Positions 1 through 64,000 of a stretch of DNA of 64,000 nt are shown piece after piece. A program made the position numbers and the translations under genes. The stretch covers positions 62,001 through 126,000 of the forward strand of contig NZ_AMZN01000051.1 in assembly GCF_000331535.1 (NCBI RefSeq), written 5' to 3'. The stretch's first letter is position 1; each line of letters starts with the position of its first letter. Source of the stretch: Fulvivirga imtechensis AK7. GTDB taxonomy: Bacteria; Bacteroidota; Bacteroidia; Cytophagales; Cyclobacteriaceae. The notes beneath the pieces were generated by a model. The model was not told the origin of the DNA. It ran no database searches and saw only the letters and a list, made by a program, of their open reading frames with translations.

Positions 1-1
1 G

Positions 2-501
2 TTCATTCAAGTGGGAATAGGTGGAGCTACAATTGCGGAATTATATAGAGCATTAAACTACTATGTTCATGCTAACCCGCAATTGATCATACTACATGCA
101 GGTATTGTTGATTGCGCCCCGCGGGCGCTTACAAATTTTGAGAAAAAAGTTGTTTCCAGACTGGGGTTGGAAAAAGTGGTAAAAAGACTTTCCAGACGCT
201 TGCGAAAGGCCAGGAAGCTTACTTATACAAGCAGGGACAATTTTCAAAAAACTATAAGAAGAATAAAGAATAAGTTTCTGGAATTGCCGCTGGTAAGCAT
301 TGGTATAATTCCTGCCAGGCCGGAATAAATTTATACAATACTATCTTGGAGGAAAATACCATATTTATAGATAATTCTGATTTTCCTGAAGATGGAATAA
401 CAGAAGACTTTCATCACATGAAAGAGGGTGGGCATAAATTTATTTTTAAAAAGGTAGATCTTTTGCTGAGTAGGCTTATACCACGGGCCGACAACAAGTA
501 G
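2..501 (+). pseudogene. SGNH/GDSL-type hydrolase, 5'-truncated by window edge and frameshifted
   Basis: The reading frame open at the window start encodes a segment with LIILHAGIVDC, like the block II region of SGNH hydrolases in surface-polysaccharide clusters, and stops at 326-328 after GIIPARPE. The +1-shifted frame continues without a stop from about 320 to the TAG at 499-501. It reads NLYNTILEENTIFID and then a conserved-looking D..H....GGH tail, as expected for the catalytic Asp-His end of the fold. One extra G near 322-324 would join the halves as IPARPGINLYN, so a single-base deletion or a sequencing error splits the gene. Its probable role is de-acylation or acyl transfer on a polysaccharide. 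The family call is moderate because the N-terminal GDSL block lies outside the window. Confidence 0.55.
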
Positions 502-524
502 TAAGACCTGAATTAGTGGATAGA

Positions 525-2012
525 ATGGAACACCAAGAGTATAACCCGGAGAAAATTCTTGAAAAAATTATCGTGATAGAGCGAGATTTTCCAGTGAATG
601 AATGGAAAATTAATGGAGTTCATTTCTGGCCTTTCCTGCGTACAGCTTTGGCATTTACCCAGCGGCAAAACTTTAATGCTACAGCAACGGGTAAAAAAAG
701 TAGTGTTAAAAAGAAGCTGATCAAGCGGTACAGCAAGTTGATTTTTTTCCTGCCGTTTCATTTTCTTCGGTTAAAAAAAAGAATCAGAAAAGCCAAGCGA
801 CTGTTTTTAGGGGCTAAAACTCATCGTGTAAACGCTAATGGTAAGTTATACAATAAGTATTTTGACCTGGCAATAAATGACTTTAAAAGTAATGATCAGC
901 AGTCAGTCATTCTGGATCGGGGAACTTCCCTGCGTAAGAAGGAATATCCACATAATGAAGCCTGGTTTAGTTTACCCGCCATTTACGTTATTTACGAAAG
1001 CCTGAAGCGTCTTAAGCTGATTAAACGAAATCACTATAACATCGAACTTAGCGGATATGAAGACTTTTATCAGTACGTCCTTGAAAATTTTGATTATACA
1101 CAGAAACTTCTGAAGGGTTTTAGTCCGGCAACCGTAAGAAAAGGTATGACTAATTTTCATGACCGAAAGGAGTTTTTAAAACGCCTGTTCCAAAAGTCAG
1201 ATATTGAAAGTTGTTATGTGCTTTGTTACTATTCATCATTATACTATCCATTGCTGGCTGCATGTAACGAGTTAGGAATCAATACTATCGATTTGCAACA
1301 TGGCGGGATGGGTAGAGGCCATTTTTCTTATGACAGATGGACATCCGTGCCAGAAGATGGGTACAAGCTTTTACCACGATATTTTTGGACATGGGATGAC
1401 AGTAGCTCTGCATTGATCAATAACTGGGCGGGTTCTTCGGGCTTTCACCGTGCGATAACCATGGGAAATCCCTGGCTGGAGGACTCTCTTTGTCTGATGG
1501 AAGGGGAGGCCAGGGATAAAGATTATGTGCTTTACAATATGGCTGATCTTGAGGTAGATGACTATCTGGTGAAAACCATTCTCCATTATGGAACATCAAA
1601 AAAGTGGATTTTTCGACTGCATCCCCGTCAAATTACTAAAAAAAATAAGGTGGAGCGTCAACTCCGGGAGTTGCAGATTGACCAATATGTGGTGGTGGAA
1701 GACTCAACGGAGGTTCCGTTGAGCATATCTTTACGAAATTGTTCAGCTCTTATCTCTCCATCTTCCGGTACCATTATCGAAGCTGTTCAGCTAGGGATTA
1801 AACCCGTTCTTCTTCCGGCCCCGGGTCTGAGTTATTACGATGACTATGTCAAGGAAGAGAAAGTGTTTTTATTGCACGAAAAAAGTAGTCGCGAGCTGAT
1901 CAGGTTAATAGATAGTGTTCCTTCACGCGAAGTAAGAAGCGTGAAAGGCACCAGTATGACTTATAGGAATAGATTTCCGGAATTTGAGAACCTATTGAAG
2001 CGGAGTAATTAA
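525..2012 (+). CDS. Putative GT-B-fold surface-polysaccharide glycosyltransferase
   Basis: A 495-residue soluble protein with no signal peptide. The C-terminal half has features of GT-B or capsule-polysaccharide transferases: TIDLQHG near residue 253, LHPRQ near 365, and a nucleotide-binding-like SPSSGT followed by IIEAVQLGIKPVLLP from about 411. The N-terminal third has a stretch of basic residues. It is a paralogue of the protein at 14570-15949: both begin with a short motif around WP..R and share the IDLQHG..G..H block. ATG at 525 is preferred over the GTG at 516. It lies 23 bases after the frameshifted SGNH gene and at the head of the polysaccharide operon. The donor and acceptor cannot be read from sequence; a CMP-nonulosonate donor is only a guess from the context. 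Confidence 0.6.
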   Translation: MEHQEYNPEKILEKIIVIERDFPVNEWKINGVHFWPFLRTALAFTQRQNFNATATGKKSSVKKKLIKRYSKLIFFLPFHFLRLKKRIRKAKRLFLGAKTHRVNANGKLYNKYFDLAINDFKSNDQQSVILDRGTSLRKKEYPHNEAWFSLPAIYVIYESLKRLKLIKRNHYNIELSGYEDFYQYVLENFDYTQKLLKGFSPATVRKGMTNFHDRKEFLKRLFQKSDIESCYVLCYYSSLYYPLLAACNELGINTIDLQHGGMGRGHFSYDRWTSVPEDGYKLLPRYFWTWDDSSSALINNWAGSSGFHRAITMGNPWLEDSLCLMEGEARDKDYVLYNMADLEVDDYLVKTILHYGTSKKWIFRLHPRQITKKNKVERQLRELQIDQYVVVEDSTEVPLSISLRNCSALISPSSGTIIEAVQLGIKPVLLPAPGLSYYDDYVKEEKVFLLHEKSSRELIRLIDSVPSREVRSVKGTSMTYRNRFPEFENLLKRSN

Positions 2013-2091
2013 ACATTTGACCTTGCTCCATGGAGAGATAATGTATATTTGGTAGTAAATTAATCTTTGAAAATGGTGTAGCTATCGGTTT

Positions 2092-2604
2092 ATGATAAAA
2101 AGATTGATGGAAAACATTATCTACTACCTTTATAAAAAGGGTAGAGGCATTTATAACAAAAAACGTTATGAAGCATATTATAGAAAATATAAAATAAACA
2201 GGTCTTTCCGGTTTAATGGAGAAGGAGTGCAACTCTATGGTAACGGTGCATTCATAGCGGGGGATAGTTCATATATTGGGAGCTTTTCTACAGTGCAACT
2301 TGCCGATGGCCACCACGTTGCCATCGGGAATAACTGTGCGTTGAGTCATAATGTAAGAATATATACCACCTCAATAGTGCCTGATGGTGATTGGGAAAAA
2401 GAGAAGAAAAAAAGCTATAGCAAGAGTGTGGAAATAGGTAATAACGTATGGATTGGTGCAAATGCTTTTATTAATCCGGGGGTCAAAATAGGTGATAATG
2501 CCATTGTGGGAGCGAATGCTGTGGTCACCAAAGATGTTGAAAAAAATGCCATTGTTGGCGGGGTCCCTGCCAGGCTTATCCGTTACAAGAGGCTGAATGC
2601 TTAA
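2092..2604 (+). CDS. Acyltransferase with left-handed beta-helix (hexapeptide repeats)
   Basis: A 170-residue protein. After a basic N-terminus, residues about 45-165 show hexapeptide periodicity. The C-terminal signature IGNNVWIGANAFINPGVKIG, followed by GANAVVTKDV and GGVPARLIR, is typical of the maltose/galactoside O-acetyltransferase (LbH) family. These enzymes are trimeric and use acetyl-CoA to acetylate sugar hydroxyl or amino groups. The 3' end overlaps the flippase start by 8 bases, so translation is probably coupled. The likely role is O-acetylation of a repeat-unit sugar; the exact target is unknown. Confidence 0.75.
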   Translation: MIKRLMENIIYYLYKKGRGIYNKKRYEAYYRKYKINRSFRFNGEGVQLYGNGAFIAGDSSYIGSFSTVQLADGHHVAIGNNCALSHNVRIYTTSIVPDGDWEKEKKKSYSKSVEIGNNVWIGANAFINPGVKIGDNAIVGANAVVTKDVEKNAIVGGVPARLIRYKRLNA

Positions 2605-4009
2605 GAAATTATTTTCACATACAGCAATTTATGGGTTAGGGGACCAACTAAGCAAAGTAGCACATTTTTTAGCCCTTCCCCTGATTACTCAGGATCTTAC
2701 TGCAACTGATTATGGCATCTCGGGTATCATAACAGCCTATACTACAGCTGTTTCAGTGTTTGCCGCACTTGGTCTTAAAGTAGTATTGGTCAATAGCTTC
2801 TTTAAATCTCCGGGACATTATAAGTGGCTCTGGCGCCAGGTGTATGGCTTTCTGGTTTTATGGAATTTCGTATATGCGGCCATACTGGCAATGATTATCT
2901 ATTTCGCTGTTCCGGAGGAAGCTTTCCATGATCGGTGGCTCATTGTAATATTAAATGTTGCACCTTTGGTTTTGTTCGGGCAGACAAAGAATCTGGGAAG
3001 GACGTATTACCAGATGAATCAGCAGCCGAGGCAGGTAGCAGTACGAAATATAGTATTTGGTATTAGTACGGTTCTGTTAAATGTGTTTTTTATTAGCTAT
3101 ATGAAACTTGGATATATGGGGTGGTTTTGGACCAATTGCATCATTGGCATTCTTACCAGCTTATCCTATTTTTATCCCGTAAATTTTATATTGAAGATTA
3201 CTCCTATTTTTAATTTTAAGTGGAGGCTAATACGGCACTCTCTGAAAGTAAGCTTGCCTACAATACCGCATTTCTATTCAGGGTATCTGTTAAACAGTTC
3301 TGATCGCCTTGTCATGGATTTGTTGAAGGTATCAACGGGCGATCTGGGTAAGTACAATGTGGCTTATACCGTTAGCGGTATTATGGGGAGTCTGGGTAAC
3401 GCCAGCGCCATGTCTGTAGGACCGCTGTTGAATAAAATGTACAAGGCAGGTAATGATGAAGCGGCTAAGAAGCTCGTGATTATTCTTCAGATCATTTTTT
3501 TTGTCACTTCTTTCGGCTTGTGTATATGGATGAAAGAAGTCTTTGCTTTTCTCATTCGCAATGAAACTTTAGCAGCAATGTATCCACTCGGAATTATCAT
3601 CGTAATGTCCTACAACTACAGGCCTATGTACTTCGGTGCAAATGCCAAATTGATGTTTGCAGAAAAAACCAATGTGCTATGGCGGGTAACTTTAGTTGCA
3701 GGTATTCTTAATGTTTTGCTGAATCTCATATTGATACCACTTTTTGGTTTTGAAATGGCTGCATATACAACATTTGCGGCTTTAATGTATATGGGGTATG
3801 CCGGGTTTTACTATAAAGTATTCAAAGAAATTAATTCGGTAAATTATTATCCGGCATTTTGGATTGCATTAACCGTTCTGCTGACAGTTTTAGCAATTTA
3901 TTTTGTTGAATACCCGCTTTATCTGAAACTATTAATTTCCGTAGTTATGGCTTTGACCGGGATGTTCTTTATTTTTAAAATGAACAGGTCCCTGAAAGGC
4001 TTGGATTAA
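2597..4009 (+). CDS. Polysaccharide repeat-unit flippase (Wzx-like, MOP superfamily)
   Basis: A 470-residue integral membrane protein with about 12 to 14 hydrophobic segments spread over its length and short charged loops, as in Wzx/RfbX and oligosaccharidyl-lipid flippases. The N-terminus (LFSHTAIYGLGDQLSKVAHF) is the usual start of this family. Such proteins move undecaprenyl-PP-linked repeat units from the cytoplasmic to the periplasmic face. It pairs functionally with the Wzy-like protein at 20011-21231 and the PglC-type initiating transferase at 23366-24001, indicating a Wzx/Wzy-type pathway. The start overlaps the upstream acyltransferase by 8 bases. Confidence 0.85.
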   Translation: MLKKLFSHTAIYGLGDQLSKVAHFLALPLITQDLTATDYGISGIITAYTTAVSVFAALGLKVVLVNSFFKSPGHYKWLWRQVYGFLVLWNFVYAAILAMIIYFAVPEEAFHDRWLIVILNVAPLVLFGQTKNLGRTYYQMNQQPRQVAVRNIVFGISTVLLNVFFISYMKLGYMGWFWTNCIIGILTSLSYFYPVNFILKITPIFNFKWRLIRHSLKVSLPTIPHFYSGYLLNSSDRLVMDLLKVSTGDLGKYNVAYTVSGIMGSLGNASAMSVGPLLNKMYKAGNDEAAKKLVIILQIIFFVTSFGLCIWMKEVFAFLIRNETLAAMYPLGIIIVMSYNYRPMYFGANAKLMFAEKTNVLWRVTLVAGILNVLLNLILIPLFGFEMAAYTTFAALMYMGYAGFYYKVFKEINSVNYYPAFWIALTVLLTVLAIYFVEYPLYLKLLISVVMALTGMFFIFKMNRSLKGLD

Positions 4010-4031
4010 TTGAAAGATAAAATGTCGTAAT

Positions 4032-4709
4032 ATGAATTCAACATGGCTCAGAAAGCTATTTAACTTCCTTCAAAATCAGAATACGATTTCTTTATCGGCT
4101 GAGGGAAATGTATCCCCAAAAGCTTTTTTAAAGGGGGCAAATATCAGGGGAAATGTTACAGTTGGTGAAAATTGTATCATTAAATACGCGGAAATAACAG
4201 GAAATGTGTCGATAAATAGTCATACTACTATTAACGGTCCTGGTGTACAGATACTTGCGAAAGTACATGATGTTAGCATAGGTAAATTCTGTTCTATTGC
4301 CAGAGATGTTTTAATGCAGGAATATAATCACCCTATCAATCGCATGTCTACCTACTACATCGGAAAAAACCTGTTTAAGGAGAATAGCAGAAATGAGTTG
4401 GAAAGCAAAGGATCTATAGAAATAGGTAACGATGTGTGGATTGGTGCCAAAGTAATAATACTTTCGGGGGTTAGTATCGGTGATGGCGCTATCGTGGCGG
4501 CAGGTAGTGTGGTGACGAAAGATGTGCCACCCTACGCAATAGTAGGAGGAAACCCTGCTAAAGTGATCAGGTATCGTTTTGATAAAAATATCATTGAAGA
4601 GTTGCTTAAGCTAAGATGGTGGGACTGGCCGGTTGATAGGTTAAATAGAAATCAAAAGATATTTTCACGCGAGGTAAACGAGTATACTTTTACAAAAATA
4701 GTGGATTGA
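4032..4709 (+). CDS. CatB-related O-acetyltransferase (xenobiotic acyltransferase type)
   Basis: A 225-residue hexapeptide-repeat acyltransferase. Helix turns start near residue 35. The CatB/VatD-like signature occurs as [14 protein letters not shown], then an inserted loop containing [12 protein letters not shown] (the catalytic His sits in this loop in the family), then [20 protein letters not shown] and [12 protein letters not shown]. The tail [12 protein letters not shown] is the usual end of this subfamily. It probably acetylates a sugar of the surface glycan. Two different LbH enzymes flank the flippase. Confidence 0.78.
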
Positions 4710-4791
4710 CATTTCTGATGAAGTACACCTTTCTCTTTAGTGGAAAGGTCATTGGAAAATTCTAAATTAGTTGATCTAAAGAGAAGAATAA

Positions 4792-6330
4792 ATGAAGATA
4801 TTGGATTGTACACTCCGTGATGGAGGATATTACACTCAGTGGGATTTTGAGAATGAATTGGTGCAAAATTATATAGACGCATTTAATCATCTTCCTGTGG
4901 ATTATTTGGAAATTGGCTACAGGAGCAATGCGATGACAGAGTATTTTGGGGAGTATTTCTATTGTCCCACATACGTCCTTGAAAAAATCAGGCAGCAATC
5001 TCAAAGGAAACTGGCGATAATACTGAATGAAAAGGATGTTCGCGCAGTCGATGCCCGGTCCCTGCTTTCTCCTTGTCTCGGTTATATAGACATGATAAGA
5101 ATCGCGGTTGATCCTGCCAATTTCAAGCGTGCGCTTTCATTAGCTGAGGAGGTGAGAAGTATGGGCTTTGAGTTAAGCTTCAATGTAATGTATATGTCGA
5201 AGTGGAGCGGGAACAAATGCTTTCTTGACTTTTTGCCAGAGGCTAATGGCCTTCTTGATTACTTCTATCTTGTTGATTCCTATGGTGGTGTATATCCTGA
5301 AGATGTCCGCCAGACTATTGACATGGTGAAAGAAAAGCTGGAATGCAAAATTGGTTTTCATGGTCATAATAATCTTGAGTTGGCCCTGATAAACACCCTT
5401 ACTGCAATAGATTCAGGTGCAGACATTGTGGATGCTACCATAACTGGTATGGGACGGGGTGCTGGCAATTTAAAAACAGAATTGCTGTTAACGGCCCTGA
5501 ATTCTAGGGATAATTTACAGGTGAACTTCAATGCTTTGAGTAATGTAGTTTCAGACTTTGAAAAATTACAGGAACAGCACGGGTGGGGAACAAATCTGCC
5601 TTATATGGTTTCCGGAGCAAATTCACTACCTCAAAAAAATGTAATGGAATGGGTAACACAACGATTCTATTCCTTTAACAGTATTATTCGTGCTCTGCAA
5701 AATCAGAAGAGTGGTGTTCAGGACAACGAACATTTACCGGTATTTGAAGCTCCAAAGAAGTACAGACAGGTACTTATTGTCGGAGGAGGACCCAATGCGA
5801 TAAAGCACAGTCAGGCAGTTCAGGAATACGTTAAGTCGCAGGAGGACATCTGTATTATTCATGCCAGCTCAAAAAATGCAAAAGCTTACCGCGACTTGTC
5901 TGTTGATCAGTTTTTTTGTCTTGTAGGTAGTGAAGGACATAGGCTCGAAAAAGTTTTTGAAGATTTTGGTGACTTTAAAGGGGCATGTATACTGCCACCA
6001 TTCCCAAGAAAAATGGGCACATATATTCCTGATGCCGTGAAAAAGGGCACCTATGAGTTGGCCAAAATTGATTTTACTAACAAACTGACCGATACCCACA
6101 CAGCACTGGCGCTGCAAACGTCAATTGAGCTTGGGGCGGAGAAAATAGTAATAACCGGATATGATGGTTACCAGGAGTCGACACTAACTCAACTGGAAAG
6201 AAGCCTATCGGAGGAGAATGAATACCTGTTCAGCGCCTTTATTGAGGCCTATAAAATTGATGTGAAGTTTATAACCCCTACCAACTATAAAGGGCTTCCG
6301 GTGAGCTCTGTTTATTCTTTTTTAACATGA
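4792..6330 (+). CDS. HMGL-type aldolase domain fused to an MptE/DUF115-like domain
   Basis: A 512-residue, two-part protein. Residues 1 to about 285 are a TIM-barrel of the HMG-CoA lyase / homocitrate synthase / 4-hydroxy-2-oxovalerate aldolase superfamily: DCTLRDGGY at 5-13 carries the metal and catalytic Asp/Arg, and FHGHNN contains the metal-binding His190 and His192. Residues about 320-512 form a Rossmann-like domain with IVGGGPNA and TALALQTSIELGAEKIVITG, resembling the MptE/DUF115 domain seen in some glycan and Maf proteins. The stop overlaps the next start by 4 bases (ATGA). With the following cytidylyltransferase and phosphatase it suggests a route to a CMP-activated keto-acid made by pyruvate-type aldol chemistry. 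The substrate is not known. Confidence 0.7.
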   Translation: MKILDCTLRDGGYYTQWDFENELVQNYIDAFNHLPVDYLEIGYRSNAMTEYFGEYFYCPTYVLEKIRQQSQRKLAIILNEKDVRAVDARSLLSPCLGYIDMIRIAVDPANFKRALSLAEEVRSMGFELSFNVMYMSKWSGNKCFLDFLPEANGLLDYFYLVDSYGGVYPEDVRQTIDMVKEKLECKIGFHGHNNLELALINTLTAIDSGADIVDATITGMGRGAGNLKTELLLTALNSRDNLQVNFNALSNVVSDFEKLQEQHGWGTNLPYMVSGANSLPQKNVMEWVTQRFYSFNSIIRALQNQKSGVQDNEHLPVFEAPKKYRQVLIVGGGPNAIKHSQAVQEYVKSQEDICIIHASSKNAKAYRDLSVDQFFCLVGSEGHRLEKVFEDFGDFKGACILPPFPRKMGTYIPDAVKKGTYELAKIDFTNKLTDTHTALALQTSIELGAEKIVITGYDGYQESTLTQLERSLSEENEYLFSAFIEAYKIDVKFITPTNYKGLPVSSVYSFLT

Positions 6331-7031
6331 GTAATCAAAGCATAACATTTTTTTTGCCTACCAGAAAGGGAAGTGAAAGGGTAATTGATAAAAATACCAG
6401 GCCATTTTCGTCCATTTCCGGGGGAATTCTGGAGTTGAAGCTCAGGCAGTTAATGGACACCAGGTCGATTGAGAAGGTAGTGCTTTCTACTAATGACGAA
6501 GCCTCTATGAGGATTGCGGGAGAAATTGATCCTCGGGAAGATAAAATAGTTGTAGTACCCCGTCCGGAACAGCTTTGTTTAAGTTCCACCCCTTTGGTTG
6601 ATCTGATAAAATATGTACCTTCTATAGTAGAAACGGAGCACATCATTTGGGGGCATGTTACAACACCCTTTGTAGACGGATCTGATTACGATCAGGGGAT
6701 CGGGATGTATTTCAAAGCTATAAAAAACGGGTACGATTCATTGGTTAGCGTCTTACCCTTTCAAAACTTTTTACTCACAAAACCTGAGGGAAAGATATAC
6801 AATTATAGTGGTGGAGGTACGAAATGGCCTCGTACTCAGGACCTGGAGCCTCTTTATGAAGTGAATCATGCCATGTTTATTACAAAAAGGGAGGTATACA
6901 TAAATCAAAGTGACAGGATTGGGGCAAAGCCTTTTTTATTTGAGATGGGCAAGTTGAAGTCTATAGATATCGATTGGGAAGAGGATTTTAAAATTGCGGA
7001 AGTTATATATGAAAAACTTTACCAGAGCTAA
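6327..7031 (+). CDS. Acylneuraminate cytidylyltransferase family protein
   Basis: A 234-residue nucleotidyltransferase of the CMP-sialate/CMP-KDO synthetase fold. FFLPTRKGSERVIDKNTRPF is the P-loop-like CTP-binding start (family consensus R.GS..I..KN). VVLSTNDE, WGHVTTPF and the late DIDWEEDF acidic motif match the metal- and sugar-binding regions. It is distinct from the second family member at 13084-13815 (probable LegF) and is tightly coupled to the aldolase upstream and the HAD gene downstream, which it overlaps. It likely activates the product of that pair as a CMP-sugar; the substrate is unassigned. Confidence 0.75.
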   Translation: MSNQSITFFLPTRKGSERVIDKNTRPFSSISGGILELKLRQLMDTRSIEKVVLSTNDEASMRIAGEIDPREDKIVVVPRPEQLCLSSTPLVDLIKYVPSIVETEHIIWGHVTTPFVDGSDYDQGIGMYFKAIKNGYDSLVSVLPFQNFLLTKPEGKIYNYSGGGTKWPRTQDLEPLYEVNHAMFITKREVYINQSDRIGAKPFLFEMGKLKSIDIDWEEDFKIAEVIYEKLYQS

Positions 7032-7638
7032 AACAATACTTTGGGACTTTGATGGAGTGCTATTGAATTCGATGTCCGTGAGGGATAGGGGCTTTGAATT
7101 AGTACTTAAAGATTACCCAAAAGAGAAAGTTGATAATCTTTTGGATTTCCACAGAAAAAATGGGGGACTCAGTAGGTATGTTAAGTTTCGCTACTTCATT
7201 GAGAGGGAACTCGGGGAATTTGCTACCGAAGAAAGGGTACAGCAAATGGCTGATCAATTTTCAGGCATAATGCTTGACCAGCTAAAAAAGCCAGAGCTCT
7301 TGATTGATGATAGCCTGAGATTTGTTAAAAGGAACTATCAGAGAATTAACATGCATATTGTATCAGGCTCCGATGGACAAGAGCTTAATATCCTTTGTGA
7401 AAGCCTGGGTATCAATAAATACTTCAAGTCTATACTGGGCTCACCTACTCCCAAGAATGAATTGATTAGGCATATTATGTCAGAATATAAATATGATCCT
7501 GCAGCTACCGTTATGGTAGGAGATTCTATCAATGACTATGAAGCTGCAAAACAAAATAATATAGCATTTTATGCTTACAACAACAACAGGTTGAAAGCCA
7601 ATCACGACTATATCGAATCCTTCGAAACGTTGCAATGA
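7009..7638 (+). CDS. HAD-superfamily phosphatase
   Basis: A 209-residue HAD hydrolase. Motif I is WDFDGVLLNS (nucleophile Asp and acid Asp), motif II lies around MHIVSGSDG, and motif III/IV is VMVGDSINDYEAAKQNN, with a helical cap between motifs I and II (subclass I). The ATG at 7009 is preferred over a TTG at 6994 because it directly precedes the conserved beta-strand. It overlaps the cytidylyltransferase by 23 bases, and its stop overlaps the next start. By analogy with KdsC and NeuB-9-P phosphatases it may dephosphorylate a keto-sugar phosphate before CMP transfer; this is inference from neighbours. Confidence 0.75.
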   Translation: MKNFTRAKTILWDFDGVLLNSMSVRDRGFELVLKDYPKEKVDNLLDFHRKNGGLSRYVKFRYFIERELGEFATEERVQQMADQFSGIMLDQLKKPELLIDDSLRFVKRNYQRINMHIVSGSDGQELNILCESLGINKYFKSILGSPTPKNELIRHIMSEYKYDPAATVMVGDSINDYEAAKQNNIAFYAYNNNRLKANHDYIESFETLQ

Positions 7639-8858
7639 GAAATCGGGAAATAATCTTAGTGGTAGTTAATAATTCACTCGGAGAGGTTCATTTTATTCTT
7701 CCTTACCTGATCAAAGCAAGGAAAGAATGTGATCTGGACATCTACTTTTACTTTGTTAACAGCAAAATTTATGATAAAACAGTCAATGACACTTTTTTCT
7801 ATGATCAGATCAGTCAAAATGCTTCCATACTCAAACCGAGCGAAATCTTTTCTTTTCTTTTAAAGAAGAGAAAAAGGGTAAGTTTGATACTTAAAGACAC
7901 CACCCCGGTAAGTTCAAGTAATATAGTGGTGAAGATTCGACATTGCTGTCCCTATGCAAAACTTATTTTTTTTCCACATGCATATGCATTGCTTGGATAC
8001 AAAGAGCAAGGGCGGAATGAGAACTATGTGTATAAAAAGGAGGATGAGGTAGCTGATTATGTACTATATGGTCACCCATTTGACAAGCCGTGGCTAAGGC
8101 AACGGTTTCCCGAACGTAAGTTAGTTTTCTCCGGGGCATTAGGCTATACATCCTGGTGGAGGGCCTACGTATCTTCTTATGTTGAAGCAAATCTTAAGAA
8201 CCCTGCTACTACCGATGGAAAGAGTATGGTCGTACTTTTCACAATCAGAGATGTACATCGTATTTACCTGAACGCCGAAAACTTTGAGTACCTGTTTCGC
8301 ACGGCCTTAAAAGTGTTATTTGATAGTACCAATCATTTTGTTATCATAAAGCCGCATCCAAGACAAAATATAAATTCATTAGAATCTTTTCTGTCGGGCT
8401 ATGATTCCAACCGGTATACAATTCAATACCACAATACATTTGTGCTGGCGTGTCTTGCCGACATCAACTTGTCCTTTTGGTCCTCTGCTGTCACAGATTG
8501 TTTGGCTATGGGGGTGCCAGCTCTTGAATTTCATAAATTTCATGTACCCTTCAGTCAGACGGTAGAGAGTGAAGGAGGGCTGGAATCTTTTTATACACAT
8601 TTAGGACTGGCTGAAAAAGTAACCTCAGGCGAGGAGTTGGAAGGTCTGCTAAAGCTCAATGAGCAGGGTTTATCAAAAATGTTACGGAAACAACAGAAAA
8701 CCTTCTACAAGATTTTCCCGGATGATCAGGTAGGATTTAATAACTTTAAGGCTTTAATTAACAGAGAAGAACGGAGTGGCTACACGATGAACAGATCTGC
8801 CAAATCGTTATTCTACTTTTTTTTGAAATCCATTTATAGGAAGTTAAAACCAGTTTGA
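7635..8858 (+). CDS. Putative GT-B-like glycosyltransferase / CDP-polyol-type transferase
   Basis: A 407-residue soluble protein with no signal peptide. The first half includes FFPHAYALLGY. The second half has IIKPHPRQN and a downstream stretch around SFWSSAVTDCLAMGVPALEF, the nucleotide-binding layout of capsule-polysaccharide transferases and CDP-glycerol glycerophosphotransferases. It shares the HPRQ element with the proteins at 525-2012 and 14570-15949 but is clearly divergent. It is coupled to the aldolase-CMP-HAD trio by a 4-base overlap, so it may be the transferase for the sugar that trio activates. The function is not certain. Confidence 0.55.
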   Translation: MRNREIILVVVNNSLGEVHFILPYLIKARKECDLDIYFYFVNSKIYDKTVNDTFFYDQISQNASILKPSEIFSFLLKKRKRVSLILKDTTPVSSSNIVVKIRHCCPYAKLIFFPHAYALLGYKEQGRNENYVYKKEDEVADYVLYGHPFDKPWLRQRFPERKLVFSGALGYTSWWRAYVSSYVEANLKNPATTDGKSMVVLFTIRDVHRIYLNAENFEYLFRTALKVLFDSTNHFVIIKPHPRQNINSLESFLSGYDSNRYTIQYHNTFVLACLADINLSFWSSAVTDCLAMGVPALEFHKFHVPFSQTVESEGGLESFYTHLGLAEKVTSGEELEGLLKLNEQGLSKMLRKQQKTFYKIFPDDQVGFNNFKALINREERSGYTMNRSAKSLFYFFLKSIYRKLKPV

Positions 8859-8873
8859 TCTTATTTGAAGGCA

Positions 8874-9872
8874 ATGCAATTGAAAGGAAAGAAAATATTG
8901 ATTACCGGTGCAGATGGCTTTATTGGAAGTCACCTGACGGAAAGGCTTTTTGAAGAGGGATGTCACGTACGGGCATTTGCCTACTATAACTCTTTCAACA
9001 GTTGGGGATGGCTGGATACGTTTTCCAAAGATAAGTTAGATCAAATGGAGATATTCACCGGCGATATAAGGGATCCTAATGGAGTAAGAACAGCGATGAA
9101 AGGCATTGAGGTCGTATTTCATCTTGCTGCATTGATAGCAATACCATACAGTTATCACTCGCCAGATTCATATGTCGACACAAATATAAAGGGTACTCTA
9201 AACGTCTTGCAGGCAGCTCGTGACCTTAATATTGAAAGGGTGCTGGTAACTTCTACTTCTGAAGTCTACGGGACCGCACAGTTTGTGCCTATTACTGAAC
9301 AGCACCCAAAGCAGGGGCAGTCCCCTTATTCCGCCTCTAAAATTGGAGCAGATTTTATGGCCGAATCATTTTTCAGAAGCTTTGAATTGCCGGTAGTAAT
9401 AATTCGCCCGTTTAATACATATGGCCCCCGTCAATCTGCAAGAGCAGTTATCCCAACAATCATTAGCCAATTGCTCAACGGAGCAGAGCAGATAAAACTC
9501 GGGGATACCACACCTACAAGAGATCTGCTCTTTGTTAAAGATACTGTTAATGGTTTTGTCGAAATAGCAAAAACCGAAGCATTATTGGGGCACGAGGTAA
9601 ACATTGCAACACAATCTGAAATATCAATTGGTGACCTCGCCCGGGAGATAATTGATCAGATAAATCCAGCAGCCGAAATAGTTACCGATAGCCAGCGTTT
9701 GAGGCCGGAAAAAAGTGAGGTCTTTCGATTATTTGGATCAAACGAGAAGATAAAGCGGTATACTTCATGGGAGTTGAACTACTCACTGAAGCAAGGTTTG
9801 ACAGAAACCATAAGCTGGTTTAAAAATAGTGAGAACCTGGCACGCTATAAGCCGGAAATATATAATCTTTAG
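8874..9872 (+). CDS. legB: NAD-dependent 4,6-dehydratase, LegB-like
   Basis: A 332-residue extended SDR. The Rossmann glycine motif TGADGFIGSHL is at residues 11-21, followed by LAALIAIPYSY, the catalytic-region STSEVYGTA, the YSASK active-site Tyr/Lys, and RPFNTYGPRQSARAVIPT. This pattern is that of the dehydratases that open the legionaminate pathway by forming a 4-keto-6-deoxy NDP-N-acetylhexosamine. The next five genes (LegI-, LegG-, PtmE-, LegF-, PtmA-like) support that role. ATG 8874 is preferred over the TTG at 8865. The NDP moiety is probably GDP given the PtmE homologue; that is inference. Confidence 0.75.
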   Translation: MQLKGKKILITGADGFIGSHLTERLFEEGCHVRAFAYYNSFNSWGWLDTFSKDKLDQMEIFTGDIRDPNGVRTAMKGIEVVFHLAALIAIPYSYHSPDSYVDTNIKGTLNVLQAARDLNIERVLVTSTSEVYGTAQFVPITEQHPKQGQSPYSASKIGADFMAESFFRSFELPVVIIRPFNTYGPRQSARAVIPTIISQLLNGAEQIKLGDTTPTRDLLFVKDTVNGFVEIAKTEALLGHEVNIATQSEISIGDLAREIIDQINPAAEIVTDSQRLRPEKSEVFRLFGSNEKIKRYTSWELNYSLKQGLTETISWFKNSENLARYKPEIYNL

Positions 9873-9881
9873 GTGAATTCA

Positions 9882-10931
9882 ATGAAGAAGAACGATCAGG
9901 TAAAGCATAGTGTCCTTATTATAGCAGAAGCAGGGGTCAATCATAATGGAGATATGCGAAAAGCCAAAGAATTGATTGATGTTGCTGCCGATGCAGGAGC
10001 AGACTTCGTAAAATTCCAAACTTTTAAAGCCGACAGATTGGTAGCAAAAGATGCAAAAAAAGCATCATATCAGGTACAAAATGAACCGGAACAGTCCAAT
10101 GACCAATATACTATGCTGAAGAGCCTGGAGTTGAGTGAAGATGATCATATGGTTCTTTCCAGGTATGCTCAGAGCAGGAATATCGGTTTTCTTTCTACTG
10201 GGTTTGATGAAGAAAGCATAGATTTTCTGAATGATTCTCTTAACATTCCTTTTTTTAAGGTTCCTTCCGGGGAGATTACCAACAAGCCTTATTTACAGCA
10301 TCTGGCCAAAAAAGGAAAACCGGTTATTTTATCTACCGGCATGGCGGATATGGAGGAGGTGAGAGCTGCTGTCAACGTACTGATAAACGGAGGACTCAAA
10401 AAAAGTTCAATTACTTTGTTGCATTGCAATACGGAGTATCCTACTCCCATGGAAGATGTTAATCTTATGGCGATGTTGAGTATGAAAAAGGATTTTGAAA
10501 TTGAAGTAGGATATTCTGATCATACATTGGGTATCGAGGTACCCATTGCAGCAGTAGCCCTGGGGGCCAGGGTGATAGAGAAACATTTTACGCTGGACAG
10601 AAATATGCCTGGACCAGATCATAAAGCATCCCTGGAGCCTATGGAATTAAGAGCGATGGTTATGGCCGTAAGAAATATTGAAAAGGCTATTGGTGGTAGC
10701 GGTATAAAGTCTCCTTCTCAGTCGGAGGTAGCTAATAAAGTGGCGGCAAGAAAGAGCATTCATATTAAGCAAAGCGTAGGAAAGGGGGCAATAATAACAA
10801 GAGAAAATATTGTTATGAAGCGCCCGGGTGATGGAATATCCCCGATGGACGTAGATTTGATAATTGGTAAAAAAGTGGTTCGGGATATTGCGGCTGGAAA
10901 CAAGATAATCTGGAAGGACTTAGACGAATGA
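9882..10931 (+). CDS. legI: Nonulosonate (legionaminate/sialate-type) synthase, NeuB family
   Basis: A 349-residue two-domain enzyme. The N-terminal TIM-barrel has IAEAGVNHNGD (PEP and metal site), DFVKFQTFKADRL, KVPSGEITN, TGMADMEEV, HCNTEYPTP, YSDHT and the family-typical EKHFTLDRNMPGPDHKASL. The C-terminal SAF/antifreeze-like domain begins near residue 285 (ARKSIHIKQSVGKG). It condenses PEP with a 6-carbon N-acylated hexose to a 9-carbon ulosonic acid. An in-frame GTG lies 9 bases upstream of the chosen ATG. It sits directly after the LegB-like gene and its stop overlaps the LegG-like start. Substrate type (Leg versus Neu) rests on the gene neighbourhood. Confidence 0.9.
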   Translation: MKKNDQVKHSVLIIAEAGVNHNGDMRKAKELIDVAADAGADFVKFQTFKADRLVAKDAKKASYQVQNEPEQSNDQYTMLKSLELSEDDHMVLSRYAQSRNIGFLSTGFDEESIDFLNDSLNIPFFKVPSGEITNKPYLQHLAKKGKPVILSTGMADMEEVRAAVNVLINGGLKKSSITLLHCNTEYPTPMEDVNLMAMLSMKKDFEIEVGYSDHTLGIEVPIAAVALGARVIEKHFTLDRNMPGPDHKASLEPMELRAMVMAVRNIEKAIGGSGIKSPSQSEVANKVAARKSIHIKQSVGKGAIITRENIVMKRPGDGISPMDVDLIIGKKVVRDIAAGNKIIWKDLDE

Positions 10932-12037
10932 AAAATATTGCAGTACTAACGAGCTCCAGAGCAGATTACGGTATATATAAACCTTTATTGAAGGCTCTGA
11001 AAGAACATAAAGAATGTCAACTAAGTGTTATTGCTTTTGGTACACATCTTTCCCCTTTTCATGGGCACACAGTCAATCAAATACTAGAAGATGGGTTTTC
11101 AGTAGATTATCGGATCAATTCACTGTTAATCAATGACGATGCAAACTCCATATCTACCGCTGTAGCGCTCACAAGCCTTAAGTTTGCCGAATTCTGGCAA
11201 AATCATGCTCAAGACTTTGATGCGGTTTTTTGCCTTGGCGACCGTTATGAAATGTTTGCGGCTGTTACCTCCGGTATACCTTATGGAATTAAGTTTGCTC
11301 ATCTGCATGGTGGAGAAACCACGCTTGGCGCTATAGACAATATATACCGGCATGCAATTAGTCTCGCATCACATTGGCATTTCACAGCTCACGACTCTTT
11401 TAGTGAAAGAATTGCTCAAATTATAGGTTCAAGAGACCGTGTAATTACCGTTGGGGCGTTAGGATTGGATAACCTGGAAAACTTATGCCTGCTATCCAAA
11501 GAAGAGTTTTTTAAAAAATGGAATATAGATATAAACATTCCAAGTATACTAATAACCGTTCATCCGGAAACGGTTGATATAAAGCACATGGAGCAGCGTA
11601 ATGACGCGTTGATTAACGCGTTGAACCAGCTTGTTAAGAAATATCAATTGATAATTACCATGCCCAATGCTGATACTTTTGGCACTGAATTAAGACGTAG
11701 AATTCTGACTTTTAGGGAGAAGTATGTAAATGAATTAAAATTGGTGGAAAATTTCGGCACACAAAGTTATTTTACCTGTATGAAATACTCTTCATTTCTT
11801 TTGGGAAATACTTCAAGTGGTATTATTGAAGCGGCCTCATTTCAAAAATATGTCATAAACTTGGGAGATCGACAGAAGGGAAGAATGTCAGGAGACAATG
11901 TGGTTCATGTGCCTTTTGGCGAAAAACTAATTTTAAATGCTGTTGGTCAGATCGAGAAGAAGCAGCAGTATGAGGGTGGTAATATCTATTACCAGGGAGG
12001 GGCAGTAAAGAAAATATTAAAAGAAATTTTTAGATAG
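10928..12037 (+). CDS. legG: NDP-N-acetylhexosamine 2-epimerase (hydrolysing), LegG/NeuC-like
   Basis: A 369-residue GT-B-fold epimerase of the NeuC branch. TSSRADYGIYKPLL is the characteristic N-terminus. CLGDRYEMFAAV, HLHGGETTLGAIDN, ITVHPET and LGNTSSGIIEA are the UDP/GDP-binding and catalytic blocks. Hydrolysing members release the nucleotide while epimerising C2, giving the free ManNAc-type sugar used by the synthase encoded just upstream (4-base overlap). The family match is clear; assignment to the legionaminate route rather than sialic acid rests on the LegB- and PtmE-like neighbours. Confidence 0.88.
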   Translation: MKNIAVLTSSRADYGIYKPLLKALKEHKECQLSVIAFGTHLSPFHGHTVNQILEDGFSVDYRINSLLINDDANSISTAVALTSLKFAEFWQNHAQDFDAVFCLGDRYEMFAAVTSGIPYGIKFAHLHGGETTLGAIDNIYRHAISLASHWHFTAHDSFSERIAQIIGSRDRVITVGALGLDNLENLCLLSKEEFFKKWNIDINIPSILITVHPETVDIKHMEQRNDALINALNQLVKKYQLIITMPNADTFGTELRRRILTFREKYVNELKLVENFGTQSYFTCMKYSSFLLGNTSSGIIEAASFQKYVINLGDRQKGRMSGDNVVHVPFGEKLILNAVGQIEKKQQYEGGNIYYQGGAVKKILKEIFR

Positions 12038-13084
12038 GTGCAGAATATAGAAAAACATTTAATATTGACCGGTTCCCCAATCAAGAGTGCACTGGCCAAG
12101 CTAAATCAATTGGCTGCTGATGCAATACTTTTTGTAGTAGACCAGGACCAACGGTTAATTGGTTCTCTTACTGATGGAGATATTCGCAGGGGCTTTTTGA
12201 AGAACCTCAATTTAGATAATGTGGTAAATGATTTCCTGCAGCCCAACCCTCGATTTGTTCGTAAGGGAGACGACAATATCCTTAAAGTAATAGAGTTCAG
12301 AAATAAGCAGTTTAGAATTCTTCCGGTTTTAGATGGTAATAACCGTGTTATTAATATTATTAATTTTCGGTTTTTTAAATCCTATTTGCCGGTGGATGCG
12401 ATCATAATGGCGGGAGGAAGAGGTGTTCGGCTGCGGCCTTTGACGGATAAAATACCAAAGCCATTACTGCATGTAGGTGATAAACCCATTATTGAACATA
12501 ATCTTGACAGGCTTATTAGCTATGGCATAGATGATGTATGGATATCGATAAGGTATCGTGGAGACCAGATTAAGGAGTATTTGGGTGACGGAGATAGTAA
12601 GAATATTAAAATAGAATACATTTGGGAAGATGAGCCATTAGGTACGATAGGAGCAGTGAGTAAAATATCTAATTTGCAACACGACAATATTCTTGTCACC
12701 AACTCAGATTTACTTACAGACCTGGATTATGAAGATTTTTTCCTGGATTTTTTAAACAGTAAGGCGGATCTGAGCGTGGTTACTATACCATATGCCGTAA
12801 AAGTACCATATGCGGTTCTGGAAACCAGTAATAACCATGTACTTTCATTTAAAGAAAAGCCTACATATACCTACTATTCCAATGGTGGTATTTACCTGTT
12901 GAAGAGGCATGTGTTGAAGTACATACCTAAAGAATCTTTCTATAACGCCACGGACCTTATGGAGCACTTGATCAATAATGGAATGAAGGTCAATTCATAT
13001 CCTCTTAGGGGGTACTGGTTGGATATCGGCAACCCGGAGGATTTTAAAAAGGCCCAGGAAGATATAAACCACCTAAGCTTGTAA
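12038..13084 (+). CDS. ptmE: CBS-domain sugar-1-phosphate guanylyltransferase, PtmE-like
   Basis: A 348-residue fusion. Residues about 10-115 are a CBS pair (GSLTDGDIRRGFLK in the first repeat). Residues 120-348 are a sugar nucleotidyltransferase with AGGRGVRLRPLTDKIPKP, the NTP-binding loop and catalytic Lys, then VTNSDLLTD (metal-binding Asp) and GYWLDIGNPEDFKKA. This architecture matches Campylobacter PtmE, which makes GDP-glucosamine for CMP-legionaminate synthesis. It uses a GTG start, 0 bases after the previous stop, with no ATG nearby. The nucleotide specificity is inferred by homology. Confidence 0.82.
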   Translation: MQNIEKHLILTGSPIKSALAKLNQLAADAILFVVDQDQRLIGSLTDGDIRRGFLKNLNLDNVVNDFLQPNPRFVRKGDDNILKVIEFRNKQFRILPVLDGNNRVINIINFRFFKSYLPVDAIIMAGGRGVRLRPLTDKIPKPLLHVGDKPIIEHNLDRLISYGIDDVWISIRYRGDQIKEYLGDGDSKNIKIEYIWEDEPLGTIGAVSKISNLQHDNILVTNSDLLTDLDYEDFFLDFLNSKADLSVVTIPYAVKVPYAVLETSNNHVLSFKEKPTYTYYSNGGIYLLKRHVLKYIPKESFYNATDLMEHLINNGMKVNSYPLRGYWLDIGNPEDFKKAQEDINHLSL

Positions 13085-13815
13085 TGGAAATTTTAGTAAC
13101 TATATGTGCAAGGGGAGGGTCTAAAGGCATCCCTGACAAAAATATCAAAGTTATAAACGGGCTGCCTCTAATCGCCTATTCTATATTGCTGGCCCGTCAA
13201 ATTAAGGATAAATACGGTGCAGATATTGCTCTATCTACAGATAGTGCCAGGTATAAAGATGTTGCAGCTGAATATGGCCTTAAAGCCGAATATACCCGGC
13301 CGCAGGATTTGGCTACTGATGGCGCAGGGAAAATTGGAGTAATCCGCGATGTCAAGGAGTTTGAGGAAAGAAAGAGGCAGAAGAAGTATGATTATGTGAT
13401 CGACCTGGAAGTTACTTCCCCGCTTCGTAACCTCGATGACATAGAGGTTGCCTTGGAAAAATTGATTGCTAATGAAGAGGCGCATATAATCGTGGGTGTG
13501 AGCCCGGTAACCAAAAACCCTTACTACAACATGTGGGAGAAAAAAGAGGATGGCTTTTGGGGACTTTCAAAACCCACTTCAGACAATATCCTCGCCCGTC
13601 AAAAATCTCCGAAGGTATATGCTTCCAATGGGATGCTATATATCATGAGACATACTTTTTTTGATTATGGTTACAAATCCATTGTCACAGATAAAACTGA
13701 AGTATATGTCTCCCCCCACATCTGTTTTGATCTGGATGAAATGATTGATTTTTATTTCATGGATTTTGTGTTGTCCAATAACAAACTGGATTTTAAATTG
13801 GGATTTAATGAGTGA
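13084..13815 (+). CDS. legF: CMP-nonulosonate synthetase (LegF/PtmB/NeuA-like)
   Basis: A 243-residue CMP-sugar synthetase. CARGGSKGIPDKNIK is the CTP-binding signature, ALSTDS and EVTSPLRNLDDIE are the ribose/sugar-binding motifs, and FDLDEMIDFYF is the terminal acidic motif. It activates the ulosonic acid made by the synthase at 9882-10931 as its CMP derivative. It overlaps the PtmE-like gene by one base (ATG inside TAATG) and the PtmA-like gene by 8 bases. It is much closer to canonical NeuA/LegF than the second cytidylyltransferase at 6327-7031, so two different CMP-sugars may be made in this locus. Confidence 0.88.
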   Translation: MEILVTICARGGSKGIPDKNIKVINGLPLIAYSILLARQIKDKYGADIALSTDSARYKDVAAEYGLKAEYTRPQDLATDGAGKIGVIRDVKEFEERKRQKKYDYVIDLEVTSPLRNLDDIEVALEKLIANEEAHIIVGVSPVTKNPYYNMWEKKEDGFWGLSKPTSDNILARQKSPKVYASNGMLYIMRHTFFDYGYKSIVTDKTEVYVSPHICFDLDEMIDFYFMDFVLSNNKLDFKLGFNE

Positions 13816-14548
13816 TAATAAAGGAATAGTTATTGTTACAGGAGGTTGCGGATTACTTGGACGAGCAATATTACATGATCTGAGGAAAAAAGGCTATGTG
13901 GCCATTAACTTTGATGTTAGCATCGAAAGTAACCTGGATGATCATAATGTTCACTGTGATGTAACTGATGATCTTTCCATCAGGGAAAGCGTAGATCTTG
14001 TATTAAGAAACTATGAGCGAATTGACGGATTGGTTAATAATGCGTATCCAAGAACCTCTGACTGGGGAGTGGCATTTGAGGAAGATGACCTGACTTCGTG
14101 GAGGAAGAATGTTGATATTCAGATGAATAGCTATGTGGCCTGCTGCCAGACAGTTTTAAAAGCAATGAAAAAACAAGCATCGGGAGGAGCAGTTGTTAAC
14201 ATAGCTTCTATATATGGTGTCGTTGGGAATGACTTTACCATTTATGAAAATACGACAATAAAACCACCTGCAGCCTATTCTGCAATCAAAGGTGGTCTGA
14301 TCAATTTTACGAGATATCTCGCCTCCTTTTACGGGCAACATAACATTCGGGTTAACTGTGTGTCACCTGGGGGGATTTATGATCATCAACCCGAAGCTTT
14401 TGTGAAAGCGTATGAGCATAAGGTTCCAATGAAAAGAATGGGAAAGCCCGAAGATATATCTCCGGCTGTTAGTTTTCTGCTTTCTGAAGAAGCCCGATAT
14501 ATAACAGGACAAAATTTGATAGTTGATGGTGGATGGACCGCAATATAG
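13808..14548 (+). CDS. ptmA: Short-chain dehydrogenase/reductase, PtmA-like
   Basis: A 246-residue classical SDR: VTGGCGLLGRAI cofactor loop, VNNAYPRTS (modified NNAG motif), NIASIYG catalytic Ser region, YSAIKGG active-site YxxxK, and GQNLIVDGGWTAI C-terminus. In Campylobacter, PtmA lies with ptmB/ptmE and is thought to supply the glucosamine precursor together with PtmF; no PtmF homologue is visible here. The ATG at 13808 begins just before the Rossmann strand; an upstream in-frame ATG at 13745 would add 21 residues lying inside the legF coding region and is less likely. Confidence 0.8.
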   Translation: MSDNKGIVIVTGGCGLLGRAILHDLRKKGYVAINFDVSIESNLDDHNVHCDVTDDLSIRESVDLVLRNYERIDGLVNNAYPRTSDWGVAFEEDDLTSWRKNVDIQMNSYVACCQTVLKAMKKQASGGAVVNIASIYGVVGNDFTIYENTTIKPPAAYSAIKGGLINFTRYLASFYGQHNIRVNCVSPGGIYDHQPEAFVKAYEHKVPMKRMGKPEDISPAVSFLLSEEARYITGQNLIVDGGWTAI

Positions 14549-14569
14549 CATACAGGCTTTCTTAAACTC

Positions 14570-15949
14570 ATGACCAATATCAGCGATAAAATATCAGCCA
14601 TTGAAAAGCAATTGGATATCACGGGATACAGGTTCGGAGAAGAGGACGTCTGGCCTGTTATTCGCATAGCTATTTACCTGAGCTCCACGAAGTCGACTTC
14701 AGGAGGAAGAGTATCTCCATTAAAGAGGTTGAACTTTTTATTAGCAGGCGGTTGGCACTTTCTCAAAAATCAGGTCCTTAACTTAACCCCTGGTAAGCAC
14801 GAAGTCGCTTTGGTTACCACAAGCCATTACAAGGTAGTGGAAAATGGACGTGTCTATGATCGTATTATCGATCCTGTACTCAGATATTTGACGGATAAAG
14901 GAAAAAAATTTAGAGTCTTTGAATTTACGGGGAAATACGCATATGATAAAGACATAAATTATCGAAAAAATTTACGTCCAATACATCAGGAAGTGTACTT
15001 TTTTTCATTAATGAAACGAATATTCCGCAGGTCAAATTATAAACTGACAGGCGATATTAGTGCACTAAACAACCTTCTTCAAGTTTACGAGATCAACTTC
15101 TCAATAGATACAAGCTTTATAAAAAAGCTTGAACTAATTTTTCTTCAGGCCGATTATTTCCAAATGGTGCTTAGGAAATCCGGTGTTAAACATTTGTTTG
15201 TTGTGTGCTACTATGATGCTAAATGTTTCAGTTTTATGTTAGCAGCCAATCGCCTAGGACTTCAGACCATCGATCTGCAGCATGGCGTCCAGGGAAAGCA
15301 GCACATGGCATACGCAAAATGGCCCCTTGATACTTTATGTCGCGCCAAATTCTTACCCACCCATTTCTATGTTTGGGACCGCAGTTCATTTAACGCCATT
15401 CTTGAATGGAGACAGGATGCAGATAAGATACTCTTAGGATCAAATAAATGGTTTGAAGAGCGTGCAAAGAAAGTATCAAATGATACTATTCTGTTGAGCC
15501 TGCAGCCTATTGATGACTTTTTGCCCGATTATGTTCTCTCTTTGATTAAGGGCTACACTGGTAATAAAAAGTGGTATGCTCGTCTCCACCCCAGGCAGAT
15601 AGATGAAATAGATAAAATAGAAAGCCTTTTTGCCAGGGAAGGTTTACTTGAAAAAGTGGATGTCAGGAAGGCTTCTCACACACCTTTGACCGATTTGCTA
15701 CAACATACCGCCATACATATAACTTTCTATTCAAGTGTGGCCATAGAGGCTGGTTACTTTCAGATTCCGACTTATTTCTTAAGTGAAAAAGGCATGTCAT
15801 ATTTTACTGATTCTCTCGATGAGAAACTAATCTACTGCTATCCAAAAGACGACTTTACTGAAGTTCTTGCGAAACTCGACACTATCCCGGCGGATGCCGA
15901 AAAGCACGAGGATAGAATTAATACTCTAGACCGGTTGTTCTATGACTAA
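14570..15949 (+). CDS. Putative GT-B-fold surface-polysaccharide glycosyltransferase (paralogue of 525-2012)
   Basis: A 459-residue soluble protein similar along its length to the product of 525-2012. Both share an N-terminal WP..R.A motif, a central FVVCYYDAKCFSFMLAA/CYVLCYYSSLYYPLLAA-type block, TIDLQHG followed by G..H..Y..W, HFYVWDRSS, ARLHPRQ and a late region with TFYSSVAIEAGYF (in place of SPSSGTIIEA). The layout suggests a nucleotide-sugar transferase. It comes directly after the nonulosonate block and overlaps the following GT2 gene by 8 bases, so a role in transferring a CMP-nonulosonate is possible but unproven. Confidence 0.6.
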   Translation: MTNISDKISAIEKQLDITGYRFGEEDVWPVIRIAIYLSSTKSTSGGRVSPLKRLNFLLAGGWHFLKNQVLNLTPGKHEVALVTTSHYKVVENGRVYDRIIDPVLRYLTDKGKKFRVFEFTGKYAYDKDINYRKNLRPIHQEVYFFSLMKRIFRRSNYKLTGDISALNNLLQVYEINFSIDTSFIKKLELIFLQADYFQMVLRKSGVKHLFVVCYYDAKCFSFMLAANRLGLQTIDLQHGVQGKQHMAYAKWPLDTLCRAKFLPTHFYVWDRSSFNAILEWRQDADKILLGSNKWFEERAKKVSNDTILLSLQPIDDFLPDYVLSLIKGYTGNKKWYARLHPRQIDEIDKIESLFAREGLLEKVDVRKASHTPLTDLLQHTAIHITFYSSVAIEAGYFQIPTYFLSEKGMSYFTDSLDEKLIYCYPKDDFTEVLAKLDTIPADAEKHEDRINTLDRLFYD

Positions 15950-16841
15950 TAAGCCTCTTAGTTTAAGCGTAGTAATACCTGTAAAGGATAGGCAAGAGGC
16001 TTTAATGAGGGCAATTGCCTCTGTTAAAGCTCAGAGCTACCCAGTGAGCAATATTATCGTTGTTGACGATGGCTCTGCAGAGGAGGTTGGTCCGATACTT
16101 AAGAAAAAATATCCTGACGTAATTTATTTGAGGAACAGCGAATCTCAGGGAGCACCATTTTCCCGTAACAGAGGTTGGAAGCATGCCGGTTCTGAATTGA
16201 TTGCATTTCTTGATAGTGATGATGAGATGAAGCCGGATAATTTGTCCAGAAAAGTAGGTATGCTCATCGAACAAGGTCTGGATATGGTGATAGGCTCAAT
16301 AGAGCTAAATGAGAACGGTAAAGTGTCACCTCAAAAATTTAAAATTACCCCTGACAGGCCTTTGCGTGATCATTTACTACTAAATACACCGTTTGATGCG
16401 CGAACATCTACGTTTGTTATAAAACGTCAGGTTTTGGAAAGCATATCCTTTGATCATAACTTAAAAAAACATCAAGACTGGGATCTTTTTATTAATGTTG
16501 ATTATCACTACAATGTTGGGTATACCAATTACTGTGATACCACCCTTCATATAGCTTCCGATGATAGAATAAGTAGTAAGCTGCAACATGAATCAACAAA
16601 GTATTTCATAACAAAAAATCAAACAAAAGTATCGGACCAGGCCATGTTTATGTTTTTGCTCAAAATGTTATACAAATCACAAATCAGGAGGGATCATGAG
16701 GGTACTACACTCTACCGGACCCTACTGGCTGGATATAAGCGCAAGGTCAATTTTACTAGTGAAATCATCATATTTCTTGTAAAGTATAAGATACTAAACG
16801 TAAGTTTACTTCAGAAACTGAAGAAACTGTTGAAAAGCTAG
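15942..16841 (+). CDS. Glycosyltransferase family 2
   Basis: A 299-residue GT-A enzyme. The N-terminus has SVVIPVKDRQEALMRAI, VVDDGS and then AFLDSDDEMKPDNL, which holds the DxD metal site. A later KKHQDWDLFINVDYHY segment matches the acceptor-side ED/QDWD motif of GT2 rhamnosyl/glucosyl transferases. No transmembrane segments are evident. It adds one sugar to the lipid-linked repeat unit; donor unknown. It overlaps the preceding gene by 8 bases. Confidence 0.88.
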   Translation: MTNKPLSLSVVIPVKDRQEALMRAIASVKAQSYPVSNIIVVDDGSAEEVGPILKKKYPDVIYLRNSESQGAPFSRNRGWKHAGSELIAFLDSDDEMKPDNLSRKVGMLIEQGLDMVIGSIELNENGKVSPQKFKITPDRPLRDHLLLNTPFDARTSTFVIKRQVLESISFDHNLKKHQDWDLFINVDYHYNVGYTNYCDTTLHIASDDRISSKLQHESTKYFITKNQTKVSDQAMFMFLLKMLYKSQIRRDHEGTTLYRTLLAGYKRKVNFTSEIIIFLVKYKILNVSLLQKLKKLLKS

Positions 16842-16844
16842 GGA

Positions 16845-17924
16845 ATGGGGAAAAGAATACTCTTAGTTGTTGGTTCACTGAAAACAGGAGGAGCTGAACG
16901 TGTAACAGTGATAACAGGAGCCGAGTTGCAAAAGCGGGGATATGACGTGCACTATGTACTACAACGAAATATCATAGAGTTACCCAATGATATTCCAGAT
17001 GATAAAATTCATATCTTAAGAAAAAGAAATTCCCAAAATAAATTCTATAAATTTTACGCCCTTTTTATAAAATTATTTTTTGTATGTCTCCGGGTGAGGC
17101 CTGCCTATGTTATTGCCTTCAGTCGTGTGAGTAGTTTTCTTGCTTGCTTTACTTTCCATAGAAAAATAATAGCAAGATTCGATGCTAATCCTTATATCCT
17201 GAGTAAAAAGCAGCACCGATATGCAGACTTTGTTTTTAAATGGCCATTTATCCGTAAGGTGGTTGTACCTTCCACCGGAATGTATGATGCCGTGTCGATG
17301 GAAAGAGCTCGGTATAAAGAGAAGTTAGTTATTATTCCGAACTCTTTGGACGTTGTAAAAGTTACCACTTTGGCAGATGCACCGGCGGCTTTTATTTCCG
17401 CTGACAAGTTTATATGTGCTATGGGCAGACTTAGTGAAGATAAAAACTTCGAACTTTTGTTAAATGCGTTCGCCAAAAGTGAAGTTAGAAACCTGTATAA
17501 GCTGGTTATTATTGGTGATGGGAGACTAAAGCAAAAATTACATGGGATGGTTTCTTCTTTAAATATCACCGAAAGGGTAATATTTTTGGGTTACCTGAAG
17601 AATCCATACCCGGTTCTGAAACAGGCAGACTTTTTAGTTAACACATCTATTAAGGAGAGTTTTTGTAACGTTATTCTGGAAGCTTTGGCTTTGTCTTTAC
17701 CGGTTGTAGCTACAGATTGCACTTATGGGCCTTCGGATATGGTTAAAAATAATGTGAATGGTTATTTGATTCCAACCAACGATGAGGCTGCACTTATTAA
17801 GATGTTGGACAAGATTGCTTTTGACTCCAACACAATAGAAAAACTTAGAAATGCCACAAAAAGCAGCATAACTTCATTTGAATTAAATAACGTTATACAG
17901 CAATGGATAGATTTACTCAAATAG
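16845..17924 (+). CDS. Glycosyltransferase family 4
   Basis: A 359-residue retaining GT-B enzyme. The N-terminal domain opens with VGSLKTGGAERVTV. The C-terminal domain carries GRLSEDKNFELLLNAF, IIGDG and the EX7E-like NTSIKESFCNVILEALALS followed by PVVATDCTYGPSDMV. Many proteins with this C-terminal pattern transfer GalNAc or other HexNAc in capsule clusters. It starts 3 bases after the GT2 stop. Donor and linkage cannot be read. Confidence 0.88.
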   Translation: MGKRILLVVGSLKTGGAERVTVITGAELQKRGYDVHYVLQRNIIELPNDIPDDKIHILRKRNSQNKFYKFYALFIKLFFVCLRVRPAYVIAFSRVSSFLACFTFHRKIIARFDANPYILSKKQHRYADFVFKWPFIRKVVVPSTGMYDAVSMERARYKEKLVIIPNSLDVVKVTTLADAPAAFISADKFICAMGRLSEDKNFELLLNAFAKSEVRNLYKLVIIGDGRLKQKLHGMVSSLNITERVIFLGYLKNPYPVLKQADFLVNTSIKESFCNVILEALALSLPVVATDCTYGPSDMVKNNVNGYLIPTNDEAALIKMLDKIAFDSNTIEKLRNATKSSITSFELNNVIQQWIDLLK

Positions 17925-17937
17925 GATAAGGTAATTA

Positions 17938-19056
17938 GTGAAAAAGATTAAAGTACTTCAAATTATTAAGTCACTCGGACGTGGAGGAGCAGAAATGTTA
18001 TTAGCGGAATTGCTTCCACTGCATGATCGTGATAGATTTGAATTTAACTACGTTTATTTTTTGCCCTGGAAAGATCAGATGGTGCCTGCTTTGTTGGAAA
18101 ACAGAGCTAATGTGCATTGTTTTAAAGCCAGCAATAACATTAAGATATTAACGCAGTATCGTCATGTTATCTCATATGTAAAGGAACATGGCATAGATGT
18201 TATCCATGCTCATTTACCCTGGGCGGGGTTTTTGGCGCGAATAGTACATTTCAAAACCGGTGTTCCGGTTTTATATACGGAGCATAACAAGCAGGAACGA
18301 TACCATAAGATAACTTACTGGCTAAACAAGTTATCTTTTAACTACCAATCAGCCGTGATTGCTGTCTCAGAGGATGTAGCTTCATCAATTTATGACAATC
18401 TCAAACCCAGTATTCCTGTGGAGGTCATAGTTAACGGAGTCAATACTAATAAGTTTCAGCGAAATGAACAGCGAGGTTTAAGCGTGCGAAAGAAATATAA
18501 TATACCCGAAGATGCCACTGTGGTGGGAACTATTGCAGTTTTCAGGTTTCAGAAGCGCTTGAAGGAGTGGTTGCAGGTTTTTTCAAAGGCTGCCGAGGTA
18601 AACCATTCACTCTATGGAGTAATTGTTGGAGATGGACCATTAAAAAATGAGCTAATCGAGGAAAGAAAAAGGTTAAAACTTGAAGATAAAATAGTTATGC
18701 CGGGGCTGCAGACAAATACTGTTGACTGGTTTTCCGCAATGGACATCTATATGATGACATCAGTATTTGAAGGACTACCAATTGCGCTTTTAGAAGCAAT
18801 GAGTTGCCAATGTGCTATCCTGAGTACAAATGCCGGAGGGGTGAAGGAAGTGATTCACTCAGGGAACGAAGGGCTTCTGGTAAATGTTTCCGATTGGTCA
18901 CTAATGCCAGAATTACTGGAACAACTGACGGCTGATCAAAAAGCGGTAGAAAAAATGGGAGAAAATGCCCGTATGCGTGTTGTAGAATCTTTTAGTTTGG
19001 AAAATATGGTAGAAAGAATAGAGGCACGTTATTTAAAAGCCGTAAATGAGAAATAG
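17938..19056 (+). CDS. Glycosyltransferase family 4
   Basis: A 372-residue GT-B enzyme starting at a GTG, 13 bases after the previous stop. SLGRGGAEMLLAELL and HAHLPWAG mark the acceptor domain, VPVLYTEHN the central strand, GTIAVFRFQKRLKEW and GVIVGDGPLK the donor domain, and SVFEGLPIALLEAMSC the EX7E motif. Its stop abuts the next ATG with no gap (TAGATG). One sugar of the repeat unit is probably added by this enzyme. Confidence 0.88.
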   Translation: MKKIKVLQIIKSLGRGGAEMLLAELLPLHDRDRFEFNYVYFLPWKDQMVPALLENRANVHCFKASNNIKILTQYRHVISYVKEHGIDVIHAHLPWAGFLARIVHFKTGVPVLYTEHNKQERYHKITYWLNKLSFNYQSAVIAVSEDVASSIYDNLKPSIPVEVIVNGVNTNKFQRNEQRGLSVRKKYNIPEDATVVGTIAVFRFQKRLKEWLQVFSKAAEVNHSLYGVIVGDGPLKNELIEERKRLKLEDKIVMPGLQTNTVDWFSAMDIYMMTSVFEGLPIALLEAMSCQCAILSTNAGGVKEVIHSGNEGLLVNVSDWSLMPELLEQLTADQKAVEKMGENARMRVVESFSLENMVERIEARYLKAVNEK

Positions 19057-20007
19057 ATGGAATTCAGAGCAGCAACAAATGAAGATGTACCGAAAATAGT
19101 GGAGCTCCTGAGAACAAGCCTTGGGGAGTCATTGATGCCCAAGTCGCAAGCATACTGGGAATGGAAGCACGTAAGAAATCCATTCGGTGCTTCTCCGATG
19201 ATATTGGCCCTGGAAGGAAAGCAACTTATTGGCGTTAGAGCTTTTATGAATTGGCAGTGGATGAGGCAAGGCAAAACACTTTCTGCTATTCGAGCCGTAG
19301 ATACAGCCACTCACCCCGACCATCAGGGAAAAGGTATTTTTAAAAAATTGACCCTTCAGTTGCTGGAGCAGTGTAGAAAAAAAGGTGTTGATTTTGTTTT
19401 TAACACACCCAATTCTCAAAGTATGCCCGGTTACATTAAGATGGGGTGGAAAGAGGCGGGAAAGTTACCCGTAAAAATGTGCATAAAGCAGCCAGTCACC
19501 TTAATCTTAAATAAGTTAAGGCATGCCAGGCCGATTGAGTTTCTTGAGCTTAATACTTCTGATTTTGATTTGGTACCGGTTTTATCTCACTTTGACGACT
19601 CTTTGGTAAGTGACAAAGCACTTACCTGGCGCACTCCCCAAACCAAAGCTTTCTTGACCTGGAGGTACATTGATGTGCCTATGGTGAAATACTATGGATA
19701 TAGAAATGATAATGCACTCATCGTCTTTAGGTTGAAGCGGACTGCATATGGTAGTGAACTGCGTGTGGTTGAGACAATTGGGACCAAACCCGCCATAGAG
19801 GCCGCCTTGCGATATATTTTTTTTAAAGTTAGCTTTGATTACATGACATTAGATGGGTTTAACGCAGCTAAGCTACCTGGGATGCTAAGGTTATCGGCTA
19901 AAATAGGACCAGTTGTTACCGTTCGTGCCTTAAATTTCACGGATCTGACTGCATTTGCCGGTTTCAATAGTTGGACACCGTGTCTTGGAGATATGGAACT
20001 CTTTTAA
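19057..20007 (+). CDS. GNAT-family N-acetyltransferase with C-terminal extension
   Basis: A 316-residue protein. Residues 1-140 are a GNAT fold: MEFRAATNEDVPKIVELL, AIRAVDTATHPDHQGKGIFK (acetyl-CoA pyrophosphate loop, Q/RxxGxG type) and FVFNTPNSQSMPGYIKMGW. The remaining ~170 residues form a second domain with SDKALTWRTPQTKAFLTWRY, seen in GNAT proteins of polysaccharide clusters. It could acylate an amino-sugar (a candidate for a missing N-acylation step) or another glycan component. It begins directly after the preceding stop codon. Confidence 0.75.
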   Translation: MEFRAATNEDVPKIVELLRTSLGESLMPKSQAYWEWKHVRNPFGASPMILALEGKQLIGVRAFMNWQWMRQGKTLSAIRAVDTATHPDHQGKGIFKKLTLQLLEQCRKKGVDFVFNTPNSQSMPGYIKMGWKEAGKLPVKMCIKQPVTLILNKLRHARPIEFLELNTSDFDLVPVLSHFDDSLVSDKALTWRTPQTKAFLTWRYIDVPMVKYYGYRNDNALIVFRLKRTAYGSELRVVETIGTKPAIEAALRYIFFKVSFDYMTLDGFNAAKLPGMLRLSAKIGPVVTVRALNFTDLTAFAGFNSWTPCLGDMELF

Positions 20008-20010
20008 TTA

Positions 20011-21231
20011 ATGCTTTACGGAATTTTTATAATAGTTTTAGGCTATTTCATAGCTGGTGCCTACATCGATAAAATTATCCCTGCCAGGTCACCTAAGTCT
20101 CTCGAAAGTAATGTCTTTTTGAAGAGGCTATACTTTTATCATTTTTTTCTATCAGCTGTTTACTATACATATGCCTTATTTGAGTCTTCTGATTCAAAAT
20201 TTTATTATAGAAAAGTCATAGAAGATTACAGAGGGCCGGGGTGGTTTGATTTCTATGGTGTCAGTACAAGATTCATAGAATTCACCGGGTACCCGTTTAT
20301 TAAGTACCTGGGTTTTAGTTACGAAGCTATAATGGCACTCTTTTCTATCTTCGGTTTTTTCGGTTTTATCTACTTTTACCTTTTTTTTCAGGAAAAAGTC
20401 GTTTTTAAGGAAAGGTTTTTTGGCTATAACTTACTTACAATATTCTTCCTGTTGCCAAACTTACACTTTTGGTCAGGGTCTTTTGGAAAAGGTTCTTTCA
20501 TATTTCTGGGGATCAGCATGTTCTTCTATGGACTAAATAATGTGCAGAAAAGATGGATAATAATTATTATTGGCGGTTTGATTACTTATCATATTCGGCC
20601 ACATATAATGTTTGTAATACTTGCTTCTACTGCCATTGGCTTTGCATTTAGTACGAGAGGTGTAGGCTGGGGAACCAGGTTTGCTGTTATTGTAATTTCA
20701 GTCGGGGCCTTCTTTTTTGTTTATCAGGATGTGTTGGCATTGGTGGGTGTTGAAGAAGGTGAGGAACTACAAGAGGGGTTAGATCTGGCTCACCGGGCAA
20801 AAGAGCTTTCGAAAGCAACGTCAGGTGTGGATATAAGAGATTACTCCCTTCCTGAGAAGGTTTTTACTTTTTTATACAGGCCTTTGTTCTTTGATGCCCC
20901 GGGATTTTTGGGAATTGTTGTTTCTTTTGAAAACGTTTTTTTGTTACTGATCACTCTTTATTTTATAGTTAAGGGGGGCGTTTTATATTTACTTAGGGGT
21001 GATTTTCTGATCAAAACTGCTTTTTTTAGCTTCATTACTGTATCCATCGCGCTGGCGCAAATCTCCGGAAACCTTGGTATAGCAATTAGGCAAAAGAGTC
21101 AGGTTATGATGCTGTTCCTTTTTATTATTCTCAAGTTCCTGAGCGATAAAAAAATGGTTCAGTATAAGAAGTGGGTGAGCAAAAAGAAAAGATCACAAGC
21201 GAGGGCTGAAATTTATCATGTTACACCATGA
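20011..21231 (+). CDS. Polytopic membrane protein, probable O-antigen/EPS polymerase (Wzy-like)
   Basis: A 406-residue protein with roughly 10 predicted membrane spans and a large hydrophilic loop between the 8th and 9th spans (residues about 240-285, starting EEGEELQEG). Wzy proteins show little sequence conservation; this call rests on size, topology, the loop, the WSGSFGKGSFIFLGI segment (common in EpsG/Wzy-like proteins) and position among transferases with a Wzx present. It would polymerise repeat units in the periplasm. The stop overlaps the next start by 4 bases. Confidence 0.65.
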   Translation: MLYGIFIIVLGYFIAGAYIDKIIPARSPKSLESNVFLKRLYFYHFFLSAVYYTYALFESSDSKFYYRKVIEDYRGPGWFDFYGVSTRFIEFTGYPFIKYLGFSYEAIMALFSIFGFFGFIYFYLFFQEKVVFKERFFGYNLLTIFFLLPNLHFWSGSFGKGSFIFLGISMFFYGLNNVQKRWIIIIIGGLITYHIRPHIMFVILASTAIGFAFSTRGVGWGTRFAVIVISVGAFFFVYQDVLALVGVEEGEELQEGLDLAHRAKELSKATSGVDIRDYSLPEKVFTFLYRPLFFDAPGFLGIVVSFENVFLLLITLYFIVKGGVLYLLRGDFLIKTAFFSFITVSIALAQISGNLGIAIRQKSQVMMLFLFIILKFLSDKKMVQYKKWVSKKKRSQARAEIYHVTP

Positions 21232-22223
21232 GAGGCATTCTAACTATTTCACTTGACTTTGAGCTTCATTGGGGTGGTTTTGAAAAATGGCCACTAAATG
21301 AACGTTATAAAAATTATTTTTTGAATACCAGACGCTGTATTCCCACTTTGCTGTCCTTGTTCGAACAAAGTAATATTCACGTCACCTGGGCTACAGTGGG
21401 GCTGCTTATGCACATAACCAAAGGAGAACTTCTGGAACATGTTCCGCAGGTCCTCCCGGAGTATGAGGTGAAAAAGTTATCAGCTTACAATTACATCAGG
21501 GAGGCCGGTATTGGGGAGAATGAGTCAACTGACCCGTTTCATTATGCCGGTTCGTTAATCGATGCAATAAAAAAAGTGCCGGGTCAGGAGATCGGCACAC
21601 ATACCTTTTCACATTATTATTGCAATGAAATCGGACAAGGTTCCGAGCAGTTCAGGCATGATCTTCAGGCATCCAGATCAGCGGCTGTAGCTTGGGATGT
21701 TACCTTGAAGTCGTTGGTTTTTCCACGAAACCAATATAACCCGGAATATTTGTCTGTTTGTGCTGAAGAGGGAATACAGATTGTGAGAGTAAATCCAATT
21801 GACTGGTGGTGGCAGATCAATGGCACTCAAAACGAGTCAATGTGGAAGCGTCTAAACAGAGGACTTGATGCGTATATGTCGATTGGAGGAAAAACTTCTT
21901 ATTCTCTTGATGCCATCACAATTGAAAGCGGAGTTTTTCTATTGCCAGCGAGCCGTCTTTTAAGGCCTTATCGACCAAAGGAGTTTGTTTTAAACAGGCT
22001 GAAAATCGAAAAAATAAAAAAGGAAATGTTGGTAGCGGCTCAAAATAATGAAGTATATCATTTGTGGTGGCATCCTCATAACTTTGGTAATCATACACAG
22101 CAGAATATCGATGGTTTAGTCGAGATCGCCAACCACTTCAGAAGGCTTCATGAAGAGTTTGGTATGGTGAGTAGGAATATGGGTGAAATAGCAGAATTAT
22201 TGTATAATGGAGCTCAAACCTAA
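21228..22223 (+). CDS. Polysaccharide deacetylase family protein (NodB-like)
   Basis: A 331-residue protein with a NodB/CE4-type barrel. LTISLDFELHWGG supplies the metal-associated Asp, EIGTHTFSHYYC is the HxxxH-type zinc motif, and LVFPRNQYNPEYL and LWWHPHNFG are later catalytic blocks. There is no signal peptide, so it probably acts in the cytoplasm on a lipid-linked or nucleotide-linked N-acetylated sugar rather than on extracellular polymer. Its 3' end overlaps the following GT4 gene by 17 bases. Confidence 0.82.
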   Translation: MRGILTISLDFELHWGGFEKWPLNERYKNYFLNTRRCIPTLLSLFEQSNIHVTWATVGLLMHITKGELLEHVPQVLPEYEVKKLSAYNYIREAGIGENESTDPFHYAGSLIDAIKKVPGQEIGTHTFSHYYCNEIGQGSEQFRHDLQASRSAAVAWDVTLKSLVFPRNQYNPEYLSVCAEEGIQIVRVNPIDWWWQINGTQNESMWKRLNRGLDAYMSIGGKTSYSLDAITIESGVFLLPASRLLRPYRPKEFVLNRLKIEKIKKEMLVAAQNNEVYHLWWHPHNFGNHTQQNIDGLVEIANHFRRLHEEFGMVSRNMGEIAELLYNGAQT

Positions 22224-23373
22224 ACTTCTAAGAATAACAACTGTACCTATATCCCTTAATGTCTTGCTTAAGGGACAGCTTTCGTATATCCGCTCCAATG
22301 GATTTGATGTGGTAGCGTCCAGCGCTCAGGGCCCTGAAATTATTGAAATTATAGAAAGAGAGGGTGTCCCTCACTATGTTATTCCATTAACCAGAAAAAT
22401 TACTCCCTTTCAGGATATCTGGTGCTTGTGGAAATTGATTCTGTTCATCCGGAGAGAGAGGTTTACCATAGTACATTCGCATACACCAAAAGCGGGATTA
22501 ATAGGTATGTTGGCAGCATGGTTTTGTCGCGTCCCACATCGGCTACACACTGTCGCCGGGATGCCTTTAATGGAAACCAGGGGCTTCAAAAGAAAACTAC
22601 TTAAGTGGGTCGAATTAATCACTTATAGAAGTGCTACACGTGTCTACCCTAACTCTTTTCGTCTGAGGGATTTTATTGTGAGAGAAATATATGCCTCCCG
22701 GGAAAAGCTTCATGTGATCGGCAGAGGAAGTTCAAACGGGATCGATCTGACTTATTTTCAGGTGACAACTGAGGTTGAAAAAAACGGCATAAAGTTATTG
22801 GAAACGTATGGTATCAAAAAGGATCATTTGATTATTACCTTTATAGGTAGAATTGTAGCGGATAAAGGAATAAATGAGCTTATCGAGGCGTTCGAACAAG
22901 TAAACGAGGGAACAGAGAAGAAGACGAAGCTATTGCTTGTCGGACCGTATGAAGATGATCTGAATCCTATTAGCTCTAAAGCGAAAACCTTCATAGAAGA
23001 GCACCCGGATATTATTTCAGTGGGTTTTCAAAGTGACATACGTCCGTACCTGTATATCAGCGATATTTTTGCATTTCCAAGTTATAGAGAGGGATTTCCA
23101 AATGTTGTTCTTCAGGCTTGTGCCATGGGAGTACCTTGCGTAGCTTCTGATATTAATGGATGCAACGAAATTATCTTGAATGAAAGGACAGGGTTGTTAA
23201 TACCCACAAAAAGTGTAGCCGAACTTGTGGCGGCTCTGAAAAGGCTAATTTCCGATGAAGATTTTAGGAAGCGCTTAGCTGAAGAAGCCAGAAGTTATGT
23301 CAGAGCGAATTTCGACCAGCAATATGTTTGGAAAGAAATAATCAAGGAATACAAAAAGCATGTGAATGTATAG
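22207..23373 (+). CDS. Glycosyltransferase family 4 (PglA-like position)
   Basis: A 388-residue GT-B enzyme: [10 protein letters not shown]-type acceptor motif ([18 protein letters not shown]), [39 protein letters not shown] and [17 protein letters not shown]. The N-terminal pattern ([20 protein letters not shown]) is typical of transferases that sit next to PglC-type initiating enzymes and add the second sugar to undecaprenyl-PP-linked HexNAc. Indeed the pglC-like gene starts 8 bases before this gene ends. Confidence 0.85.
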
Positions 23374-24001
23374 GATGTTCAAACATATAGCAGATAAAAT
23401 CGTTGCATTCATTGCTTTGCTGGCACTATCCCCAATTTTCTTGATCTGCTGCGTCTTACTCGGCATTTTCAATAAAAATGGCTTAAAAGGAGTTTTTTTT
23501 ATTCAACCGCGCCCTGGAGAGAATGAAAGGGTATTTAAGCTGTTTAAATTTAAAACAATGACGGACGAAAGAGATGAATATGGCAATCTGCTGCCTGATG
23601 AGCAGCGGTTGACCTGGGTAGGACGTATAATTCGAAAAACATCTATTGATGAAATTCCGCAGCTTCTTAACATTTTGAAGGGGGAAATGTCATTTATTGG
23701 CCCCCGTCCATTGCTACTGGAATATTTGCCGTTGTACAGTGATGAACAGCGAAGGAGGCATGATGTGCGGCCTGGAATTTCAGGTTGGGCGCAGGTAAAT
23801 GGAAGAAATGCAATTTCGTGGGAAAAGAAGTTTGAGTTAGATGTTTGGTATGTCGATCATCAATCTTTTTGGTTAGATTTGAAGATATTATTCCTGACTT
23901 TGATTAAGGTTTTGAAGGCCGAGGGAATTAGTGGAGAAAATGTGGCTACAATGGAGAAATTTAAAGGTAGTCAACACTCAACAATTAAAACCAGTAACTA
24001 A
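23366..24001 (+). CDS. pglC: Initiating sugar phosphotransferase, PglC-like (bacterial sugar transferase)
   Basis: A 211-residue monotopic phosphoglycosyl transferase. One N-terminal hydrophobic re-entrant segment (residues about 12-35) is followed by [20 protein letters not shown], the catalytic DE pair in [27 protein letters not shown] and [14 protein letters not shown]. It transfers a sugar-1-phosphate, probably a bacillosamine-type sugar given its neighbours, to undecaprenyl phosphate. Two starts are possible: ATG 23366 or ATG 23375. Short length without the N-terminal CoA-binding region puts it with PglC rather than WbaP/WcaJ. Confidence 0.88.
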
Positions 24002-24010
24002 TATCAAATA

Positions 24011-24619
24011 ATGTATCTCTTTGGAGCTAGTGGTCACGCGAAGGTTATATTAGATATACTTAAAAGCAACCGGATAAATGCTCTGGGTCTTTTTGATGAT
24101 AATAAATCAGGGGGCGGTATCAACGGTTTACCAATAGTGGGAGTGACAGAAGATCATACGTCTGAATGTAATCCATGTATTGTGGCAATTGGAGACAATG
24201 GAATAAGAAAAAATGTGGTGGAAAGGTTACGTAGTGCTATTTATGCTTCTGCTTTACATGCCGGTGCCACAGTAGCCGAACCGAATGATATTGCTGAGGG
24301 AACTGTTGTTATGGCTGGTGCCGTTATTAACCCATCCACGAAAGTTGGCAGGCACTGCATAGTCAATACCTCTGCGTCAGTAGATCATGATTGTACAATA
24401 GGTGACTTTGTTCATATTGCACCTAATGCGACACTTTGTGGGGGCGTTAGCGTTGGAGAAGGTACTCTCGTAGGATCGGGAGCGACTATCATTCCGAATA
24501 TATCTATCGGTAAATGGGTGGTAGTTGGCGCAGGAACAGTTGTTATTGCTGATGTTCCCGATTACGCGGTAGTGGTAGGGAATCCCGGGAGGTTAGTAAA
24601 GATACAACAACATGAATAA
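24011..24619 (+). CDS. pglD: Sugar O/N-acetyltransferase, NeuD/PglD family
   Basis: A 202-residue acetyltransferase with an N-terminal Rossmann-like UDP-sugar-binding part (MYLFGASGHAKVILDIL) and a C-terminal left-handed beta-helix. HAGATVAEPNDIAEGTVVMA is the family active-site region, with NTSASVDHDCTIGDFVHIAP containing the catalytic His. PglD acetylates the 4-amino group of UDP-4-amino-sugars to make UDP-diNAcBac. It lies 9 bases after pglC as in many protein-glycosylation loci. A related gene follows at 24758-25381, so which of the two does the PglD step is uncertain. Confidence 0.82.
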   Translation: MYLFGASGHAKVILDILKSNRINALGLFDDNKSGGGINGLPIVGVTEDHTSECNPCIVAIGDNGIRKNVVERLRSAIYASALHAGATVAEPNDIAEGTVVMAGAVINPSTKVGRHCIVNTSASVDHDCTIGDFVHIAPNATLCGGVSVGEGTLVGSGATIIPNISIGKWVVVGAGTVVIADVPDYAVVVGNPGRLVKIQQHE

Positions 24620-24630
24620 ATATCAGCCAA

Positions 24631-24715
24631 AGCGGTCAACCCGGGGTGTATGTCCAGGCTGAGAAGATGGCGAGACATAACCTAAGTACCTTGGGTTGCT
24701 CCCTGCTTGCGCGCT
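24631..24715 (+). other. Structured non-coding element with a possible three-way junction
   Basis: This GC-rich patch between two acetyltransferase genes can fold as three stems. P1 pairs CGGGG (24642-24646) with CCCTG (24701-24705). P2 pairs TATGTC (24649-24654) with GACATA (24674-24679). P3 pairs ACCTAAG (24680-24686) with CTTGGGT (24690-24696) around a TAC loop. AGCG/CGCT at the outer ends may add a closing stem. It matches no riboswitch that I recognise. It may be a leader RNA, an attenuator, or a remnant of a mobile or structured RNA. No coding potential is evident. Confidence 0.4.
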
Positions 24716-24757
24716 AAATGTACTACGATGCGTAAGTATGTAACCATTGAAAATCAA

Positions 24758-25381
24758 ATGTACATGAAAAAAATAGCCATATATGGAGCAGGGGGCCTTG
24801 GAAAGGAGGTAAAAACCATAATAGATGCTATCAATCAAGCCAAGCCGGTGTATGACTTTCTTGGATATTTTGATGATAACGTCAGGGGAGATCATGTGAT
24901 AGGCGGGTTAGCTGATCTTAATAGATGGGAGGAAAACATTCATCTTGTGATTGGTATAGGTGCACCGGAAGTCAAAGAACAAATCATATCATCAATAACC
25001 AATTCTTTTATCCGATACGAAACGCTCATCCATCCGGGTGCAGAAATCGGAAATGGTGACGATGTGCAGATAGGTGTGGGAACCATTGTCACTGCAGGAT
25101 GTATCTTAACAACAGATATTGAAATAGGTAAACATGTTCTTTTAAACTTGAACACCACTATTGGCCATGATGTGGTGATTGGGGATTTTTGTTCTATAAT
25201 GCCAGGAGTAAACCTGGCAGGGGCAGTTAAAATTAAAAAATCCGTATTGATTGGATCCGGGGCAAATATTATTAACGCTGTTTGTATAGGAGAGCGTGCT
25301 GTGGTAGGAGCCGGAGCCGTGGTTTTAAAAAATGTAAAATCGCACAGCACAGTGGTCGGAGTACCTGCAAGGGAGTTGTAA
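24758..25381 (+). CDS. Second NeuD/PglD-family acetyltransferase
   Basis: A 207-residue protein with the same two-part layout as the gene at 24011-24619: KKIAIYGAGGLGKEVKTII (Rossmann part), then a beta-helix with TLIHPGAEIGNGDDVQIGVG, NLNTTIGHDVVIGDFCSIMP (catalytic His) and ending in GVPAREL. The start is placed at ATG 24758 or 24764, directly before the conserved strand; an upstream ATG at 24707 would place the N-terminus within the structured element. It is followed after 1 base by xrtF. It may N-acetylate a 4-amino sugar in the bacillosamine or legionaminate route (LegH-like step). Confidence 0.8.
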   Translation: MYMKKIAIYGAGGLGKEVKTIIDAINQAKPVYDFLGYFDDNVRGDHVIGGLADLNRWEENIHLVIGIGAPEVKEQIISSITNSFIRYETLIHPGAEIGNGDDVQIGVGTIVTAGCILTTDIEIGKHVLLNLNTTIGHDVVIGDFCSIMPGVNLAGAVKIKKSVLIGSGANIINAVCIGERAVVGAGAVVLKNVKSHSTVVGVPAREL

Positions 25382-25382
25382 T

Positions 25383-25919
25383 ATGTCGTTAATAAGAGAA
25401 TTTAAACCTACCATACTGTTTTTGGTTAAATTTTTGGGGTTTTACCTCATACTAAACCTGTTATACGGCTTTTTCATTGATGCTTACTCTCCCCTGCCTG
25501 ACCCCGTTACACGGTGGGTGTCGGTGCAGTCTACTTCAATTCTTAACTTGTTTCAGTACCGGATTGAATATGCCGACCATCAATATCAACCATCAATTAA
25601 CCTAATCCTGGATGGGCAGGATGTGATTTTGAGTATCTTTGAAGGGTGTAATGGACTGAATGTAATTATCATATTTGTTTCTTTCCTCTTGTCATTCGGA
25701 AAGCTATCACCAAGGCTGATATGGTTTATTCCATTGGGCTTAATTATAATACACATTTTTAACGTTCTCAGGATCTTATTGTTATTTTTGATTTCTGTTC
25801 ATTGGCCAGATGCCATGTATTTTGCCCATAAGTATTTATTCACTGCCATACTCTATGTTGTAATATTTGTTCTGTGGTATTTTTGGCTCAATAAGCTCTA
25901 TGTAATCAAAAATACATGA
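25383..25919 (+). CDS. xrtF: Exosortase family protein XrtF
   Basis: A 178-residue integral membrane protein with about five spans. The exosortase catalytic triad is visible: Cys89 in FEGCNGLN, Arg130 in FNVLRILLL and His149 in YFAHKYLF. The N-terminal segment (KPTILFLVKFLGFYLILNL) and overall length match the XrtF branch found in Bacteroidetes. Exosortases are thought to cut C-terminal PEP-CTERM-like anchors and pass the protein to a surface glycan or lipid. It is coupled by a 4-base overlap to the XrtF-associated gene. A candidate substrate is encoded at 32617-32793. Confidence 0.85.
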   Translation: MSLIREFKPTILFLVKFLGFYLILNLLYGFFIDAYSPLPDPVTRWVSVQSTSILNLFQYRIEYADHQYQPSINLILDGQDVILSIFEGCNGLNVIIIFVSFLLSFGKLSPRLIWFIPLGLIIIHIFNVLRILLLFLISVHWPDAMYFAHKYLFTAILYVVIFVLWYFWLNKLYVIKNT

Positions 25920-26350
25920 TAGAAAAACAGTGGGATATGAGACGTTTTGCTTTGATTTCACTCAGCCTTATGGGGTTGATAATGGTGTACCTTCTGCAAC
26001 GTGAAATACAACATTTTTTTAGCACCTTTGGGTTGTCCGGCTATCAATTATTTATTGCGGGAAGGTCCTTCCGTTTCATTGTTAATGATCTTTTAATGAT
26101 ACTGCTCATCTATGGCCTCTATATGAAAAGGAAGTATGTTATTTTTGCTTTTTATTTGCAGTTAATAGGAATAATTTTGATTTTGATTCCATATCTTGTA
26201 ATTAAATATAATACCCCTTATAATGGGCCCTTGGTGTCTTTCTTGCACAGACTGGTTATCAACCCGCTTCTAATGGTCTTGTTGATACCAGCTTTTTTTT
26301 ATCAGGAGAGGTACTCTGAGATTGAAACTACAAAAAATGACACAAAATGA
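25916..26350 (+). CDS. Exosortase F system-associated membrane protein
   Basis: A 144-residue membrane protein with four hydrophobic segments. Features of the family that accompanies XrtF include a short N-terminal tail with a Met-Arg-Arg-Phe, the REIQHFFSTFGLSGYQLFIA loop between the first two segments, FRFIVNDLLMILLIYGLY and the terminal hydrophobic stretch LVINPLLMVLLIPAFFYQ. Its biochemical role is not known. Its gene overlaps xrtF and the following aminotransferase gene by 4 bases each, implying co-translation. Confidence 0.78.
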   Translation: MIEKQWDMRRFALISLSLMGLIMVYLLQREIQHFFSTFGLSGYQLFIAGRSFRFIVNDLLMILLIYGLYMKRKYVIFAFYLQLIGIILILIPYLVIKYNTPYNGPLVSFLHRLVINPLLMVLLIPAFFYQERYSEIETTKNDTK

Positions 26351-27483
26351 GTGAAAGAATTTACCTGTCGTCTCCTCATATGGGGGGAATGGAGTTGGAA
26401 TATATTAACGAGGCTTTTGACACCAATTGGATATCTCCGGTGGGGCCGAATATTGATCACTTTGAGCAGGATATTTCCAAGTACATGTCGGGGATCCATG
26501 TCGCGGCCCTAAGCTCCGGTACAGCAGCTATTCATCTCGCATTGATCATCTTAGGGGTTGAGCGGGGAGATGAGGTTATTTGTAGTTCCTTTACTTTTGC
26601 AGGAAGCTGTAACCCTATAGCTTACATGGGCGCGGTTCCGGTTTTTGTCGATTCGGAAAGAGAAACCTGGAATATGGATCCTGAGTTGCTAAAAGAGGCA
26701 ATAGAAGACAGAATTAAGAAAGGAAAAAAGCCGAAAGCCATAATTGTGGTTCATTTGTATGGCATGCCGGCAAAACTGGATGAGATCATCCAGATAGGGA
26801 AGAAGTACGAGATACCCTTGATAGAAGATGCAGCAGAAGCTTTTGGTGCGGAATATAAAGGCCGTAAAGCAGGAACTTTTGGAGATATAAGTGTGCTTTC
26901 ATTTAATGGAAACAAAATCATTACCACATCTGGGGGAGGAGCTTTTTTGTCCGCCAATAATACATATGTTGAAAAGGCTAAGTTTCTTTCAACACAGGCC
27001 CGGGACCATGCTCCTCATTACGAACATAGTCAAATAGGATATAACTACAGGATGAGTAACATCAGCGCGGGAATAGGGCGTGGGCAGATGGAAGTTCTCG
27101 ATGAAAGAGTACGACAGAGGAGAAGCATTTTTAAGTTTTATGAGGAGAAATTCTCCGGTTTATCAGGTATTGAATTTTTGAGAGAACCTGCTGGACATTT
27201 TTCCAATAGATGGCTGACCACAGCTCTGGTAGATAAGCATCTGCTAGGCGTGGACAGAGAAGATATTAGAATAGGGTTAGAAAAATACAACATAGAAACT
27301 CGTCCCCTTTGGAAACCTATGCATATCCAGCCTGTTTTTAAGGAAGCACCCGCTTATACAAATGGAACCTCGGAAGAGCTGTTCAACAGGGGTATTTGCT
27401 TGCCTTCTGGTTCAAATTTGACAACAAGCGATAAGGAACGAATAATGAATAAGTTAACAGGCTTATTTAAGGTTACTATTTAA
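26347..27483 (+). CDS. pglE: DegT/DnrJ/EryC1/StrS sugar aminotransferase, PglE-like
   Basis: A 378-residue PLP enzyme of fold type I. LSSGTAAIHLAL holds the cofactor-phosphate loop, LIEDAAEAFGAEY the Asp that pairs with the pyridine nitrogen, and SFNGNKIITTSGGGAF the Schiff-base Lys190; NYRMSNISAGIGRGQM and the ETRPLWKPMH end are family-typical. It would transfer an amino group to C4 of a UDP-4-keto-6-deoxy-HexNAc, feeding the PglD step. The partner PglF-like dehydratase is at 32816-34723. It could also serve the LegC step, for which no other aminotransferase is in the window. Confidence 0.86.
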   Translation: MSERIYLSSPHMGGMELEYINEAFDTNWISPVGPNIDHFEQDISKYMSGIHVAALSSGTAAIHLALIILGVERGDEVICSSFTFAGSCNPIAYMGAVPVFVDSERETWNMDPELLKEAIEDRIKKGKKPKAIIVVHLYGMPAKLDEIIQIGKKYEIPLIEDAAEAFGAEYKGRKAGTFGDISVLSFNGNKIITTSGGGAFLSANNTYVEKAKFLSTQARDHAPHYEHSQIGYNYRMSNISAGIGRGQMEVLDERVRQRRSIFKFYEEKFSGLSGIEFLREPAGHFSNRWLTTALVDKHLLGVDREDIRIGLEKYNIETRPLWKPMHIQPVFKEAPAYTNGTSEELFNRGICLPSGSNLTTSDKERIMNKLTGLFKVTI

Positions 27484-27546
27484 TCAGGCAAGGTATTCAT
27501 TTTATAAACTTAAAATTCGTAATTTGTACTTTAAATAACGAACTAC

Positions 27547-30500
27547 ATGTTGTATACCAAAATAAACAGAGTTGTATCTTGCAGTATAAGAGATGTAAAT
27601 ATTGTTTTATTTCTTGTTGCTATTTCTTGTTTGCCCCTATTTTCGTTTGGGCAATCTGCCGGTGATTTTAGATCTTTTGGCTCTGGTGATTGGGATAATG
27701 TAAATACCTGGGAACGCTTCGATGGCGGTAGTTGGGTGAATCCAGCTCCCTCTACCCCGACAAATGCCGATGGGGCCATTACTGTTCAGGCTTTTCATAC
27801 TATTACAGTACCGGTATCTACAACTATCACAATTGATCAAACCACTGTTGAGGGAGATGGTATTCTAAATGTAAATGGAACTTTGATAATTGCAGATGGT
27901 ACAGGAGATGATCTGGTGATTGCTGAGGCAGATTTTATAACTACATTTTCAGATGGAAAACTGAATGTTAATGATAATGCTATTGTAGAAAATCAAGGAC
28001 AGATAGCAAATGGTTCGCTAGGATTTGAAGTATTTAGTGGAGGTACCTATCAACATAATCTAAATGGAGGAACCATTCCTTCCGGAACATGGAATACAGG
28101 TTCTACATGTTTGGTGACAGGTATAGCTGGTTCAGTGCCTTCTGGATTAAACCAATCTTTTCATCACTTCACATGGGATTGTACTGCTCAATCTACAACT
28201 ATTTTTCTGAATGCAGCTCTTACTGATGTTAATGGTAATTTGACCATAAATGATACGAATAATAATTTATTGATATTAGTTACAAGCACAACTGCAACTA
28301 TAAGTGTCGATGGCGATCTTAACGTAAATAATGATGCAGGTTTATATTTAACCACACAAGGTACGGCTACAGTTAATGTTGGTGGGAATGTGAGCATTTC
28401 CTCTTCGAAGGCCTCTTTTGCTTTGATTTTTACTGCCACAGGGAATGCCAATCTAAATGTTTCGGGAAACTTTTCAAAAACCGGAACCGGGGTTGTCAAT
28501 TTGGCCGCTAGTTCAGGCTCAGGAACATTAACAGTTAATGGAGACTTTACATTTACTGGCGGTACTATAAGAAAGTCGGGAAGTACAGGAAGCGGAACGG
28601 TTAACTTTGATGGAGTGACTGCATTTACAGGTGGAGGTACTTTTGCAGATGCTGTTAATTTCAATGTGACGGCTGGTTCACAACTTGACCTTGACACTTT
28701 TGCACTTACTGGAAGTGGGACCTTTAATTTAGGAGCGGGATCAATCTTGCAATTAGGATCTACCCATGCTTCAGGAGCTTTACAAACGGGAACCTCTGGT
28801 GGTAATATCCAGCAAGGAGGATTAAGAACTTTTACTGCAGGGTCCACAATTATTTATGATGGAGCAAGTGCACAGGCTTTGGGAGACGGCTTTCCTACAG
28901 ATGTGAATCTTGAAATAGATAATGCATCAGGTGTTTCCCTAAGTGGGGAAGTAACAATTTCAACAGGAAGAACCTTAACTCTCTCATCAGGCAACCTGTT
29001 AATCGGAGGAAATACTTTGTCGATAAATGGCAATATTTCCGTGGCAGCAGGAGCTCTGGAAGGGGGAGCATCTTCAAATCTATCTATAGGTGGAACAGGG
29101 AATTTCGGAACTTTATCATTTGCAACCACTACAACACTGAACGATTTTACTTTGAATAGATCCTCATCGGGGAATGTCACACTCGGGTCGAATCTAACTA
29201 TTTTAGGTACTTTTACCCAGACGGATGGTGACATCACTCTAAACGGAAATACGTTCAATATTAATGGACCATTTTCCAGAACCGTTGGAACTCTGGTGTG
29301 CGATGCCTCTGCAACGCTAATTGTAGATGGAACAGGTGCGTTACCTGCGTCAGTTGGAATGTCCGGAGCTTTGACCACGTTAACTCTAGATCGGGCTGGT
29401 AGCACTTTTTCAACAGGTGCTACATTGACCATCACGAATTTAAACTTGACAGCGGGTACTTTTGATAATACTAGTACGATCACCATGGCTGCAAATGGAG
29501 TCATAACGCGGACGGCCGATGGCAGTATGAATAATGCTCCGGTAGCTGTCACGAGCTATGATGTGGTTTACAACAATAGTACAACAATATCTTCAGGGCC
29601 CGAACTCCCCACCGGGACAACGGCCCTCGATGATCTTACCAAGCAGGGCTCAGGCCAACTGGACTTAAGCAATAATTTAACTGTAAATGGCATTCTAACT
29701 CTTTCGAATGGAGTTTTTAACGCGGGAACCAACACTATCGATTTTAAGGGAAATATTGTTAGCAATGCAGCTTCTACTTTAACTTCAAGTTCGGTAACAT
29801 TTAGTGGAACAACAACAGTTACAGGAAATACTACTATGACCTTTAATGGGATAACTGTATCAGGTACGCTTACGCCTCAGGTTGATTTTAATATCAATGG
29901 GAATTTGGTGAACAACGGCACTTTAAATGCTGGTACGGCTACAACCACTTTTGGAGGTACTACTACGGTAAGCGGCAGTAGTACCAGTTCATTTAACGAT
30001 GTCGTAATTAGTGGATCTCTAACAGCCCATTCCGGGAGTATGAACGTAGCTGGGGATTTTACCAACAATGGTACGTTTAGCAACAATAGCGGTGAAATAG
30101 TTTTTAACGGAACAACATCTATTTTAGGCTCCAATACTACTGATTTCCATAGTGTTATAATTGCCGGTACGCTAACTGGCCCTGCAACTTTCAACATAGA
30201 AGGTAATTTCACCAATAATGGAGGTACATTTAATCACAATAATGGAACTGCAGTGTTCGGGGGTTCCATTGCACAAACAATTGGAGGTACCTCTGCCAGT
30301 ACTTTTTACAGCATGACAGTAGGTAATTCTAACGGAGTATCTGTTACAGGGACAGCTCGCCTTGAGGGGGTTTTTACTCTTAGCGGATCTGGCGTATTCG
30401 ATGCAGATGGTGGTGGTTCGGGTGTTTTTGTGGTCAGATCTCGGGGTGTCACCAACGATGATGCCCGGATAGCTGATCTCACTGGTGTAGAAGGTAATTT

Positions 30501-32616
30501 TACAGGAAATATTACTGTCGAAAGGTATCTGGACGGACCGGACGACTGGCGATATATTTCCACTCCAATAACTGACGGCAATTTGGGAATGTGGCGCGAT
30601 GACTTTTCCATAACTGGTAATTTTTCAGACGCAACTACTTCTGCTGAGGACCCTAATGTTACTCACAGTACTGCAGCTTCTGTCTATGTGTATGATGCGG
30701 CATCAGACGCCTGGACCGCGGTCGATGGAGGCGGAGGCGCTACAAGTACAGTTTCCCTTACCAATGGAACAGGATATGCCGCCTATATCTACAATCCTTC
30801 GGATTTTACGTTTTCAGTGAGGGGAACAATGGGTAAAGGTGCCGTGAATATTCCTTTGACAGCAGACGCTTCAGGCAGGTATAATCTGGTGGGAAATCCG
30901 TATCCCTCCGCTATTGATTGGGATAATATTATTCCTCAGACGGGTTTGGCCAGCACTGTTTCTATTAGAACTGCAAACGGTGTATTTGCCGCTTATAATG
31001 GTTCTATAACTACCAACCCGCCTTTTGTAGGTTGGACGGGAGAAATCGCTATGGGCCAGTCTTTCTGGATACAATCTACATCTGCCACAACGCTTAGCCT
31101 GACAGAGGCAGACAAGACCGGTAATCAGAATCATTTCCTTAGAACTTCAAGTCCTGAGAATTTTCTTCGTATAACTCTGAGCAACAGTACGGAAACTCAG
31201 GGAGACGAATCTGTCGTTTGGTTTGTAGAAGATGCTACCGATACCACTGACTTTGCTTACGATGCTGTTAAAAGAAAGAATGGCAATCAGGTTTCGGCTG
31301 GAAAATATGACTACTTAAACCTGTCAACTTTTAATGATAGTTCAATTCATGACTACACTATTAACACAGTTTCTTTTATTGATTGTGCCAAAACAGTTAA
31401 ATTAAAGGTTTCTGATGTAGCTCAAGGACAATACAAACTACTATTTACCGAACTGAACAGTTTTAATCTTCCCTATGATGTTGTTCTAAATGATCATTTC
31501 CTTGGCACATCAATTGCTTTAAGTGATAACAGTGAATATTTGTTTAATGTTACGGCAGATGCGGCAAGCTACGGAGCAGAAAGGTTTGAGGTCGTTTTCA
31601 CAATAAGCCCGGTAGATACTACAATTCCGGTGTCAGCATCTGTTTCTGAGATATGTGAGGGAGAGGGTGCCACTATCAACATAGACAATTCAGATATTTA
31701 TACCTCTTATAAAATTTATAAAGATGGTATTGCTGTTTCGGAAACATTCACAGGAAATGGAAGTACGCTTAACATAGGGTTAAATACTGAGGTACTCATC
31801 GTAGGCGAAAATACATTTACCATTGAGGCCAATAAGATGGATTGTGGAATTTCTTACCTGGAGGAGAATGCTACAATTTCGGTGAAAGATTATTACCAGA
31901 TAACTTCCACTGAGGGAGGTATGAACTGTGGGGAAGGACAAGTGGTGCTGAAAGCTTTGGGCTTGGCTGATACTGATGGTTTGTATAACTGGTATGCAAC
32001 GTCAGACGCTGCTACCCCGCTGGAAAGCAACACTACTGGTAGCTTTACTACTCCACCTATTGGCAATACAACCTCTTATTTTGTTTCGGCTGTAAATTCG
32101 TTGGGTTGTGAGAGCGATAAGGTGGAGGTAATTGCAGAGATAGTAAACATAGAGAAACCTACCATTTCTGTTAATGGTAATGTGTTTACTTCAAGTTATA
32201 CGGAAGGCAACCAATGGTATAAGGATGGTGAGGTTATTGAAGGTGCCATTAGCTCAACGCTGGAGGTAACTGCTGAAGGAACATATTCTGTCACTGTAGC
32301 ACAAAATGGATGCTCTGCATCTTCCGACAATGTAGTATTTAATGTTACGGGCCTGGAAGATGAAATAGCCAACCGTGGTGTGAAAGTTTACCCCAATCCT
32401 TTTAGTAGTGAACTTCATTTCATTATCCCTGAGTGGGTGGAAGTTCACAAAATTGAGCTATTGGATGTAGAAGGACGAGTATTTATGAATATCGACCGAA
32501 ACAATTTTAGCATTGGGGAAAATATATTACATTTACCGGAAGTACCAGAAGGGTTGTATATAATTAATATTCAATCTTCAGATGGTGTTATACCTCTAAG
32601 AATAGTTAAGAAATAG
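27547..32616 (+). CDS. Large secreted repeat protein with T9SS type A sorting domain
   Basis: A 1689-residue protein with a signal peptide (hydrophobic core about residues 18-34, cleavage after SFGQ). Residues about 40-950 are rich in Gly, Asn, Thr and Ser with short NGxLxxxG-type turns, as in beta-helix/filamentous-haemagglutinin-like proteins. Four related 50-residue units occur at 29796-30395. Further domains follow at about 950-1200 and 1350-1600 (Ig-like, with YFVSAVNSLGCESD). The last ~80 residues (VKVYPNPFSSELHF to the terminal IVKK) are a type A T9SS C-terminal domain that directs outer-membrane secretion. It sits inside the polysaccharide locus and may be a matrix or adhesion protein. 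Confidence 0.85.
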   Translation: MLYTKINRVVSCSIRDVNIVLFLVAISCLPLFSFGQSAGDFRSFGSGDWDNVNTWERFDGGSWVNPAPSTPTNADGAITVQAFHTITVPVSTTITIDQTTVEGDGILNVNGTLIIADGTGDDLVIAEADFITTFSDGKLNVNDNAIVENQGQIANGSLGFEVFSGGTYQHNLNGGTIPSGTWNTGSTCLVTGIAGSVPSGLNQSFHHFTWDCTAQSTTIFLNAALTDVNGNLTINDTNNNLLILVTSTTATISVDGDLNVNNDAGLYLTTQGTATVNVGGNVSISSSKASFALIFTATGNANLNVSGNFSKTGTGVVNLAASSGSGTLTVNGDFTFTGGTIRKSGSTGSGTVNFDGVTAFTGGGTFADAVNFNVTAGSQLDLDTFALTGSGTFNLGAGSILQLGSTHASGALQTGTSGGNIQQGGLRTFTAGSTIIYDGASAQALGDGFPTDVNLEIDNASGVSLSGEVTISTGRTLTLSSGNLLIGGNTLSINGNISVAAGALEGGASSNLSIGGTGNFGTLSFATTTTLNDFTLNRSSSGNVTLGSNLTILGTFTQTDGDITLNGNTFNINGPFSRTVGTLVCDASATLIVDGTGALPASVGMSGALTTLTLDRAGSTFSTGATLTITNLNLTAGTFDNTSTITMAANGVITRTADGSMNNAPVAVTSYDVVYNNSTTISSGPELPTGTTALDDLTKQGSGQLDLSNNLTVNGILTLSNGVFNAGTNTIDFKGNIVSNAASTLTSSSVTFSGTTTVTGNTTMTFNGITVSGTLTPQVDFNINGNLVNNGTLNAGTATTTFGGTTTVSGSSTSSFNDVVISGSLTAHSGSMNVAGDFTNNGTFSNNSGEIVFNGTTSILGSNTTDFHSVIIAGTLTGPATFNIEGNFTNNGGTFNHNNGTAVFGGSIAQTIGGTSASTFYSMTVGNSNGVSVTGTARLEGVFTLSGSGVFDADGGGSGVFVVRSRGVTNDDARIADLTGVEGNFTGNITVERYLDGPDDWRYISTPITDGNLGMWRDDFSITGNFSDATTSAEDPNVTHSTAASVYVYDAASDAWTAVDGGGGATSTVSLTNGTGYAAYIYNPSDFTFSVRGTMGKGAVNIPLTADASGRYNLVGNPYPSAIDWDNIIPQTGLASTVSIRTANGVFAAYNGSITTNPPFVGWTGEIAMGQSFWIQSTSATTLSLTEADKTGNQNHFLRTSSPENFLRITLSNSTETQGDESVVWFVEDATDTTDFAYDAVKRKNGNQVSAGKYDYLNLSTFNDSSIHDYTINTVSFIDCAKTVKLKVSDVAQGQYKLLFTELNSFNLPYDVVLNDHFLGTSIALSDNSEYLFNVTADAASYGAERFEVVFTISPVDTTIPVSASVSEICEGEGATINIDNSDIYTSYKIYKDGIAVSETFTGNGSTLNIGLNTEVLIVGENTFTIEANKMDCGISYLEENATISVKDYYQITSTEGGMNCGEGQVVLKALGLADTDGLYNWYATSDAATPLESNTTGSFTTPPIGNTTSYFVSAVNSLGCESDKVEVIAEIVNIEKPTISVNGNVFTSSYTEGNQWYKDGEVIEGAISSTLEVTAEGTYSVTVAQNGCSASSDNVVFNVTGLEDEIANRGVKVYPNPFSSELHFIIPEWVEVHKIELLDVEGRVFMNIDRNNFSIGENILHLPEVPEGLYIINIQSSDGVIPLRIVKK
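29796..30395 (+). repeat. About four tandem ~50-codon units in the T9SS type A protein
   Basis: Units begin near 29796, 29944, 30094 and 30250. Each reads roughly F-x-GTTT-(V/I)-x-G-x-x-T-x-x-F-x-x-(V/I)-x-(V/I)-x-G-x-L-T-x(6)-N-(I/V)-x-G-(N/D)-F-x-NNGTF. The fourth is more degenerate. They are in frame and about 150 bases long, which fits one turn or set of turns of a beta-helical stalk. Confidence 0.6.
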
Positions 32617-32793
32617 ATGAAAAGCATTTTTGTGTCTATACTCGTTTTATTTTTTACATTTTCACTGCGAGCGCAACCAGGCGACCCTGGTGGAGGAGGA
32701 AAACCTGTGCCTATTGGTGGAGTAGAGTTACTACTTCTTGCGGGCGGAGCGTTGGGGATTAGAAAGATAGTAAAACAACATCGCAAGCGCTGA
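32617..32793 (+). CDS. 58-residue protein with CTERM-like sorting anchor; candidate XrtF substrate
   Basis: A small gene beginning with ATG immediately after the TAG of the T9SS protein. Its parts are: a signal peptide (hydrophobic, ending SLRAQ near residue 20), a short mature stretch rich in Gly and Pro (PGDPGGGGKP, residues 21-30), a PIGG motif (32-35), a hydrophobic segment VELLLLAGGALGI and a basic tail RKIVKQHRKR. Motif, membrane segment and Arg/Lys tail in that order are the three parts of exosortase (PEP-CTERM-like) anchors. It resembles the small PIDGG-type CTERM proteins of flavobacteria. Since xrtF is 7 kb upstream on the same strand, this is the obvious local substrate candidate. 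Function after processing is unknown. Confidence 0.75.
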   Translation: MKSIFVSILVLFFTFSLRAQPGDPGGGGKPVPIGGVELLLLAGGALGIRKIVKQHRKR

Positions 32794-32815
32794 GTTGGAA
32801 TAAGGACCTAAGATT

Positions 32816-34723
32816 TTGATAACGCATTTTCTACTAAAACTTCGAATACTTCCGAGGTGGATAATTATCCTCATTGATATTGCTGTTGTAGGTTGTGCTA
32901 CCTATCTGGCTTATCTTCTCAGGTTTAATTTTGAAGTTAAGGAGCTGGAAAACTTCAACTACCACCTCGGTATGGGTGTTAATATGCTAGCAAGCCTGTT
33001 GGCTCTGTTAGTAACCAGGAGCTATGCGGGCATTGTTAGATATACCGGCATCCAGGACATGTTGAGAGTGTTTAATACACTGGTTATAACACATGTAACT
33101 ACTTGCGTTGTCAACCTTGTGTATCATTATAACTACAACAAAAATCTGATTCCATATTCCGTTATTCTTATTGCTTTCCTCGCCTCATTCTTACTTCTCC
33201 TTCAGTACAGACTTCTGATTAAGAATGTTTTTTCTTATTACAGGGGAAGTACTATGTCTAAAATCCGAGTATTGGTGTTTGGTGCGGGGCAACTAGGCAT
33301 GGTTACAAAACAGGTGATCGATGGTACTGATGGGTCCAAGTATCGTGTTGTTGGGTTTGTAGAGGATGATATCAGAAAGGTTGGTAAAAATATCCATGGT
33401 ACCCCCATTTATAGCGGACAGGAGTTAAACTCCCTTTTGGATTTGTTATCGGTAAAGGAATTGATCATAGCAGTAAAGGACTTGTCAGTAGACCGTAAAA
33501 ATGAAATTGTTGACATATGCCTTGAGCAGGATGTAAAGGTCCGTACTGTCCCTCAGGCAGATGATTGGGTTAAGGGGGAGTTGAGCCTTAATCAGATTAA
33601 AGAAATTAATATCGAAGATCTGCTGGGTAGAGAATCTATACAGCTCGATAATATGGCCGTCTGCGATCAACTCCAAAACAAACGTGTATGTATCACGGGA
33701 GCAGCGGGCTCAATAGGCAGTGAGTTGGTTAGACAGGTAATACAATATAGGCCTGAGCAATTAATTGTCATAGATCAGGCTGAGTCTGCACTTTATGAAA
33801 TAGAAAGAGAACTGGGAAATAATGATAACATCGAATTTCTTGTGGCAGACGTAACAAATGAAGGTCGAATAGATGATATATTCTCTCATTATAAACCAGA
33901 GATTATCTTCCACGCAGCAGCGTACAAGCACGTACCGTTGATGGAAAAGAACCCATCGGAAGCTGTGTTGTGTAACGTTATTGGGACAAGAAATTTGGCT
34001 GACTTTGCAGTTAAACATCATGTATCGAAATTTGTGATGATCTCTACCGATAAGGCGGTCAATCCAACAAATGTAATGGGATGCTCTAAGCGTATTGCAG
34101 AGATTTATGTCAGGTCGCTTAACAACCACCTGAAACAGCTAGATAGAACTACTGCTACCTCTTTTGTGACTACCAGGTTTGGCAATGTTCTGGGATCTAA
34201 CGGATCGGTTATCCCATTTTTCCAAAAACAAATTAGTCAGGGAGGACCGGTGACGGTTACTCATCCTGAAATTACCCGCTATTTTATGACCATTACTGAA
34301 GCATGTCAGCTTGTACTGGAGGCTGGAGCTATGGGAAAGGGAGGGGAGATATTTATTTTTGATATGGGTAAGTCAATTAAAATAGTTGATTTAGCAAAAA
34401 AGATGATACAGTTGTCTGGGTTGGCACTCAATAAAGATATTGAGATTGTCTATACAGGCCTAAGACAGGGAGAAAAGTTATACGAGGAATTATTGGCCAG
34501 CAAGGAAAATACTATTTCCACCCATCATAGCAAAATAATGATAGCTAAGGTGTTGGAGTACGACTACGATGAAATAAAAAAGAATACGGAAGATTTACAC
34601 CAGGCAGCTCTTGACAGAAAAGATAACTTTGAAATAGTTGCAATTATGAAAAGAATTGTACCAGAGTTCAAGAGTAACAGTTCTCCGTATCAGGTATTGG
34701 ATAATAGTTCTTCTGTGGCGTAG
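32816..34723 (+). CDS. pglF: Membrane-bound UDP-GlcNAc 4,6-dehydratase (PglF/WbpM/CapD type)
   Basis: A 635-residue protein. Four N-terminal membrane spans lie within residues 12-140, a CoA-binding-like Rossmann domain follows (VLVFGAGQLGMVTKQV), then the catalytic SDR domain from about residue 288: ITGAAGSIGSELVRQV, HAAAYKHVPLMEKNP, STDKAVNPTNVMGCSKR, and TRFGNVLGSNGSVIPFF. The STDKA...MGCSKR block carries the active-site residues of the long retaining 4,6-dehydratases that begin bacillosamine synthesis. It starts at a TTG (32816) behind TAAGGA; no nearer ATG exists before residue 53. It closes the polysaccharide locus. Confidence 0.86.
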   Translation: MITHFLLKLRILPRWIIILIDIAVVGCATYLAYLLRFNFEVKELENFNYHLGMGVNMLASLLALLVTRSYAGIVRYTGIQDMLRVFNTLVITHVTTCVVNLVYHYNYNKNLIPYSVILIAFLASFLLLLQYRLLIKNVFSYYRGSTMSKIRVLVFGAGQLGMVTKQVIDGTDGSKYRVVGFVEDDIRKVGKNIHGTPIYSGQELNSLLDLLSVKELIIAVKDLSVDRKNEIVDICLEQDVKVRTVPQADDWVKGELSLNQIKEINIEDLLGRESIQLDNMAVCDQLQNKRVCITGAAGSIGSELVRQVIQYRPEQLIVIDQAESALYEIERELGNNDNIEFLVADVTNEGRIDDIFSHYKPEIIFHAAAYKHVPLMEKNPSEAVLCNVIGTRNLADFAVKHHVSKFVMISTDKAVNPTNVMGCSKRIAEIYVRSLNNHLKQLDRTTATSFVTTRFGNVLGSNGSVIPFFQKQISQGGPVTVTHPEITRYFMTITEACQLVLEAGAMGKGGEIFIFDMGKSIKIVDLAKKMIQLSGLALNKDIEIVYTGLRQGEKLYEELLASKENTISTHHSKIMIAKVLEYDYDEIKKNTEDLHQAALDRKDNFEIVAIMKRIVPEFKSNSSPYQVLDNSSSVA

Positions 34724-34752
34724 AACTGAGATTAATGAAGGTTTCTAGGGAT

Positions 34753-35661
34753 TTATCTACGTCTACGTTGAATGTTACGTCTGGGCCCCTTGCCTCGGTT
34801 TTTGGAATTGACAGATAGAATATTCTCCGGGAGATAATACTCAATTTTTATATTAAATAGAAAATATCCATCGTTATTAGCCGGGTTTCCTCGTATATGT
34901 CCCTCGTCAATTCCTAAAGGTGGTAAATCTATTTCATGTCTTCTGTCAGCCATTGCCTGAACCAACGGGTCCTCAATAGACGAATGTAGTTGATAAACAG
35001 TGCTTACGTCATCCAGATAATCTGTAAATGTTAACCTATAGCCTCCTTCAAGCCCAATATTGATGAAGGGGTTTGCCTTATATTTAACCCCAATTCCAAA
35101 AGGAATAACAATGGCCAGCCTGTTATAATCCACCCCTTCAGTCCGCAGTGGCTGAAGGGCGATATAGTCACCTGCATCTGGCAGTGGATCTTCATTCCAG
35201 TCTGTCTGTGGTACCTGGCCTTTAGGATTAAAATAAAGCAGACCTATACCAATAAATCCATATGGGTTGAACTGTGGTCGTTGGTAAAATCTTGCTCCCT
35301 GGGGAAAAGCATTGACAATACCTATTAAATCAAGCTCAAAATTATCAGATCTGAAGGATAAATTCCTTCTGGTTTTTCCCGTGAGTTCAGAGTCACTGTC
35401 ATCACCCTGCAACCTGAACCAGTGAAGCTCAGCCCTACCTGCAATTCGGGAGTGAAAGAAATACTGCAAACCAATATTAAGATTAGGCTTGGCATCCATG
35501 TAATCCCCCGGATCCTTCAGATCACCAAAATAAGTAGATGTACCCGTTCCCACCGAAGCAATTACATCTCTCCCCGTTCTGAAGTTATAAAAACTTTGAG
35601 CATCAACTAGTTCTACTATTCCTGCAAGGGCAATGCTGAGTACAGCTATTATTCTCTTCAT
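34753..35661 (-). CDS. DUF6089-like outer membrane beta-barrel protein
   Basis: A 302-residue protein with a signal peptide (hydrophobic core to about residue 20, cleavage after DAQ). The mature part shows aromatic, alternating strands and the GTGTSTYFGDL start, LNIGLQYFFHSRIAGRAEL and PYGFIGIGLLYFNPKG stretches, consistent with the Bacteroidetes DUF6089 family of outer membrane barrels. The C-terminal tail is basic (RRNIQRRRR), which is unusual for a barrel end. It is convergent with pglF, with a 29-base gap. Function is unknown. Confidence 0.7.
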   Translation of the reverse strand: MKRIIAVLSIALAGIVELVDAQSFYNFRTGRDVIASVGTGTSTYFGDLKDPGDYMDAKPNLNIGLQYFFHSRIAGRAELHWFRLQGDDSDSELTGKTRRNLSFRSDNFELDLIGIVNAFPQGARFYQRPQFNPYGFIGIGLLYFNPKGQVPQTDWNEDPLPDAGDYIALQPLRTEGVDYNRLAIVIPFGIGVKYKANPFINIGLEGGYRLTFTDYLDDVSTVYQLHSSIEDPLVQAMADRRHEIDLPPLGIDEGHIRGNPANNDGYFLFNIKIEYYLPENILSVNSKNRGKGPRRNIQRRRR

Positions 35662-35799
35662 GGTCCAATTATACTCAATTAACTACAATTTAGTAATTAT
35701 GTGGTTAATTATAAAAAATAGTAACGGTAAAAAGAAATTCTGGTTTGGAATATAAATGCTAAAATGAAAATAGCCCTACATATTTGCAGAGCTATTCAG

Positions 35800-35873
35800 T
35801 GCACTCGGAAGGATTCGAACCCTCAACCCCCAGAGCCGAAATCTGGTATTCTATCCAGTTGAACTACGAGTGC
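35800..35873 (-). tRNA. tRNA-Arg (anticodon TCG)
   Basis: Read on the minus strand, the acceptor stem GCACTCG pairs with CGAGTGC. The D-arm is GTTC..GAAT-like, the anticodon stem is CCAGA/TCTGG with loop TTTCGGC (anticodon TCG, reading CGA Arg), and the T-arm holds the conserved TTCGAAT. The 3' discriminator is A; no CCA is encoded. It is 74 bases long and lies 19 bases downstream of the sucC stop on the same strand. Confidence 0.93.
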
Positions 35874-35892
35874 ATCAACTATATACTATAGT

Positions 35893-37104
35893 TTATGACA
35901 ATACTTCTTTCACCTTGGTAGCGGCATCTTTCAGCAGTATAGCTGATGACACCTTAAGCCCTGATTCCTCAATGATCCTGGCGCCTTCCTCGGCATTCGT
36001 ACCTTGTAGGCGAACAATGATGGGGATATCAATGTTCCCGATCTTTTTGTATGCTTCTACCACACCATTGGCCACGCGATCGCAGCGAACAATACCCCCA
36101 AAGATATTAATCAATATTGCTTTTACATTAGGATCTTTCAAAATAATTCTAAACCCTGCTTCCACAGTTTCGGCATTAGCACCACCTCCTACGTCAAGGA
36201 AGTTGGCAGGCTCCCCACCGGATAACTTAATGATATCCATAGTAGCCATTGCCAATCCGGCTCCGTTTACCATACAACCCACATTACCATCCAGTTTTAC
36301 GTAACTCAAACCTGATCTTCCGGCTTCTACCTCAGCAGGATCCTCCTCTGAAAGATCTCTCAGCTCAGCCAGATCTTTATGTCTGAAAAGTGCATTGTCA
36401 TCCAGGTTTACTTTGGCATCCACAGCCAATATCTTGTTATCAGATGTTTTCAACACGGGATTGATCTCGAACATTGATGAATCTGTAGCTTCATAAGCCT
36501 TGTATAGTGCATAGATGAACTTCACCATCTCTTTAAAGGCATTTCCTTCAAGCCCTAGGGCAAAGGCAATTTTTCTGGCCTGGAATCCCTGAAGTCCAAC
36601 AGCCGGATCTATCCACTCTTTTACAATTTTTTCAGGAGTCTTTTCTGCAACCTCTTCTATGTCCATACCTCCCTCAGTAGAAGCCATGATTACATTGCAA
36701 CTTTTCGCTCTATCAAGCAAAATACTTAAGTAAAATTCTTTGGGTTCTGAGTCGCCAGGATAGTAAACATCCTCAGCTATTAGCACTTTATTCACTTTCT
36801 TCCCTTCATCACCGGTTTGATGCGTTACCAGTGTGCCACCTATGATATTTTTAGCCTTTTCAGTAACCTGATCAAGTGATTTGGCCAGTACCACACCATT
36901 GGAGCCAGTCTCCTGGATTTTACCTTTACCTCTTCCTCCGGCATGTATCTGAGCTTTAATTACATACCAATCTGTTCCGGTTTCACTATGAAGTTCTTTT
37001 GCTGCATTCAGCGCTTTGTCAGCAGTGTCAGCAACAATTCCTCTCTGAATCTGTACTCCGTATTTTTTTAATATGTCTTTTGCTTGATATTCGTGAATGT
37101 TCAT
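35893..37104 (-). CDS. sucC: Succinyl-CoA ligase (ADP-forming), beta subunit
   Basis: A 403-residue protein of the expected family length (about 390-400). Start MNIHEYQAKDILKKYGV is canonical; an in-frame ATG 16 codons upstream is not supported. The ATP-grasp domain includes VIKAQIHAGGRGKGK, the SMLE-type DSSMFEINPVL and VDAKVNLDDNALFRHKD. The CoA-ligase domain has GNVGCMVNGAGLAMATMD, FLDVGGGAN and NIFGGIVRCDRVANGV with the phosphohistidine-facing loop. It converts succinyl-CoA to succinate with ATP formation in the TCA cycle. sucD is not next to it here, as in many Bacteroidetes. Confidence 0.97.
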   Translation of the reverse strand: MNIHEYQAKDILKKYGVQIQRGIVADTADKALNAAKELHSETGTDWYVIKAQIHAGGRGKGKIQETGSNGVVLAKSLDQVTEKAKNIIGGTLVTHQTGDEGKKVNKVLIAEDVYYPGDSEPKEFYLSILLDRAKSCNVIMASTEGGMDIEEVAEKTPEKIVKEWIDPAVGLQGFQARKIAFALGLEGNAFKEMVKFIYALYKAYEATDSSMFEINPVLKTSDNKILAVDAKVNLDDNALFRHKDLAELRDLSEEDPAEVEAGRSGLSYVKLDGNVGCMVNGAGLAMATMDIIKLSGGEPANFLDVGGGANAETVEAGFRIILKDPNVKAILINIFGGIVRCDRVANGVVEAYKKIGNIDIPIIVRLQGTNAEEGARIIEESGLKVSSAILLKDAATKVKEVLS

Positions 37105-37221
37105 GCTTAGAAATTTTTGCACGAAAGTAGTTCTTTTGGTTTTATATTTCAAGGGTTAAGGATTTAAAATCGGCTAAGCGGGAATTCTATATTCAATTTT
37201 GTTATGTTTGGCTTTCTATTT

Positions 37222-37364
37222 AGTGTTTGTAAGAAAACTCTAAGTGGCTTTAAGAAAACGTCAAGGTCAAGGCTTGTGAAGTTCTAAAAAGCGGAGCGTA
37301 CTGAGGTACGAGAGCATTTTTGGAACGAGCGTAACGCGGACATTGGTGTTTTCTTAGAGACGTT
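37222..37364. repeat. Short intergenic inverted-repeat element (copy 1)
   Basis: The left end AGTGTTTGTAAGAAAACTC (37222-37240) and the reverse complement of 37346-37364 share the core TAAGAAAAC with about 15 of 19 positions matching the end of the second element. The same end sequence, with 2 mismatches, bounds 46057-46211. The inside differs: it holds a small palindrome CGTAC-TGAG-GTACG near 37300. Size and ends suggest a MITE-like or REP-like element. No coding sequence is present. Confidence 0.5.
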
Positions 37365-37391
37365 ATTTAGTGTTTTCACAATTGAAAATAT

Positions 37392-38045
37392 ATGCTCATC
37401 GCAAAAGGGATAACAAAGACATATGGCGACCTGAAGGTGCTTAAAGGGATAGATCTGCATGTTAAGAAAAAGGAAATTATATCAATAGTGGGGGCTTCGG
37501 GGGCCGGAAAGAGCACATTGCTTCATATACTTGGAACCCTGGATAAGCCTGATCTTGGCACATTGACCATTAATGGTGCTAACATCGATACCATGAGCAA
37601 TAAGGAGAAATCGGCATTTCGCAATAAACACATAGGTTTCATTTTTCAGTTTCACAATCTCCTGCCAGAGTTTACTGCTAAGGAAAATATATGTATTCCC
37701 GGTTTTATAAGCGGTAGAAATGCATCTTCAGTAAGACAAAGGGCTGATGAGCTGCTAAAGATCCTTGGCATTTCGGCAAGAGCCGATCACAAGCCGTCTG
37801 AACTTTCGGGAGGTGAGCAGCAGCGTACGGCAGTAGCCCGTGCGTTGATCAATAATCCCTCGATAGTATTTGCAGATGAACCTAGCGGTAATTTGGATTC
37901 TAAAAACGCCAGAGAGCTGCATCAGCTCTTTTTCAGGCTGCGAGATGAGCTTGAGCAGACATTTGTGATAGTGACACATAATGAGGAATTAGCAAATATG
38001 GCAGACAGAAAACTCGAAATTAAAGATGGTGTAATTCTTACCTGA
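37392..38045 (+). CDS. ABC transporter ATP-binding protein, LolD/FtsE-like
   Basis: A 217-residue ATPase of the MacB/LolD class. Walker A is GASGAGKST (about 35-43), the Q-loop follows at [14 protein letters not shown], the signature is [11 protein letters not shown], Walker B is [13 protein letters not shown], and the H-loop is VTHNEELA. The [10 protein letters not shown] and GNLDSKN elements are typical of LolD/MacB. No permease gene is adjacent in the window, so its partner must be elsewhere. Lipoprotein release or a peptide/drug export role is possible. Confidence 0.85.
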
Positions 38046-38053
38046 TGGTTGTT

Positions 38054-38497
38054 CTATTTGAGTTGAGCAATCATTTCTTCAATATGACCTTCCGCCTCAA
38101 AAAAATCTGAATAAACAGCGGCCACCACATGCTCTTTATCCAGAAGATAGGTAACTCTTCTGGAAAGATTTAAAAAAGGTATGTGAGCTTTGTATGCTTT
38201 GGACACCCTTCCATCAACATCAGCTAGTAGCTCAAATGGCAATTGATGAGTGGACTTAAATGCCTGGTGTTTTTCTACAGGATCCGTACTGATCCCTAAC
38301 ACCAGCACATCCAATGTTTTAAAAAAATCGAAGTTATCCCTGAAAGTACAGGCTTCGTTTGTACATACACGAGTGAAATCCTTTGGGTAGAAATATAAAA
38401 CCACTGGCTGATTAGAAGCATCTGTATCAAGGGTGAACTGACCACCGGTAGAAGGGAGGCTGAAATTAGGAGCTTTGTGGCCGGGTTTTAAAGGCAT
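38054..38497 (-). CDS. bcp: Thioredoxin-dependent peroxiredoxin, Bcp/PrxQ type
   Basis: A 147-residue protein. The peroxidatic Cys45 lies in FTRVCTNEAC (family TxxC variant TRVC) and the resolving Cys50 is five residues on, the PrxQ arrangement. FYPKDFT and FELLADVDGRVSKAY are family blocks. It reduces peroxides with electrons from thioredoxin. It is convergent with the ATPase gene (8-base gap) and 36 bases downstream of mtaB. Confidence 0.9.
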   Translation of the reverse strand: MPLKPGHKAPNFSLPSTGGQFTLDTDASNQPVVLYFYPKDFTRVCTNEACTFRDNFDFFKTLDVLVLGISTDPVEKHQAFKSTHQLPFELLADVDGRVSKAYKAHIPFLNLSRRVTYLLDKEHVVAAVYSDFFEAEGHIEEMIAQLK

Positions 38498-38533
38498 GAG
38501 GGAGAAATGTTATTAGTGCTTTTTTTGGAGTGC

Positions 38534-39853
38534 TTAGTGAGTTAATACTACTTGCTCAGCATCCTCAACCTCAACATAACCAGATGTGTTAATGGAAATC
38601 AGTTTGACTTTCTTGAGTTCGTTAATCAATACGGGATCATACTTGGCGGCTACGCGTATATAGTTGTTGGTGAAGCCATGCATCATTCCATTTTCTATGT
38701 CCTCTTCAAATAGTACTATTTCGGTTTTATTCAAATTTTCTTCATAGAACTTCCTTCTCTTCTTTTCAGAAAGTGTTCTTAACATTCGGGAGCGTTCGTG
38801 CCGCACCTTCATGGGAACAGGTTCTGCCAGGTCAGGGGCAGGGGTATTGGCACGTTCGGAGTAGGTAAATACATGAAGGTATGAAATGTCTAATTCATTC
38901 AGGAATCGATATGTCTCAAGAAAATCTTCATCCGTTTCTCCAGGAAAACCTACTATTACATCCACCCCTATACAGCAATGAGGCATAACTGACCTGATTT
39001 TTTCCACCCTGCTCACGTAAAGATCACTCAGGTAGCGTCTTCTCATCATTTTCAAGATCTTGTCAGACCCTGATTGTAAGGGGATATGAAAATGCGGAAC
39101 AAAGCGCTTCGATTGAGCCACAAACTCTATAACCTCATCGTGAAGCAGGTTGGGTTCTATGGAAGAGATCCGGATCCGGTCGATCCCCTGTACGTTATCA
39201 AGCTCACGGATAAGGTCTATAAACTTATCCTCTCTTTTGCCATTGCGAATGCCGAAATCTCCGGTGTTCACTCCTGTTAGTACTATTTCTTTAACACCTG
39301 TGGCTGCTATTTCTTCAGCCGATTGAATAATATTGGTAATAGTATCGCTCCGGCTATTACCTCGTGCCAACGGAATGGTGCAGAAAGTACAACTATAGTC
39401 ACAGCCGTCCTGTATTTTCAAAAAGGTCCGTGTCCTGTCATTGATAGAAAAGGCATTGTTAAAAGTAGTTGCTCCTTCAATTTCCGAAGCCAAAACCTTT
39501 GTCTCCTCAGTTCTGACAAAGCCATCCAGCAACTCTAGCAGCCTAAATTTTTCAGCAGCGCCAAGTACGGCATCAACCCCAGGTATTTCAGAGATCTCTT
39601 TTGGTTTGAGCTGCGCATAGCACCCTATAATGGTGATGTATGCATCAGGAGATATCTTTCTTGCCTCCCGGACTATCTTTCTGCATTTTTTGTCAGCATT
39701 TTCAGTAACAGAGCAGGTGTTGATAATAAAAATATCGGGGGTATCAGTAAACTCTACCTTTTTGTATCCCTTTTCTTCAAACATGCGGGAAATGGTAGAA
39801 GTCTCTGAAAAATTGAGCTTACAGCCAAGAGTATAGAATGCTACTTTTCTCAT
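38534..39853 (-). CDS. mtaB: tRNA t6A37 methylthiotransferase MtaB
   Basis: A 439-residue radical-SAM enzyme. The N-terminal UPF0004 domain has YTLGCKLNFSETS, NTCSVTENADKKCRK and IIGCYAQL (three Cys of the auxiliary cluster). The radical-SAM domain has QDGCDYSCTFCTIPLARG (CxxxCxxC), then the C-terminal TRAM-like domain. GCKLN rather than GCQMN and the length point to MtaB, not MiaB or RimO. It adds a methylthio group to t6A in tRNAs reading ANN codons. Start at ATG 39853; an upstream ATG would add 22 unrelated residues. Confidence 0.95.
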   Translation of the reverse strand: MRKVAFYTLGCKLNFSETSTISRMFEEKGYKKVEFTDTPDIFIINTCSVTENADKKCRKIVREARKISPDAYITIIGCYAQLKPKEISEIPGVDAVLGAAEKFRLLELLDGFVRTEETKVLASEIEGATTFNNAFSINDRTRTFLKIQDGCDYSCTFCTIPLARGNSRSDTITNIIQSAEEIAATGVKEIVLTGVNTGDFGIRNGKREDKFIDLIRELDNVQGIDRIRISSIEPNLLHDEVIEFVAQSKRFVPHFHIPLQSGSDKILKMMRRRYLSDLYVSRVEKIRSVMPHCCIGVDVIVGFPGETDEDFLETYRFLNELDISYLHVFTYSERANTPAPDLAEPVPMKVRHERSRMLRTLSEKKRRKFYEENLNKTEIVLFEEDIENGMMHGFTNNYIRVAAKYDPVLINELKKVKLISINTSGYVEVEDAEQVVLTH

Positions 39854-39905
39854 TGAAGGGGCAAATTTACATCTATTGGATTGCTTTAGCAACATCAGCG
39901 GTGAT

Positions 39906-40355
39906 TTATGCCGGTTCAAGCATCCTTCTCAGATAGTTGATCTGGCCCAGGTGATAATTGAGGTGGGAGTGGAGGTGTATGATAAAAAATTCCGTAGTAA
40001 AAGTTTGATTCCACAACGATACAGGATAGATCTCCTGCAGATCTGATGGCGACAATGTACTTAGTACCTGATTCACAATCTTTTGGGCTTCTTCAATTTC
40101 CCGGAGAAGCTCAGGAGTGGGCATATTTCTGGTGGAAAATTCCCTTTCTCTTTGACGCACGTAACCCGTGTCGCCCAAAACGGTACCAAAAAAATGCTGC
40201 AGGTTGCCGCAAAGGTGAAGACATAGGTTTCCAGCCGAATTACTGATGCCGTTTTTTACAGCCCAAAGATGGTCTGTCTTTTGAAATAGCTCTATCTCCG
40301 TCTTAAGTTGGTGCAGGTCTCTGTTAAAAAGCGTTTTCAGTGGTTCGGTGACCAT
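39906..40355 (-). CDS. DinB-family protein
   Basis: A 149-residue protein of the DinB four-helix bundle superfamily. The probable metal-binding histidines are visible in LCLHLCGNLQHFFG (first and second helix region) and FIIHLHSHLNYHLGQINYLR (last helix). Members are often thiol-dependent transferases or unknown stress proteins; no substrate can be given. Starts 2 bases after the stop of the gene before it in the minus direction, so it is probably co-transcribed with the barrel protein at 40358-41122. Confidence 0.82.
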   Translation of the reverse strand: MVTEPLKTLFNRDLHQLKTEIELFQKTDHLWAVKNGISNSAGNLCLHLCGNLQHFFGTVLGDTGYVRQREREFSTRNMPTPELLREIEEAQKIVNQVLSTLSPSDLQEIYPVSLWNQTFTTEFFIIHLHSHLNYHLGQINYLRRMLEPA

Positions 40356-40357
40356 TC

Positions 40358-41122
40358 TTAATTGTGTTTAATTGTACTTTTTCCTTTTTTGGCATTTCTC
40401 AAATCTATATCAATGCCATAACGCACAATAAAGCTAATGACTCGGTAGTTAGATCGCAAACTGTCCTGGAAGGCTAGAATGGGAATCTCGGAGCTATCTC
40501 TACCCCCCAGGTACGTCTGCCCGTAAGTAAAGCGGAATTCAAATTGGAAAAACTGAGTATCGTATACGCGTGTCTCCAAACCCGCACCCGCCTCGAGGCC
40601 AAATAACCAGCGGTTGGCATCGGTTATAGCATTTACCCTGATATTACCGTCCGACTCTTGAAATTTGACTGCATAATCAAGATCTACAGCAGCATCGAGC
40701 GTACCCTTACCATTGATCCAATAGTTGATGTTTGGCCCCACGTTAAAGAAAAATTTACCAGGGACACCTTTAGAAATGGTTAAATCGTACTTCTTTCTTA
40801 AAAGCACGGATATTTCGAAAAAGTTATAAGCTGCGTCATTGGTAATTGATTCAGCATCATATGTAATCTTTCTACCTTTTCTTGCATAAGAAACTTCGGT
40901 TGCCCAGGAAAAATTATTCTCCAACGGGAATTCAATATAGGCGCCTCCTCTGTATCCCAGTTTTATTGTCGAGTCGAAGAGGCTTTGTTCTTCGTCATGA
41001 TGAAAGGCGACTTTATAAGCATGTACTCCTGCAAGAGGACCGATACTAAACTTTTGCCCTGCAACTTCAACAGTTGCCAGGAAGAGGAGAGCAGTGCAAA
41101 CAAATAAAATCCGATTTATCAC
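40358..41122 (-). CDS. Outer membrane beta-barrel protein (PorT-like family)
   Basis: A 254-residue protein with a signal peptide (hydrophobic core to about residue 21, cut after VAGQ). The mature part starts KFSIGPLAGVHAYK and contains strands such as GYRGGAYIEFPLENNFSW, FFEISVLLRKKYDL, FFFNVGPNINYWI and FQFEFRFTYGQTYLGG, typical of the small outer membrane barrels often annotated PorT-like. It starts at a GTG (41122). No more exact function can be assigned. It may share a promoter region with the divergent PorP gene at 41289. Confidence 0.7.
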   Translation of the reverse strand: MINRILFVCTALLFLATVEVAGQKFSIGPLAGVHAYKVAFHHDEEQSLFDSTIKLGYRGGAYIEFPLENNFSWATEVSYARKGRKITYDAESITNDAAYNFFEISVLLRKKYDLTISKGVPGKFFFNVGPNINYWINGKGTLDAAVDLDYAVKFQESDGNIRVNAITDANRWLFGLEAGAGLETRVYDTQFFQFEFRFTYGQTYLGGRDSSEIPILAFQDSLRSNYRVISFIVRYGIDIDLRNAKKGKSTIKHN

Positions 41123-41288
41123 CTAAAACATGTTTAAACTTGCATGTGCAAGATTTGTCTGAAAAAAAGTATAACTACATGGGAATCAATTGCCAATTTA
41201 AAAATAAGTTTGGTTACTTCAACACAGCTAATCTATATATATATTGAAGAAATTTTTTTAACTTCTAAGGCACTTTTAAAACTGACTC

Positions 41289-42872
41289 ATGCATTTGAGA
41301 TTTCAATTTGCAATTTTTTTTATTTTTATTCTTCTGTCTATTACTAAATCCTTTTCGCAGGATAATAGTAACTTGACCCATTACTTTATGAATCCTTATT
41401 CCATTAACCCGTCCTTTGCCGGGACTGATGGAAAGCCTTCTCTTTTCTTAACGTATAGAAAGCAGTGGATCGACATTGAGGGAGCTCCTGTAATCAGCAA
41501 CTTTTCATTTCATACACCTACCGGTAAAAATATGGGGTTTGGATTGAATGTAGCTAATGCACAACGCAGTGTCCTGAATACAACAAGTGGGTATATCACC
41601 ACATCTTATGGTATCTCTTTATCAAAATTAGTGCGGTTGAGGTTTGCAATATCGGGAGGAGCCGCTTACAACGGTGTGGATATTACCGATCTTGAAAATA
41701 TTACTGATCCTGCTCTGCAAGAGCTATTGTTGGATAATAACATCTACCTCATAGGTAATGCAGGTATTTCACTTCAGGTAAAGCATGTAAACTTTGGAGT
41801 GTCTATTCCCAACTTGTTTGGTAATGAATACACTTCTGGTGAAGAGTTCAGCCTGGGAGAGGTAAAACCTTTCGAAAATGCCATTCTGTTTCTCACTAAC
41901 CGTTTCTACTTTGGTGATGACAAACATGCATTCGAACCTTACATTCTTTACCGTTACAGCGATGTTTTGCCACACCAGTTTGAAGCATCCGGTGTGCTGC
42001 ATCTCAACCATGTAGTGTGGCTGGGGGGATCGTATAAGCAGGACTTTGGTATCACTGCGTTTGGTGGTATAAAACTGAAGAAATTCTTTGGCTTGGGGTA
42101 TGCCTACAGTTTGAAAAATACGGGTATTAATGAGCTTAACAGCCCCACACATGAAATTCAACTGAACCTGCTTCTGGGCATAAGGGGCAAGGACAGGGTG
42201 TATTATTCCTTTGTAGATACATCTAAACCGGTGCATAAGTCGAAGCGGCAACTGGCCATTGAGCAGAAGCGGGAAGAGGAAGCCCGGAAGCGCGAAGAGC
42301 AAGCAGAACAAAAACGGCTAGCTGAAGAGGCCAGAAAAGAGGAAGAATCCAGAAAAGCTGAAGAAGTGAGGAAGGCAGAGGAAGCCAGAAAAGCTGAAGA
42401 GGCAAAAATTGCTGAAGAGACGCGTCAGCAGAAATTAGCTGAGGAGGAGCGCATTGCAGAAGAGCGGGTAGAAGCAGCCAGGAAGCAGGAAGAAATAAGA
42501 AAGCAAATGGAGGATCAAAAAGAACAGCAATTGGCAGAAGAAAAAAGAGCGGTTGAAACACCTAAGAAAAACCTTGTAGAGGAGCAATCCACAGATGAAA
42601 GAGTAGTGGTGAAACGTGGAGGGCATCTATTGGAGTTGACTCAGGGTGAGTATGTTATAGTAGGGGCCTTCAATAGTTATGAACATGCAGAGGAATATTC
42701 TGATGAATTATTTTTTAAAGGTTACCAATCGAAGTTTGGATATATTACTGGTAAAGGGTACTGGTATGTTTACATATATCGTGGTGATGATATAGACAAA
42801 GCCAGACAGGAGCGTGACAAGCACAGAAAGTTGCCACTTTTTAGAAGGGCATGGGTAATATCTGTGCAATAA
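41289..42872 (+). CDS. PorP/SprF-family T9SS membrane protein with coiled coil and SPOR domain
   Basis: A 527-residue protein. A signal peptide (to about residue 23, ending SFSQ) precedes a PorP/SprF barrel: HYFMNPYSINPSFAGTDGKP is the family start and LSPTHEIQLNLLLG-type strand ends it near residue 295. Residues about 317-435 are a highly charged E/K/R/A coiled coil. The end (YVIVGAFNSYEHAEEYSDEL ... YWYVYIYRG) is a SPOR domain, which in other proteins binds denuded peptidoglycan. The fusion could tie a T9SS partner barrel to the cell wall. It precedes a type B T9SS protein by 18 bases, and PorP/SprF proteins usually serve such neighbours. Confidence 0.85.
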   Translation: MHLRFQFAIFFIFILLSITKSFSQDNSNLTHYFMNPYSINPSFAGTDGKPSLFLTYRKQWIDIEGAPVISNFSFHTPTGKNMGFGLNVANAQRSVLNTTSGYITTSYGISLSKLVRLRFAISGGAAYNGVDITDLENITDPALQELLLDNNIYLIGNAGISLQVKHVNFGVSIPNLFGNEYTSGEEFSLGEVKPFENAILFLTNRFYFGDDKHAFEPYILYRYSDVLPHQFEASGVLHLNHVVWLGGSYKQDFGITAFGGIKLKKFFGLGYAYSLKNTGINELNSPTHEIQLNLLLGIRGKDRVYYSFVDTSKPVHKSKRQLAIEQKREEEARKREEQAEQKRLAEEARKEEESRKAEEVRKAEEARKAEEAKIAEETRQQKLAEEERIAEERVEAARKQEEIRKQMEDQKEQQLAEEKRAVETPKKNLVEEQSTDERVVVKRGGHLLELTQGEYVIVGAFNSYEHAEEYSDELFFKGYQSKFGYITGKGYWYVYIYRGDDIDKARQERDKHRKLPLFRRAWVISVQ

Positions 42873-42890
42873 TTAATTGAAACCAACAAA

Positions 42891-45800
42891 ATGAAGCAGT
42901 TAGTAGTTTTAGTAGCTTTACTCGCAATGGTATGGGGCAGGTCTAATGCACAGCCTGCTATTACTAATATTGATCCTACCCATGGTTTCATAGGTTCAGA
43001 TGTGATAATTACAGGCAGTGGTTTTGGAACTAACCCGGCTGATGTTGTGGTCTGGTTTGGAAGCGCAAAAGGTGCTGTGGCTTCTGTGGCTAATAATCTG
43101 ATTATTGCTACAGTACCTGCCGGAGCGCAGGCAGATAACATCACAGTTGTTAATCTGGCTACAGGTCTTTCGGTGCAGAGTATGGAGAAGTTTTATCCGG
43201 TATATAGCGGCAGCGGTTTTGATCCGGCTTTATTAGCCCCCCCTGTTATTATTCCTGATGCAAAGCAAGTATATGACCCTTGTACTTGCGACCTTAATGG
43301 AGATGGCCTTCCTGATGTAATATCAACCAAATTTGATAATGCCACCAACTTGCTAATTCTGGAAAACCAAAGTACCACTGAAAATTTTTCATTTAGCAGT
43401 ACCTCAGTGAACGTTGGGCAACCCACAGTTAATGTAAAATGTGCCGATTTTAATGGAGACGGCAAGCCTGACCTGTATATGAGCAGAGGTGGAACTACGC
43501 GGTTTAATGTTTTTGTCCTTCCCAACACAAGCGCTGCTGGCATTAGCTTTGGAACTATGCTGACCTTACCTATGGCTACGGACGTGCAAAGCCGGAGGGT
43601 GACACATGGTGATTTGAATGGAGATGGTAAACCGGAAATTATTGTCACCAACTCTGCAGCAGGTCAGGTGATCATATTTGAAAATACCAGCACAGCAACC
43701 ATTAGTTTTAACATGACACCTATTGTTCTTAACATAGCCGGAGCAAGCTCTACTACTGGTCTGGATGTTCAGGATGTAGATGGTGATGGCAGACTTGATA
43801 TTATCGTTTGTCAGTTTTTTGGTAATGATGTTTTTGTGCTTAGAAATACAGGCACAGGCTCTATTGCGTTTGCACAGGCTGAAGTTTTGAGTCTCTCAGG
43901 TAAATCTTTGCTGAATTTAACCACAGGTGATTTCAATGGTAATGGTAAGTTGGATATTGCAGTGATAGGTAATGCTGCAGACCAGGTTTTTATATTTCCC
44001 AATAACTCAGACCCCGGTAACATCAATTTTGCGGCTCCTCAGCCTTTTACTGTTAATGATGGCCCCTGGGGTATATCTACCGGTGATGTAGATGGTGATG
44101 GATCTCTCGATATAGTGACTACCAGCGTTAACCAAAACCTTGTAGCAGTGCTCCAAAATACATCTTCAGGTGGATCACTGGCATTTACAAAGCATAATAT
44201 TGATATAGGCAACAGGTCACGGAATGTATGGGTCAATGACCTGGACGGTGATGCAAAACCGGACTTTGTTATTACCGCACAAAACGCAACCAATCCACCA
44301 ACAAGTTTCGATGTGCGGTTAATAAGAAATACAAATTGTTACACGCCACAATTCCTTAATGATCAACCTTTGGCGATATGTTCAGGGCAAACCATAACTT
44401 TAGCAGTACCGGAGTCTCCTTCTGCCACCTTTAGCTGGACGAAAGATAACACGCCAATAGCGGGAACGAATAACACCCTGGACATAACAAGCTTTGGAGT
44501 TTATGAAGTTACGGCAATTACAGAATCCGGGGCATGTAATACTACAGCGAGTATCAATATTGCAGACGGAACTGGCACAATTCCGGGTGCACCAACTGCA
44601 AGTAATGACGGACCTGCCTGTATAGGTGGGGAGCTTACTTTGAGTGTAAATACTGTAAATGGAGCAACTTACAACTGGACAGGACCAAACGGTTTTACAT
44701 CCACTGTTCAAAATCCGGTTATTACCGGTGTAAGTAATAATGTAGCCGGCATCTATTCTGTTACCATTCAATCGGGAGACTGCCGAAGCTCAGAATCTAC
44801 AACAATGGTCGAAGTAGTTGACCTGCCGCAATTCACAGCTTCTGTAGCTGGAACCAGTAGCGTTTGCGCAGGCAATACCGTGGCTTTAAGTACACAATCC
44901 AGATCGGGATTTGGCTATCAATGGTTACGGGATAATAACCCCATATCCGGGGCCACTTCCAGTTCGTATTCCGCCACTCAATCAGGACAATATAGTGTCT
45001 TGATTGATGATAATAATAGTAATTGTAGTTTAATCACGAATATTATTGAGGTAAATGTATACTCATCGCCAACTGCCAGCTTTTCGGTTCCCGCATCAGC
45101 ATGTAGTAACAGCGAAGTTACATTTACCAATAATTCAACAATAGATAGCACTGCCCCCGTAGTATATAGCTGGAATTTTGGGGATGGAAATACATCAGCA
45201 GATCAAAATCCAACCCACGTATACGCCTCTTCTGGAAATTATACTGTTCAGTTATCGATTTCCTATACCGGGATTACCGGATGCACTCATAGCCAAAGCA
45301 GAGGAATAACCGTCCGTGACCCATTGACCCCGGTAATAGAAGCGTCAAGTGAAGAAATTTGCCCTGATGAAGAGTTAACATTAGGTATAACTGGTACTTT
45401 TAATTCTATATTATGGGATACCGGGGAGACTTCGAATAACATTACTGTTAATACAGCGGGCACTTATAGCGTTACGGTAAATGATACCAATGGCTGTGAT
45501 GCAACATCAGATATTACCATAACCTCCGGAACCGTACCCGATGTACAGGTGACGGCAGACAGAAATTCCATTTCTCAGGGTGATCAGGCGCAACTGACGG
45601 CAACAGGAGCAGACAGCTACTTGTGGACCCCTGATACCGGCTTAAGCGATCCTGATATTGCCAACCCGATCGCTTCACCGGAAATAACTACAACATATAT
45701 TGTTACAGGAACACTCACCGATGGCTGTTCCGCAACTGCAGAAATTACCATAATCGTAAGCGCTGGAGGAGAAGTGAATATAACCCCACTCAAAGCCTTC

Positions 45801-46034
45801 TCCCCTAATAGCACCATTAATCCAACCTGGACCATTGAAAATATTCAAGACTATCCGGATTGTACCATGAGCATCTTCGATGAACGGGGAGCGCTCGTGT
45901 TTAGGAAGAAGGGCTACAACAACGACTGGGATGCTACATACAAGGGAGGAGAACTCCCCAAGGGTGTGTACTACTACGTTTTTGGATGTGAGACCCTGAA
46001 ACCTAAAACAGGTACCGTTCTGGTGGTTAGGTAA
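42891..46034 (+). CDS. VCBS/FG-GAP, Ig-like and PKD protein with T9SS type B sorting domain
   Basis: A 1047-residue secreted protein with a signal peptide (cut after SNAQ). Parts in order: an IPT/TIG-like domain (about 25-100, GFGTNPADVVVWFG), FG-GAP/VCBS repeats (about 130-480, with calcium-binding motifs such as DLNGDGLPD, DFNGDGKPD and DVDGDGRLD), several Ig-like domains (485-720), a PKD domain (VYSWNFGDGNTSADQNPTHV), further domains, and a C-terminal type B domain (WTIENIQDYPDCTMSIFDER, then GVYYYVFGCE) for T9SS export. A surface or gliding-type adhesin is likely. It follows the PorP-SPOR gene and probably uses it. Confidence 0.88.
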   Translation: MKQLVVLVALLAMVWGRSNAQPAITNIDPTHGFIGSDVIITGSGFGTNPADVVVWFGSAKGAVASVANNLIIATVPAGAQADNITVVNLATGLSVQSMEKFYPVYSGSGFDPALLAPPVIIPDAKQVYDPCTCDLNGDGLPDVISTKFDNATNLLILENQSTTENFSFSSTSVNVGQPTVNVKCADFNGDGKPDLYMSRGGTTRFNVFVLPNTSAAGISFGTMLTLPMATDVQSRRVTHGDLNGDGKPEIIVTNSAAGQVIIFENTSTATISFNMTPIVLNIAGASSTTGLDVQDVDGDGRLDIIVCQFFGNDVFVLRNTGTGSIAFAQAEVLSLSGKSLLNLTTGDFNGNGKLDIAVIGNAADQVFIFPNNSDPGNINFAAPQPFTVNDGPWGISTGDVDGDGSLDIVTTSVNQNLVAVLQNTSSGGSLAFTKHNIDIGNRSRNVWVNDLDGDAKPDFVITAQNATNPPTSFDVRLIRNTNCYTPQFLNDQPLAICSGQTITLAVPESPSATFSWTKDNTPIAGTNNTLDITSFGVYEVTAITESGACNTTASINIADGTGTIPGAPTASNDGPACIGGELTLSVNTVNGATYNWTGPNGFTSTVQNPVITGVSNNVAGIYSVTIQSGDCRSSESTTMVEVVDLPQFTASVAGTSSVCAGNTVALSTQSRSGFGYQWLRDNNPISGATSSSYSATQSGQYSVLIDDNNSNCSLITNIIEVNVYSSPTASFSVPASACSNSEVTFTNNSTIDSTAPVVYSWNFGDGNTSADQNPTHVYASSGNYTVQLSISYTGITGCTHSQSRGITVRDPLTPVIEASSEEICPDEELTLGITGTFNSILWDTGETSNNITVNTAGTYSVTVNDTNGCDATSDITITSGTVPDVQVTADRNSISQGDQAQLTATGADSYLWTPDTGLSDPDIANPIASPEITTTYIVTGTLTDGCSATAEITIIVSAGGEVNITPLKAFSPNSTINPTWTIENIQDYPDCTMSIFDERGALVFRKKGYNNDWDATYKGGELPKGVYYYVFGCETLKPKTGTVLVVR

Positions 46035-46056
46035 TGTTTGTAAGGAAACACTAGGT

Positions 46057-46211
46057 AGTGTCTGCAAGAAAACTCTTGTCGTCATCGCAGTCTGTTCCGG
46101 GCTTGCCACAGGGAGGAATCGAAGCGATCACCTATTAATGCGCACAACGAAGAGGGGATTGCCGCACTTCGTTCGCAATGACGATAAATTGTGAGTTTTC
46201 TTATAGACACT
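46057..46211. repeat. Short intergenic inverted-repeat element (copy 2)
   Basis: Ends are inverted repeats: AGTGTCTGCAAGAAAACTC at 46057-46075 and its near reverse complement at 46193-46211 (17 of 19 match). A further inner pair, TCGTCATCGCAG and CGCAATGACGA, extends the palindrome. A partial third copy (GTTTGTAAGGAAACAC) lies just outside at about 46036-46051. The core contains the CGTCATTGCGA-type sequence common in Bacteroidetes intergenic repeats. The same ends bound the element at 37222-37364. It separates two adhesin genes. Confidence 0.6.
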
Positions 46212-46314
46212 GGATAGTTACCAAATGGTGTGGCCAAGGTATAAATGGCAAAAGAGTCTACCCTTTCTTTTGTCTGTATGTTGGCTGTTGTTATTAACCT
46301 TAATGATTTTTTAT

Positions 46315-49300
46315 ATGAAAAGGGTGCTCAACCGTGTATGCATCATCCTGTTTGTAATATTCAGTGGTGTTGCTTTTGCTCAGACAGAGCAATGTAATAA
46401 TGGCATTGATGACGATGGTGATGGATTGATCGACTGTAATGATCCGGATTGTCAGTATGCTGCTAATATTGAAAGGGGCTGTAATTGCGCTGATGGTATT
46501 GATAATGATGGTGACGGAGGGACTGATAAGTCTGACGCAGATTGTGCCAGCTTCTACGGCCTTACTTTCATCGGTGATGGTGACAGCGACTGCTCCATTA
46601 CACCTGACCCCTCTTCTGGAACGTTTGACTTTGTAAACCCTTCCAATTCAGGACAAAATACTGTAGACACCCAGTCTAAAATTGCTGTTGGGGATGTGAA
46701 CTGCGATGGTATTCCTGACGTGGTGACCACCTCTAAATGGAATCAGACCATACGTGTGGTGGCTACTTCGGATGATCAGCCGGACGGCTCCGATAAAGGT
46801 GATATCATTCAGAGCTTTAAAACTCCGGGATCCAAGATATTTCCTAATGGAAACTTCTTTTTTGAACTTGAAGTACTTATTGCCGATATTGACGGTAGCT
46901 GCCCTGCTGAGATATTTTCCATAGTCAGCAAAAGAAAAAACGCTAATGACGAGCCCAGTGAATATTTCCTGGTCGGCTTCCGTGCCAATGCAAGCCCCTC
47001 CAATGCAAGCCTTGTTCCGCTTTTTGATGCCGTTTCATTAGGGCCGGACAGACCCGGTCAAATGACCATTTCCGACCTGGACTGCGATGGCAATGCAGAG
47101 ATTATTTTGAAGGACCATGTGTATGATGCCGCTACAGGGACACTGCTGGCTGATGGGAATATTGGAGACTGGAATACAGAAGTGACTTCCGCTCCGGTAG
47201 CTATCGATATTTTTGAAGGGGGCAACCTGGAGATAGTAATGGGTAATCAGATACTATCATATCCCGACATGAGTGTGATTATTGATATGAACACTTTAGG
47301 AGGTGATCAGTGGTTTCCCAAAGAGATATTTGATCCTAATGAGTATGGATTCGACAATTACAGTAGTGTCAGCGTTGCTGATATGAATGGAGACGGACAT
47401 CTCGATGTGGTGCTATCAGGTGCAGAGGGAAGCAAAAACGGTCCCACAGCCATTTTCTTTTGGGATGTAACCAATGGCACTGTCAGTAGCTTCCTGCCTG
47501 ATGATCCGGTATATGCTAATGGCTGGCCATGGGGAACCAGCCGTCCGAACCTAGGTGATATAGATGGTGATGGCCAATTAGAAATTACCTTCATTGCCGG
47601 GAATCAATTATTTGCACTTGAAGTAGACCCCAATACCGGTGAGTTATCTGAGAAGTGGAGAAGAACCATTAATGATTCTCGCTCCGGTATAGTGGCTACA
47701 ACTGTTTTTGATTTTGACAATGATGGTAGTCCGGAAATAGTTTATCGTGACTCACAACAACTGGTGGTGATCGATGGAGAAACCGGACAGAATGTGCTTT
47801 GGAGTTCATCCTGTCAATCACACACTATGACGGAGGGACCCATCATCGCTGATGTTGACGGTGATGGTGCGACAGATCTGTGCACTACCTGTAATACAAA
47901 CAATTCATTTGATATTACTGCACCCATCCAACAGCAGGCCCTGGGTGAATTGAGGTGTTTCTTTTCACAAAATAATACATGGCTACCCACTCGCCAGGTT
48001 TGGAACCAATCCGGGTATTTCGTAACCAATATTGCTGATGACCTGTCGGTACCATGCCCTCAGTTTGACATGGGTACAGTCTTTTCAGATAGTCCATGCG
48101 CTAATGGCCTTCCCGGTCCGCAGCGACCATTCAATACCTTTATGAACCAGGTGCCTTCTATTGGCCCTGATGGGTGTCCGTTCTATCCTTCTCCGGATGT
48201 TTCGTTTGTGGGACATGCTCCGGGAGAATTGGACCCTCTGGATCCTGATTATTTTCCCGCTGTAGAAGTTATCCCCCCAACTTGTGGCGATTTGGGCGTG
48301 GAAGTATTGTTTAATATTGTTAATAGCGGATCCCTGACCATTTCTACTCAAATTCCAGTAAGCTTTTGGGAAGGTAACCCAACTGTAGCGGTTGACCCTG
48401 ACACCGGTAACCCGGCTACGTTATTGCATGCCGATGCGTTGAATGTTTTGGGCCTTCAGGTGGGTGATACAATGACCACCGCTGGTGTTACCTTTGATTA
48501 TAGTGGCCAGCCGACCAGACTCTACATCGTACTGAACGATGATGGCACCGAATTTCCCGTTGATACAACCGCTAGTTCTACCGGTTTTGCTGAATGTAAG
48601 CTCGATAACAACATCTATGCTGTTGATATTATCCCGGAGCCATTTACGGTTGAAATTGAGAATATTTCGGACAACTTTAAATGCGATGACGCTGCGCCTG
48701 ACACTGGCGAGCTTCGTGGTGTGGTAAAAAGAAATGGTGTGGAAGTTGCCGACTACAGCCCTTACGGTTTTCAGTGGTACTACGGATCGGATACAACCAA
48801 TGCTGTCCCCGCGCCTGAGGGAACCATCGACCGGCTCATGGATCTGCCGGAAGGTACTTATACACTCGTGGTTACCAACTTGGCTAAAGGCTGTTCCAGC
48901 TTGCCTGTTGTAGATACAGTATTGAGGCAAGGGGTAGATCCTGATGTTACCATTTTGATCAACTCTCACCAAACCCACTGCTCACCTCCGAATGGAGAAC
49001 TTGAAGTAACCATAGTTGGCGGACTGGCCGGATTTTCTTTCCAGTGGTATGACAATAATCTAAACTCCATTGGTGTTACGGGACCCATTGCCAGCGATCT
49101 TACCGAAGGAGAATGGATCGTTGATGTGATCAAGGATGGTTGTACCGAAAGGGTTTCCCAGACTATCAACGGGCCTACCGAGCCTGATGTGACTGCCAGT
49201 GTGGTAAGACATATTACAGATTGCAGCGCCTTAACCAACGGTAAGGTTACTGCTCAGCCATTTATCAATGCAGTTTTACAGGATACAACTGATTATACCT

Positions 49301-52300
49301 TCGAGTGGTACATATATAACAATGGAACGGGCACATTAGGTAGTGTTCTTCCTCCAGCTACCGGTTCAGGGGCTACAAGAAGTGGCCTCACGGCAGGATA
49401 TTATGCGGTGATTGCCCATGAAATAATTTCTGGCTGCGAGTCTTCCCCGCCACAAATTGTGCAGGTAACGGATCAAAGGGATTACCCGGTGCCAGTGATC
49501 AATGAAATAGCCCCGCAAACTTCATGCGATCCCTTGCAACCCAATGGTATTTTGGAAGTAGTGATTAATGGTGGTGATAGCCCCGCTAACTATACTATCG
49601 AGTGGTTTAGAGGGCAGAATACATTACCTGCCAATCTTCACACCTCTACATCAGGTGTTAATGGAGAACGTGCGGAAAATGTTGAAGGTGGAGGAATACC
49701 TTATACTGTCAAGGTAACAAACGCTACAAATTGCTTCTCAACAGAAGAGTACATTATCAGCCAGGATGTGAATACTCCTGTAGTGACATTGACCAAGAGT
49801 GATAATACTATATGTGACCCTGCTTTGGCTTCTTCGGATTACAATGGACAAGTTACAGCTTCGGTTACCTTCAAAGGGGATCCAATTACGCTACCGGATC
49901 CACTATATGAGTTCACCTGGTACGATGGCACCACTACTTCTGATCCTGTAATTGCTGTTACCGACAACAACAATCCTATGCTGAGTACCTTGCCAGGCGG
50001 TTATTATACCGTGGAGGTAACCCGAACTGATCTTTTCTGTACTTCTGTCCCTGTGACTATTGAGGTGCTGGATGTGGAAGATCTTCCTGATGTTGAGGTA
50101 GTGATCACACCCATGACTACATGTGCAGGCACTACGCCCAATGGAGAGGCTGCGGCTAGCGTTAACCTCGGAGGTGGAATTTTCGCTACTACGGGGTACA
50201 CCTTTGAATGGTATGTTGGTAATACTGCTTCAGGTACACCTGTTTCGGTTGTTTCAGGTTCAGAGGGAGAAATTGCTCAGCAGTTGGATGGCGCTTTTAA
50301 CAATAATGAATATACAGTACTGGTGATCAATAACTCCACGGGATGTAGTAACACTATGACTATTGCTGTTCCTGACGAGTCATCCTTGCCGGTGGTTTCA
50401 CTCACTCCCCAGGATAACGATATCTGCGACCCTTCCAGAACTGATCCTTCTGTTACATACAATGGTGGTATTACAGCTTCAGTCAATGATCAAAATAATG
50501 GGGGTGCGGTAACCGATTTTTCAATCTACAGTTTTACATGGACTGATATAAATACAGGAAACAATGTACTCACTCAGGTGGCAGGATCCAGTGAGGTTGA
50601 CAATGTGTTGTCGAATATTCCGGGAGGCGATTATGAAGTGACTGTCACCAACACAGTGCTGGGATGTACGTCTGACCCGGTACAGGTGACCGTGAATGAT
50701 GTGGATGATCTGCCGGTTATTTCCGTAGTGGAAACTCCAAACACTGCTTGTGATGCGACACTTGCCAATGGATCATTAAGCGCTAATATCGGGGGTGTTA
50801 CTACCGGCTATTCTTTTGCATGGTATCAAGGGAACTTTGCTTCCGGTACATTGCTTAGTACTTCCAGCGCGATCACGGGGTACCAGGGTAATGAGAATTT
50901 TACAGTAGAAGTAGTTAATGACGCAACCGGCTGTAGTAACACACTGACAGTTTTTCTTGATGACAATAGTCTGCTGCCAATATTATCATTGTCGGGTATT
51001 GATAACACGGTTTGTGACCCCGCTTTTGCCGGGGTGAATTATGATGGTAGTGTTACAGCATCTGTCGATGACTTTAATAATGGAGGAGTTGTAAGTGATT
51101 TTTCTAACTATACATTTACCTGGATCGATGTCGCTACCGGAAATAATGTTTTGAGCCAGGTGAGTGGCTCAACAGCGCCTGCAGAAGTGTTATCCAACGT
51201 ACCTGGGGGAACTTATGAAGTCACCGTTACCAACACTGTATTGGGTTGTACGTCTGATCCTGTAAGAATAACTATAGATAATGAAGATCTGCTGCCTGAG
51301 ATAGATGTAGCCTCCATACCCAATACGGCTTGCGATGCTTCTTTAGCTAACGGACAGTTAACAGCCACGGTAGATGAATCTCCAATAGGGGGTGTGGCAG
51401 GAGTTACGACCGGGTATACTTTTAACTGGTATAATGGCAATGCCGTGACAGGTACCCCTGATCAATCCGGTAACACGTATTCTGCATTGGAAGGAGCCTT
51501 GGTATATACAGTTGAAGTGATCAATAATGCTACCGGTTGTAGAAATACCGTTACAACAATACTTCCGGATGCTCAGGAATTACCCCTGGTGACGTTGAAC
51601 AACTCAGTGAATAATACTATATGCGATGTGTCGCTGGGTTATAACGGTAGCATCACTGTCGATGCCTCACATTTCTCAGCCTCTGTTTTGGGAGATCCTG
51701 ATTATACATTTACATGGGTAGATCCATTTGGAACTACGCTGCCGGAAACCTCGGAAACTTTGCCAGGCATAAATGGTGGAACTTATACCGTAACGGTAAG
51801 CAGCGCCAACCTGGGATGTACCTCGGATCCCTTGCAGATCACGATCTCTGACCAACTTTATCTTCCGGCAATCGATATTGCTGTCACAGATCAAACGTAT
51901 TGCGTGGGATCCAGTGGAGAATTGGAAGCTACCATAGATGAAACGGCTATCGGGGGAGGAAACCCGGCTGATCCCAACGATTATATCTTTACATGGTATG
52001 AATATGATAATACTACCAACACGTCCTCATCATTATCTTTAGGTACTGTAGGGGGAACTAACGGAGAACTTGTTACTCAACTGCCAGGCGGCTACTACAG
52101 ATTGGAAGTTGAAAGGGTTTCAACCGGTTGTATAAATGAGGAGGTAGTTTATTTGCCTGAGTTAATTACAATACCTGTAGTTAATGTAAACAAGAATAGT
52201 GATGTGACTACTTGCGGAGCACCAAACGGGCAGCTTACCGCTGATGTAGGAGGGGTGTCTGCAGGGTTCACATTTTACTGGTACGATGGAAATGATGCCA

Positions 52301-55300
52301 TTAATGAAAATTTTGTAATTGCTAATGCAGATTACACGGCTGTTGATGATGGCTTGTATGCTGGCTTAATACCCGGGGATTACACTGTTGTAGCTGTCAA
52401 TAACACAACACAATGTATCTCACCGCTGGTCGTTACGGAAGTTGAAGATCTTACGGCCAACATTGTTATCGATATTAATCCCATAGTGTTCCCAACTGCC
52501 TGTGATCTTAATGATGGACAAATGACAGCTCAGCCGGACAATGGAATTTCAAATGACCCGGCTGACTATACCTACGAGTGGTATGAAGGCGCACCTCTAA
52601 ATAATAATATCGACTTTTTTACTAACCCTCCGCAATTTGCCGATTTGCCGATATCAACAGCACAGTTTATAGGAGGTTTAGGGACAGGTACATACACAGT
52701 GGTGGTAACATACATTGATGACGGGTGTTCTGAGCTAAGAACCATTTTCCTTCCATTTATTGATGCTCACGAAATAACATCTTCAGTTCAAAATTCGGCA
52801 GAGTGTCCTTATACCACGGGAGACGGAGAAGTATCCTTTACCATAACACCTCCTGGTACGGCACCCCCAGGGGCATCTTTTGATGTTAAATTTTACAGTG
52901 GCGCTAACCCTATTCCTGCCAATCAAATAGGCGGCACTTTTGCAGGGGTTACACCCGGAAGCGAACCATTCTTTAGTAACCTCGCTCCCGGATACTATCT
53001 GATCGAGGCAGAGGAAACTTATACCGGAAAAAATTGTATAGTATACGAGGTAGTAGAAGTAGGGATTGATGCACAGCCTCCTGTGGTTACCCTTGTAGGA
53101 ACAGTTAGTTCAAACACTACCTGCGACTTAAGTCAGGCTGATGGTGAGTTTACCGTTGACATACAGCAGGATGCAAATGATGTAACAGTAGGAACCAACT
53201 TCAATATTGACGTAACGCCACCCCCCCTGATTGGCTCCTACCCGCTGACAGCTCAGCCCACTGGTGTGTACACAATTCAGGGGTTATCGCCAAATACATA
53301 TACCGTAACGGTGACGGCATCCACCGGCTGTAGCACTGTAAGAGAGTTTACCGTACCGGATGCTCCTGCTGTTTCAGACATTGTGGATGGTGATGTGGTG
53401 ATCACTGCAGCCGATCTTTGTGACCCTTCGGGCAGTGTGGAGATTACCAGCATAAACCTGATCGGAGCGGGCCCTGACAATTTAGATAATTTTCAGTTTA
53501 GCTGGTACGATGATGCCGGACTTACAAACCTTATCTTCCAGGCCCAGGGTGATGCCACGGCAGCAAATGGGGGAGAGGTACTTGATCCCGACAGTTATCC
53601 GGATATGGGGCCAGGCAGTTATTGGGTAGTAGCTCAAAAAACAACCGGCGCCGGGGCAGGCTGCTTTAGCGCTCCGTTTAAAGCTGATGTTCCTGACACT
53701 CATGTAAACCCTACTATAGCGCTGGAGGCTTTTGCTAATACTTCCTGTGATCCCGGTTTCTTTGAAGGAAGCCTGGAGATTACTATGACTACTTCCGGTG
53801 GACCAGGAGCCGTGGTGCCAGGCCCTTATACCTATACCTTTAGCGATACAAATGGTGATCCGGTGTTTTATGCCGATGGAGTAACACCAATAGGACCTTT
53901 TTCAGGTCAAAGCGGAAGTGCAGATGCGGTTACCGACCTAAATGATGGCACCTATGTAATTGTTGCTGAAAATGAAGCAACAGGTTGTACTGTTACAGGT
54001 ACAATAACAATTCCTTTAAACAAGCAACCTATCTTTGTTTTGTCAGCTACTCCTGTCCATCAAAACTTATGTGACCCAAGCGGTAGTGTATTTGTTGATG
54101 GTGTATCTCTAAATGGGGTGGATCCGGCAAATAAGGCGGACTTCACGTTTGAATGGTACAGGGGTGATCCGAATGGCGCTCCGCTAACGGATTTTGGCGG
54201 TATTCCTATTAATGTTGATTTGATCGATGCTTCCAATTATCCTTCTATGGGAGCGGGAACCTACTACGTAGTGGCCGTTCGGAATACCAATGCCCCTCCG
54301 GGAGCCGGATGTAAATCTGCACCTTATCGTGTCGATGTTAAAGACATAAGCGTTGACCCGCAAATTACACTATCGTCAACAGTAAATACAGCATGTGATC
54401 TAAGCAATCCTACCGGTACGATAAGGGTTCAAATGGATATTTCCGGTGTTCCCGGCAGCAGCTATGCGTACAGGTGGCAGAGCTATACCGATCCGAATGG
54501 CGCTTCCGACCCTTCTGTGTTACCGGCGGATAATCTTACGGCTGGTGACGATGAAACATACATGGATCTGCCTCCCGGAAAATATGTATTGGAAGTTGAG
54601 AATAATGATACCGGATGTATGACACAAGGAACAATAACGATCAATGATGATCCGGTGATACCCGACATTGTATCTTTTGTGCCAACGAATCAGACATTTT
54701 GTTCGCCTGCAAATGGTACAATAACTATTGCTGATAATGATATAGAGATAGATGGCATGGGCATTCCGGTGAGCGAACTTACCATTGATCTTTTTGAAAG
54801 TGACCAGGTTACTCCTGCGGGGGGTACAAAAACTATTAACGCCAACGATGTTGTGTTCAGTGATCTGGATTTTGGCACTTATTATCTTTTTGTAACACGC
54901 AGCACAGGAACGTCCGTTACAGGTGAGGGGTGCCCTTCGGCACCGCTGCGCATTGACCTGAAGGATATTTCTGTCGATCCTGCACTTACGCTGACCAGCA
55001 CCTCGAATACAGCCTGCGATGGTAATTTTGATGGCTCTATTACATTGAATTTCGATGATCCATCCGGTCCGGGTGTAGGGGCATTATTTGATATCACCTG
55101 GCTCAGTGTACCTGCAGGCAGTGTGGTGGCAGATGCCACAAATATACCGGCAGGATCATACACAACTGACATCACAGACCTGGTGGGGCATGGTAAATAT
55201 CGTGTTATGATCCTCAACAAAATTACCGGATGTTCCCGTGAAGGAGAGATAACGGTAACCCATAAACCGCAACCCATCGACCTTGTATCGGTAACTCATC

Positions 55301-57825
55301 AAAACCAGGACATTTGTTATCCTGACGGACGAATTGAGGTTACCGTAACCAGCCCGGTGTCGCCCGGAAACTATTCCTTTGAATGGTTCCTGGATGATCC
55401 AAATTCTGCTCCTTTAACAGATCAGTTTGGAGCTGTTATCTCGGGAGCAATTCTGGAACCGGGCCTTCTTGCAGGGCAGTATCCATCTATGGGAGCCGGA
55501 ACATATTATATCGTTGCTACGCGAAATGCCGCTAATGCGCCTGGATCAGGTTGCCCGTCACCGCCATTCAGAGTAGATGTGCTGGATGTAAGCACTGATC
55601 CGATCCCAACGCTTACTTTCCTGCCGAATACCGCTTGCGATCCAGCGCTGGCGAATGGTACAGTTACTGCCACAGTAAGGGAGCAGGATGGTTCTACAAC
55701 GGATACTTATGACTACATCTGGACATATAACGGAGGAGCTTTGCCTGGTATGGTAGCACAAAATGATGCAGGCAATGTAAGTACTTTGACAGGGGCACCG
55801 GAAGGCACATACCGGGTCACGATCACGAACGTTTCAAACACCGGATGTACTATCAACTCCTCTGTTAAGGTAACCTTGGACCAGCCTCAGAGCGAACCAA
55901 ATATTATCAGTGTTAGTACCATAGATCCTCTTGACTGTACAGCCTCAGGATCAGCGGAAGTAACTTCTATATCTATAGGGGGTGGGGCGCCTATCTCCGG
56001 GCCTTCGTTGACCACTGATTTCACATATGAATGGTATATAAATGATGTGCTTCCCGCTAATCAATTGGTGGGTTCCTCTCCTTCTATGGTAAATCTTCTG
56101 CCAGGTCAGTATTTTATCATAGTTACCAGCAATTTAACAGGTTGTGAGTCTATTCCTAAGGAATTTAATATTCTTGAAGATGATATCATCAGCCCTGTAA
56201 TTACTATTAATCAAACTGTGCCTCAGATCAATTGCATAGGACCTCCATTCAGCGCTGAATTATTGGCCACTGCTGAAGAATCTGATGGCAATATCGGTAC
56301 CTATACATTTAGCTGGAGCTATGAAGGGTCTCCCGGATTACCGGCTGGTGGTTTTGTGTCCAACACTACACTTACCTCAAGTACAGTGAGCAACTTACCA
56401 ACAGGCACTTACGAAGTAACGGCATTCAATCCGGGTACAGGTTGTAGTTCAACTGCATTCTATATCATTACCGATGAAAGCGAGGATTATAAGCCAATTG
56501 TCAGCACCAGTTCAGAACCCCTTACCTTTTGTTCAGGGGATAATGGATCAGTGCTATTAGCTAACGTGCGATATCCTTCGGATTATCCGTACACCCAAAA
56601 CTATACTGTAGATTGGTACATCGGGGATACCCCTAATCTGAATGCTACACCAAACTTTGAAAATACAAACAGGGTGAGCAATCTACCAGATGGGCTTTAC
56701 ACCATTCGTGTAACGGATAACAATACGGGGTGTATTGTTACAAAAGTGCAGAGTATTAGGGATGAGCGACAGTATCCAGATATTGTAATTGTTGAAGACA
56801 ACCCTCAAACCACCTGTCCCCCATACAATCCTAACGGGCAATTAACAGCTACAGCGGATGGGGGCAGAGTTGGAGGCTACACCTTTGAATGGTTTGCAGG
56901 GACAAATGCATCGGGTGCGGTGATAAGCACCAGGAACAGGTTAATTGGATACCCGATGGGATCATATACTGTGAGGGTTACCAACAATTTAACAGGCTGT
57001 GTATCTACCGAAACCGGTTCTGTATCGGATGGAAGGCTGACACCTCCATCTCCAACACCGGAATTACTGGCTAATCTCACGTCTTGTATCGATCCGAATG
57101 GAGAGCTGAGGGTAAGTGTGGGTGGACAAACACAAGGCTATGACTTCAACTGGTATGAAGGGTCCTCGGCATCAGGTACGCCATTCTCAGATAGAATTGT
57201 AGTTACCGGCCTGGATATAGGAACCTACACTGTAACCGCCATTGATGTAGTAACGGGTTGTGTGTCTGAAGGGGTAAGCATTGAGGTAGGGGATGAACGA
57301 CTGCTGCCGGAGTTTGAATTTGAAACGGTAGGCTCTAAATGTGATGAGGAGACAGGGATGGCTATGCTGGGTATCACCAACAACACTATTGTTACTACTG
57401 TGGTATGGACGGATGCTACAGGTTTTACCGTAGGGTATGGTACCGACCTCACAGGGATGCCATCAGGGGAATACACTGCAGAAGTAACTACCTTCCTGGG
57501 ATGTGAAAATACCGGCACCGTAGAGATAGGAACAGTGATTACGAACTATAACCTCGTATCTGCCGATGGCGATGGTATAAATGATAATTTCCAGATCGAC
57601 TGTATTACCAATTTCCCGAATAATAATGTAAGGATCTACAATCGTACGGGAGTCCTGGTATTCAAAATAGATGGCTACAATAATGTTGACAAAGTGTTCG
57701 AAGGTGTTGGCCAGGAGGGAATGTACTCCATGGGAGACAAGCTGCCGAACGGCACTTACTACTATATCATAGACAAAGGTGATGGTACTGAACTGATTTC
57801 CGGTTTCCTTGAACTAATCAGATAG
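46315..57825 (+). CDS. Giant (3836 residues) repetitive surface protein with T9SS type B sorting domain
   Basis: A secreted protein; MKRVLNRVCIILFVIFSGVA is the signal peptide, cut after FAQ. An upstream in-frame ATG at 46225 would add 30 residues and lies just beyond the repeat element, so 46315 is preferred. Residues about 25-75 hold MopE-like NNGIDDDGDGLID and related calcium motifs. About 90-620 are VCBS/FG-GAP repeats (DMNGDGHLD, DIDGDGQLE). From about residue 780 to 3660 there are about 29 Cys-containing, ~85-110-residue Ig-like repeats resembling SprB-type repeats. The end (NYNLVSADGDGINDNFQI ... GTYYYIIDKGDG) is a gliding-motility-type type B T9SS domain. It is followed 5 bases later by a PorP/SprF gene. 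Likely a surface adhesin or gliding adhesin. Confidence 0.9.
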   Translation: MKRVLNRVCIILFVIFSGVAFAQTEQCNNGIDDDGDGLIDCNDPDCQYAANIERGCNCADGIDNDGDGGTDKSDADCASFYGLTFIGDGDSDCSITPDPSSGTFDFVNPSNSGQNTVDTQSKIAVGDVNCDGIPDVVTTSKWNQTIRVVATSDDQPDGSDKGDIIQSFKTPGSKIFPNGNFFFELEVLIADIDGSCPAEIFSIVSKRKNANDEPSEYFLVGFRANASPSNASLVPLFDAVSLGPDRPGQMTISDLDCDGNAEIILKDHVYDAATGTLLADGNIGDWNTEVTSAPVAIDIFEGGNLEIVMGNQILSYPDMSVIIDMNTLGGDQWFPKEIFDPNEYGFDNYSSVSVADMNGDGHLDVVLSGAEGSKNGPTAIFFWDVTNGTVSSFLPDDPVYANGWPWGTSRPNLGDIDGDGQLEITFIAGNQLFALEVDPNTGELSEKWRRTINDSRSGIVATTVFDFDNDGSPEIVYRDSQQLVVIDGETGQNVLWSSSCQSHTMTEGPIIADVDGDGATDLCTTCNTNNSFDITAPIQQQALGELRCFFSQNNTWLPTRQVWNQSGYFVTNIADDLSVPCPQFDMGTVFSDSPCANGLPGPQRPFNTFMNQVPSIGPDGCPFYPSPDVSFVGHAPGELDPLDPDYFPAVEVIPPTCGDLGVEVLFNIVNSGSLTISTQIPVSFWEGNPTVAVDPDTGNPATLLHADALNVLGLQVGDTMTTAGVTFDYSGQPTRLYIVLNDDGTEFPVDTTASSTGFAECKLDNNIYAVDIIPEPFTVEIENISDNFKCDDAAPDTGELRGVVKRNGVEVADYSPYGFQWYYGSDTTNAVPAPEGTIDRLMDLPEGTYTLVVTNLAKGCSSLPVVDTVLRQGVDPDVTILINSHQTHCSPPNGELEVTIVGGLAGFSFQWYDNNLNSIGVTGPIASDLTEGEWIVDVIKDGCTERVSQTINGPTEPDVTASVVRHITDCSALTNGKVTAQPFINAVLQDTTDYTFEWYIYNNGTGTLGSVLPPATGSGATRSGLTAGYYAVIAHEIISGCESSPPQIVQVTDQRDYPVPVINEIAPQTSCDPLQPNGILEVVINGGDSPANYTIEWFRGQNTLPANLHTSTSGVNGERAENVEGGGIPYTVKVTNATNCFSTEEYIISQDVNTPVVTLTKSDNTICDPALASSDYNGQVTASVTFKGDPITLPDPLYEFTWYDGTTTSDPVIAVTDNNNPMLSTLPGGYYTVEVTRTDLFCTSVPVTIEVLDVEDLPDVEVVITPMTTCAGTTPNGEAAASVNLGGGIFATTGYTFEWYVGNTASGTPVSVVSGSEGEIAQQLDGAFNNNEYTVLVINNSTGCSNTMTIAVPDESSLPVVSLTPQDNDICDPSRTDPSVTYNGGITASVNDQNNGGAVTDFSIYSFTWTDINTGNNVLTQVAGSSEVDNVLSNIPGGDYEVTVTNTVLGCTSDPVQVTVNDVDDLPVISVVETPNTACDATLANGSLSANIGGVTTGYSFAWYQGNFASGTLLSTSSAITGYQGNENFTVEVVNDATGCSNTLTVFLDDNSLLPILSLSGIDNTVCDPAFAGVNYDGSVTASVDDFNNGGVVSDFSNYTFTWIDVATGNNVLSQVSGSTAPAEVLSNVPGGTYEVTVTNTVLGCTSDPVRITIDNEDLLPEIDVASIPNTACDASLANGQLTATVDESPIGGVAGVTTGYTFNWYNGNAVTGTPDQSGNTYSALEGALVYTVEVINNATGCRNTVTTILPDAQELPLVTLNNSVNNTICDVSLGYNGSITVDASHFSASVLGDPDYTFTWVDPFGTTLPETSETLPGINGGTYTVTVSSANLGCTSDPLQITISDQLYLPAIDIAVTDQTYCVGSSGELEATIDETAIGGGNPADPNDYIFTWYEYDNTTNTSSSLSLGTVGGTNGELVTQLPGGYYRLEVERVSTGCINEEVVYLPELITIPVVNVNKNSDVTTCGAPNGQLTADVGGVSAGFTFYWYDGNDAINENFVIANADYTAVDDGLYAGLIPGDYTVVAVNNTTQCISPLVVTEVEDLTANIVIDINPIVFPTACDLNDGQMTAQPDNGISNDPADYTYEWYEGAPLNNNIDFFTNPPQFADLPISTAQFIGGLGTGTYTVVVTYIDDGCSELRTIFLPFIDAHEITSSVQNSAECPYTTGDGEVSFTITPPGTAPPGASFDVKFYSGANPIPANQIGGTFAGVTPGSEPFFSNLAPGYYLIEAEETYTGKNCIVYEVVEVGIDAQPPVVTLVGTVSSNTTCDLSQADGEFTVDIQQDANDVTVGTNFNIDVTPPPLIGSYPLTAQPTGVYTIQGLSPNTYTVTVTASTGCSTVREFTVPDAPAVSDIVDGDVVITAADLCDPSGSVEITSINLIGAGPDNLDNFQFSWYDDAGLTNLIFQAQGDATAANGGEVLDPDSYPDMGPGSYWVVAQKTTGAGAGCFSAPFKADVPDTHVNPTIALEAFANTSCDPGFFEGSLEITMTTSGGPGAVVPGPYTYTFSDTNGDPVFYADGVTPIGPFSGQSGSADAVTDLNDGTYVIVAENEATGCTVTGTITIPLNKQPIFVLSATPVHQNLCDPSGSVFVDGVSLNGVDPANKADFTFEWYRGDPNGAPLTDFGGIPINVDLIDASNYPSMGAGTYYVVAVRNTNAPPGAGCKSAPYRVDVKDISVDPQITLSSTVNTACDLSNPTGTIRVQMDISGVPGSSYAYRWQSYTDPNGASDPSVLPADNLTAGDDETYMDLPPGKYVLEVENNDTGCMTQGTITINDDPVIPDIVSFVPTNQTFCSPANGTITIADNDIEIDGMGIPVSELTIDLFESDQVTPAGGTKTINANDVVFSDLDFGTYYLFVTRSTGTSVTGEGCPSAPLRIDLKDISVDPALTLTSTSNTACDGNFDGSITLNFDDPSGPGVGALFDITWLSVPAGSVVADATNIPAGSYTTDITDLVGHGKYRVMILNKITGCSREGEITVTHKPQPIDLVSVTHQNQDICYPDGRIEVTVTSPVSPGNYSFEWFLDDPNSAPLTDQFGAVISGAILEPGLLAGQYPSMGAGTYYIVATRNAANAPGSGCPSPPFRVDVLDVSTDPIPTLTFLPNTACDPALANGTVTATVREQDGSTTDTYDYIWTYNGGALPGMVAQNDAGNVSTLTGAPEGTYRVTITNVSNTGCTINSSVKVTLDQPQSEPNIISVSTIDPLDCTASGSAEVTSISIGGGAPISGPSLTTDFTYEWYINDVLPANQLVGSSPSMVNLLPGQYFIIVTSNLTGCESIPKEFNILEDDIISPVITINQTVPQINCIGPPFSAELLATAEESDGNIGTYTFSWSYEGSPGLPAGGFVSNTTLTSSTVSNLPTGTYEVTAFNPGTGCSSTAFYIITDESEDYKPIVSTSSEPLTFCSGDNGSVLLANVRYPSDYPYTQNYTVDWYIGDTPNLNATPNFENTNRVSNLPDGLYTIRVTDNNTGCIVTKVQSIRDERQYPDIVIVEDNPQTTCPPYNPNGQLTATADGGRVGGYTFEWFAGTNASGAVISTRNRLIGYPMGSYTVRVTNNLTGCVSTETGSVSDGRLTPPSPTPELLANLTSCIDPNGELRVSVGGQTQGYDFNWYEGSSASGTPFSDRIVVTGLDIGTYTVTAIDVVTGCVSEGVSIEVGDERLLPEFEFETVGSKCDEETGMAMLGITNNTIVTTVVWTDATGFTVGYGTDLTGMPSGEYTAEVTTFLGCENTGTVEIGTVITNYNLVSADGDGINDNFQIDCITNFPNNNVRIYNRTGVLVFKIDGYNNVDKVFEGVGQEGMYSMGDKLPNGTYYYIIDKGDGTELISGFLELIR
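48657..57300 (+). repeat. About 29 Cys-containing ~85-110-residue protein repeats
   Basis: Each unit starts with a short beta strand, then N-T-x-C-D-like (or Q-x-x-C) and NG-x-(L/I/V)-x-(A/V) and ends with FxWY.., Y-x-V-x-V-x-N..T-G-C. Two types alternate in parts of the array: an NTxCD...NG type, and a DNTICDP...YNGSVTAS or QxxCDPSGSV type. Adjacent repeat pairs therefore repeat about every 200 residues. DNA copies near 50631-50696 and 51214-51275 are highly similar, a sign of recent duplication. The count was made by eye. Confidence 0.7.
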
Positions 57826-57830
57826 ATCAT

Positions 57831-58796
57831 ATGAAGAACATAACAAAATATATCCCTATTATATTGGCGCTGCTTATGACATATGATCTGTCTGCACAGC
57901 AACAGCGGCCCGTACAGTCTTTGTACATGTTTGATCAGTTATTGATCAATCCTGCATATGCCGGAAGCCAGGTGCAGCTCAGCGCCACCGCTATCTATCG
58001 TAACCAGTGGGTGAACCTGGAGGGTGCTCCCAAAACGCTGACCACTTCATTGCAATCCAGTTTATTGAGGGGCAAAATGGGGGTGGGGCTCGTTCTCGCC
58101 AAAGATGTAATTGGTGTGCATGAAGACTTCAGTCTCTTCGCCAGCTACTCCTATAGAATTAAGATGAAGAGCACCGGAGGCACCTTGTCTATGGGGCTGC
58201 AGGCAGGGTTCAATTCCATACAGTCAGATTTTACTAAAACAACGGTGCCCTCTGTTGGCCAGGGTGGTTCGGGCACCCCCGGTACCAGCGACCCTTTTTA
58301 CCGGGCTACCAACGCGCTCAATCCGAATTTCGGAGGGGGTTTTTTCTACACCAACAAAGCCTTTTACCTGGGGCTTTCCGCCCCGGTGCTGTTAAATAAT
58401 GAGATTATCCAGGATACTGAACTGGCTTTGGAGACTATAAAGAACACCCGGACCTATTTTGTGAGTATCGGAAATACTTTTCCAATGTCGAAAGACTTTA
58501 AAGTTATCGGGTCTACTTTGTTGCGCTTCCAGGAAGGCGCTCCCTTCAGCTTTGATGTCAATGCCAACGGTGTGTTCAAGGAAACCGTTGGATTGGGGAT
58601 CAGTTACCGTCTGGTAGAAGGCTTCGTCTACTTATTTGAGTTGAAGATCAATGAAAATTTTCATGTAGGCTATGCCTATGACATGACTACTTCAGGTCTG
58701 GGCAGAGTTTCTAACGGTTCCCATGAGTTCCTGCTCAACTACCGCATCAAGATCCCAAGCCTCCATAAGGGGTTAGAGTGCCCGTCTTATTTTTAA
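57831..58796 (+). CDS. PorP/SprF-family T9SS outer membrane protein
   Basis: A 321-residue protein with a signal peptide (cut after LSAQ). PVQSLYMFDQLLINPAYAGS is the PorP/SprF family start, GAPKTLTTSLQSSLLRGKMG follows, and a barrel-like pattern continues to HEFLLNYRIKI. In gliding Bacteroidetes SprF is needed for export of the type B adhesin SprB; this gene is 5 bases after the giant type B protein and likely serves it. Unlike the gene at 41289-42872 it has no coiled coil or SPOR tail. Confidence 0.92.
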   Translation: MKNITKYIPIILALLMTYDLSAQQQRPVQSLYMFDQLLINPAYAGSQVQLSATAIYRNQWVNLEGAPKTLTTSLQSSLLRGKMGVGLVLAKDVIGVHEDFSLFASYSYRIKMKSTGGTLSMGLQAGFNSIQSDFTKTTVPSVGQGGSGTPGTSDPFYRATNALNPNFGGGFFYTNKAFYLGLSAPVLLNNEIIQDTELALETIKNTRTYFVSIGNTFPMSKDFKVIGSTLLRFQEGAPFSFDVNANGVFKETVGLGISYRLVEGFVYLFELKINENFHVGYAYDMTTSGLGRVSNGSHEFLLNYRIKIPSLHKGLECPSYF

Positions 58797-58840
58797 TGGA
58801 GGTTTATTAGTCATAGGCACCCTGGCGCGGAAGTTACCCT

Positions 58841-58976
58841 GGCTCGGAAGTTACTTCCGTGCCACATAACCATGCAACAATTCAGCAAGCCAAAGATGAA
58901 TAAGGGAGTAAGTCAAAGTAAAGCATAAAAGAAAAAAGTAGCCGAGTAAAATAAGCACGGAAGAAACTTCCGTGCT
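58841..58976. repeat. REP-like palindromes in the porP-crtY convergent gap
   Basis: Two related hairpins occur. GGCTCGGAAG (58841-58850) pairs with CTTCCGTGCC (58854-58863), with one mismatch. AGCACGGAAG (58954-58963) pairs perfectly with CTTCCGTGCT (58967-58976) around AAA. A half copy, GCGCGGAAGTTAC, lies at 58825. Such paired hairpins resemble REP elements moved by REP-associated tyrosine transposases. They could also stop transcription of both convergent genes; there is no clear T-run on either side. Confidence 0.5.
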
Positions 58977-58997
58977 AGAGTTGTGCTAGAGTAGTAG

Positions 58998-59699
58998 CTA
59001 TTTCCTCCTTAGCCGTTCTACCTGTAATTCCTCAAAAACAGTCACGTTCATTAGTATAAGGAGCATTCCATAGAAAATATCTTCAATGGGGATGGTGCCT
59101 ATTCTTATGCCCAGGTTCTCGCTGTTATCATACCAGACCACCTGATCCTCAATGCCTGAACCCGTGAGTATGCCGTTGATGATGAAAAACGGGATGAGTA
59201 TGATCAGGTAGGTGAAGTAAAACCTGCCGAGGTAATGAGCCTTGAAAAAATATACATGCATTATAAGGAAGGCCGCAAGACTAATGAAAGTAACAGAAGT
59301 ATAAATTTTTCCCAAGTTCAGGAGCCCTGTTACCAGTAAAACAGTGATCAAGAGCCAGGTAAGTGGTTGTTTTATCTTTCCAAAAGGCTCTCTTTTGATC
59401 AGGTGGGTGAAGGCAAAGTAGGTAAACACACAGGCATAGGGGATACAGATAAAAAAGAGCCACTCTTCCAGGGGCAGGTTGATGATGGTGACCCCGGTTA
59501 GATAAGTAGCGTTAAACCCCCATACACCCCAATGGGTATACAATACGTCCCAGGCAATAAATATGGCTGCTGGCAGCAGTAGTGCAGGAAGCAGGTAACG
59601 CCATTTTTTTGAAAAATTGGCCCCGGAATAGAAGCTGCATGCCAGGGGGATGGATATAGCTGCCAGATCTAACAGGAGATATAGGTAAGCGGAACTCAT
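58998..59699 (-). CDS. crtY: Lycopene cyclase, fused two-domain CrtYcd type
   Basis: A 233-residue membrane protein with about six to seven spans. Each half resembles one heterodimeric carotenoid cyclase subunit: VTIINLPLEEWLFFICIPYA carries the conserved PLEEW motif, and the second half has GTIPIEDIFYGMLLIL (the related PxEDxxF motif). It cyclises lycopene to beta-carotene. ATG at 59699 is preferred over the TTG at 59705. Last gene of the carotenoid cluster in the direction of transcription, 9 bases after crtZ. Confidence 0.87.
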   Translation of the reverse strand: MSSAYLYLLLDLAAISIPLACSFYSGANFSKKWRYLLPALLLPAAIFIAWDVLYTHWGVWGFNATYLTGVTIINLPLEEWLFFICIPYACVFTYFAFTHLIKREPFGKIKQPLTWLLITVLLVTGLLNLGKIYTSVTFISLAAFLIMHVYFFKAHYLGRFYFTYLIILIPFFIINGILTGSGIEDQVVWYDNSENLGIRIGTIPIEDIFYGMLLILMNVTVFEELQVERLRRK

Positions 59700-59708
59700 A
59701 TTCAAATC

Positions 59709-60182
59709 CTACACATTACTGTTTTTGGCTTCATATTGCTTTGGGGCATAGAGGAAACCAAAGGCTTCACCGCCTTCCTTAGTGTGTTTTCGATGGTGGA
59801 TATAGTGAGCATTGATCATCCGGTTGAGGTATTTGCTTCGTTTTTTGGGTCTCCATTTAATACGCTGGTGTACAATGATATCGTGGAATACCAGGTAAAA
59901 TACACCATAGGAAAAGATACCGATGCCAACAGATAATAAATACGGGTTAAATGTCACTACCGTGGAATAATAGAATAGTGCAATGCTGGGTAAGCTGAAC
60001 ACCAGGGCGAAAAGGTCATTTCTCTCCAGTGTATGGTTATGCTTTTGGTGGTGCGAGCGGTGCCACACCCACAGGAAACCATGCATAATATATTTATGGG
60101 TAAACCAGGCCACAAATTCCATAAAAAGGAATGTGGCGGCTGCAAGGAGGATGCAAAGAAAGATTGTCAAAAGGCCTGTCAT
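59709..60182 (-). CDS. crtZ: Beta-carotene hydroxylase
   Basis: A 157-residue membrane protein of the fatty-acid hydroxylase superfamily. The di-iron histidine motifs are HKYIMHG, HRSHHQKH, HDIIVHQR and HYIHHRKH. It hydroxylates the beta-rings (C3, C3') of beta-carotene to give zeaxanthin. Stop of the next upstream gene (SRPBCC) is 11 bases before its start. Correct length for CrtZ. Confidence 0.93.
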   Translation of the reverse strand: MTGLLTIFLCILLAAATFLFMEFVAWFTHKYIMHGFLWVWHRSHHQKHNHTLERNDLFALVFSLPSIALFYYSTVVTFNPYLLSVGIGIFSYGVFYLVFHDIIVHQRIKWRPKKRSKYLNRMINAHYIHHRKHTKEGGEAFGFLYAPKQYEAKNSNV

Positions 60183-60193
60183 ACATCTTCTAT

Positions 60194-60670
60194 TTAAACA
60201 GTTACAAACTTTTTTGCAAAATAGTTTTCCAGTACCCGGTGCCTGTGGTCGAAGATAGCCTCAACCTGCCTTCTCACAAAAAGGCTGTTGGCCATTCGCC
60301 CGATGAACCCGAGAGGTATGGCGTAGTTTACTTCATCGGTCATTTCAACGCCCTGTTCCGCTTCCCGGAAATGATGCTGGTGGTGCCACAATTTATAGGG
60401 CCCGAAGCGTTGTTCATCCACAAAATAATAAGGCTCCACCACATGAGTGATCTCCGTTGCCCAGTCAACCGGTATGCCTGGCAAAATGTTTATTTTATAC
60501 AGGATCAGTTGTCCGGGGTACATCTTTTCATTTCCTGAAAGATACTTGATCTTGAATCCCATATGAGGAGGGGTAATTTTCTGGAGATTTTTTGGTGTAG
60601 AAAAAAACTGCCAGGCCTCAGCAAGTGAGATGGGTAAGATCTGTGCTCTTTTTAAATTATATATCTTCAT
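60194..60670 (-). CDS. SRPBCC (START/Bet v1-like) family protein
   Basis: A 158-residue soluble protein with the SRPBCC pattern: an N-terminal KRAQILPISLAEAWQFFSTP motif, a middle DEVNYAIPLGFIG segment and a C-terminal helix (ANSLFVRRQVEAIFDHRH). Members with this layout recur in Bacteroidetes carotenoid clusters, often just before the photolyase or hydroxylase, and may bind a hydrophobic carotenoid intermediate. Its role is not experimentally clear. It is separated from the photolyase gene by 163 bases containing simple-repeat-like sequence. Confidence 0.82.
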   Translation of the reverse strand: MKIYNLKRAQILPISLAEAWQFFSTPKNLQKITPPHMGFKIKYLSGNEKMYPGQLILYKINILPGIPVDWATEITHVVEPYYFVDEQRFGPYKLWHHQHHFREAEQGVEMTDEVNYAIPLGFIGRMANSLFVRRQVEAIFDHRHRVLENYFAKKFVTV

Positions 60671-60833
60671 GCGCTGTATTTATTTATATTTAGTCTTGAG
60701 ATATGAGATGTGAGTATTGAGAAGGGGTTATACCACCAATTGGCTTTGCGTGTCAATTTTTTACTCACGACCCTTGACTCTGTACTCACGACTCTCTTTT
60801 TTGCCTACTGCCGACTAATGTTTCGTCACCTCA

Positions 60834-62129
60834 TCACTCTAACGCCATTTTATATGCCTTTATCGCTCTTTCCCTTGCCTTTTTATGGTCGATTATTGGT
60901 TTTGTGTACTTACCCTCTGTTAGTTCTGGTATCCATTTTTTAACATATTCCTGTTTTGGGTCAAATTTCTGTGCTTGCAACTCAGGGTTGAACACCCGGA
61001 AATAAGGCGCTGCATCCACACCGGTGCCCGCTGCCCATTGCCACCCTCCATTGTTAGAGGCCAATTCATAATCCAGTAGCTTTTCCGCAAAATATGCTTC
61101 TCCCCATCTCCAGTCTATCAGCAGGTGTTTCGTTAGAAAACTGGCGGTGATCATCCTCACTCTGTTGTGCATATAACCTGTGGCATTTAACTGCCGCAAA
61201 CCGGCATCCACTACCGGATACCCTGTTTGCCCTTTGCACCAGGCTTCAAATTCTTTTTCGTTGTTGCGCCATTTGAGGTTGTTGTATTTTGTCTGAAAAT
61301 TTTCACTGACCACTCTGGGAAAATGCCAGAGTATCATTTGGTAAAACTCACGCCAGATGAGCTCATTGAGAAATGTGCTGCTCTTTTCTTTAGCGGCAGT
61401 CGCTATTTTACGGATGCTTACAGTGCCAAATCTCAGGTGGATACCCATACGTGAGGTTCCCTGCCTGGCCGGATAGTCACGTTCCTGCTTATAATGTGCT
61501 AAGGTAGTATCCGATAGTTCCGAAGGGGGATATGAATGCTTAGAATGTTCAAAACCGATCTCGTCCAGGTTTATGATGGGCTTAAAAGGCTGTTTTACAA
61601 AATTTTCAAAAAGTAAGGCAGACGGAAGCGATTCATAATCCTTTGAAGAGATAACCTTAAGCCACTGTTTGCTATAAGGTGTGAAAACTACATAGGGTTC
61701 TCCATTTTCTTTTGTGACCTCCGATCGTTCCAACAGCACCTGATCTTTGAAAGTGATAAAATCAATGTTGCTGTTTTTAAGTAGATCAGCGATGCTTTGG
61801 TCCCGTTTACGGGCATATGGCTCGTAGTCATGGTTGGTGTAAACCTTCTGAATATTATGCGTTTTTATGAGCGTATTCCACACGGCATCCGGTGTGCCAT
61901 ATTTTACAACAAGTGATGTGTTTTTTTGCTGTAAGGCCTGGTTGATAACCGTAATTTGTTCATGAATAAATGTCACTCTGGGGTCATCTTTTGGCAGGTC
62001 ATCCAGTATGTTTTTGTCAAATATAAAAAGCAGCAGTACTGGCGCATTATCCTTCAGCGCATAGTAAAGCCCCCTGTTATCGTCAAGTCGCAGGTCTCTT
62101 CTGAACCAAAAAACATTTATGGCGTCCAT
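60834..62129 (-). CDS. phr: Cryptochrome/deoxyribodipyrimidine photolyase family protein
   Basis: A 431-residue photolyase. The N-terminal alpha/beta domain starts with NVFWFRRDLRLDDN. The C-terminal FAD-binding domain has WREFYQMILWHFPR, NATGYMHNRVRM and the highly conserved ASNNGGWQWAAGTGVDAAPY. The ATG at 62129 starts the canonical MDAINVFWFRRD; an upstream ATG would add 13 residues overlapping idi. It splits UV dimers with blue light, which fits the carotenoid (light) context. Assignment as CPD enzyme rather than cryptochrome follows from homology only. Confidence 0.92.
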   Translation of the reverse strand: MDAINVFWFRRDLRLDDNRGLYYALKDNAPVLLLFIFDKNILDDLPKDDPRVTFIHEQITVINQALQQKNTSLVVKYGTPDAVWNTLIKTHNIQKVYTNHDYEPYARKRDQSIADLLKNSNIDFITFKDQVLLERSEVTKENGEPYVVFTPYSKQWLKVISSKDYESLPSALLFENFVKQPFKPIINLDEIGFEHSKHSYPPSELSDTTLAHYKQERDYPARQGTSRMGIHLRFGTVSIRKIATAAKEKSSTFLNELIWREFYQMILWHFPRVVSENFQTKYNNLKWRNNEKEFEAWCKGQTGYPVVDAGLRQLNATGYMHNRVRMITASFLTKHLLIDWRWGEAYFAEKLLDYELASNNGGWQWAAGTGVDAAPYFRVFNPELQAQKFDPKQEYVKKWIPELTEGKYTKPIIDHKKARERAIKAYKMALE

Positions 62130-62136
62130 GGGCGGG

Positions 62137-62658
62137 TCAGAGGCTATAGTTTTTGATATGATGCCCAATATTCTGAATGATCATATGCAGCCAGGAGGTG
62201 TATCGGTCAGGATTACTGCTCATATCCCTTTTCAGGTCATGCAGGTCTACATATTTCCAGTCTTCCACTTCATGAGGATTCACCACGGGCTCTCCGTCAA
62301 AAAAGCCGGTAAACACGTGGTCAAATTCATGTTCGGTCAGTTTGTTATCGAGCTCAACTTTGTAGATAAATTTATAGAGAAAGGATGGCCGCAGGTCGAT
62401 TCCCATTTCTTCCATTAACCGTCTTTCTGCGGCTTCCTGTGTTGATTCTCCGGGTCGCGGATGGCTGCAGCAAGTGTTGCTCCAGAGCTCTCCGGAGTGG
62501 TATTTATTGCCTGCCCTTTTCTGCAACAGTAGTTCTCCTTTGGTATTAAATACTAACACTGAAAAAGCACGGTGCAGCAGCCCTTTTTGATGGGCAGCCA
62601 GCTTTTCCATAGTGCCTGTTTCGTTGTCTTTGGCATCAACTAATATCACCTCTTCCAT
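62137..62658 (-). CDS. idi: Isopentenyl-diphosphate delta-isomerase, type 1
   Basis: A 173-residue Nudix-fold protein. LLLQKRAGNKYHSGELWSNT and CCSHP (catalytic Cys and metal His) precede the Nudix box region AAERRLMEEMGI. It interconverts IPP and DMAPP, supplying carotenoid precursors. It starts 1 base after crtB ends and stops 7 bases before the phr start. Matches the usual type 1 length. Confidence 0.94.
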   Translation of the reverse strand: MEEVILVDAKDNETGTMEKLAAHQKGLLHRAFSVLVFNTKGELLLQKRAGNKYHSGELWSNTCCSHPRPGESTQEAAERRLMEEMGIDLRPSFLYKFIYKVELDNKLTEHEFDHVFTGFFDGEPVVNPHEVEDWKYVDLHDLKRDMSSNPDRYTSWLHMIIQNIGHHIKNYSL

Positions 62659-62659
62659 T

Positions 62660-63496
62660 TCAAATAAGGTTAAATCTGTGTTTTATGTAAGTATAAAAAA
62701 GTATTGAAAATTTATGTTGATTCGGGATGCGTATACGCTTTTTTAGTACACTTCCCGATGGCGTTTTTCTGATCTTTTTGAATAAAGCATAGTAGTAAAC
62801 ATAGGAAAGATATACCCCGAAACGGGCGCATTTGGGAAGTTTTCTGATTCCTTCAAAGGCTATTCTAAAATCTTCTTCTATACTCTCTTCTATTTTTTGT
62901 TTGGTATTTTCATCAAAGACCCTGATATCAACATCCGGAAAATAGGAGCGGCCCATGTGTACATAATCTTCCCTGAGATCGCGCAGAAAATTGATCTTTT
63001 GAAAGGCTGATCCCAATTTTCTGGCATATGGTTTTAGATGCTCATAGGTTGTTTTATCACCATTGCAAAACACTTTCAGGCACATGAGCCCTACTACTTC
63101 AGCGGATCCATAAATATAAGTATTGAAGCTATTGATGTCATAACGAACCTTTTTCAGGTCCATTTCCATACTTTTTAGAAAATGGTCGATCAACTCCAGG
63201 TCCACTTCATATTTATTAACAGTCTGTTGAAAACTGTTGAGAATAGGGTTCAGGCTTATCTTCATTGCAATAGCCTGATAAGTATCCTCCATAAATTTAT
63301 GTAGCAGTTGTGCTTTGTCGTAATCATGAAAAGAATCCACTATCTCGTCAGCAAACCTAACAAAACCGTAGATGGAATAGATAGGATCACGAATATCTTT
63401 ATTCAGACAATAAATGCCCAATGAGAACGAAGTGCTATAAGAGTTTGTGGTCAACCGGCTACACCGGATGGATACCGCATCAAAAATCTCCTTCAT
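62660..63496 (-). CDS. crtB: Phytoene synthase
   Basis: A 278-residue all-helical prenyl synthase of the squalene/phytoene family. The two Asp-rich motifs are FADEIVDSF and LRDLREDYVHMGRSYF. It condenses two geranylgeranyl-PP to phytoene, the first committed step. Lies between crtI and idi; the crtI stop is 97 bases upstream, and the gap contains a simple-repeat-like stretch. Confidence 0.94.
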   Translation of the reverse strand: MKEIFDAVSIRCSRLTTNSYSTSFSLGIYCLNKDIRDPIYSIYGFVRFADEIVDSFHDYDKAQLLHKFMEDTYQAIAMKISLNPILNSFQQTVNKYEVDLELIDHFLKSMEMDLKKVRYDINSFNTYIYGSAEVVGLMCLKVFCNGDKTTYEHLKPYARKLGSAFQKINFLRDLREDYVHMGRSYFPDVDIRVFDENTKQKIEESIEEDFRIAFEGIRKLPKCARFGVYLSYVYYYALFKKIRKTPSGSVLKKRIRIPNQHKFSILFYTYIKHRFNLI

Positions 63497-63592
63497 GTTC
63501 GTAAGTTTTTATTTTGTATTAGCCCGGAGAGAAAAACTCCCCCTCCCAGTCAAGTTCAGGTTGATTCAATCTTTAGTCCTAAGTCTCGCATC

Positions 63593-64000
63593 TCATATTT
63601 CATATCTACCAATTACCTCTCCGGCAACTACCTGCCCTGATATTATAGATGGAGGTACTCCCGGACCAGGCACAGTAAGCTGGCCCGTATAAAATAAATT
63701 GCGCACCTTTCTATTGTGAATTGAAGGCTTTAGAATGGCCGTTTGTCTCAGCGTATTGGCCAGTCCGTAGGCATTCCCTCTGAAAGCGTTATAATCCTCA
63801 ATAAAATCATTGTGTGCATAGCTGCGTTTATAGACAATATGTTCTTTTAGGGCTTCGCCCGTTAGCTTTTCGATACGATCCATCACCAGGTCGTAATACC
63901 GCTCTCTGATCTCCATCCTGTCCTCTAATCCGGGAGCAACGGGTATTAGTACGAAGAGGTTTTCCATACCTTCCGGTGCACAACCGGGGTCGGTTTTTGA
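63593..64000 (-). CDS. crtI: Phytoene desaturase, C-terminal part (cut by window end)
   Basis: The last 135 codons of a CrtI-type desaturase. The open frame runs from the window edge and includes DPGCAPEGMENLFVLIPVAP, GNAYGLANTLRQT, and the C-terminal FAD-binding GTVPGPGVPPSIISG-like stretch (TVPGPGVPPSIISGQVVA). It desaturates phytoene to lycopene. The internal ATG at 63967 is not the true start; the N-terminus lies beyond 64000. First visible gene of the minus-strand carotenoid operon. Confidence 0.93.
   Translation of the reverse strand, partial: SKTDPGCAPEGMENLFVLIPVAPGLEDRMEIRERYYDLVMDRIEKLTGEALKEHIVYKRSYAHNDFIEDYNAFRGNAYGLANTLRQTAILKPSIHNRKVRNLFYTGQLTVPGPGVPPSIISGQVVAGEVIGRYEI

Follow-up and report, generated by a model that had tools for sequence, protein, structure and literature searches.

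The window, namely the whole stretch of 64,000 nucleotides from Fulvivirga imtechensis AK7 that was analysed, carries an exosortase gene (xrtF), the gene of its usual partner protein, several sugar genes, a gene for a giant protein, and a tiny gene encoding 58 amino acids (Table 1). The ATG of the tiny gene abuts the stop codon of the giant gene with zero gap. This giant gene, whose product bears a T9SS type A tail, was absent from the earlier note on this DNA. Just downstream, a convergent PorG-like gene (34753-35661, minus strand) scored 106.2 bits against T9SS_PorG (cut-off 130), and its homologue adjoins the locus in many relatives. NeuB- and NeuC-type genes above their cut-offs and a PseF-like gene below its cut-off were found at 9873-13815; these genes suggest that the glycan may contain a sialic-acid-like nonulosonic acid. 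The window also holds an ORF of 3866 aa at 46225-57825 (+).

Table 1 Features of the xrtF locus, with positions in the window.
Feature	Position	Strand	Evidence
NeuD/PglB-type sugar acetyltransferase, upstream of xrtF	24707..25381	+	TIGR03570 181.5 bits, cut-off 160.8
xrtF, exosortase XrtF, 178 aa	25383..25919	+	TIGR04128 135.7 bits, cut-off 90
Exosortase F system-associated membrane protein	25916..26350	+	TIGR04127 42.9 bits, cut-off 35
LegC-like sugar aminotransferase	26347..27483	+	TIGR04181 402.9 bits, below cut-off 420
Giant of 1689 aa, T9SS type A tail, next upstream of the tiny gene	27547..32616	+
Module M of the giant, about residues 980-1360	30484..31626	+	No named family
T9SS type A sorting tail of the giant, residues 1614-1689	32386..32613	+	TIGR04183 match
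Tiny gene, 58-aa candidate XrtF substrate	32617..32793	+	Homologues, alignment, pN/pS
Predicted signal peptide of the tiny protein, residues 1-19	32617..32673	+	Read from the sequence
Predicted mature peptide, residues 20-33	32674..32715	+	Sequence; the cut itself inferred
PIGG motif of the tiny protein, residues 32-35	32710..32721	+	Alignments
Hydrophobic segment (36-48) and basic tail (49-58) of the tiny protein	32722..32790	+	Sequence, alignment
Nucleotide-sugar 4,6-dehydratase-like gene, directly downstream of the tiny gene	32816..34723	+	PseB 199.1 bits, below cut-off 407.75

The earlier note had claimed that xrtF carries Cys89, Arg130, and His149 and is followed by its usual partner gene. 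This was confirmed: both proteins exceeded the cut-offs of their models, and the three residues, which we take to be catalytic, do not vary across 78 aligned relatives. Against the XrtX model, the window exosortase scored 117.1 bits, below the cut-off of 170. Its nearest named relative belonged to Fulvivirga marina (60% identity). In a quick tree of 94 rows made by one method, the 28 XrtX-type rows came together with a support of 99, and the window XrtF grouped with the XrtF rows (SH-aLRT 93, not starred). The AlphaFold2 model of XrtF had a pLDDT of 93.8. No PDB entry matched XrtF, whether by structure (E ≤ 0.001) or by sequence (E ≤ 1). The partner gene overlaps xrtF by 4 bases, and its homologue was present in 73 of 80 XrtF loci. 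The partner protein was confidently modelled as a helical membrane protein (pLDDT 90.7), with no match to PDB structures at E ≤ 0.001. Residues R53, N57-D58, H111-R112, and N116-P117 were nearly invariant in the partner alignment and possibly form an active site. According to the available text of a 2024 paper, deletion of xrtF or of the partner gene in Flavobacterium johnsoniae lowered colonisation and biofilm formation (PMC10936215). The same text treats the XrtF substrates as an open question left to future work, in agreement with the earlier note, which had called them poorly known.

The 58-aa ORF of the tiny gene had been described as encoding a signal peptide, a Gly/Pro stretch, PIGG, a hydrophobic segment, and a basic tail; its boundaries proved to be exact, and reading the sequence gave the same layout. 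The predicted A19/Q20 junction is followed by a Pro/Gly stretch at residues 20-31, and the alignment together with the sequence revealed everything that a tripartite CTERM protein should have: a signal peptide, the motif, a hydrophobic stretch, and basic residues at the C-terminal end. Hydropathy and motif filters missed most tiny genes and were replaced by profile searches. When 80 loci obtained by scanning named genome contigs with the XrtF alignment were searched (E ≤ 1e-3), a tiny homologue was detected in 45, three of which (L223, L254, and L265) came from genomes used in profile training. The homologous proteins were 58-79 aa long, and a homologue of the dehydratase-like gene lay after the tiny gene in 39 of the 45 loci. 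Pooled over 13 independent homologue pairs, pN/pS was 0.31 (pS 0.62, pN 0.19; uncorrected for multiple hits). With 45 homologues and this ratio, the ORF is, as far as sequence can show, not a chance reading frame; the tiny gene is real and is under purifying selection. Among the named XrtF loci having at least 8.5 kb of downstream sequence, 42 of 55 contained the tiny gene. Nine of the remaining 13 loci were followed up (all except L253, L261, L264, and L267), and all nine genomes did contain the tiny gene, which lay beyond the 10-kb flanks of xrtF in L191, L193, L199, L203, and L210, just past the sequence end or the threshold in L215, L221, and L222, and about 28 kb from xrtF in L263 (genome G006). 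As a side observation, the locus of L195, titled an uncultured Chitinophaga MAG, was nearly the same as that of the Flammeovirgaceae MAG L192; their tiny proteins were 90% identical, pointing to misbinning or transfer.

The Gln at the start of the predicted mature peptide, Q20 in the window, was invariant in 46 aligned tiny proteins (the 45 homologues and the window protein). From Q20 to I33 the peptide has 14 residues, and the median was 15 in the 40 of 46 proteins with an A/QP junction; the earlier note had given about 12 residues. A close known system is PID-CTERM (NF046080), found here in genomes with XrtX (NF046081), which likewise comprises tiny secreted proteins with a short motif, a hydrophobic stretch, and a basic tail. 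The window protein scored 15.3 bits against NF046080, below the cut-off of 26, and in a search of the window genome this model retrieved it with no better than E 0.14. None of the 46 tiny proteins reached the cut-off of NF046080, which gave no match among them at E ≤ 1e-5 (best 2.8e-5) and 26 matches at E ≤ 1. The window protein reached no NCBIfam cut-off and matched no Pfam family at E ≤ 1. The Asp of the PID-CTERM signal, present as P-x-D-G in 30 of 30 tiny proteins from XrtX-type genomes of the order sample, was absent from all 46, which have T, S, G, or Q instead.

The tail of the giant scored 33.5 bits against TIGR04183 (cut-off 23), which assigns it to T9SS type A, and 25.1 against Pfam PF18962, just below the cut-off of 27. 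An ORF of at least 900 aa lay directly upstream of the tiny gene in 43 of the 45 XrtF loci, separated from it by -13 to +22 bases, with a 4-base overlap in 16 loci. The two others, L188 and L209, fell outside the 43 by the 900-aa limit; their upstream ORFs have 767 and 733 aa and gaps of 22 and 8 bases, respectively. All ten tails tested with the curated model passed the type A cut-off. Furthermore, a T9SS-tailed ORF preceded the tiny gene directly in 8 of 8 further tiny loci of the XrtF clade, five of which lay outside the 10-kb flanks of xrtF; of the others, L283 and L303 were within or just beyond XrtF loci, and L288, from the genome of L201, was on a separate short contig. PID-CTERM genes are likewise often placed right behind such ORFs: the order sample contributed 19 such cases among 30 PID-type tiny genes and the phylum sample 22 among 26, together 41 of 56. 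As controls, genes of at least 100 aa followed a T9SS-tailed ORF in 2 of 447 cases in three neutral sets and in 41 of 1158 cases within the XrtF loci themselves. The tail profile used for these counts was trained on the 43 giants, and L133, L134, L141, and L144 were dropped as repeat genomes or XrtF loci. Accordingly, the T9SS giant is a steadier neighbour of the tiny gene than xrtF. In 19 regions the T9SS-tailed ORFs were 500-2349 aa long, and 20 of 21 tiny genes followed one, the tail match being lost in G043; this proportion is no measure of frequency, because the regions were preselected for that arrangement.

The giants (L188-L267 and L365-L383) have in common a stretch of about 370 residues with a conserved GNPYPS-like motif, here termed module M. 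It gave no match at E ≤ 1 to Pfam, to NCBIfam, or in a sequence search of the PDB, and only weak matches in PHROGs. Of the T9SS-tailed ORFs with a tiny gene behind them, 99 of 105 contained module M, against 5 of 12 of those without one; outside the training giants, the figures were 58 of 62 and 5 of 12. ORFs with fewer than 350 bases downstream and no tiny gene, as well as duplicates identical over their final 60 residues, were left out of this count, in which module M genes lacking a tiny gene are under-sampled because most loci were fetched via the tiny gene or xrtF. In L370 and L380 we observed tandem cassettes, in which each of two T9SS giants has its own tiny gene behind it, the C-terminal 45 residues of the tiny proteins being the same, as if the giant and the tiny gene duplicate together.

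The co-occurrence of tiny genes with the exosortase, on which the earlier note had based its refuting condition, was examined in 148 genomes of the order of the window. An exosortase of the XrtF or XrtX type and a tiny gene were both found in 51 genomes, the exosortase only in 5, a tiny gene only in 2, and neither in 90 (Fisher test, 2.8e-31, uncorrected for phylogeny). In other words, 51 of the 53 tiny-positive genomes had the exosortase, and the tiny gene occurred in 2 of the 92 genomes without it. Since 21 of the 53 tiny-positive genomes were seeds of the tiny profile, the curated PID_CTERM model was used alone as a seed-free check; 46 of the 47 genomes above its cut-off had the exosortase. 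One genome, G088, showed a clear PID-CTERM match (C44:2888-2962) and no match of the XrtF or XrtX type, which may reflect an assembly gap or another enzyme. Within the family of the window, G105 combines XrtX with PIDGG, and G019, G064, G078, and G144 combine XrtF with PI[T/S]G. Motif and enzyme do not correspond one to one, because G006, with XrtF at 94.7 bits, carries PIDGG, and the tiny protein of L288, which is not linked to xrtF, reads PIAG. PIDGG-type tiny proteins also accompany the sister enzyme XrtX, so that the signal in general does not single out XrtF. The link to XrtF drawn in the earlier note was supported. Judged from the sequences, only the Asp-less form (PI/PL/PF-[T/S/G/Q]-G) marks the XrtF clade of the window. 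In the Flavobacteriia-type xrtF neighbourhoods (L114-L131), no tiny gene was found beside xrtF except in the XrtX-like locus L130.

We also analysed 196 genomes from the order of genome G311, presumably Flavobacteriales. XrtF was detected in 82 of them at E 1e-3, with 77 above the cut-off. Related tiny genes in short frames (E ≤ 0.01) were found in 51 of the 82 XrtF-positive and 3 of the 114 XrtF-negative genomes, or in 40 and 2, respectively, at E ≤ 1e-3; these counts were not corrected for phylogeny. The profile had been seeded from XrtF-positive genomes only, and without the 17 seed genomes among the 51, the counts were 34 of 65 and 3 of 114. The counts leave out every match with E > 0.01, and also G499 and G475, whose open frames have 189 and 344 aa, respectively. 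At E ≤ 0.01, the search left 31 of the 82 XrtF-positive genomes without a tiny match; family f25 accounts for 20 of these. The candidate proteins mostly read ...PPPGLPID-x, and their genes do not lie by xrtF. Instead, a riboflavin-synthase-like gene, which we take to be ribE, adjoined the tiny gene in 9 of 9 loci (L307-L309, L313-L315, L319, L321, and L322). When the ribE site was checked in 28 genomes, the tiny gene was there in 4 of 20 XrtF-positive and 0 of 8 XrtF-negative genomes. A T9SS-tailed ORF directly preceded the tiny gene in only 1 of 24 cases. The link between the tiny gene and XrtF is thus likely in this order too, though weaker than in the clade of the window.

Taken together, these findings suggest, with a probability of roughly three in four, that the 58-aa protein is a dedicated substrate of XrtF that is made together with the giant T9SS surface protein; from the computed pairing, conservation, and gene order, we infer cleavage, attachment, and function. 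The tiny protein would be exported by Sec, and signal peptidase I would cut after Ala19 to expose Gln20. The hydrophobic segment and the basic tail would keep the protein in the inner membrane, where XrtF, with Cys89 as the nucleophile, would cut near PIGG and pass a Pro/Gly/Asp-rich peptide of about 15 residues to a lipid or sugar acceptor. Archaeosortase A transfers its targets in a like manner. Gln20 would be converted to pyroglutamate by the Bacteroidetes Q-rule as given in the available text of two papers (PMC5837995, PMC10653852), a rule that the invariant Gln at the mature start fits. Finally, the peptide may serve the giant encoded upstream, for example in the role of an anchor or a ligand, or by helping it to assemble on the cell surface. 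The absence of the tiny gene from the vicinity of xrtF in at least 5 of the 55 loci counts against this reading, as do the exceptions G006 and L288, the 31 XrtF-positive genomes of the G311 order without a tiny match, and the count of 4 in 20 at the ribE site.

PEP-CTERM/exosortase A systems combine a tripartite C-terminal signal, an exosortase, and a polysaccharide cluster. The window shares these three features, and unlike those systems it has one tiny recognisable target per genome and a T9SS gene as the neighbour. The exosortase F system of F. johnsoniae is covered by the same enzyme and partner models (TIGR04128 and TIGR04127) as the window; in the G311 order, in which F. johnsoniae itself was not identified, the candidate tiny genes lie by the riboflavin-synthase-like gene and, unlike that of the window, away from xrtF. 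The giant resembles T9SS cargo sorted by PorU in bearing a type A tail. The target of PorU, however, is the T9SS cargo (PMC7468200). XrtF belongs to another, inner-membrane family. In the open PMC literature, neither tiny XrtF substrates nor a connection between them and T9SS genes came up in any paper that we found. Since dozens of related bacteria show the same arrangement of giant, tiny gene, and XrtF, this arrangement offers concrete, testable candidates for XrtF substrates, namely the PI[T/S/G]G tiny gene in the xrtF locus for the clade of the window and the related tiny gene elsewhere in the genome for the G311 order. A stronger result, and a more surprising one, is that putative exosortase mini-substrates are encoded directly behind large T9SS proteins with a common unnamed module. 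Tentatively, and at less than even odds, this may represent a two-gene cassette of Bacteroidota, in which a T9SS giant with module M is encoded with a mini-protein that XrtF or XrtX would turn into a pyroglutamate-capped, C-terminally fixed peptide serving as the tether or ligand of the giant. If this were true, two separately studied surface-sorting routes, that of the inner-membrane exosortase and that of the outer-membrane type IX system, would meet on one surface structure.

As a special case of the substrate reading, XrtF might cut the tiny protein and link the product to the glycan that the locus makes. The presence in the window of sugar genes of the NeuB, NeuC, and NeuD types would agree with this, as would the sugar aminotransferase and dehydratase genes that flank the pair in many loci. 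However, all nine tiny loci inspected in the G311 order lie by the riboflavin-synthase-like gene, and no sugar gene was recognised by eye within 3 kb; we regard the special case as unlikely. The earlier note had proposed that the peptide is fixed to a glycan made by the surrounding genes; its substrate-like layout and the link to XrtF stood, and this attachment was left without support.

A second explanation, which we consider rather improbable, is that XrtF does not cut the tiny protein, which would instead be a small chaperone in the membrane or help the giant to assemble; the tiny gene and xrtF would then share a locus only through their common place in the surface-polysaccharide region. 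This explanation would account for the T9SS-tailed ORF being the steadier neighbour, including in the 8 further loci, but not for the scarcity of tiny genes (just 2 of 92) in genomes without such an exosortase, nor for the change of the motif with the type of enzyme.

The dedicated-substrate reading was also weighed against the idea that XrtF has other, larger substrates and that the tiny protein is a signal-bearing regulator or decoy. The many long proteins sorted by exosortase A systems would favour this idea. A six-frame search of the window genome with the tiny profile (E ≤ 0.01), which a diverged signal would escape, nevertheless gave a single match, the tiny gene itself, and exactly one tiny match was likewise found in each of five other genomes of the order with an XrtF-type enzyme and TIGR04127, so that larger substrates seem quite improbable to us. 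Finally, the shortness of the tiny ORF and its failure to reach any curated model might suggest a chance reading frame or remnant, but its 45 homologues in a syntenic place and the pN/pS of 0.31 leave that explanation practically no room.
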